Below are positions 1 through 32,319 of a stretch of DNA of 32,319 nucleotides, in pieces (the stretch's first letter is position 1; the number at the start of each line of letters is the position of its first letter). A program made the translations under genes and the position numbers. The notes under the pieces were generated by a model. That model was not told where the DNA came from. It saw only the letters and a program-made list of their open reading frames with translations, and did no database searches. Origin of the DNA: Thermodesulfobacteriota bacterium (GTDB lineage: Bacteria; Desulfobacterota; Thermodesulfobacteria; Thermodesulfobacteriales; Thermodesulfobacteriaceae); assembly GCA_030550555.1 (NCBI GenBank), contig JAUQPD010000017.1, positions 1 through 32,319 of the forward strand, read 5' to 3'.

Positions 1-121
1 TTTAGTTTTAGATGTTTTTGAGCATGCTTTCATGATTGACTATGGGTTGAAGAGGGCAGATTATATAGAAGCCTTTTTTAGAAATTTGAATTGGAAGGTA
101 GTTGAGAGTAGGTTAGTTTAG
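1..121 (+). CDS. Fe/Mn superoxide dismutase, C-terminal end (partial)
   Basis: Only the last 39 codons are inside the window; the reading frame begins at base 2 and stops at TAG 119-121. The visible segment contains the strongly conserved DVFEHAFMIDYG block followed by RADYIEAFFRNLNW. In the Fe/Mn superoxide dismutase family this block holds the C-terminal metal-ligand Asp and His (D-x-x-x-H) and the closing helix. The enzyme converts superoxide to oxygen and hydrogen peroxide in the cytoplasm. The metal (Fe, Mn or cambialistic) cannot be judged from this piece. The gene ends 26 bp before a MITE-like element, so it marks the conserved chromosomal side of the accessory island. Confidence 0.88.
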   Translation, partial: LVLDVFEHAFMIDYGLKRADYIEAFFRNLNWKVVESRLV

Positions 122-146
122 TAAGTTAAGTCACTCCATTTGAGGG

Positions 147-503
147 GCTGAGGGTGTTCTATTATATTTTATTATTTCACTTTTTTGGTCCAAATAACCC
201 CAAGCACTACGGCATATACAGATTGTAAAGAAGCATCGTGCAAAGCGCCATCTTTATAGCTATATCCTACAACTTTACTCTAAAATGGCTTCCTATAGCT
301 TGCTTAACAGTCCCAGCTTAATTTTTCCCTCTTTCCTTTTCAAATCTTTCTTGCCACTTCTCTTGCAATTCTTTGAAGTATTTCGGGATCAATTTTTTTA
401 AGTGTAAGTTCAGTTCTTCGCATTTCTATTCCTACCTCCCTTTTTCTATCCAGATTTTCCTTAAAATATTATTATAAAAATTGTTATTTAGAACACCCTC
501 AGC
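147..503. repeat. MITE-like element, copy 1 (14-bp perfect terminal inverted repeats)
   Basis: The ends are GCTGAGGGTGTTCT (147-160) and its exact reverse complement (490-503). A second copy at 6516-6863 is in the same orientation and most positions match. The reverse strand carries shreds of a transposase: an ATG at about 429 opens MRRTELTLKKIDPEILQRIA and stops soon after, and further in a different frame reads DASLQSVYAVVLGVIW. This looks like an internally deleted, non-autonomous derivative of a larger insertion sequence that kept the two ends of the transposase gene. The transposase family is not certain; the GGGTGTTCT-type terminus recalls IS256-like (mutator) elements, but that is a guess. 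Confidence 0.8.
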
Positions 504-509
504 AGGTAG

Positions 510-538
510 TTGACAAGTGATTTAAAGTTTTGTATAAT
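510..538 (+). promoter_or_regulatory. Consensus sigma-70-type promoter for the GTPase island
   Basis: TTGACA (510-515), a 17-nt spacer and TATAAT (533-538) give a perfect match in both hexamers at the optimal spacing. It begins seven bases after the right end of the MITE and lies about 105 bp upstream of a good Shine-Dalgarno (GGAGGAG, 629-635) with ATG 645. It is the only strong promoter seen before the co-oriented genes up to leoA. Confidence 0.75.
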
Positions 539-644
539 TATAAAAAATTTAAAAAATCAAAATGATGTTTTTAAAAATTTTGAGGTGGTTTATAATATTA
601 TTTTTAGGTAAAATTTAATAAATAATATGGAGGAGAGTTAAACT

Positions 645-1187
645 ATGGAGTTAGAAATAAAAGATTGTAGTTCTTCCCCAACGTCCTCCCTAGATAAAGT
701 GAGTTTTTAATTTGAATTAGCGTTGAATTTATTTAAAGAAACACCTCAAGATTTACAAATCAAATAAAGCGATGATAAAGAAATAAACTTGGCAAAGATA
801 ACTGCAATTGGTAATTTACAATGTAAAAAAGTAAAAGCATATACAGAGTTAATAGATGGTGGAATTTCTTTAATTAAATCCCTAGTTGATGCTAGGAAGG
901 AACTAGATAAATTTGAAAGAGAATTTCAAAAGGAAATAAATAAATGTAATGACAAACTTTCTGATTTAAAATCTACGGTTAATGTTTACAAGAAATAATT
1001 AGATATGCTTCAATTTTAATCAAATATGTTATTTAAAAAAGCAATTGAGTCTAAAAATTATGAAGTTATTGATAAAGTTTTAGAAATAAATAATCAGATA
1101 ATCAAATTACTATCAATTTTAACTCTTTTAAATATTAGTCTTGGAAAACACGCTAATATGTCTAAAATATTTGGAGAAATACCATGA
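645..1187 (+). pseudogene. Coiled-coil protein gene, ~180 codons, interrupted by four in-frame TAA codons
   Basis: A strong Shine-Dalgarno (GGAGGAG, 629-635) precedes ATG 645, and one frame reads sensibly to TGA 1185-1187. It is broken by TAA at 708, 765, 996 and 1017 and contains no frameshift. Each TAA sits where a Gln would read naturally, for example YKK-stop-LDMLQF-stop-SNMLF, so single CAA-to-TAA changes would explain all four. The middle and end are charged and helical (KELDKFEREFQKEI; IESKNYEVIDKVLEI), suggesting a coiled coil; no family was recognised. The stop overlaps the next gene's start as ATGA (1184-1187), the architecture of a once translationally coupled operon. The longest uninterrupted piece is 789-998 (69 aa, with a non-AUG start). 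Confidence 0.6.
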
Positions 1188-1969
1188 TTACAGAATTTGA
1201 GATAATAGACGATATCTACGAAAAAGTTCAAAGTATGCCAATTAGCAGTAGTGATTTTCATCCTACACTTAATACTCTAATAGAAACAATAAGTGAGAAA
1301 TATAAAGAAATAGATTACAAGTATAAAGATGGTATCGGAGAACTAGAGCAAGATCTTGCAGATTTCCCATTAGAAGCTATAAAATTAATGGGAGGACAAG
1401 TAAAAGATTCGTCTTAACATGGAGAGTCAAAGGGAATTTCTAAAATTATTGAAGATTTTCAAAAAACAAATAAAATTAGTTACATCGACTATCATGATGT
1501 AAGAGACAACACAAAACAGAGTTTAGCAGCAATAACAATCGTAGGTGGAATTTTAGCCATAACTGGAGTAGGAACTTTGCTATGGAAGAAGAAAAAAGAA
1601 AGAGATTTAAGAGAAAAGATTGCTGAATACAGAAGTACATATTATTCACACTTAAAAGAAAATATAAATGCACTAATATATCTAAGACAAATTTGTATAG
1701 AACAGAAGACTAATTCAGAAAGTATCCAAAGAAACGAACTTACTAAATACAATAAAAAAATTTCATCCATGCAAAAAAAGTATCTTATACTATTGAAATT
1801 ATGAATAATGCTATATTGAAAATTGATAGTTTTCTTAGTGATGAACCTATTGTAGAATTAATAAAATAAGAAGCTCAAATCTGAATACTTAAGATGGTTT
1901 AGCAAAAAAAAAGATAAGATAAATTTCTTCGTGAATAGAATTTATAATGTTAAAATCTCAGTCTATTGA
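1184..1969 (+). pseudogene. Single-pass membrane / coiled-coil protein gene with one in-frame TAA and two likely frameshifts
   Basis: ATG 1184 overlaps the previous stop. The frame runs to TAA 1415-1417, then continues in the same frame through a hydrophobic segment (about codons 109-128, AAITIVGGILAITGVGTLLW) followed by basic KKKKERD and helical sequence to TGA 1802. Coding sense then resumes in another frame after a seven-A run near 1771-1779 (…YTIEIMNNAILKIDSFL…) to TAA 1867. It resumes again in a third frame (KSEYLRWFSKKKDKINFF…) to TGA 1967-1969. Read through the defects, this is a ~260-codon protein with one transmembrane helix and a basic coiled-coil tail. Its original stop overlaps the start of the first GTPase by 23 bp. 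Function unknown; the context suggests an accessory membrane partner of the dynamin-like proteins. Confidence 0.55.
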
Positions 1970-3980
1970 ATTTACTGATTTATTAAAGACTAAAAGCAGA
2001 GAGTTCATAAATAAACTTTCTGACTTGGTCAAATTACAAAGCATTGAAACGCTCCCGGAGGAATTTAAAAGTATTCTCAGAAATATTGGTGATAAAGTCA
2101 CTGAAGCGGTCGGTGAAATTAGTGCAGAGATAGAAAAAATTACATCCAACATTCAAGCCGATACATTTAATATTAGCTTTTTTGGTGAGACCAATGCGGG
2201 AAAAAGTACATTAATTGAGGCACTTATTGGTGGGGATGGAAGATCAATAGGAACGGGTATTAAGGATTTTACTAGAGATGTTGTGGAGTATGAGTTAAAA
2301 TTAAGTAATGTAGATCGTAGAATAAAACTTATTGATATGCCTGGCATAGAAGGCAAAGAGCAGCATTTCATCGAAAAAATTAAGGAGGCTGTTTACAAAT
2401 CTCATATAGTTTTCTATGTCACTTCTGCATCTAAGGAGCCAGAAAGAGAAACATTAGTCAAGGTCAAGAATTACCTCAATAAAAAGGCAAAAGTGTTTGT
2501 GATATTAAACAAAAGGACGGGAGTTGAGTCTTACAAATACAAAAGAGTTTTAATAGATGAGAATATTGAAAAAGTCATAGAAAGAACCAAAAGTTTGATG
2601 CTAAAAGAATTGGATAATTTCTTTTCAGGAAAAATTATAGTTATAGATGCTCATCTTGCTTTTCTCTCCATGGGTAAAATAGAGGAAGGTAACAGATTCC
2701 AAAAAGATTTGGAAAAGGCTCTGTCAATTTTTAGTTCTAAGTCTGAAATGTCGTTTTTTTCAGGAATGAATTATTTAATGAAGGTCATATCTGACTTGTC
2801 TAATCCTTCAAAGCTGAATATTGAAATAATGAGAACAAATTTCTATAAAATTTTAGGTGAGATGGAGAAAATAATTACTGATATTTTGAGAAATAAAAAA
2901 GAGCTAGACCAAAAAATGAGAGAGTTGATAGATGAAAATTATAACTTAATTAAAGAAATCAAAACATATTGGCAACAATTAAGTACAAACATACTAACTG
3001 CAGCTGATTCTGAAATTGATAGAGTATGTAATGAAATAGAAAGTCGACTCTATAAAGCTACAGAGAATGATAAAGAGATAAGTGAGAGTTATATTAAAGA
3101 AGAGATTATGAATGCTTTAGTATCTATTGAGAAAAAAACCGAAACTGAAATAAGAGAATTCTCGGATTATATTCAACAAAGACTTAAAATTCATTCTGAA
3201 AAAATTGAGATATTAATTTCAATAAGACAAGCGGACTTATCATTAAATTTGAAGGAACTGTTGAATAAGACTAAAATGGGAATAGAGGATTACATAGAAA
3301 GAGCATTTAAATCATCAATACCAGTCATTTTTGGATTAATATCTGGTAAGGTTGGTCTGATACTTGGAATTGTAATATCAATCTGGAATATTTTCAAAAC
3401 TCGTGACGAAATAATTGCTAAAAAGAAAAGAATGGTGTCAGCTAGAGTCAAAAGCATGCGTGAGGAATTGAAAAAATATATACGCGATGAACTAAAAAGA
3501 GAGTTATATAAGAGGGACAGAACAATAGAAAGAATTAAGAAAAACCTCAGCAATTTAGAAAGATCTATAAGGTTTATCCTAAGAGAAATTGATTCTGGAA
3601 TTGAGGGACTTCAAGGAATTAGAAAAGAAATTACATGTTATTTTCTCAAACAGATTTTATCTTCTGAAAAGATAAATATAAAATATGGATATATTGACTT
3701 ATCACTAAGCGGAGCCTTAGTGATTATTGATAATCCACAAAAAAATGATGCCTCAAAAATTGCCAAAATACTCAACCTAAGACAAAACAATGTTTTCGTA
3801 TTTTCTAATGTGTCTCAGATATTAGAATATTATAATAACATCAATCCCCAGGATATAGAGGGAGAATTAATTTTTAGAGGATTAAATTTTCTTAAGAAAG
3901 AGTTTAATATAAACAAAATTATAAGAGACAAAATTAGCAAAAAAATTGAGATAATTTTTAAGAATGGAGGAGTAGCATGA
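1947..3980 (+). CDS. leoBC: Dynamin-like GTPase, LeoBC-type (Eleos system component)
   Basis: This 677-aa protein has an N-terminal GTPase domain: P-loop GETNAGKST (80-88) and G3 DMPG (130-133). The G4 position reads NKRT (188-191) without the usual Asp. A long helical, coiled-coil-rich stalk follows (about 290-560), interrupted by a hydrophobic stretch (458-482) that could insert into or press on membrane. A small α/β-looking C-terminal tail ends the protein. This layout is that of bacterial dynamin-like proteins. The adjacency to a clear LeoA points to LeoBC, the partner in the Eleos anti-phage system (Leo proteins were first described in enterotoxigenic E. coli). ATG 1947 is the only start after an in-frame stop at 1932; no good Shine-Dalgarno precedes it, so translation was probably coupled to the overlapping upstream gene. 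The gene is intact although its upstream partners are broken. The LeoBC assignment rests on context and fold more than on remembered sequence. Confidence 0.68.
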   Translation: MLKSQSIEFTDLLKTKSREFINKLSDLVKLQSIETLPEEFKSILRNIGDKVTEAVGEISAEIEKITSNIQADTFNISFFGETNAGKSTLIEALIGGDGRSIGTGIKDFTRDVVEYELKLSNVDRRIKLIDMPGIEGKEQHFIEKIKEAVYKSHIVFYVTSASKEPERETLVKVKNYLNKKAKVFVILNKRTGVESYKYKRVLIDENIEKVIERTKSLMLKELDNFFSGKIIVIDAHLAFLSMGKIEEGNRFQKDLEKALSIFSSKSEMSFFSGMNYLMKVISDLSNPSKLNIEIMRTNFYKILGEMEKIITDILRNKKELDQKMRELIDENYNLIKEIKTYWQQLSTNILTAADSEIDRVCNEIESRLYKATENDKEISESYIKEEIMNALVSIEKKTETEIREFSDYIQQRLKIHSEKIEILISIRQADLSLNLKELLNKTKMGIEDYIERAFKSSIPVIFGLISGKVGLILGIVISIWNIFKTRDEIIAKKKRMVSARVKSMREELKKYIRDELKRELYKRDRTIERIKKNLSNLERSIRFILREIDSGIEGLQGIRKEITCYFLKQILSSEKINIKYGYIDLSLSGALVIIDNPQKNDASKIAKILNLRQNNVFVFSNVSQILEYYNNINPQDIEGELIFRGLNFLKKEFNINKIIRDKISKKIEIIFKNGGVA

Positions 3981-5626
3981 TAAACACAGAAAGAGAAAAA
4001 ATAATTAATGAACTCAAAAATCTTGAGTCTTTTATCAAGGATTTGAATCAAAGGTATGAGCTTGAGATGGAAGATTTGATTGAAAAAATTAAAAAAGCTA
4101 TATCTAATTTAGAAAAGAGTAAATTTATAGTTGCAGTTTTCGGAGCCTTCTCTGATGGTAAATCAACCATACTGTCTGCAATTACTAAAGATTTTAATAT
4201 TAAAATCTCACCAGAGCCAACTACAGACAAAATAGTCGAATATTCCTACGGTGAATTTATTTTTGTTGATACCCCTGGAATTTTTTCTGATAACCTGATG
4301 CACGATGAAAAGACAAAAAAATTCATATCTGAGGCAAATGTGATAATATTTGTTTGTGATGCGGTTAATCCAATAAAACAAAGCCATATACCTGTTCTTA
4401 AATGGTTATTCAATGAGCTTGGAAAGCTAGATGTAACAATTTTTGTCTTAAATAAAATGGATTTAGTAGTATCACTTGAGGATGATTTTGAATTTAAGAA
4501 AATGTCAGAAATCAAGAAGAATGCCCTTTTAGAGTCACTAAAAGACATTGTAAGTATCAGTTCTGAAGTACCTATATTGTTTATATCGGCAAACCCCTAT
4601 GATTTAGGTTTTGACTATTGGAGGAATAAATGGGAAGATTATGAGAAACTTTCAAGAATAGGAACTTTAATTACTGAGATCAATCGTGCATATAATCTAT
4701 ACAAAGAAGAACTAATTATAAAAGCCGGAATCAGCGTGATAAGAGAAACTCTTTTAACTTATCTTGAGAATCTAAAAAAAATTAAGGAAATTACCGATAA
4801 GAAATTCAAAATTAACGAAAATTTAGCAAAGAAATTAGAACTTGATATGAAAAAGTTAAAGAATAATATAAGAAATTCATTTGAACTATATAAACAAGGA
4901 TTGACTAACTTGAGAGAGGATGTTCTGTTGAAGTTGGAGTCTACTAAAGATCTTGATGATTTGAGAAAATTTGTTGAGATAGAATTAGGTAAAGATGGAG
5001 AGATTTTAAAATCAAATATAGTCACCTGCATCAATAGAGCGTTATCTCCTTACGAAACTTCTGTGGTAGAATTTAATAAACAGCTTGATTTTGCTGTAGC
5101 TGATTCTTTAAAACTTCATCAGGAAATTATAATTACTGTATCAACAGGTATTGTTAAAGTGAGCGATAAAATACTTAGTTTTAATACAAGTAGTCTTATG
5201 AAAGAATTATTAAAAATAAGAAAAACTTATGGACTTGATAAAATCATAAAATTTCAGGGAAAAGGTACACATATGCAATGGGCTTCAAGGTGGGCAACTA
5301 GACTTCAAACATTTGCAAAAATAGGTAAAGTATTAGGTCAAATTTTAACAGTGATATCCTTTTTAAAAGAAATTTATGACTCATATGAGTTTAACAATAA
5401 GAAAAATGAAATCAAAGATGTAATACATTCCCTATTTAAAGAGTTATTAGAGATAAGTTATGATGAATATGTAAAAACTTTTTTTCCTTTTGTTGTTGAT
5501 TTTGATAAAGAGTTTTCGAAATTAAGACAGGAAATCGAACATGACAGAGAAATGATCCATGAACTTAGTAAAGATCTATTAAACATTGAAGGAATGCTCA
5601 GAAAGTTTAAATATTTGCCAAAATAA
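3977..5626 (+). CDS. leoA: Dynamin-like GTPase LeoA (Eleos system component)
   Basis: This 549-aa protein has all G motifs: P-loop GAFSDGKST (56-64), G3 DTPG (98-101), G4 NKMD (159-162) and a G5-like SAN (204-206). The segment between G3 and G4 (FISEA…CDAVNPIKQSH…LKW) closely resembles what I recall of E. coli LeoA, and GAFSDGK is characteristic. A long helical stalk follows, with a short hydrophobic stretch near 447-463. LeoA is a bacterial dynamin; with LeoBC it forms Eleos, a defence system thought to act at membranes during phage infection. The start is well supported by GGAGGAG at 3965-3971 and overlaps the leoBC stop by 4 bp (ATGA), implying translational coupling and stoichiometric expression. 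Base composition is markedly AT-rich, as in the rest of the island. Confidence 0.82.
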   Translation: MINTEREKIINELKNLESFIKDLNQRYELEMEDLIEKIKKAISNLEKSKFIVAVFGAFSDGKSTILSAITKDFNIKISPEPTTDKIVEYSYGEFIFVDTPGIFSDNLMHDEKTKKFISEANVIIFVCDAVNPIKQSHIPVLKWLFNELGKLDVTIFVLNKMDLVVSLEDDFEFKKMSEIKKNALLESLKDIVSISSEVPILFISANPYDLGFDYWRNKWEDYEKLSRIGTLITEINRAYNLYKEELIIKAGISVIRETLLTYLENLKKIKEITDKKFKINENLAKKLELDMKKLKNNIRNSFELYKQGLTNLREDVLLKLESTKDLDDLRKFVEIELGKDGEILKSNIVTCINRALSPYETSVVEFNKQLDFAVADSLKLHQEIIITVSTGIVKVSDKILSFNTSSLMKELLKIRKTYGLDKIIKFQGKGTHMQWASRWATRLQTFAKIGKVLGQILTVISFLKEIYDSYEFNNKKNEIKDVIHSLFKELLEISYDEYVKTFFPFVVDFDKEFSKLRQEIEHDREMIHELSKDLLNIEGMLRKFKYLPK

Positions 5627-6006
5627 ATATTTATTTTGAATGAATTTTTCGCAAGAGTGTAAACTAACCTAAAAATTTAAAAATTTAAACATGAGAGAAA
5701 AGGAGATGGAAAATTTTACGAAACTTGTAAAATTCTAATTGAATGCGAAGATTTTAAATTTTACAATGACAAGGAAATCAAGGTTATTTGTAAAAAAGGA
5801 CGAAAAAAAAACAGACTTTGTAGCAGTAAATAGAAAATAGAACTTTTATAATTTGTAAAGTAAAATCACTTAAAGAGGGTCTTAAATCATCAACTTGGAG
5901 ACAAATCTAAAAAAAGTGATACTGTATATTTTGGCAGATTTAAGACACTTAGTCAGAGAATTAGAGAAAGAATGTAAAAAAATAAATAAATAGGGGGAGG
6001 GGATTA
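5627..6006 (+). pseudogene. Degraded coding remnants downstream of leoA
   Basis: No intact gene is present, but stretches read like protein. From about 5703 one frame gives GKFYETCKILIECEDFKFYN… and loses sense at a nine-A run near 5803-5811. Another frame from 5886 gives a clean 35-residue end (…ILADLRHLVRELEKECKK…) stopping at TAG 5991, immediately before the next ribosome binding site. This suggests one or two small genes of the island that have decayed by indels and nonsense changes. No family was recognised. Confidence 0.35.
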
Positions 6007-6311
6007 ATGGACGAGTTGGAAAAACTGGAAAAACTTCTCTTAGATCTCATAAGAAGATTAGCAGGACAGAAGGTGGTAAAATATTAGGAGCTCATGGAAA
6101 GGAGACACTCGGACCAACTGAAACAATGTTAGATTTAGCAAAAAAAATGCTTGATGAATTAAGGAAAATTAAAAGTAAAAAAATTAATTGTTTTGAATCT
6201 ATCTTATACTATACAACCCTACAATATAAAGGATTGATATATCATTTTTCAACAATTAAAAAACAAATACACTTAGAATCATCTGTCTCTTTAAAAAAAG
6301 CTAATAAATGA
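6007..6311 (+). pseudogene. Small helical protein gene, probably frameshifted
   Basis: A strong purine-rich ribosome binding site (GGGGAGGGG, 5994-6002) precedes ATG 6007. The first frame gives MDELEKLEKLLLDLIRRLAGQ and stops at TAG 6085. The neighbouring frame is open from 6060 and continues naturally (EGGKILGAHGKETLGPTETM…) to TGA 6309-6311. A one-base indel near 6060-6072 would join them into a ~101-codon protein. The longest uninterrupted ORF is 6126-6311 (61 aa). The N-terminus is an amphipathic Leu/Glu/Lys helix; no family was recognised. The stop overlaps the next start as ATGA, so this was part of a coupled gene set following leoA. Confidence 0.4.
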
Positions 6312-6463
6312 GGCTGTTCGATAATCTTAATCCGGATCTTGACATAAAATTTGCTGAAAAATTTAAATCTATAAAGAAATGCCACAAAAAAGGAGCAAAT
6401 GTTCTTCACCCTTTCAATGTATTTGCCTTCAACTCTAATTTGGTGCTTTGGCTATTTTGGTGA
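6308..6463 (+). pseudogene. 5' fragment of a gene truncated by insertion-sequence DNA
   Basis: ATG 6308 overlaps the preceding TGA. About 44 codons read as protein (MRLFDNLNPDLDIKFAEKFK…) before the sequence passes, near 6444, into the conserved tail of the rve-type IS found elsewhere in the window; the frame ends at TGA 6461. The gene therefore appears cut off by an IS, leaving only its N-terminus. Product unknown. Confidence 0.4.
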
Positions 6464-6513
6464 GAAATTTTTTAAAAATCCATCACAGCCTAAAATCCCA
6501 TGGTTGCATACAA
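6444..6513 (+). mobile_element. IS right-end fragment (tail of rve transposase)
   Basis: The sequence from the GGTGCTTTGGCTATTTTGG region to GCATACAAGG aligns base by base, with substitutions, to the tails at 7396-7475, 8229-8304, 10047-10131 and 32050-32122. Key shared words are TATTTT-GTGA, TTTAAAAA, CCTAAAAT(C) and ATGG-GCATAC. It is the most diverged copy. Only the 3' end of the transposase and the terminal bases remain, directly followed by MITE copy 2. Confidence 0.55.
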
Positions 6514-6515
6514 GG

Positions 6516-6863
6516 TCTGAGGGTGTTCCATAGTGTTATTAATATTCCATTTTTTTTGGTCCAAATAACCCCAAACACTACGGCTATATACAGATAGTAA
6601 AAAAGCATCGTGCAAGCGCCATCTTTATTGCTATGTCCTCCAACTTTACTCTAAAATGACTTCCTATGCTTGCTTAACCGTCCCCGCTTAATTTTTCCCT
6701 CTTTCCTTTTCAAAATCTTTCTTGCCACTTCTCTTGCAATTCTTTGATGTATTTCGGGATTAATTTTTTAAGTGTAAGTTCAGTTCTTCGCATTTCTATT
6801 CATAACTCCTTTTTGTATCCAGATTTTCTTTAAGTAAAAATTGTTATTCAGAACACCCCCTTG
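6516..6863. repeat. MITE-like element, copy 2
   Basis: Direct-orientation copy of the element at 147-503. It shares long identical blocks, for example the GGTCCAAATAACCCCAA region and the GTGTAAGTTCAGTTCTTCGC region. The left end CTGAGGGTGTTCC and right end AGAACACCCCC are imperfect, so this copy is more decayed than copy 1. Together the two copies bracket the GTPase island like the ends of a composite element. Confidence 0.75.
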
Positions 6864-6869
6864 AGGGCC

Positions 6870-7475
6870 CCCCTGCATAAGTTCCGGTGCCTTTTAGAAG
6901 GAAAAATATGGTAAAGTGGAAGTTAAAGATCATAAGAAAGGGGGATAATGATGAAGAAGAGGGGTAGGTATGGAAAGACTTAAACTTACTGCAAAAACTT
7001 GAAACCCTTAAAGATGTCTCAAAAAGAGAGGAAGTTACCCTTAGAGTCATCCAAGACTTGGCAGAGAGAAGTTTAAACCTTTGGTTATACTCATTTATCC
7101 AGTAGGGTAGCTCGTGATTTTTTAGAGAAATTTTGTGCTGAAGCTCCCTTTTGAGATAAGGGGGTGAAGACAGATAAAGGGAGTGAGTTTTTAAGGGAAT
7201 TTGAGAGATATTTGAGGATTATCCGAGATATCCTAAGGGGAATGTTTATGTAGAGAGATTTAATAGGAGTCTTGTGGAGGGATTTATAGATTATCGGGAG
7301 GATGAGTTGAGAGAGGACATAGAGGGATTCAACCGAGAGCTTATGTAGTATTTGATTTGGTGTAATACGGAGAGGGTTCATTCAGGGATAGGGGGAGAAG
7401 CTCCTTTGAGGTATTTTTGTGATAAGTATTTAAAAAATTCAGTCGAGTCAAAAATCATATGAACGCATACAGGGG
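6870..7475 (+). mobile_element. Degenerate rve-type insertion sequence (IS481/IS3-like group)
   Basis: The left end CCCCTGCATAAGTTCC (6870) and right end ACGCATACAGGGG (7463-7475) form a plausible imperfect inverted repeat. Pieces of a DDE integrase-core transposase are readable: VKTDKGSEFLREFERYL (about 7160-7210), then VERFNRSLVEGFIDYR and NTERVHSGIGG (7245-7390), ending LKNSVESKII. D, the GSEF block and the E of VERFNR fit the rve fold. In-frame stops, a frameshift near 7225 and a shortened N-terminal half show it is dead. A related copy lies at 31643-32122. Confidence 0.72.
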
Positions 7476-7476
7476 C

Positions 7477-7504
7477 TTGACAGAGAACATTTTGAACGTA
7501 TTCT
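7477..7504 (+). promoter_or_regulatory. Promoter formed at the IS right end
   Basis: TTGACA (7477-7482) lies two bases outside the IS terminus. A 16-nt spacer and TATTCT (7499-7504) follow, 36 bp ahead of the coiled-coil gene start. The same GGGGCTTGACA junction recurs at 10128-10138, so the -35 hexamer may be part of the element's end. Confidence 0.45.
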
Positions 7505-7539
7505 TTATGAGTAGATGAAATTCAAATATGAGGTGTGTT

Positions 7540-8088
7540 ATGCAGACTCAAACGGATATAATACAAACTCCTGAGTTTAAGGGACTACTTGTGGCGCTTA
7601 TAGAAGAGACCATAAGGGAAAGGTTAAAAGAGTATGTGATGGAGCGAGAAAAGCAAGCGAGGGAAGTTTCCATAATTGAGCGTCTCTTGAAGGTAGAGGA
7701 AGAGCTCAGAGCTCAGAGAGAGTCCTCGGAAAAGCGTTTTGAAGCTATTTTACAGGAGATGAATACTCGTTTTGAGGCCATGAATGCCCGCTTTGAGGCT
7801 TTGCAGAGGGAAATGAATGCACGCTTTGAGGTCATGAATGCCCGCTTTGAGGCTTTGCAGAAGGAGATGAATACTCGCTTTGAGGCCATGAATGCCCGCT
7901 TTGAGGCTTTACAGAGGGAAATGAATGCCCGCTTTGAGGCCATGAATGCTCGCTTTGAGGCTTTGCAGAAGGAAATGAATGCCCGCTTTGAGGCTTTAGA
8001 GAAGCGCTTTACTTTTCTCCAATGGCTTGTAGTTGGTGCTGTATCCTTTTTTGGCGTCCTTTTAACTGCCGTAACTATTTTGCGCTAA
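7540..8088 (+). CDS. Tail-anchored coiled-coil protein with 18-residue repeats (DUF1640-like)
   Basis: The start is set at the second ATG (7540), which has GAGGTG (7530-7535) at suitable spacing; an upstream in-frame ATG at 7528 would add four residues. The product is ~182 aa. It has a charged helical N-terminus (EETIRERLKEYVMEREKQAR), a long coiled coil of four 18-residue units (MNxRFEAMNARFEALQxE) plus a partial fifth, and a single C-terminal hydrophobic helix (about 20 residues before ILR). This matches the layout of small bacterial coiled-coil proteins annotated DUF1640, often located near IS or toxin/antitoxin genes. Function is not established. It could act as a membrane-tethered oligomer or scaffold. 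It sits between two IS remnants and may use an IS-borne promoter. Confidence 0.7.
   Translation: MQTQTDIIQTPEFKGLLVALIEETIRERLKEYVMEREKQAREVSIIERLLKVEEELRAQRESSEKRFEAILQEMNTRFEAMNARFEALQREMNARFEVMNARFEALQKEMNTRFEAMNARFEALQREMNARFEAMNARFEALQKEMNARFEALEKRFTFLQWLVVGAVSFFGVLLTAVTILR
7759..7998 (+). repeat. Four 54-bp tandem repeats plus a partial unit inside the coiled-coil gene
   Basis: Units start at 7759, 7813, 7867 and 7921, with a 24-bp partial unit from 7975. Each encodes 18 residues and contains a shorter sub-repeat (MNARFEA / ARFEALQ). Alternating units are more alike (first with third, second with fourth), suggesting duplication of a 108-bp pair. Being a multiple of three, copy-number change would keep the frame and alter coiled-coil length. 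Confidence 0.9.
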
Positions 8089-8171
8089 TTTTTGTTGATA
8101 AAACCATAGGCTGTTTTTTCAAGACAAAAGGAAAAGGGCAGGAAGTTAGGAAAGAAACCTCTCCGATACAC

Positions 8172-8304
8172 CCCCTGCATAAGTTTCTCAAGAATTTTAG
8201 TTCACTTGTAAAGTGTAACTCTTACGAAGAGACACCTTTAGGGTATTTTTGCGAAAAATTTCTTAAAAATTCTTCAGAGTCTAAAATCTTATGGTCTCAT
8301 ACAC
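8172..8304 (+). mobile_element. Short internally deleted IS derivative
   Basis: It begins with the IS left end CCCCTGCATAAGTT (8172-8185). Within about 45 bp it passes into the transposase tail (CACCTTTAGGGTATTTTTGCG…TCTAAAATCTTATGG) and ends in CATACAC. Only the two ends survive, so it resembles a MITE made from the same rve-type IS. Confidence 0.6.
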
Positions 8305-8355
8305 GTGATTTCAGTGATAAAATCTAAACATGTAAATTTTTACTGGAGGTAATCC

Positions 8356-9078
8356 ATGAATCGAAGTCTTAAGGATAAGATTCTTGACTACTCAGTAAAG
8401 TACTACAATGATTTCTTAAAACCACTTGAGCCAAAAAGAGAGAGGATGCTTGAAGACCCTAAGGAGGCCCTTTACTTTTTCTTTGACAGAGTTTTCTATC
8501 AAGGTAGGCAAAACAGTGTCTCTGACAGAGTGCGGGATGAAGCAAAGGCTGCCATTGAGGAATTTGAGAGGGAAAGAGGAGATTTTAAGGCACTTTTTGA
8601 TCTTCAAAATCACGGACGCCTTAGAGAACTTCTTTCCTTACGGATTGGGAAAGGAAAGGTTGGAAGGAAGCTGGACAAAGATTTGGTGATTTCTCTCTTA
8701 GAGTTTGGAGCAAAGGTTAAAGGGAATAATTTAGTGAGTTTCTTAAAAGATAATTTTCAAAGAGGAAGGGTAAGGAGTCTATTTCTGGAGCTTCAGAAGA
8801 TAAGAGGGATAGGACCAAAAATTTCCTCATTTATCTTGAGGGATTTTTCAGTGCTATACGAATTAGATCAAGGATTAAGCGATGATGACTATGTGGTCTT
8901 ACAGCCGATTGATTTATGGGTAAAAAAGGTAGGAGTTTTGCTTGGACTTTATAAATCCCCTGAAGAGACAGATGAGAGGATAAGAATTTATATAGTTGAC
9001 TACTGCAAAAGCCAAAAACTTTCTCCTCCGAGATTTAACCAAGGCATGTGGTATTACGGTTTTAGTGAGAGACCCTAG
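8356..9078 (+). CDS. HhH-GPD superfamily DNA glycosylase-like protein
   Basis: This 240-aa protein has a helix-hairpin-helix at 146-161 (LQKIRGIGPKISSFIL) and an Asp at 186 in QPIDLWVKK. Their spacing matches endonuclease III/OGG-type enzymes, where the HhH Lys (here K155) forms the Schiff base and the downstream Asp activates it. Both key residues are present, which predicts a bifunctional base-excision glycosylase/AP lyase. There is no C-terminal cysteine cluster for a 4Fe-4S centre, so it is not classical Nth or MutY. The N-terminal 145 residues are helical and not assigned. The start has GGAGGT about 8 bp upstream (8344-8349). The substrate is unknown; deaminated or oxidised bases would be typical for a thermophile. 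It lies alone between mobile-element remnants. Confidence 0.68.
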   Translation: MNRSLKDKILDYSVKYYNDFLKPLEPKRERMLEDPKEALYFFFDRVFYQGRQNSVSDRVRDEAKAAIEEFERERGDFKALFDLQNHGRLRELLSLRIGKGKVGRKLDKDLVISLLEFGAKVKGNNLVSFLKDNFQRGRVRSLFLELQKIRGIGPKISSFILRDFSVLYELDQGLSDDDYVVLQPIDLWVKKVGVLLGLYKSPEETDERIRIYIVDYCKSQKLSPPRFNQGMWYYGFSERP

Positions 9079-9084
9079 GTCTCC

Positions 9085-9640
9085 GTTCTCCTCCAGCTTT
9101 CAATCTTGCAATAACTCTGCCGTTCTTCTCATGTAAATTTCCTTTGAAGGTTTTCTTACTGCAAATTGCTCTCAGTGTATTTTGAATATCTATAATCTTC
9201 TATTTTTGTTTCTTTTCCCAGTAACAAAGCTCCACATTAGCAGGACAAAGAAGTTTTCCTTCTGCGGTAACCTTCATCAGTCCTGCAAGGGTAGAATTTT
9301 TTCTATTTCTTAGATTTTCAGCTATATATGGTGTAATCTTGTGCTGAAAGTTTCGATCCCACTTGTTTGCCTCAGTAACTTTTACAGAGACAGCAATAGG
9401 AAGAGGTCCAGTTTTTCTCTTAAGTAATGGAAGGTGTTATGCCTGGGGTGTTTCCATAGGAGAAACCACAGAGATAGCAGAATGATATTTAGGCTCACAG
9501 AGCTTGTAGATGAAAGAAAAGTCAATGCTGTCAAAGAGGATTTTAAGAGGGTCTCGAGGAGAGGTCATACTTGCAATGGTAAGGTCAGCAAAGATTTTTG
9601 GATGGTTTTTCTCATTTAAAGACCTCCATCAAAGATGGTT
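9085..9640 (-). pseudogene. Degenerate DDE-type transposase remnant
   Basis: Read on the minus strand, the stretch gives protein-like segments in changing frames. The first is NHPKIFADLTIASM…DPLKILFDSIDFSFIYKL (about 9618-9500), like the N-terminus of IS1182/IS5-type transposases. Later pieces are RKTGPLPIAVSVKVTEANKW and GKLLCPANVELCYWEKK, with a short basic end near 9100. Several frameshifts and missing blocks make it non-functional. The family assignment is tentative. Confidence 0.4.
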
Positions 9641-9771
9641 ATAGAAATATTTTTGTTAATTTGGGGGTAAAGGTAATAAACGACAGTTTACGAATATTTG
9701 AGTGTCAAGCATTTGTAAGTTTTTGAACAGTCTCGATTTATTAGGGAGTTTGTTGGGGATAGGAGTTTAAT

Positions 9772-9999
9772 ATGGGATTTGCATCAAACTTTGTGGGAAG
9801 GGCTGATTTTTTGAGCGGAAAGTTTGAAGGAGATTCTGTAATTTCAGATATTGGTATCTTTAAAGGTAGAGGCTCTAAGCCCTGCGATAATATCGATGGT
9901 GACCAGATGATTAGGCCAGATGATGTGGATTTTTTAATAGACCCTCAAGGCAATGCCACTAATAGAGGTGGAGTTTTGGAGTGCTCAAATTATTTATGA
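9772..9999 (+). CDS. Hypothetical 75-aa protein, possibly a gene fragment
   Basis: ATG 9772 follows a purine-rich GGGGATAGGAG (9753-9763). The product is acidic with several Gly/Asp turns (CDNIDGDQMIRPDDVDFLIDP) and two cysteines. It looks like a piece of a secreted or metal-binding protein rather than random sequence, but no family was recognised. The bases from 9641 to 9771 contain nothing identifiable, and the gene is followed within 50 bp by an IS tail, so it may be a truncated relic. Confidence 0.3.
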   Translation: MGFASNFVGRADFLSGKFEGDSVISDIGIFKGRGSKPCDNIDGDQMIRPDDVDFLIDPQGNATNRGGVLECSNYL

Positions 10000-10046
10000 A
10001 ATATCACTTCCACGCAATAAAGTTATTCACTCTATCAAGCCTTCAA

Positions 10047-10131
10047 CGGGGAAAAACTCCTTTGGGGTATTTTTGTGAAGAGTATTTAAAAAATCCAGCC
10101 GAGTCTAAAACCACATGGACGCATTCAGGGG
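10047..10131 (+). mobile_element. IS right-end fragment immediately upstream of the rRNA operon
   Basis: The sequence GGGGAAAAACTCCTTTGGGGTATTTTTGTG… to ACGCATTCAGGGG matches the tails at 7396-7475 and 32050-32122. Only the last ~85 bp of the element remain. Its terminal GGGG is followed at once by CTTGACA, the -35 of the first rRNA promoter-like site. Confidence 0.7.
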
Positions 10132-10132
10132 C

Positions 10133-10160
10133 TTGACAAATTAAAAGGGTGAGTTATTTT
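10133..10160 (+). promoter_or_regulatory. rRNA operon promoter P1 (IS-adjacent)
   Basis: TTGACA (10133-10138), 16-nt spacer, TATTTT (10155-10160). The -10 is weak, but the site is the first of three TTGACA-bearing sites spaced 66 and 84 bp apart before the 16S gene. Confidence 0.4.
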
Positions 10161-10198
10161 TTAATCAGTTCTTTGAAAGTGAAACAAAAAAAGAGGGC

Positions 10199-10226
10199 TT
10201 GACAAAAGGCAAAAAGGATTTATTAT
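10199..10226 (+). promoter_or_regulatory. rRNA operon promoter P2
   Basis: TTGACA (10199-10204), 16-nt spacer, TATTAT (10221-10226). A good sigma-70-type match and probably a main rRNA promoter. Confidence 0.62.
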
Positions 10227-10282
10227 TTAACTTGTGTTAATTGATCTTTGATTTAATTGATCTTTGGAATTTCAAAACCCTC

Positions 10283-10310
10283 TTGACAAAAATTAAAGGT
10301 GCGTTAAAAT
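10283..10310 (+). promoter_or_regulatory. rRNA operon promoter P3
   Basis: TTGACA (10283-10288), 16-nt spacer, TAAAAT (10305-10310). It lies closest to the rRNA leader; transcription would begin just before the boxA-like sequence. Confidence 0.65.
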
Positions 10311-10318
10311 AAATTATA

Positions 10319-10330
10319 GATCTTTGACAA
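10319..10330 (+). promoter_or_regulatory. boxA-like antitermination signal in the rRNA leader
   Basis: GATCTTTGACAA at 10319-10330 is repeated exactly at 12259-12270 before 23S, with a variant GTTCTTTGAAAT at 12010-12021 after 16S. Position and sequence resemble boxA elements (TGCTCTTTAACA in E. coli) that load NusB/NusE for rRNA antitermination. Similar TTGATCTTTG words also occur at 10240-10266. Confidence 0.45.
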
Positions 10331-10332
10331 TT

Positions 10333-11998
<1,666 letters not shown>

Positions 11999-12048
11999 AT
12001 TATAGATTTTGTTCTTTGAAATAGTTTTAAAGGTGAACGGACAAGAGT

Positions 12049-12124
12049 GGGCCTATAGCTCAGCTTAGGTCAGAGCGCACGCCTGATAAGCGTGAGGTCG
12101 GAGGTTCGAATCCTCCTAGGCCCA
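12049..12124 (+). tRNA. tRNA-Ile (GAT)
   Basis: The acceptor GGGCCTA pairs with TAGGCCC, followed by discriminator A. The anticodon arm CACGC-CTGATAA-GCGTG places GAT at 12085-12087; the T-arm contains GGTTCGAATCC. The 3' CCA is not encoded (ATTC follows), so CCA must be added after processing. This is the usual position in the 16S-23S spacer. Confidence 0.95.
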
Positions 12125-12156
12125 TTCCCTTTATTTGGGGGTGGGTCTAAGAGGGT

Positions 12157-12232
12157 GGGGGTGTAGCTCAGTTGGGAGAGCGCCGGCTTTGCAAGCCGGA
12201 GGTCGACGGTTCGAGTCCGTTCACCTCCACCA
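12157..12232 (+). tRNA. tRNA-Ala (TGC)
   Basis: The acceptor GGGGGTG pairs with CACCTCC (one G-U). The anticodon arm CCGGC-TTTGCAA-GCCGG places TGC at 12190-12192; the T-arm contains GGTTCGAGTCC. Unlike the neighbouring tRNA-Ile, the CCA end is encoded (12230-12232). Second tRNA of the rRNA spacer. Confidence 0.96.
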
Positions 12233-12270
12233 CTTCTTGGCAAGTGGTGGATAGGTTTGATCTTTGACAA

Positions 12271-15365
<3,095 letters not shown>

Positions 15366-15439
15366 TTGTTATATATAAAGTTTTTGTTACATATTTTTTG
15401 AAATAAAGTTATGTAAATATTAAAAATTGCCCATAAAGT

Positions 15440-15562
15440 TTCCTCGGGTGCCTATACCGGAGGGGAAACACCCGTTCCCATTCCGAACACGGTCGTTAAG
15501 CCCTCCAGGGCCGATGGTACTGGGCGGTTACCCGCCTGGGAGAGTAGGTCGGTGCCCGGGGA
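15440..15562 (+). rRNA. rrf: 5S ribosomal RNA
   Basis: Helix I is TCCTCGGG with CCCGGGGA. The conserved internal blocks are CACCCGTTCCCATTCCGAACACGG and the GGGAGAGTAGGTCGGTGCC end. It lies about 110 bp after 23S and closes the rRNA operon. Ends are approximate to a few bases. Confidence 0.93.
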
Positions 15563-15571
15563 ATTTTTTTT
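15549..15571 (+). terminator. Probable rRNA operon terminator
   Basis: The G/C-rich 3' strand of 5S helix I (GGTGCCCGGGGAA) is followed by a run of eight T (15564-15571). No separate hairpin is seen, so 5S itself may supply the stem. Confidence 0.4.
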
Positions 15572-15701
15572 ATATTCCTCCCATAAAACCCTTCAAAATA
15601 ATCAGTTAACCTACACGAAAGTTAGTATTCACATCCTTTGCATCAAGATCTCAAAATCTCTTGAAAAATCTCATGTCACCGTTTAAATTTATCATCCTGA
15701 A

Positions 15702-17555
15702 ATGAACTCAGTGTTAAAAATCATTGGTTTAATACTCTTAACTTTTTTTCTTTTTCTTGGAATTATTGCTCTCATTCTCTTTCTCTATCTCAAGATCAGC
15801 CTTCCAAGTATATCTCAACTCAAAAACTATAACCCTAAACAGGCCATTCTTATTGTTGACAATCAGGGCAAAGTTATTGGCTATCTCGGAGAAGAGAGGA
15901 GGATTTACGTTCCGTTGGAGAAAATACCAGATCACGTTATCAAGGCCTTTATCGCAGCAGAAGATGCAAATTTTTATAAACATAGAGGAATAGACTTTTT
16001 TAGTCTTGTTAGGGCTTTGTTTAAAAATCTCATTTCGGGACGTATTGTTCAGGGAGGAAGCACAATAACTCAGCAAGTAGCAAAATCGCTCTTATTGACA
16101 CCTGAGAGGACCTTTTCGAGAAAATTCAAAGAATTGATACTTGCTTGGCAAATTGAAAAACATCTTACGAAAGACGAGATCCTTAACATATATTTGAATC
16201 ATATCTACTTAGGTGAAGGAGCCTATGGGGTGGAGGCAGCTTCTTTGACTTATTTCGGAAAACACGTGTGGGAGCTTGACCTACTGGAAGCTGCAACCAT
16301 TGCTGGTCTTCCTCCTGCACCAGCTAGATTCAGTCCTTTAAATAATCCTAATGGAGCACTTACGAGAAGAAATTATGTCTTACGAAGAATGGCAGAAGTA
16401 GGATTTATATCTTGGGAGCAAGCAAATTACTTAATGACAAGGCCTCTTCAGCTTAATCCAAAGAATGTGAATATTCCTGCCCATAGTGCCTATTTTATTG
16501 ATATTGTCAGAGCTGAACTTGAAAGACTTTTACCAAAAGAGGTTTTAAAATGGGGAGGATTTAAGGTAGTAACAACTCTTGATGTAGATTGGCAGAAGCG
16601 TGGAACAGAAAATCTTGTCAGTTCACTTCTACGTCAGCATCCTGGAAATCCACCAGAGGTGTCAGCTGTCTGCATAAGTAATGAAGATGGAGGGGTGAGA
16701 TATTTGCTTGGTGGAAGAGACTATCTCAAGTCCTCTTACAACCGGGCTATTCTTGGCAAAAGACAACCTGGCTCATCTTTTAAACCTTTCATTTGGGCAG
16801 AGGCTTTTGAGAAAGGGCTCTTGACACCCAATTCCGTGCTTCCTGACGAACCCATTATTTTGCCTGGAGCTGATGCTGGAAAGGATTGGGCTCCCGGAAA
16901 CTATGATGGGAAATACATGGGCCCAATGAATCTCAAACAGGCGCTTGCTCTTTCAAGAAATACAATCGCAGTTAGAATAGCTGTGATTCTTGGAGTAGAC
17001 AATTTAAGAGATATGGTTAAGAGATTGGAGTTCGATTTTACCCAGCCAATAAATTTTAGTATTGCCCTGGGAACCTATGAACTCACTCCTCTCGAGTTGA
17101 CAACTGCTTATACGGTTTTCCCAACACTAGGTGCTAAGTGGAAACCGCGTTTTATTGAAGCGATATACGATAAAGTTCATAATGGAAGAGAAATCTATAG
17201 GTCTCAACCAGAGAATAAACAGGTTTATTCACCTGCAACGATGAGTATTATGAATGAATTTTTACAAGAAGTTGTCCGTTCTGGAACGGGTAGATGTGCA
17301 TCAGCTCTCGGAGTTCCTGTTGGTGGTAAAACAGGGACAACACAAGATTATAGAGATGCCTGGTTCATTGCTTTCACAGCTGATTATACCTGTGGAGTGT
17401 GGGTAGGATATGACAAGGCTAGGACCCTTCACAGAGGAGAGACCGGAGGGAGAATTGCCTGTCCACTTTGGTTGGCTTTAATGCAAGCAAGAGCTCATGC
17501 CCCCAAGCCTATTCCAACTTATACTCCACCTATTGAAGTGGGAAGCATTAATTAA
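15702..17555 (+). CDS. mrcA: Penicillin-binding protein 1A (bifunctional peptidoglycan synthase)
   Basis: This 617-aa class A PBP polymerises lipid II glycan chains and cross-links peptides in the periplasm, anchored by an N-terminal transmembrane helix (about 5-31). The glycosyltransferase domain (about 60-235) has the catalytic Glu in EDANFYKHRG (E87) and GGSTITQQ (118-125). The transpeptidase domain has SSFK (S358, K361), SRN (418-420) and KTGTT (543-547), so all active-site motifs are intact. The length is at the short end for the family, lacking large inserts such as the E. coli OB domain. No clear Shine-Dalgarno precedes ATG 15702. It stands alone between the rRNA operon and the flavin reductase operon. 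Confidence 0.95.
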   Translation: MNSVLKIIGLILLTFFLFLGIIALILFLYLKISLPSISQLKNYNPKQAILIVDNQGKVIGYLGEERRIYVPLEKIPDHVIKAFIAAEDANFYKHRGIDFFSLVRALFKNLISGRIVQGGSTITQQVAKSLLLTPERTFSRKFKELILAWQIEKHLTKDEILNIYLNHIYLGEGAYGVEAASLTYFGKHVWELDLLEAATIAGLPPAPARFSPLNNPNGALTRRNYVLRRMAEVGFISWEQANYLMTRPLQLNPKNVNIPAHSAYFIDIVRAELERLLPKEVLKWGGFKVVTTLDVDWQKRGTENLVSSLLRQHPGNPPEVSAVCISNEDGGVRYLLGGRDYLKSSYNRAILGKRQPGSSFKPFIWAEAFEKGLLTPNSVLPDEPIILPGADAGKDWAPGNYDGKYMGPMNLKQALALSRNTIAVRIAVILGVDNLRDMVKRLEFDFTQPINFSIALGTYELTPLELTTAYTVFPTLGAKWKPRFIEAIYDKVHNGREIYRSQPENKQVYSPATMSIMNEFLQEVVRSGTGRCASALGVPVGGKTGTTQDYRDAWFIAFTADYTCGVWVGYDKARTLHRGETGGRIACPLWLALMQARAHAPKPIPTYTPPIEVGSIN

Positions 17556-17588
17556 TCAATTTGTCAACTTTTTGATATCCTCGCTTTC

Positions 17589-17616
17589 TTGACTATTGAA
17601 GAGAGTCCTTTAAAAT
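17589..17616 (+). promoter_or_regulatory. Promoter of the flavin reductase-ribD operon
   Basis: TTGACT (17589-17594), 16-nt spacer and TAAAAT (17611-17616), about 45 bp upstream of the first start codon. Confidence 0.55.
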
Positions 17617-17662
17617 AGACCTATTAGGTAAGCTTAATATCACTATTGTGTGGAGGGAAGCT

Positions 17663-18142
17663 ATGGGCCTTCAAAAAATAATTACTACCTATATTCCTCA
17701 AGGGGTATTTATCGTTACAACTCAAGCAGAGGGTAAAATAAATGGAATGACCGCTGCCTGGGTCTCTCAAGTCTCTTTTAAACCGAGATTACTTGCGGTA
17801 GCAATAGCTCCTCAAAGATATACCTTTGAGTTGATTCAGATTTCAAAGGTTTTTTGTATAAATGTGCTTGCGGAAAATCAGGTAGAGCTTGCACGGCTTT
17901 TTGGTTTTTACAGCGGAAGGAAGAAAAACAAGTTTGAAAATGTGCCCTATAAGTTTGCGCTTAAGGGATCTCCTGTACTTCTTGATGCCATTGCTTATTT
18001 TGAGTGCGAATTGACTCACCAATATGAGGCAGGAGATCATTATATTGTGGTAGGAGAGGTTGGGGATTATGAGGTAATGGCTCCTGAGAGAAAACCTCTA
18101 CTTTTCAGGTGGGACGATTATTTTGGTGGAGTCGAGGGCTAA
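17663..18142 (+). CDS. Flavin reductase-like, FMN-binding protein
   Basis: A ~159-aa protein of the flavin reductase-like / FMN-binding split-barrel family. It reads MGLQKIITTYIPQGVFIVTT, then NGMTAAWVSQVSFKPRLLAVAI, then a GDHYIVVGEV strand, the usual three landmarks of the fold. Such proteins bind FMN and reduce flavin or another acceptor with NAD(P)H; the substrate is not identifiable. ATG 17663 is preferred because GGAGG (17652-17656) sits just upstream, although the frame is open to GTG 17648. The stop overlaps the next start (TAATG). Sharing an operon with ribD links it loosely to flavin supply. Confidence 0.85.
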   Translation: MGLQKIITTYIPQGVFIVTTQAEGKINGMTAAWVSQVSFKPRLLAVAIAPQRYTFELIQISKVFCINVLAENQVELARLFGFYSGRKKNKFENVPYKFALKGSPVLLDAIAYFECELTHQYEAGDHYIVVGEVGDYEVMAPERKPLLFRWDDYFGGVEG

Positions 18143-18762
18143 TGGAAGAGGATAGATTACTTCAATTTCATGAAAAACTAAAAGACTTTCTACAACGGCA
18201 TCTCACATTTTTGATAAATGTAGTAATTGTATTTGTCATTCTAATTTTTATTAGTGGTGGTTATGTATACTATAAGAGGTACAAGGAAAAGAAGGCCCTA
18301 AACGAATATGTTGAGCTAATTCAGAAAAATGCAGATATAAAGAGTTACAAAGAATTCGTCAAGAAATATAAAAACACTCAGGCAGGTATCCAAGCAACAA
18401 TATCAATATGGAATAGGGCAGTTATGAATAACGATTTAGAATTGATGAAAGGAGAGGTAACAGGTCTTAAAAAGATTTACCCATCAGCGATTGATTTCCT
18501 ACCAAGGTATTCTGAGGCTAAGATTTATGAGGAAAGTGGTAATTTTGATGAAGCAATAAAAATTTATAACTCCCTGTTAGAAAAAAACTCCTTCATAAAA
18601 GAATTTGTAATTTTAGATTTAGCTTTGTTACAAGAAAAGAAAAACAAGGAGCAGGCGTTAAAAATTTATCAACAACTTCTATCAAATCTCACCTCAGAGC
18701 ATCCTTTTAGAGGATTCGTAGAGAATCGCATTTATTCTCTTCAGAGAGATCAGAGAAGTTGA
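18142..18762 (+). CDS. YfgM-like membrane-anchored tetratricopeptide protein
   Basis: A ~206-aa protein when started at ATG 18142, which overlaps the preceding stop as TAATG; a longer in-frame start at 18109 would overlap further and is less likely. It has a short cytoplasmic N-terminus, one transmembrane helix (about 24-43, LINVVIVFVILIFISGG), then a helical repeat region with TPR-like units (SEAKIYEESGNFDEAIKIYN; QEKKNKEQALKIYQQLL). This is the layout of the YfgM/ancillary SecYEG translocon subunit family, which helps hand exported proteins to periplasmic chaperones. Sequence similarity is only moderate, so the functional call is tentative. Confidence 0.6.
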   Translation: MEEDRLLQFHEKLKDFLQRHLTFLINVVIVFVILIFISGGYVYYKRYKEKKALNEYVELIQKNADIKSYKEFVKKYKNTQAGIQATISIWNRAVMNNDLELMKGEVTGLKKIYPSAIDFLPRYSEAKIYEESGNFDEAIKIYNSLLEKNSFIKEFVILDLALLQEKKNKEQALKIYQQLLSNLTSEHPFRGFVENRIYSLQRDQRS

Positions 18763-18773
18763 GGTAAAGGAAA

Positions 18774-19247
18774 TTGCCTTTTAGTGTCTTCAAGAGAATA
18801 GCAGAGGAGAGAATACGAGAGGCTATGGAAATGGGCCTTTTTGATGAGTTGGAATACAAGGGGAAACCTATTGAAATAAAAGAGGATCCCTTTGTCCCAG
18901 AGGAGCTCAGAATAGCCTATAGGATGTTGAAAAATGCGGGTTTTGTACCAAAGGAGGTTGAACTAAGGAAGGAGATAGAGAGGCTTGAAGAGTTGATGGA
19001 TGAGGATCATCAAGAGGCCTATAGCAAGATCAGGAAATTAAGTGCGCTTCTTTTTCATCTACAGCAGATAAGAGATCGTCCTCTTCAGGTAGAGGAACAG
19101 GAATACTATGTAAAGATTGTTGAAAGGGTGAAAGTTAATAGGTATAAAAGAGAGGGAGGGGCGCAGGAAGAGCCAAGAAAAATTAACTTTTCTCGTCTTC
19201 AAACATTACTATCAATCAGGTCCCTTGTAATTCGAGGAAGAAGATAG
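18774..19247 (+). CDS. DUF1992 protein (DnaJ-homologue subfamily C28 conserved domain)
   Basis: A 157-aa protein whose N-terminal half carries the DUF1992 signature: IAEERIREAMEMGLFDELEYKGKPI, DPFVPEELRIAYRMLKNAGFVPKEVELRKEI. The domain is named after DNAJC28 but has no J domain; its biochemical role is unclear. The C-terminal third is basic. A TTG start at 18774 is used because no ATG begins the conserved block; GAGGT and AAAGGA lie just upstream. The gap to the preceding gene is 11 bp, so it is cotranscribed. Confidence 0.8.
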   Translation: MPFSVFKRIAEERIREAMEMGLFDELEYKGKPIEIKEDPFVPEELRIAYRMLKNAGFVPKEVELRKEIERLEELMDEDHQEAYSKIRKLSALLFHLQQIRDRPLQVEEQEYYVKIVERVKVNRYKREGGAQEEPRKINFSRLQTLLSIRSLVIRGRR

Positions 19248-19256
19248 ATAAAAGAC

Positions 19257-20405
19257 ATGATATCAATGCCTCTAAGAGATGATGTATTTTACATGAGGCT
19301 TGCACTGCGTGAGGCCTATAAAGGTTACGGTAAAACCTCTCCTAATCCCCCTGTTGGTGCTATTGTTGTTGATCCTACTAGTGGAGAGGTAATTAGTAGG
19401 GGTTATCATAGAGCCTATGGAGAGCCTCATGCAGAGGTCGTTGCCTTGCATAAGGCAGGGGATAGAGCAAGAGGGGCTATACTCTATGTAACCCTTGAAC
19501 CCTGTTGTCACTATGGTAAGACTCCACCATGCACTGAGGCAATCATCAATGCTGGCATAAAAATGGTGGTTTGTGGGATACGAGATCCTAATCCAATTGC
19601 CTGTAATGGCCTAATTCAACTGAGACAAAGGGGAGTTGAAGTTAAAGTAGGGGTGCTTGCAGAAGAAATAAAGTATTTAAAGAGATTTTTTCTTTCAAGA
19701 ATCTTAAGGAAGAGACCATGGGTAATGGTGAAGGTAGCCCAAAGTATGGATGGAAGAATTGCGGTTTCCACTGGAGATTCAAAGTGGATTTCAGGATACA
19801 GAGCAAGAGTTTTTGCTCACAAATTGCGAAGCATTGCAGATGCTATTCTTGTTGGGAAAGAAACTGTTTTGAAAGATGATCCAGAGCTTACAACAAGACT
19901 TGTTAGAGGAAAAAATCCTATAAGAATTGTCCTTGATACGAATGCAACTTTGAGCCCTAAATTTAAGGTCTTTCAGGTGTCTGATACGAAGAAGACAATT
20001 CTTGTTTGTAGTGAAAAGGTTTCAAAAGATAAATTAGCTGACTTTGAAAGACAGGGAGTTCAGGTTTGGCAACTTCCTGTTGAAGATAGGGGTATTGATC
20101 TAAACTGTTTTCTTGAGAGGGCCAATCTTGAAGGTATAACATCAATCCTTGTTGAAGGTGGAGGAGTTTTGCATGGTGCCTTTTTGCGAAAAGGCCTCAT
20201 TGATGAACTCTTTATAGTAATTGCTCCCATCATAATTGGGGATCCAAAGGGAGTATTTAGCTTTATGGCAGAACCTTTGGAAAGATTAAAAGATGCCCAT
20301 AGGCTCTATGACGTGAAACTAAAAAAGTTAGATGAATGTTATCTTTTTCATGGCTTTACAGAAGGAGGTATAAATCTGCTTAATACTCACTTAGAATATC
20401 TTTAA
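19257..20405 (+). CDS. ribD: Bifunctional riboflavin biosynthesis deaminase/reductase RibD
   Basis: 382 aa. The N-terminal cytidine-deaminase-like domain has the zinc site HAE (58-60) and PCCHYGKTPPC (C83, C92); it deaminates the pyrimidine produced by GTP cyclohydrolase II. The C-terminal reductase domain (about 150-370) begins RPWVMVKVAQSMDGRIA and includes GDSKWISG and ILVEGGG; it reduces the ribosyl side chain with NADPH. These are two successive steps of riboflavin synthesis in the cytoplasm. A downstream ATG at codon 4 is an alternative start. No FMN riboswitch precedes it, as it is the last gene of its operon. The 3' end overlaps convergent coaE by 26 bp. Confidence 0.96.
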   Translation: MISMPLRDDVFYMRLALREAYKGYGKTSPNPPVGAIVVDPTSGEVISRGYHRAYGEPHAEVVALHKAGDRARGAILYVTLEPCCHYGKTPPCTEAIINAGIKMVVCGIRDPNPIACNGLIQLRQRGVEVKVGVLAEEIKYLKRFFLSRILRKRPWVMVKVAQSMDGRIAVSTGDSKWISGYRARVFAHKLRSIADAILVGKETVLKDDPELTTRLVRGKNPIRIVLDTNATLSPKFKVFQVSDTKKTILVCSEKVSKDKLADFERQGVQVWQLPVEDRGIDLNCFLERANLEGITSILVEGGGVLHGAFLRKGLIDELFIVIAPIIIGDPKGVFSFMAEPLERLKDAHRLYDVKLKKLDECYLFHGFTEGGINLLNTHLEYL

Positions 20406-20964
20406 GCTCTTCTCGAAGTTCATCTAAAGGTTTTTCGGAGGATATTACGCGATCAGCCCTTTTGATTTTTTCCTCTATGGGGATTTGGAGAGTTGCGAGG
20501 AGTAGCCAATTTTCTGGGTCTTGCCTTTTGAGAATTCGCTCTTTCTGAATCTGCTCAGAGCAGGAAACTACCCAGATTTCATCAAAGTACTTATCCCAGT
20601 TTGCTTCGAAGAGAAGAGGAACCTCAACGAAGATGGGGTTAGCCTTGTCTGCTAAATCTTGTAAAATCCTTTTTTGAATTTCTTTCCAAACAAGGGGATG
20701 GAGAAACTGTTCAAGCCTTTTTTTCAGATTAGAGTCCTTGATTATAGCAAGGAGCAGTTTTTTTCTATCAATTTCACCAGCCGTGTTAAGTATATCTATA
20801 TCACAGAGGGACTTAATATTCTCTTTTATCTCTTTGTGTGTGTATAGATCTTTAACAATATCATCGCAGGAAAGCACAGAAAATCCCAATTCCTTGATGA
20901 TATTCAACACGGTGCTTTTACCAGTTGCTAGACCACCAGTGATGGCAATTAGTTTTTTTTTCAT
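20380..20964 (-). CDS. coaE: Dephospho-CoA kinase
   Basis: 194 aa. Phosphorylates the 3'-OH of dephospho-CoA with ATP, the last step of CoA synthesis. The P-loop GGLATGKST (10-18) is followed by SCDDIVKDLY, the acceptor-binding DxxxxxL-type segment, and a LLFEANWDKYFDEIWVV region typical of CoaE, then the lid RILKRQ. Family-normal length. The start overlaps the rluD stop by 4 bp, so it is the last gene of the AI-2E-mutM-rluD-coaE transcript. Its 3' end crosses the end of ribD on the other strand. Confidence 0.95.
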   Translation of the reverse strand: MKKKLIAITGGLATGKSTVLNIIKELGFSVLSCDDIVKDLYTHKEIKENIKSLCDIDILNTAGEIDRKKLLLAIIKDSNLKKRLEQFLHPLVWKEIQKRILQDLADKANPIFVEVPLLFEANWDKYFDEIWVVSCSEQIQKERILKRQDPENWLLLATLQIPIEEKIKRADRVISSEKPLDELREELKDILSEY

Positions 20965-21881
20965 GTTTCTAATGCTTTCAGGTATTCTAAGAAATCTTTT
21001 GGAGGGTCTTTTTTAAATTCGAGGAGTTCGTGTGAGCGTGGATGAAGTAAGGTAAGTTTACTTGCATGCAACATGAGTCTTGGGGCTCGGGGGATATCAG
21101 GTTTTAGTCCACCGTAGAGGGGGTCTCCAAGGATGGGATGTCCCTTAGAGCTGAAATGAACTCTAAGTTGATGAGTGCGTCCTGTTAGAGGACGAGCAAG
21201 CACAAAGGATGCCTTTTTGTAATATTCCAGAACCTCGTATTCAGTGACTGCAGGCTTACCATCAGGAACTATTGCCATTTTTTTTCGTTGAACAGGGTGT
21301 CTTCCAATGGGTTTTTCAATAGTTCCTGTCTTTGGACTGATTTGCCCATATAAGATTGCATAGTACTCCTTTTTTATCTCTCTCTTTTGAAAAGCTGAGA
21401 CAAGGACTTGATGGGCAAAGTCATTCTTTGCCACAATCATTAGTCCAGAGGTATCCTTATCTAAGCGATGCACAATTCCAGGTCTGAGTTTACCACCTAC
21501 TCCTGAGAGATTTTTTAACTTCTTGAGGAGGCCATGAACAAGTGTACCCCTTTGATGTCCAGGTGCAGGGTGAACTACAATTCCCGCTGGCTTATAGATT
21601 ATTGCAAGGTCGTCATCTTCATAGAGAACCTCAAAAGGAACCTCTTCAGGAGTTAATTCAAGAGGTTCATCAGGAGGAATAAAGACCTCAATTGTCATTC
21701 CTGCCTTGACCTTAGTTGAAGGTTTCACCATTTTTCCTTCAAGTTTTACGAAGCCTTCTGCAATAAGCTGTTGAATTCGCGAGCGCGAAAGTTCTGGTAG
21801 TTTGTCATTAAGAAATTTATCTATCCTTTGAGAGGAACCCTCTTCTACTTTAATCAAAAGTGATCTGACTATGTCTGACAT
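20961..21881 (-). CDS. rluD: Ribosomal large subunit pseudouridine synthase, RluA/RluD family
   Basis: 306 aa from ATG 21881 (MSDIVRS…). A longer in-frame start at 21950 would run 82 bp into mutM and adds non-conserved residues. The N-terminal S4 RNA-binding domain (about 15-75, RIDKFLNDKLPELSRSRIQQLI) is followed by the catalytic domain with HRLDKDTSGL; D141 is the nucleophile. It isomerises uridines in 23S rRNA (helix 69 for RluD; the exact target is inferred). GRTHQLRVH near the C-terminus completes the family motifs. It overlaps the mutM stop by 13 bp, indicating coupled translation. Confidence 0.92.
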   Translation of the reverse strand: MSDIVRSLLIKVEEGSSQRIDKFLNDKLPELSRSRIQQLIAEGFVKLEGKMVKPSTKVKAGMTIEVFIPPDEPLELTPEEVPFEVLYEDDDLAIIYKPAGIVVHPAPGHQRGTLVHGLLKKLKNLSGVGGKLRPGIVHRLDKDTSGLMIVAKNDFAHQVLVSAFQKREIKKEYYAILYGQISPKTGTIEKPIGRHPVQRKKMAIVPDGKPAVTEYEVLEYYKKASFVLARPLTGRTHQLRVHFSSKGHPILGDPLYGGLKPDIPRAPRLMLHASKLTLLHPRSHELLEFKKDPPKDFLEYLKALET

Positions 21882-22699
21882 ATCGGACAAAAAGTTGTGC
21901 CCCTTCCATATAGATTCTTGTACTCTAAGAGTGTGCCACAAATAGGACAAGGCCTTCCTCTCTTGCCATAGACAAGATGTTTTGTCTGAAAGAGCCCTGG
22001 AGTTCCTGTGCCGTCTACGTAATCTCGTATACTTGATCCACGAAGGAAAATTGCCTCTTTAAGAAGGTCCTGCATCTCAACATAGAGCCTTTCAATTTCA
22101 TCAAGACTCAGTGATTCCACCTTTCTTTCAGGATTAATTTTGGCTCTAAATAAAAGCTCATCAATATAGATGTTTCCAAGCCCTGCAATATTTTTTTGAT
22201 TTAGAAAAAATTTTTTTATCTGCCCCTTTCCTCTTCTTAGGATAGCTTCAAAGCTAGATTTGGAAACTGAGAGGGCATCAGGGCCAAGGGTATTTTCCCA
22301 GTGAGATTTGAGAGAATTTGCAGGAATTAGCAACAGATGCCCAAATTTTCGCAGATCTTTAAAAAGAAGAGTTCCATTATCAAACAAGAGTAGAAGAATA
22401 AGATGTTTTAAGTTCTCAGAGTGAAAGGTTTCAAATTCCTTGTTTTCCTTAAAAATAAGACTTCCAGTTAATCCAAGATGGAAAATTAAAGCGCTTTCTC
22501 CCAAGAGAAAGGCTAGTTGTTTTCCTCTTCTGAGGATGTCTTTTAATTTTGCTCCTCTGAGGTTTATTAGATCTTCTTTTTTTATACTTCTTTTAGATAG
22601 ATATTTAGGCTCTAACACTACAACTTCTCTTAACAGAGCACTTTTTAATTTTTCAAGGAGATCCCTTCTTATTGTTTCCACTTCAGGAAGTTCAGGCAT
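21869..22699 (-). CDS. mutM: Formamidopyrimidine-DNA glycosylase
   Basis: 276 aa. Starts with MPELPEVE: after Met removal, Pro2 is the Schiff-base nucleophile and Glu3 the acid. K60 lies in the RRGKQLAF β-strand. The H2TH segment includes AGLGNIYIDELLF, and the C-terminal zinc finger has C251, C254, C271 and C274, with the catalytic Arg in GRGTTF (R266). It removes 8-oxoguanine and formamidopyrimidines and nicks the abasic site. All key residues are present. It overlaps the permease gene upstream by 8 bp and rluD downstream by 13 bp. Confidence 0.97.
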   Translation of the reverse strand: MPELPEVETIRRDLLEKLKSALLREVVVLEPKYLSKRSIKKEDLINLRGAKLKDILRRGKQLAFLLGESALIFHLGLTGSLIFKENKEFETFHSENLKHLILLLLFDNGTLLFKDLRKFGHLLLIPANSLKSHWENTLGPDALSVSKSSFEAILRRGKGQIKKFFLNQKNIAGLGNIYIDELLFRAKINPERKVESLSLDEIERLYVEMQDLLKEAIFLRGSSIRDYVDGTGTPGLFQTKHLVYGKRGRPCPICGTLLEYKNLYGRGTTFCPICQT

Positions 22700-23783
22700 C
22701 AGCCTTGACCTCTGAATCAGATTTAGAACTATTCACATCGAGCAGATGAGACTTATAAATTTCTATAATTGATAGAAAGAGGCCAAGTATTATTGGTCCG
22801 AGAAAAATTCCAGTAATTCCAAATTTACTAATTCCACCTAAAACTGAAAGAAACATCAAAAGATTGTGTATTTTGGTTTTTTCGCCAATTAGGAGAGGTT
22901 TTAGAAGGTTATCTACCTGGGCAATAGTGAGAGCACAGATAATAAAGAAGATCAGAGCCTTAAGGTAGCTTCCAGCTATGATAAGACCAATTGTTATAGG
23001 AAACCAAACGAAACCAGTTCCAAATAGGGGAAGAAAGGAAGCGAGGACTGTTAAAAAAGCAAAGAGAACATACTGAGGGACTCCAAAGAAGTAATATATA
23101 GTAAGAGCAAGTAATCCCTGTATCAGGGCGGTAAGTAAGTTTCCAAAAATTACACCATGAATAATGAGCGAAATCTTTTGTATTATCAGGTCTTTTCGAG
23201 CCTCACTTGTTGGAAGAAGTTCCTTTAAAGCACGAATAATTCTCTCACCATCCACTAGGAAATAAAAAAGGGCAAACAGAGTAAAAGCAAGTTTTAAGAT
23301 AAAGCCAAGTCCGGTTGCTATCATGCCACTTAGAACATGAAAAACTCGTTCTGCAATTTTTGAAACACTCGTTGGAAGTTGCTTTTGAAGTTCCTTTAAA
23401 TATGGTTCAACATGTGGATAGAAACTTGAGAAGAGAAACTTATCCCTAAGAGCTGTGATTTGATCAATTAAACTTTTAATGGTCTCTTCATTTAACCTTT
23501 GAATGAGTCCCTCAAGTTGCAAATAGAATTGGACAGCCAGGAAAGAGAGAGGCACAAGGACAAAGAGCACAAAAATGACAATAGTGATAAGTGCTGAGAG
23601 GGTAGAACGGTTTTTGAGAGCCTGTCTGATTTTTCTATAGAGAGGATAGAGTAGGAAGGCTAAAAGTGCACTCCAAAAGATAACCATTATAAAGGGGGAA
23701 ATTAAATAGATAAAGAGTCCAACAATTGTAAATGAAAGGAGTAAAATGATTATATAGCTGGTTGAAAAAGGCCCAGAAATCAT
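22692..23783 (-). CDS. AI-2E family membrane permease
   Basis: A 363-aa integral membrane protein of the AI-2E/PerM family. Hydrophobic helices flank a central amphipathic region (about 85-150), and four to five C-terminal helices include the conserved GVPQYVLFAFLTVLASFLPLFGTGFVW and LGGISKFGITGIFLGPIILG. Family members include putative autoinducer-2 exporters and Na+/H+ antiporters; the substrate here cannot be assigned. First gene of the minus-strand operon, divergent from pilZ-pyrE with an 85-bp gap that must hold both promoters. Confidence 0.9.
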   Translation of the reverse strand: MISGPFSTSYIIILLLSFTIVGLFIYLISPFIMVIFWSALLAFLLYPLYRKIRQALKNRSTLSALITIVIFVLFVLVPLSFLAVQFYLQLEGLIQRLNEETIKSLIDQITALRDKFLFSSFYPHVEPYLKELQKQLPTSVSKIAERVFHVLSGMIATGLGFILKLAFTLFALFYFLVDGERIIRALKELLPTSEARKDLIIQKISLIIHGVIFGNLLTALIQGLLALTIYYFFGVPQYVLFAFLTVLASFLPLFGTGFVWFPITIGLIIAGSYLKALIFFIICALTIAQVDNLLKPLLIGEKTKIHNLLMFLSVLGGISKFGITGIFLGPIILGLFLSIIEIYKSHLLDVNSSKSDSEVKADA

Positions 23784-23833
23784 ACACAGAATAATATAAT
23801 CTCCAGACAGTTCTTTGGGAAGAGCTATTTCTC

Positions 23834-23862
23834 TTGTTTAAAAAGGGATTTAAGAGTAAAAT
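23834..23862 (+). promoter_or_regulatory. Candidate promoter of the PilZ-pyrE operon, possibly leaderless
   Basis: TTGTTT (23834-23839), 17-nt spacer, TAAAAT (23857-23862). The expected transcription start (about seven bases downstream) falls on the ATG at 23869, and no Shine-Dalgarno is visible, consistent with a leaderless mRNA. Confidence 0.4.
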
Positions 23863-23868
23863 GGAAAT

Positions 23869-24840
23869 ATGCAAGAAAAGAGAAAGTTTACAAGAATTCC
23901 CTTTGAAGAGCAGGTTGAGTTTGTCTCAAAAAAAGGGTCTTTTGTTGGTAAGATCAAAAATTTTAGCTTAGGCGGTCTTTTTGTAGAGAGTGAAGAAGAA
24001 ATTCCTGAGAAGGGCGAAGAACTAGCCTTAATCTTTCTTTTGAAAGATACTGAACCACCAATTAAAATCTTTATGAAGGGGGAGGTTGTAAGGCAAGAGG
24101 AGAAAGGTTTTGGGGTGAAAATTACAGGTTTGAACGAAGAGTCCTTCCTTCACTTAAAGAACTTCTTTCAATACCAGCTTGGACTCATAGATGCGGACCT
24201 TGATGAAATCAGAGCTTTTGTTCAAGGATTACATCCCCTCCATAGAGCACTAAAACACATAAGTAACCTCTATCTTAAAAATGAAATAATGAACTTTCTA
24301 TTAAATAGGGCTTTCCTCTATAGTCCCGAAAAGCCCTTTGTGCTTTCAAGTGGCAAATTGAGTCCCTACTATCTTGACTGTAGAAAGATAACACTTTTTG
24401 GTCCGGCCTTTAGGCTTATCGGAGAACTCTTTTGGAATGAATTAAGAGAGGAGAATATAGAGGGAGTTGCGGGGATGAGTCTTGGAGCAGATCCTATAGT
24501 CTGTGCCATATTGGCTGTGGCTGTTGAAGAGGGGATAAATCTTGAAGGACTCCTTATTAGAAAAGAACCTAAGAAGTATGGAACGGGAAGACAAATTGAA
24601 GGTAATTTCTGGGAGGGCATGAGGATAGCTATAGTCGAGGATGTGGTTACAACTGGAGGATCACTACTTAAGGCAATCGAAGCCTGCGAAAGAGAAAAAC
24701 TTAATATAGTGAAAGTACTTTCTCTTGTTGATAGAGAAGAAGGAGGTAGTGAAAATCTAAAACAGAGAGGTTATCAACTATATTCTTTTTTTACTCTTTC
24801 TGAAATAATTTCCCATTTTCATCACAAGGATTCTTCTTAA
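23869..24840 (+). CDS. pyrE: PilZ domain-orotate phosphoribosyltransferase fusion
   Basis: 323 aa, about 110 more than ordinary PyrE. Residues 1-105 form a PilZ domain: RKFTR (5-9) supplies the paired Arg and NFSLGG (31-36) the N-x-S-x-x-G motif, which together bind cyclic di-GMP. Residues about 138-323 are orotate phosphoribosyltransferase: SSGKLSPYYLDCRK (160-173), the catalytic-loop region RKEPKKYGTGR (231-241) and the PRPP motif VEDVVTTGGS (256-265). The enzyme joins orotate to PRPP to give OMP in pyrimidine synthesis. The fusion suggests c-di-GMP could tune the enzyme or its location. No stop or internal start separates the halves. It leads a tight + strand operon (9 bp to the next gene). 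Confidence 0.9.
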   Translation: MQEKRKFTRIPFEEQVEFVSKKGSFVGKIKNFSLGGLFVESEEEIPEKGEELALIFLLKDTEPPIKIFMKGEVVRQEEKGFGVKITGLNEESFLHLKNFFQYQLGLIDADLDEIRAFVQGLHPLHRALKHISNLYLKNEIMNFLLNRAFLYSPEKPFVLSSGKLSPYYLDCRKITLFGPAFRLIGELFWNELREENIEGVAGMSLGADPIVCAILAVAVEEGINLEGLLIRKEPKKYGTGRQIEGNFWEGMRIAIVEDVVTTGGSLLKAIEACEREKLNIVKVLSLVDREEGGSENLKQRGYQLYSFFTLSEIISHFHHKDSS

Positions 24841-24849
24841 TATCCCTTC

Positions 24850-25611
24850 ATGATGACTTATTTTGCAATATCCTTTATACTTTTTTTATCAGCTTTTATA
24901 CACGGAGTTGTTGGTTTTGCCTTTGCTCTTACTGCGTTGCCTTTACTTGCTTTAGTTTTTTCTGTAAAGGAAGCGGTTCCCCTAATGGCACTATACTCTC
25001 TAATTGTTAATATAGTAATGCTTGTGTTGATGAAAGAAAAGAATATTTTTAAGGTTCCTTTTATATTTTTATTATCTATTTTATTTGGTGTTGTTATAGG
25101 TATACATGGATTTATTCTTGCATCGGAGATTTTTTTGAGGCTTTTGTTGTTTGTTGTTATTCTTCTTTTTTTAATATGGGAATTTTACAGGATTAAGGTA
25201 GAACATGGTAATTATAGTAAGTATACTAATGTAATTAATGTTGAGTTATTTAAGCATCCTTTTAGTTTGATTTTTGGATTTATAGCAGGACTACTTGGAG
25301 GACTCTTAAATACACCAGGACCACCTTTAATTATCTGTCTTTCCTTTTTCAAACTAAACAAAAATCTCTTCAAAGCTACTCTTCAATTAATTTTAGCATT
25401 TACTGCTTTTAGTGCGGTTTTAAATCATTTTATAGTTGGAAATATAACTTCGAAAACTTTAAAGCTTTTTATTTTGAATATGCCAATTGTGCTTATAGGT
25501 CTTTTCTTAGGACAAAAACTTTATAATAGACTTACAACAAAATTTTACTATTATCTTGTAAACATAATGCTTTTGATATCTGGTGTGCTATTACTTATAA
25601 AAAATCATTGA
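24850..25611 (+). CDS. TauE/SafE family membrane transporter
   Basis: 253 aa with about eight hydrophobic helices. It begins ISFILFLSAFIHGVVGFAFAL, and the second half repeats the pattern at GFIAGLLGGLLNTPGPPLIICL, the two Gly/Pro-rich signatures of the TauE/SafE (DUF81) family of sulfite/sulfoacetate or organic anion exporters. The substrate is unknown; sulfur chemistry would suit a sulfur-metabolising organism, but nothing here proves it. Its stop is a few bases before the argJ start and its end contains the argJ ribosome binding site. Confidence 0.85.
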   Translation: MMTYFAISFILFLSAFIHGVVGFAFALTALPLLALVFSVKEAVPLMALYSLIVNIVMLVLMKEKNIFKVPFIFLLSILFGVVIGIHGFILASEIFLRLLLFVVILLFLIWEFYRIKVEHGNYSKYTNVINVELFKHPFSLIFGFIAGLLGGLLNTPGPPLIICLSFFKLNKNLFKATLQLILAFTAFSAVLNHFIVGNITSKTLKLFILNMPIVLIGLFLGQKLYNRLTTKFYYYLVNIMLLISGVLLLIKNH

Positions 25612-25622
25612 GGAGGATAGAG

Positions 25623-26771
25623 ATGAATATACCAGAGGGATTTCTTTTTTCTGCAATCTCATGTGGAATTCGCAGAAAAGATAGGTTAGATTTGGGTTTT
25701 ATTCTTTGTCAAGATAAGGCAACATCAGCAGGAGTCTTTACGAAAAATACTGTTAAGGCGGTTCCTGTAATTATAGGAAAGAGACATATCAAGGAGCGCT
25801 TCGCAAGGGCTATTATAGTAAATAGTGGAGTAGCCAATGCCTGTACTGGAAGTGAGGGTTTCCTTGGTGCGGAAAAGATATTAGCTGAACTCTCTAATTT
25901 GTTGAGAATTAAAAAAGAGGAAATTCTTCCTGCATCAACTGGTGTTATCGGAGAACCACTGCCTGTTGAAAAAATTATTCCCAAGCTTCCAGATCTTATC
26001 CAAGGTCTCTCACCAGAAAACTACACAGACTTTGCAAGAGCTATCATGACTACAGACACTTTTCCTAAGGTTGTTTTAAAACAAACAAAAAATGATATTG
26101 TTATTCTTGGTATTGCAAAAGGTGCTGGAATGATAGCACCTAATATGGCAACGATGCTTGGATTTGTTCTTACCGATGGAAGGATTGAAAAGGAGGATCT
26201 ACAGAAGCTTCTAAATAAGGCAGTTGATGAGAGTTTTAACAAGATAACCGTTGATGGGGATATGAGCACAAATGATACCGTATACGCTCTTGCAAGTAAC
26301 AGAAAGGAGATAAAAGATTGGAAAGAGTTTGAAACTTATTTTACTGAGGTTTGTAGAGAACTAGCCCGTATGATTGTTAGAGATGGAGAAGGAGCGTCCA
26401 AAGTGATAAAGGTAATAGTGAAGGGAGCAAAAACTAAGAGGGAAGCTGAAATACTTGCCCGGGCTGTTGCAGAATCACCACTTGTGAAAACCGCCTTCTA
26501 TGGTGCTGATCTAAATTGGGGAAGAATCTATTCAGCTCTTGGTAAAACTCAGATTCCCTTTGATCCAGAGGAAATTGAGATATATTTGAATAATATACCA
26601 TGGGTCAGGAATTTTAAAGTGGAGGCTGAGGAGGAGGTTCTGAGAAAAGAAATGGCAAAGGAAGACGTTGAAATCCTGATAAAATTAAAGAGGGGTAAAC
26701 AGAGTTCTTGGATTATGACCTGTGATTTGACAGAGGAGTATATAAAAATCAATGCAAGTTATAGGAGTTAA
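25623..26771 (+). CDS. argJ: Bifunctional ornithine acetyltransferase / N-acetylglutamate synthase
   Basis: 382 aa from ATG 25623, which has GGAGGA (25612-25617) upstream; the frame is open from a TTG at 25608. It transfers acetyl from N-acetylornithine to glutamate (and may use acetyl-CoA), closing the cyclic arginine pathway. The precursor self-cleaves at the conserved site in KGAGMIAPNMATML; the Thr (T177 of this start) becomes the N-terminal nucleophile of the β chain. Other landmarks: NSGVANACTG, MTTDTFPK, VDGDMSTNDT and YGADLNWGRI. Cotranscribed with the upstream transporter, the 59-aa gene and surE. Confidence 0.96.
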   Translation: MNIPEGFLFSAISCGIRRKDRLDLGFILCQDKATSAGVFTKNTVKAVPVIIGKRHIKERFARAIIVNSGVANACTGSEGFLGAEKILAELSNLLRIKKEEILPASTGVIGEPLPVEKIIPKLPDLIQGLSPENYTDFARAIMTTDTFPKVVLKQTKNDIVILGIAKGAGMIAPNMATMLGFVLTDGRIEKEDLQKLLNKAVDESFNKITVDGDMSTNDTVYALASNRKEIKDWKEFETYFTEVCRELARMIVRDGEGASKVIKVIVKGAKTKREAEILARAVAESPLVKTAFYGADLNWGRIYSALGKTQIPFDPEEIEIYLNNIPWVRNFKVEAEEEVLRKEMAKEDVEILIKLKRGKQSSWIMTCDLTEEYIKINASYRS

Positions 26772-26773
26772 AA

Positions 26774-26953
26774 ATGGAAAAAGAAGAGTTAAAGTCACAA
26801 TATAGTACTGAGGAAGAAAAGCGGAATAGACTATATTGTGAAAAATATAAGGAGTGGGTTTTAGAAGAATTGGGATGTAAACATCCAAAGGAGTATTGTC
26901 AGTATAGAAGACAGTGTCTTTTAAATTTCAAGTCGAAATTTAAGGAGTTTTGA
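26774..26953 (+). CDS. 59-aa protein with four cysteines
   Basis: A short ORF from ATG 26774 (TAGGAG at 26762-26767) to TGA 26951. The product is charged and helical with Cys at 22, 35, 42 and 48 in YCEKYKEW…ELGCKHPKEYCQYRRQCLL; the spacing (C-x12-C-x6-C-x5-C) could bind a metal or a cluster. It fits exactly between argJ (2-bp gap) and surE (12-bp gap) in the same direction, which strongly supports it as a gene. No known family was recognised; function unknown. Confidence 0.72.
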   Translation: MEKEELKSQYSTEEEKRNRLYCEKYKEWVLEELGCKHPKEYCQYRRQCLLNFKSKFKEF

Positions 26954-26965
26954 GGTTAATTTGTT

Positions 26966-27730
26966 ATGAAGATACTTCTTACGAATGATGATGGGGTTTA
27001 TGCAGAGGGACTTTGTGCATTATATAACGCATTAAGTGGAGAACATGAGGTATATATTGTGGCACCAGAGGCTGAGAGGAGTGCAGTAGGGCATGCGATT
27101 ACAATTCATTATCCACTTAGGGTTAAGGAAATAAGAAGGGGAAAACATTTTTGGGGTTATGCGGTTTCAGGAACACCAGCTGATTGTGTAAAATTGGCAC
27201 TTTATGAGATTGTTGGTCCTGTTGACTTGGTAGTATCAGGTATCAATCGTGGAGCAAATGTAGGAATAAATGTTCTCTATTCAGGCACAGTTTCTGCAGC
27301 AACAGAGGCAAGAATTCTTGGCTATCCTGCAATTGCGGTTTCTATTGATGCCTACGAAGATATTGATTACTGCTTTGCAGGATATTTTGTTCATCAATTC
27401 ATAAGACACTATGGTAAAGTTATAAAAGACTATAATCTTTGTTTAAATATAAATTTCCCCCATCTTAATCCACATGACATTAAAGGGGTAAAGTTAGTGA
27501 GACAGTCTACAGCGAGATTAAAAGAGATTTTTGAAAAAAGGGTAGATTTACACGGAAAAGTTTATTACTGGCAAGGGGCTGAGGAGCACACTGAAACAGA
27601 AGTAGACACTGATGTGGTAGCTCTTAAAGAGGGGTATATTACTATCACACCAATCCAATTTGATTTGACATCATATTCTGATCTAGATCTTCTTATTAAA
27701 GAAAATCTTTTCGCCAGTATTTCATTTTAG
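26966..27730 (+). CDS. surE: 5'/3'-nucleotidase SurE
   Basis: 254 aa. Starts MKILLTNDDGVYAEG with the metal-binding Asp pair D8-D9; S39 lies in APEAERSAVGHAIT and N94 in SGINRGANVG, completing the usual site. The conserved YSGTVSAATEA follows. SurE removes phosphate from nucleoside monophosphates (and exopolyphosphate in some species) in the cytoplasm. Family-normal length. Last gene of the pyrE-tauE-argJ-small protein-surE group. GAGG (26952-26955) serves as its ribosome binding site. Confidence 0.96.
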   Translation: MKILLTNDDGVYAEGLCALYNALSGEHEVYIVAPEAERSAVGHAITIHYPLRVKEIRRGKHFWGYAVSGTPADCVKLALYEIVGPVDLVVSGINRGANVGINVLYSGTVSAATEARILGYPAIAVSIDAYEDIDYCFAGYFVHQFIRHYGKVIKDYNLCLNINFPHLNPHDIKGVKLVRQSTARLKEIFEKRVDLHGKVYYWQGAEEHTETEVDTDVVALKEGYITITPIQFDLTSYSDLDLLIKENLFASISF

Positions 27731-27876
27731 TTTTGAAAGCTCATGAGTAAAAATTCCCCACCTGTAGTTACTATCCATCCATGAAATGAAAAATTTAAGT
27801 ATCAAAATTGCTTTAGGGGTATTGCAATTTTTGTATTTGGTATTAAATTTTTTGTAAAAAAAGGAGGAGGTGTCCT

Positions 27877-28113
27877 ATGCGTAAAAGAAGTAGAACTGTT
27901 ACTCTTGATGATGTAAGGTTTGTTTATGAAAATTATTCCCAGATGAGTGCTACCCAAATTGCTGAAAAGCTGGGGATTAGTAAATTCCAAGTGAACAAAA
28001 TTGTAAATGAGCTTAGGAAAAGAGGTATTGAGATTCCTAAGAAGGCTGGTAGGAAAATTAATGTGTATGATGCTTTTGTGGAGGAATTGAAGAGACAACA
28101 GCAGAGCGGTTAG
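27877..28113 (+). CDS. Small helix-turn-helix protein
   Basis: 78 aa with a very strong ribosome binding site (AAAGGAGGAGGTG, 27859-27871). A clear HTH lies at about 27-49 (SATQIAEKLGISKFQVNKIVNEL), followed by a basic KKAGRK stretch and an acidic/helical tail. It is probably a DNA-binding regulator; targets are unknown. It is monocistronic, and its last 56 bp overlap the end of convergent ribF. The 146 bp upstream is AT-rich with no firm promoter call. Confidence 0.75.
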   Translation: MRKRSRTVTLDDVRFVYENYSQMSATQIAEKLGISKFQVNKIVNELRKRGIEIPKKAGRKINVYDAFVEELKRQQQSG

Positions 28114-29035
28114 CCTCAAGAATATTCCTAATTAGTAAACAATCTTGTTGAATTTGAGTTATTAGAGCTTCAACTGAGGGAAATTTTTTCTCACCTCTGA
28201 TAAATTTTACGAGTTCAACTGTGACTAATTTTCCATAAAGATTTAAGGGGGAGTTGCAGTTGAGGATATGAACCTCAACAGTTAACTCCCTCTCATTAAA
28301 AGTAGGTTTATAACCAATATTAAGTGCACCTGGATATCTTTGCCCTTCAACTATAGTCCATACCGCGTAAACTCCAGGTGCAGGTATCAATTTATCCTTT
28401 GGCAATTCAAGATTTGCTGTCGGATATCCCAATTCTCTTCCACGCCCCTTACCTCTAACTACTCTTCCAGTGAGCGAATAAGGTCTTCCAAGAAGCCTAT
28501 TTGCCTCTTCTACTTTCCCTTCTTTTAAGAGTTCACGAATTGTGGTGCTGGATACTCGGATTCCCTCAATAGTAATAGGAGGGAGAACCTCAACCTGGAA
28601 TCCGTAAACACTACCAAGATTCTTTAATAAATCTGGTGTTCCAGTGCGATTTCTGCCAAATCTAAAGTTGAAGCCGATTACAAGCCCCCTTATGTGTAAG
28701 TAGTCAACAAGAAATTTTTCAATGAAGAGCTCTGCTGTAAGTTCAGCAAGGGCCTTAGTGAAGGGAATTATAATAAGTTCAGAGAGGTTAAACTTTTTCA
28801 GATACTCCAATTTTTCCTCAAGCGGAGTTAAAAGCTCTAAAGAGAGATGGGGTTGTAACACTTTTCTTGGATGGGGATCAAAGGTGACGAGAGCAGGAGG
28901 CAGGCCGAGCTCTTGAGATAATTCAATGGTCTTATGGATTAAGGCCTGATGCCCGAGATGGATGCCATCAAAGGCTCCAAGGGTAATTACTCGCTCACCT
29001 GGGAGAGTGGACACCTTAAGGGTATATATTTTCAT
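28058..29035 (-). CDS. ribF: Bifunctional riboflavin kinase / FAD synthetase
   Basis: 325 aa. The N-terminal nucleotidyltransferase domain has GAFDGIHLGHQALI (the HxGH motif) and SSTTIRELLKEGKVEEA; it adenylates FMN to FAD. The C-terminal flavokinase domain (about 185-310) has GRVVRGKGRGRELGYPTANL and PAPGVYAVW; it phosphorylates riboflavin to FMN. The final ~18 codons lie across the end of the HTH gene and are probably not conserved. AAGGA precedes the start, which overlaps the carA stop by 20 bp. It uses the riboflavin made through RibD and supplies cofactor to flavoproteins. Confidence 0.95.
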   Translation of the reverse strand: MKIYTLKVSTLPGERVITLGAFDGIHLGHQALIHKTIELSQELGLPPALVTFDPHPRKVLQPHLSLELLTPLEEKLEYLKKFNLSELIIIPFTKALAELTAELFIEKFLVDYLHIRGLVIGFNFRFGRNRTGTPDLLKNLGSVYGFQVEVLPPITIEGIRVSSTTIRELLKEGKVEEANRLLGRPYSLTGRVVRGKGRGRELGYPTANLELPKDKLIPAPGVYAVWTIVEGQRYPGALNIGYKPTFNERELTVEVHILNCNSPLNLYGKLVTVELVKFIRGEKKFPSVEALITQIQQDCLLIRNILEANRSAVVSSIPPQKHHTH

Positions 29036-30158
29036 CTTTTCCTTCTATAAGCTTTATAAAGCTATCAAAGAGGTAGATAGAGTCATGAGGTCCTGGTGCA
29101 TTCTCAGGATGATACTGCACAGAAAAGGCCTTAAGCTCTGGATGATAGATTCCTTCAAGGGTGTTATCATTAAGATTAACGTGAGTAACTATAACTTCAT
29201 TTGGAAGTTCTTCTGCCTTTACACAGAAACCGTGATTTTGAGAGGTTATCTCTACACGTCTATTGATTAAATTAAGGACAGGGTGGTTAATTCCTCTATG
29301 ACCAAATTTGAGTTTATAGGTTGTTGCTCCAAGAGCTTGTCCAAGTATCTGATGACCGAGGCAAATGCCAAAAATTGGCTTTTTGCCGAGCAATTCTTTT
29401 ACAGTATTTACTATGTAAGTGAGAGGTGCAGGATCTCCTGGCCCGTTTGAGAGAAAAATTCCATCGGGATTGTGGCAAAGAATTTCTTCAGCAGAGGTTC
29501 TAGCTGGAAAAATGAGACATTCTGCATCCCTCTCTGCAAGGAGTCTTAACTGATTGAACTTAAGTCCACAATCAAGAACTGCTATCTTGTATTTTGCCTT
29601 TCCTTTAAAGGTCATTCTTTGATAGTCAAAGCCCTCTCTGTCATAGTAATATATTTGATCGGTGGTTACAAATTGGATAAGGTCGCGTCCCACATAGTCG
29701 GGGCTTTCTTTTACCTTTTCAAGAAATTTCTTAGGATCAAGAGTTTCAGTAGTTATACCTCCCTTCATAGCTCCAAAGTTTCTAATGTGTCTTGTCAGTG
29801 CCCGAGTATCTACTCCTGTTATTGCAAGAATTCCATTTTCAGTAAGCCATTCACCAAGAGATTTCTCTGCTCTCCAATTGTGATAATATTGTTGATATTC
29901 TCTTACGACAAAGCCTGCAACTTGAATTCGTCTGCTTTCCATATCTTCAGAATTAACTCCATAGTTACCAATAAGAGGGTAGGTCATAACTACGATCTGA
30001 CCATAGTAAGAGGGGTCAGTAAGTATTTCTTGATAACCAGTCATACCAGTATTAAAGACGAATTCACCAAATGTTTCACCTCTTACTGTAAAAGAGTATC
30101 CCCAAAAGTAAGTGCCATCTTCTAGCATAAGGAGAGCTTTAATTTTCTCTTTCAGCAT
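29016..30158 (-). CDS. carA: Carbamoyl-phosphate synthase, small (glutaminase) subunit
   Basis: 380 aa. The N-terminal domain begins ALLMLEDGTYFWGYSF and includes FNTGMTGYQEILTDPSYYGQ. The C-terminal class I glutamine amidotransferase has the triad C266 (GICLGHQ), H350 and E352 (QYHPE). It hydrolyses glutamine and passes ammonia to CarB for carbamoyl phosphate, feeding both pyrimidine and arginine synthesis. carB is not next to it. GGGAGG sits just upstream of ATG 30158. It overlaps prfB by 20 bp and ribF by 20 bp. Confidence 0.96.
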   Translation of the reverse strand: MLKEKIKALLMLEDGTYFWGYSFTVRGETFGEFVFNTGMTGYQEILTDPSYYGQIVVMTYPLIGNYGVNSEDMESRRIQVAGFVVREYQQYYHNWRAEKSLGEWLTENGILAITGVDTRALTRHIRNFGAMKGGITTETLDPKKFLEKVKESPDYVGRDLIQFVTTDQIYYYDREGFDYQRMTFKGKAKYKIAVLDCGLKFNQLRLLAERDAECLIFPARTSAEEILCHNPDGIFLSNGPGDPAPLTYIVNTVKELLGKKPIFGICLGHQILGQALGATTYKLKFGHRGINHPVLNLINRRVEITSQNHGFCVKAEELPNEVIVTHVNLNDNTLEGIYHPELKAFSVQYHPENAPGPHDSIYLFDSFIKLIEGKDENIYP

Positions 30159-31372
30159 GTCTTACCTCCCTCTTAATTGAGGTTGATTCATTTATAGAGG
30201 ATTTAGTTAGGAGTTTTCCTTTATTATGCCAAAGTAGATAGTCGCGAATGAATTCATCAATTTCTCCATCGAGGACTTCTTCAACTTTGTAAATTTCAGT
30301 TTGAGTGCGATGATCTTTTACTACTTTATATGGATGAAGAATATAGGAGCGAATTTGATTACCCCAGGTGATTTCTTTTTTTTCTCCGATGAGACTTTCC
30401 TTTTTTTCTTCAAGTTTTTGCTTTTCCAGTTGATAGAGCCTAGCTTTTAAGATTTTTAATGCAGTTGCCTTGTTTAGATGTTGACTTCTTTCATTTTGAC
30501 AGGTAACTACAATTCCTGTGGGTATGTGGGTGATTCTGACCGCACTTTCGGTCTTATTGACGTGTTGGCCTCCATGACCACTTGCTCGCATTGTTTCAAT
30601 TTTAAGATCTTCAGGTCTAATTTCTATTTCAATTTCCTCCTCAATTTCAGGGATTACTGTCACAGATGCAAAAGAGGTATGTCTTCTTGCATTGGCATCA
30701 AAGGGAGAGATACGGATTAGCCGATGAATTCCTTTTTCTCCTTTTAGTAAGCCATAGGCCCAAGGCCCTTCTATAAGAAGGGTTGCACTTTTAATTCCTG
30801 CTTCTTCACCTGAGAGATAGTCTACTAGCTTGACTCTGTATCCACGTTTTTCAGCCCAGCGAGTATACATCCGAAGGAGCATTTCCGCAAAGTCCTGAGC
30901 ATCTGTTCCTCCAGTGCCCGCATGTATGCTAAGAATAGCGTTTGAGTGATCATACTCCTCAGAGAGAAGAAGCGTAGATTCCTCTTTTTGAAAACGTTCC
31001 TCAAAGAGCTGGAGCTCCTCAAGCAGGCCCTCAAGTATTTCCTGAGAAGGCTCTTCTCTATAAAGTTGATACCAGTCCAGAAGGTCTCTATAACTCTTTT
31101 CAAGGGTCTCATAGATCTCAAGTCTTTCAGATATCTTCGCTCTTTCTTTTAATAGAGATCTGGTTCGTGGAGAATCCCAATCTTGAAGAGTTTGGATCTC
31201 TTCTTCCACCTTGTGAAGGTGACTTTTTAGAGAATCAGGGTCAAAGACACCTCCTGAGATCCAAAAGTTTCTCGCGGTAGGATCTTAAAACTTTATCTAG
31301 GTCGACATTTTTATAAAGAGATAATAGCCCTTCACTAGATGGTTTGTTTTTTTCCTGTATTTGCCCTCTCAT
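30139..31372 (-). CDS. prfB: Peptide chain release factor 2 (requires programmed +1 frameshift)
   Basis: Frame 0 begins at ATG 31372 (GGAG just upstream) and runs 43 codons to UGA at 31243-31241; the +1 frame continues from GAC 31242 to the stop at 30139, giving a ~410-aa protein. The C-terminal part has the SPF tripeptide (about 222-224) that selects UAA/UGA stops, and GGQ (about 267-269) that triggers peptide release. The N-terminal domain (EEEIQTLQDWDSPRTRSLLKERA) is typical. A plain ORF search would start at GTG 31209 and miss the first ~54 residues. The product limits its own synthesis by competing with the frameshift at UGA. Head of the prfB-carA-ribF operon. Confidence 0.95.
31240..31255 (-). 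promoter_or_regulatory. RF2 programmed frameshift signal
   Basis: On the minus strand AGGAGG (31255-31250), three bases, then CTT TGA C (31246-31240). This is the canonical layout: an internal Shine-Dalgarno-like sequence at the right distance, the slippery CTT codon and the poorly terminating UGA-C context. Confidence 0.95.
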
Positions 31373-31395
31373 AGTCTCCATCTCCTCAGGGGCTT

Positions 31396-31423
31396 AATAT
31401 AATACAAAATTTCCGGATTTAAA
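31396..31423 (-). promoter_or_regulatory. Possible promoter of the prfB-carA-ribF operon
   Basis: On the minus strand TTTAAA (31423-31418), 16-nt spacer, TATATT (31401-31396), about 24 bp before the prfB start. The -35 is weak. Confidence 0.35.
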
Positions 31424-31642
31424 CTGGATTTAAAGAAAGATATCCCTGCTGACAGCTCCTCTTTTCATTTAATAACCTTTTGGAACGGGTGGTTTTAATC
31501 TTTTATCTCGCAGGTTGTTTGGGCGGATAAGGCATTCAAAGACTGCAATGAAGATAGTTTTCATTCTGAATTTCGCAGGGCACAAAGGTGGAATTGTCCT
31601 AAATTTTGACTGCTTTTCTCTAATAATAAACCCTCTGAATTT
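31424..31642. other. Intergenic stretch without an identifiable gene
   Basis: A short + strand frame (about 31522-31608, ADKAFKDCNEDSFHSEFRR…) reads like protein but has no start or family match and may be a relic. Nothing else was recognised before the IS remnant. Confidence 0.3.
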
Positions 31643-32122
31643 CTGCATAAGTTCCGGTGCCTTTTAGAAAATAAAAATATGGTAAAGGGGGATAATTATG
31701 AAGAAGAGGGGTAAGTATGGAATTTCCAGGTATTCCTTTTCTCCTCTCAGCCAATCCAAAGAAAGACTTAAACCTATTTGGATTTGCCTATGGCTATACC
31801 CATTTATCCAGTAGGGAGTCCATTTTTTTTGGAGAAATTTTGTGTGGAAGCCCCCTTCTGAGATAATGGGGGTGAAGACAGAAATATCCAAAAGGGAATG
31901 CCTATGTAGAGAGATTTAATAGGAGCCTTGAGGAGGGATTTATAGATTATAGGGCGGACGAGTTGAGGGAGGACATAGAGGGATTTAACCGAGAGCTTAT
32001 GGAGTATTTGGTTTGGTATAATACAGAGAGGGTTCATTCAGGGATAGGGGGAAAAGCTCCTTTAAGGTATTTTTGTGATAAGTTTTTAAAAAATTCAGCC
32101 GAGTCTAAAATCATATGGACGC
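31643..32122 (+). mobile_element. Degenerate rve-type insertion sequence, second long copy
   Basis: Matches the element at 6870-7475 from CTGCATAAGTTCCGGTGCC to the terminal TGGACGC. The transposase N-terminus (MKKRGKYGISRYSFSP, from 31698) and the C-terminal half are readable: NAYVERFNRSLEEGFIDYR (from about 31900) through NTERVHSGIGG and LKNSAESKIIW. Most of the catalytic core between them is deleted, so it cannot transpose by itself. The C-terminal segment is better preserved than in the 6870 copy. The right end joins directly to a helicase gene fragment. Confidence 0.72.
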
Positions 32123-32319
32123 AAACAATTCATAGAAAGATACGAAAATTCTGATTATCCTGTAAGAAATATAATCATAGATGAGGCACACTGCTTTAGA
32201 AATGAAACAACTATAAGCTATGAAGAAGTTGCAAAAATTTGTCGAAATAAGAGAGTGATTCTTGTTTCAGCTACTCCATACAATAATTCTCCAAGAGATA
32301 TTCTTAATCAGATTAAATT
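32123..32319 (+). pseudogene. SNF2-type helicase fragment, 5' end replaced by an IS, runs off the window
   Basis: The open frame (codon phase of 32129) gives FIERYENSDYPVRNIIIDEAH…, with the DEAH Walker B box and, about 27 residues on, SATPYNNSPRDI. These are motifs II and III of superfamily 2 helicases; the DEAHCFRNE and SATPYNNSP wording resembles SNF2-family helicases found in restriction and other defence loci. No start codon exists in frame; the upstream part is IS sequence, so motif I and the N-terminus are missing. The remainder lies beyond the right edge, so it is uncertain whether the rest is intact. Confidence 0.7.

What the first reader, a model, noticed from the sequence alone, without database searches (positions are those of the whole stretch)
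504..6515. Eleos-type LeoBC-LeoA dynamin island in a thermophile, bracketed by direct MITE copies
Two intact overlapping dynamin-like GTPases sit in a very AT-rich block exactly between two same-orientation MITE-like repeats. LeoA shows GAFSDGKST, DTPG and NKMD. The layout suggests a mobile defence cassette. Neighbouring small genes are decaying while 3.7 kb of GTPase sequence stays open, implying selection on the pair.
Basis: partly seen in the sequence, partly recalled or inferred. Interest (0 to 1): 0.75.

Follow-up and report, generated by a model that had tools for sequence, protein, structure and literature searches.

The report
Laterally acquired Eleos dynamin gene pair
A heat-loving bacterium carries a foreign, intact pair of membrane-remodelling GTPase genes of the already known anti-virus system Eleos, lodged among transposon debris just upstream of its ribosomal RNA genes; it is a new, rather divergent member of a known kind, and the transposon-like repeats on either side are not shown to have carried it in.

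Summary
The gene pair is real. LeoBC (1947-3980, 677 aa) and LeoA (3977-5626, 549 aa) match the Eleos profiles strongly (PADLOC LeoBC 1.4e-73, LeoA 3.3e-81; NCBIfam LeoA/HP0731 2.8e-109, above cut-off). Modelled folds fit bacterial dynamins. The pair is absent from every sampled genome of its family. Congeners show an empty site: G004 has sod directly before the rRNA operon, and G001 has neither MITE nor leo. So the locus was most likely gained laterally, into a ~10 kb insertion zone between sod and rrn. The two MITE-like repeats are real and in the same orientation. They are only ~90% identical, no closer than to other copies in the genome, show no target-site duplication, and have further debris outside and between them. 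The 'MITE-bracketed mobile cassette' is therefore not supported. Best reading: a functional, divergent Eleos anti-phage pair. It belongs to a LeoBC subgroup with no insert between the G1 and G2 motifs and an extra C-terminal domain of unknown fold. In 91 scorable loci, every insert-free LeoBC (15) has such a tail and every insert-bearing one lacks it. Defence genes flank its relatives. Anti-phage activity here is inferred, not shown. Novelty: new member of a known kind.

The parts
1947..3980 (+). LeoBC: N-terminal helices, GTPase domain (~73-285) without the G1-G2 insert, helical stalk, hydrophobic paddle segment (~461-479), return stalk, C-terminal alpha/beta domain (~578-671)
   Evidence: PADLOC LeoBC 1.4e-73; Pfam MMR_HSR1 and Dynamin_N; AlphaFold2 model mean pLDDT 74.8; best solved folds BDLP 2J69, LeoA 4AUR, Campylobacter DLP pair 5OWV
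3977..5626 (+). LeoA: second dynamin-like GTPase; start overlaps the leoBC stop (ATGA) behind GGAGGAG
   Evidence: NCBIfam NF041922 2.8e-109 above cut-off; PADLOC LeoA 3.3e-81; Pfam DLP_helical 3.7e-28; PDB 4AUR LeoA E 2.4e-98 by profile, 9.7e-19 by fold
510..538 (+). perfect sigma-70-type promoter match TTGACA-17-TATAAT, candidate promoter of the whole + strand gene run
   Evidence: expected 0.01 such matches in simulated sequence of this region; function not shown
645..1181 (+). decayed gene remnant (four in-frame TAA stops); coiled-coil-like, no clear family
1184..1801 (+). decayed gene remnant (one in-frame TAA, frameshifted end) with one hydrophobic segment; no reliable family
147..503 (+). 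MITE-like element c1, internally deleted insertion sequence, 15-bp perfect terminal inverted repeats
6517..6860 (+). MITE-like element c2, same orientation, 90% identical to c1
6430..6515 (+). 3' tail of an unrelated transposase (same family as the repeats at 7392-7482, 8224-8314, 10048-10138), between leoA and c2
   Evidence: frame +1 translation FGYFGEKFFKNPSQPKIPWLHTR, compared with repeat family D3
1..121 (+). 3' end of superoxide dismutase gene; 1-127 is an exact overlap with the end of contig C29
10101..15569 (+). rRNA leader and rRNA operon, the right-hand border of the insertion zone

Best explanation
This is a complete two-gene Eleos system (LeoBC + LeoA), gained laterally by this lineage and inserted among transposon debris between sod and the rRNA operon. 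Shown: both are full-length dynamin-like GTPases of the Leo families, with overlapping reading frames, intact P-loops and DxPG motifs, absent from relatives that have an empty site. Inferred: the two proteins form a hetero-oligomer at the inner membrane through GTPase-domain contacts and the LeoBC paddle. Upon phage-induced membrane disturbance they bind GTP, assemble, and remodel or hold the membrane, so that phage release or assembly is limited. In this subgroup the C-terminal domain of LeoBC may take over a regulatory or docking role that the G1-G2 insert plays in other Eleos proteins.
For: PADLOC, NCBIfam and Pfam matches; PDB LeoA 4AUR full length and dynamin folds; leoBC before leoA in the relatives; Eleos is an established system name (PMC11811056, PMC10482375) and the related B. 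subtilis DynA delays phage lysis (PMC8844932). Relatives of the same subgroup lie beside Lamassu and a type IV restriction enzyme (L075), Tiamat (L076), type I RM (L082) and type III CRISPR (L083). Lateral gain: absent in the family, empty site in G004 and G001, GC 0.29-0.30 against 0.38.
Against: No experiment. No other recognised defence gene next to it in this window. LeoA and LeoBC here are the most divergent of their clade: they differ at 22% and 25% of columns that are invariant in the other members, against 19% and 17% for the next. The widely conserved LeoA motif FKPWGA is replaced by FQGKGTHMQWA. Candidate operon partners upstream are broken.
Confidence: 0.72

Rival explanations
1. 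The pair has a general membrane role (vesicle release, membrane repair or stress tolerance), as proposed for LeoABC in E. coli, and any phage effect is a by-product.
For: E. coli leoA/leoB deletions halve vesicle-associated Tat-GFP and OmpA (PMC4159319); DynA also protects membranes against antibiotics (PMC8844932).
Against: Patchy, laterally moving distribution and defence-gene neighbours in the same subgroup fit defence better than housekeeping.
Confidence: 0.2
2. The two MITE copies act as the ends of a composite mobile unit that carried the Eleos pair into this site.
For: Same orientation, terminal inverted repeats, c1 lies within 30 bp of the sod stop codon; the site is empty in congeners.
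Against: c1 and c2 differ by ~10%, as much as from copies elsewhere in the genome; no target-site duplication at either copy nor a convincing one across the pair; an unrelated transposase tail lies inside the interval; 3.2 kb of other debris follows c2; no transposase is retained.
Confidence: 0.1
3. The pair is a recently silenced relic that is simply slower to collect stops than its small neighbours.
For: Upstream frames of the same gene run are broken; LeoA and LeoBC are the most divergent of the clade; LeoA paddle motif lost.
Against: 3.7 kb without a stop or frameshift, where the two upstream frames have four stops and one stop plus a frameshift in ~1.2 kb; G1 and G3 motifs intact in both proteins; ATGA overlap kept; most substitutions at invariant sites are conservative.
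Confidence: 0.1

Closest known systems
Eleos (LeoBC + LeoA), PADLOC/DefenseFinder defence system
   Same: two adjacent dynamin-like GTPase genes, leoBC before leoA, profile matches over nearly the whole profiles
   Different: LeoBC lacks the insert between G1 and G2 and carries a C-terminal domain outside the profile; thermophilic host lineage; LeoA paddle motif altered
LeoA/LeoB/LeoC of enterotoxigenic E. coli (LeoA structure 4AUR)
   Same: LeoA is homologous over its full length; LeoB+LeoC together correspond to LeoBC
   Different: there LeoBC is split into two genes within the GTPase domain, at the insert that is missing here (PMC4159319)
Compact LeoBC-LeoA pairs of Rossellomorea, Bacillus, Paenibacillus, Cohnella, Loosdrechtia, Desulforhopalus, Melioribacteraceae (L074-L083)
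   Same: no insert, C-terminal domain, best matches (LeoBC E 1e-56 to 1e-70, LeoA 33-44% identity), same clade with strong support
   Different: only 25-35% identical over full length; the window proteins branch first in the clade or nearly so
Campylobacter DLP1/DLP2 pair (5OWV) and cyanobacterial BDLP (2J69)
   Same: overall dynamin fold; 5OWV is a two-protein membrane-tethering assembly, a mechanistic model for paired DLPs
   Different: not Leo family by sequence; not reported here to share the C-terminal alpha/beta domain
Bacillus subtilis DynA
   Same: dynamin-like protein with two DLP units that delays phage lysis (PMC8844932)
   Different: single fused protein, not a Leo pair

Membership tests
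Eleos | LeoA of the LeoA/HP0731 dynamin family | tested here: met
   NF041922 366.5 bits against a cut-off of 325; PADLOC LeoA 3.3e-81; 4AUR 2.4e-98
Eleos | LeoBC (or LeoB + LeoC) adjacent upstream of leoA | tested here: met
   PADLOC LeoBC 1.4e-73, residues 19-551 on profile 27-583 of 601; 4-bp overlap with leoA
Eleos | intact GTPase motifs | tested here: met
   G1 and G3 intact in both, NKMD in LeoA; LeoBC lacks a canonical NKxD here and in its subgroup, which mostly reads N-V-R
Eleos | protects against phages | not testable with these tools
   needs an expression and plaque assay
Dynamin-like proteins | GTPase domain plus long helical stalk with a hydrophobic paddle | tested here: met
   hydrophobic peak 2.24 at LeoBC 461-479; LeoA paddle is weakly hydrophobic and low confidence
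MITE-bounded composite transposon | near-identical terminal copies | tested here: not met
   90.4% over 324 bp, similar to other genomic copies at 87-89%
MITE-bounded composite transposon | target-site duplication around the unit | tested here: not met
   flanks read by eye at both copies and across the pair; no convincing repeat
MITE-bounded composite transposon | empty site in relatives with the junction expected from the unit | tested here: inconclusive
   empty sites exist (G004, G001) but carry no MITE and are too diverged near the junction

The most novel reading that the evidence does not exclude
Insert-free LeoBC with a C-terminal domain of unknown fold marks a separate Eleos subtype, in which the tail replaces the G1-G2 insert as the sensing or docking module. 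The insert gained in the other lineage is what later allowed the leoB/leoC gene split in the middle of the GTPase domain.
Probability: 0.3. Interest if true: 0.5.

Novelty: new member of a known kind. Interest (0 to 1): 0.33.

Why it matters
It places a complete Eleos pair in a thermophilic lineage, with an empty site in congeners that marks it as a gain of this lineage, and it may offer a heat-stable pair for biochemistry: E. coli LeoB and LeoC could not be obtained in sufficient amounts (PMC4159319). The comparison also suggests that LeoBC comes in two architectures, with or without a G1-G2 insert, and that the gene split occurs only in the insert-bearing one. That is a testable handle on how paired bacterial dynamins are regulated.

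Tried and rejected
Homologues of the decayed upstream frames in related Eleos loci: none found. The MITEs as derivatives of the Mutator-type insertion sequence in contig C7: rejected, because that element has its own different ends and lies inside a MITE copy there. Homology of the LeoBC C-terminal tails between the window's clade and the G252-type group: not demonstrable (hhalign probability 0.2). A Pfam or PDB match for the C-terminal domain: none. Phage records encoding LeoBC: none; IMG/VR contigs do hold Leo pairs. First-pass LeoA hits in the genus and family: weak (best E ~1e-5 in congeners), consistent with unrelated GTPases. dN/dS: not run, because relatives are at 25-35% identity and saturated. 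The whole genome was not available as a file. The literature library holds no primary Eleos test; my recollection that Eleos was tested from Bacillus (now Rossellomorea) vietnamensis in B. subtilis is unverified here.

Full report
What is there. The window is the whole of contig C49 (32,319 bp) of a 1.71 Mb genome in 58 contigs. Two overlapping ORFs lie at 1947-3980 and 3977-5626. The first is LeoBC: PADLOC LeoBC E = 1.4e-73, and Pfam MMR_HSR1 and Dynamin_N above their cut-offs. The second is LeoA: PADLOC LeoA 3.3e-81, NCBIfam LeoA/HP0731 2.8e-109 with 366.5 bits against a cut-off of 325, and Pfam DLP_helical 3.7e-28. A profile of the LeoA clade finds the solved E. coli LeoA (4AUR) over its full length at 2.4e-98. 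AlphaFold2 models (mean pLDDT 76.5 and 74.8) match LeoA, BDLP and the Campylobacter DLP pair best. The confident parts are the GTPase domains and stalks; the paddles are poorly modelled. The longest open run in 2000 shuffles of this stretch is 189 codons.

Anatomy. A perfect TTGACA-17-TATAAT match lies at 510-538, just inside the left repeat; 0.01 such matches are expected in the region. It could drive one + strand run: two decayed frames (645-1181 and 1184-1801), then leoBC and leoA, the latter started by ATGA overlap behind GGAGGAG. The decayed frames have four in-frame TAA codons and one in-frame TAA plus a shifted end, respectively (sequence, frames). No relative of either frame was found beside other Eleos pairs, so they are not established parts of the system.

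A lateral gain with an empty site. No convincing leo gene was found in the other six congeners or the rest of the 30-genome family. Among 345 sampled genomes of the phylum only G252 has another LeoBC below 1e-30. Contig C29 ends in sod, and its last 127 bp equal window 1-127 exactly, so C29 and C49 are neighbours in the assembly graph. C29 carries trpB, trpA, aroB, dapF, dapA, a Crp-type regulator and two radical-SAM genes, then a peroxiredoxin and sod (gene names from my reading of the translations). The same order leads into the rRNA operon in the complete congener G001 with no sod, MITE or leo. In congener G004, sod is followed after about 340 bp by the 16S gene. The roughly 10 kb between sod and the rRNA leader at about 10101 is therefore an insertion zone private to this genome among those compared. 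Its leo part has GC 0.29-0.30 against 0.38 for 15702-31209. Loss in the others is possible but needs more events.

The flanking repeats. Copies c1 (147-503) and c2 (6517-6860) have terminal inverted repeats (15 bp, perfect, in c1) and reading-frame scraps of both ends of a transposase, so they look like internally deleted insertion sequences. Other copies or full elements of the family sit at contig ends. c1 and c2 are 90.4% identical over 324 bp, while c1 is 88.7% and 87.5% identical to copies in C7 and C12 over about 100 bp each, so the pair is not specially related. I saw no target-site duplication. An unrelated transposase tail lies between leoA and c2, and debris continues after c2 to the rRNA leader. 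The repeats are better read as part of the insertion-sequence clutter than as the ends of a moving unit.

Relatives and architecture. A profile-based scan of genome contigs and a viral scan gave about 90 loci, almost all with LeoBC beside LeoA. Counting residues between fixed landmarks flanking G1 and G2, and residues after position 555, 15 complete LeoBC have no insert and a tail of 107-133 residues: the window, G252 (L069), L074-L083 and L160-L162. The 76 others have an insert and a tail of at most 26 residues. L084 (Persephonella) also has no insert but is cut off before the tail. The split leoC/leoB form occurs only with long inserts (114 residues or more). The classification was automatic; 11 insert-bearing loci with long or fragmentary ORFs were not resolved as fused or split, and the script's label 'split' for L084 is wrong (it joined LeoA to the truncated LeoBC). 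The sample was drawn with a query set led by the window protein, so frequencies mean little. In a LeoA tree the insert-free loci form one side of a branch (95% SH-aLRT). In a LeoBC tree from which insert and tail were removed, the window and L074-L083 form a clade (100%), but the G252-type group stands apart, and its tail is not demonstrably homologous. The tail of the window's clade has no Pfam or PDB match and is predicted with good confidence as an alpha/beta domain (residues ~578-671).

Function. Eleos is listed as an anti-phage system in recent surveys; a cellular relative, DynA, delays phage lysis. Relatives in the window's subgroup lie beside Lamassu genes and a type IV restriction enzyme (L075), Tiamat (L076), type I restriction (L082) and type III CRISPR (L083). 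In E. coli the same family was linked to vesicle release, which is the main functional rival. I take membrane-acting defence by a LeoA-LeoBC hetero-oligomer as most likely. Assembly, trigger and effect are inference.

Is the pair under selection? This could not be tested directly. In leave-one-out counts the window proteins differ at 25% (LeoBC) and 22% (LeoA) of the columns invariant in the rest of the clade; the next most divergent member differs at 17% and 19% and most at 0-8%. G1 and G3 are intact in both, and most changes are conservative. LeoA has lost the FKPWGA paddle motif. This fits a long separate history and leaves room for relaxed constraint.

Caution. One pair of family scans read the two decayed upstream frames through their stops. 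One of them then showed a weak, far sub-threshold resemblance (17.5 bits, cut-off 125) to a binary toxin subunit family. I did not take that further and list it as a referred step.

Noticed in passing
window 1-127 and G000:C29:9674-9800: Exact 127-bp overlap of two contig ends inside sod, the length of an assembler k-mer, which implies a branch in the assembly graph here; possibly a second arrangement downstream of sod in the sample.
   Followed up: partly
window 7392-7482, 8224-8314, 10048-10138, 32048-32138: Four copies of a transposase 3' tail; the one at 10048 is fused to the rRNA leader (GGGGCTTGACA), and the congener G001 has a similar tail at the same place (L193 13519).
   Followed up: partly
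window 7528-8088: Coiled-coil protein with a 54-bp tandem repeat (MNARFEALQ-type units).
   Followed up: no
window 8356-9078: 240-aa orphan protein without a match in the genus and no Pfam or PADLOC family, inside the same insertion zone.
   Followed up: partly
L193 about 17812-18544: Congener G001 has a ~730-bp insertion with an intron-endonuclease-like ORF in its 23S rRNA gene that the window lacks.
   Followed up: no
L084 1236-3976: Persephonella contig with the reverse order, LeoA before LeoBC, also with no insert: a second carrier from a thermophilic lineage.
   Followed up: no
L073 6107-9440: Enterococcus faecium plasmid with a broken Leo pair.
   Followed up: no
window 5249-5287 (LeoA residues 425-437): The widely conserved LeoA motif FKPWGA is replaced by FQGKGTHMQWA; Persephonella LeoA is also altered there.
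   Followed up: partly
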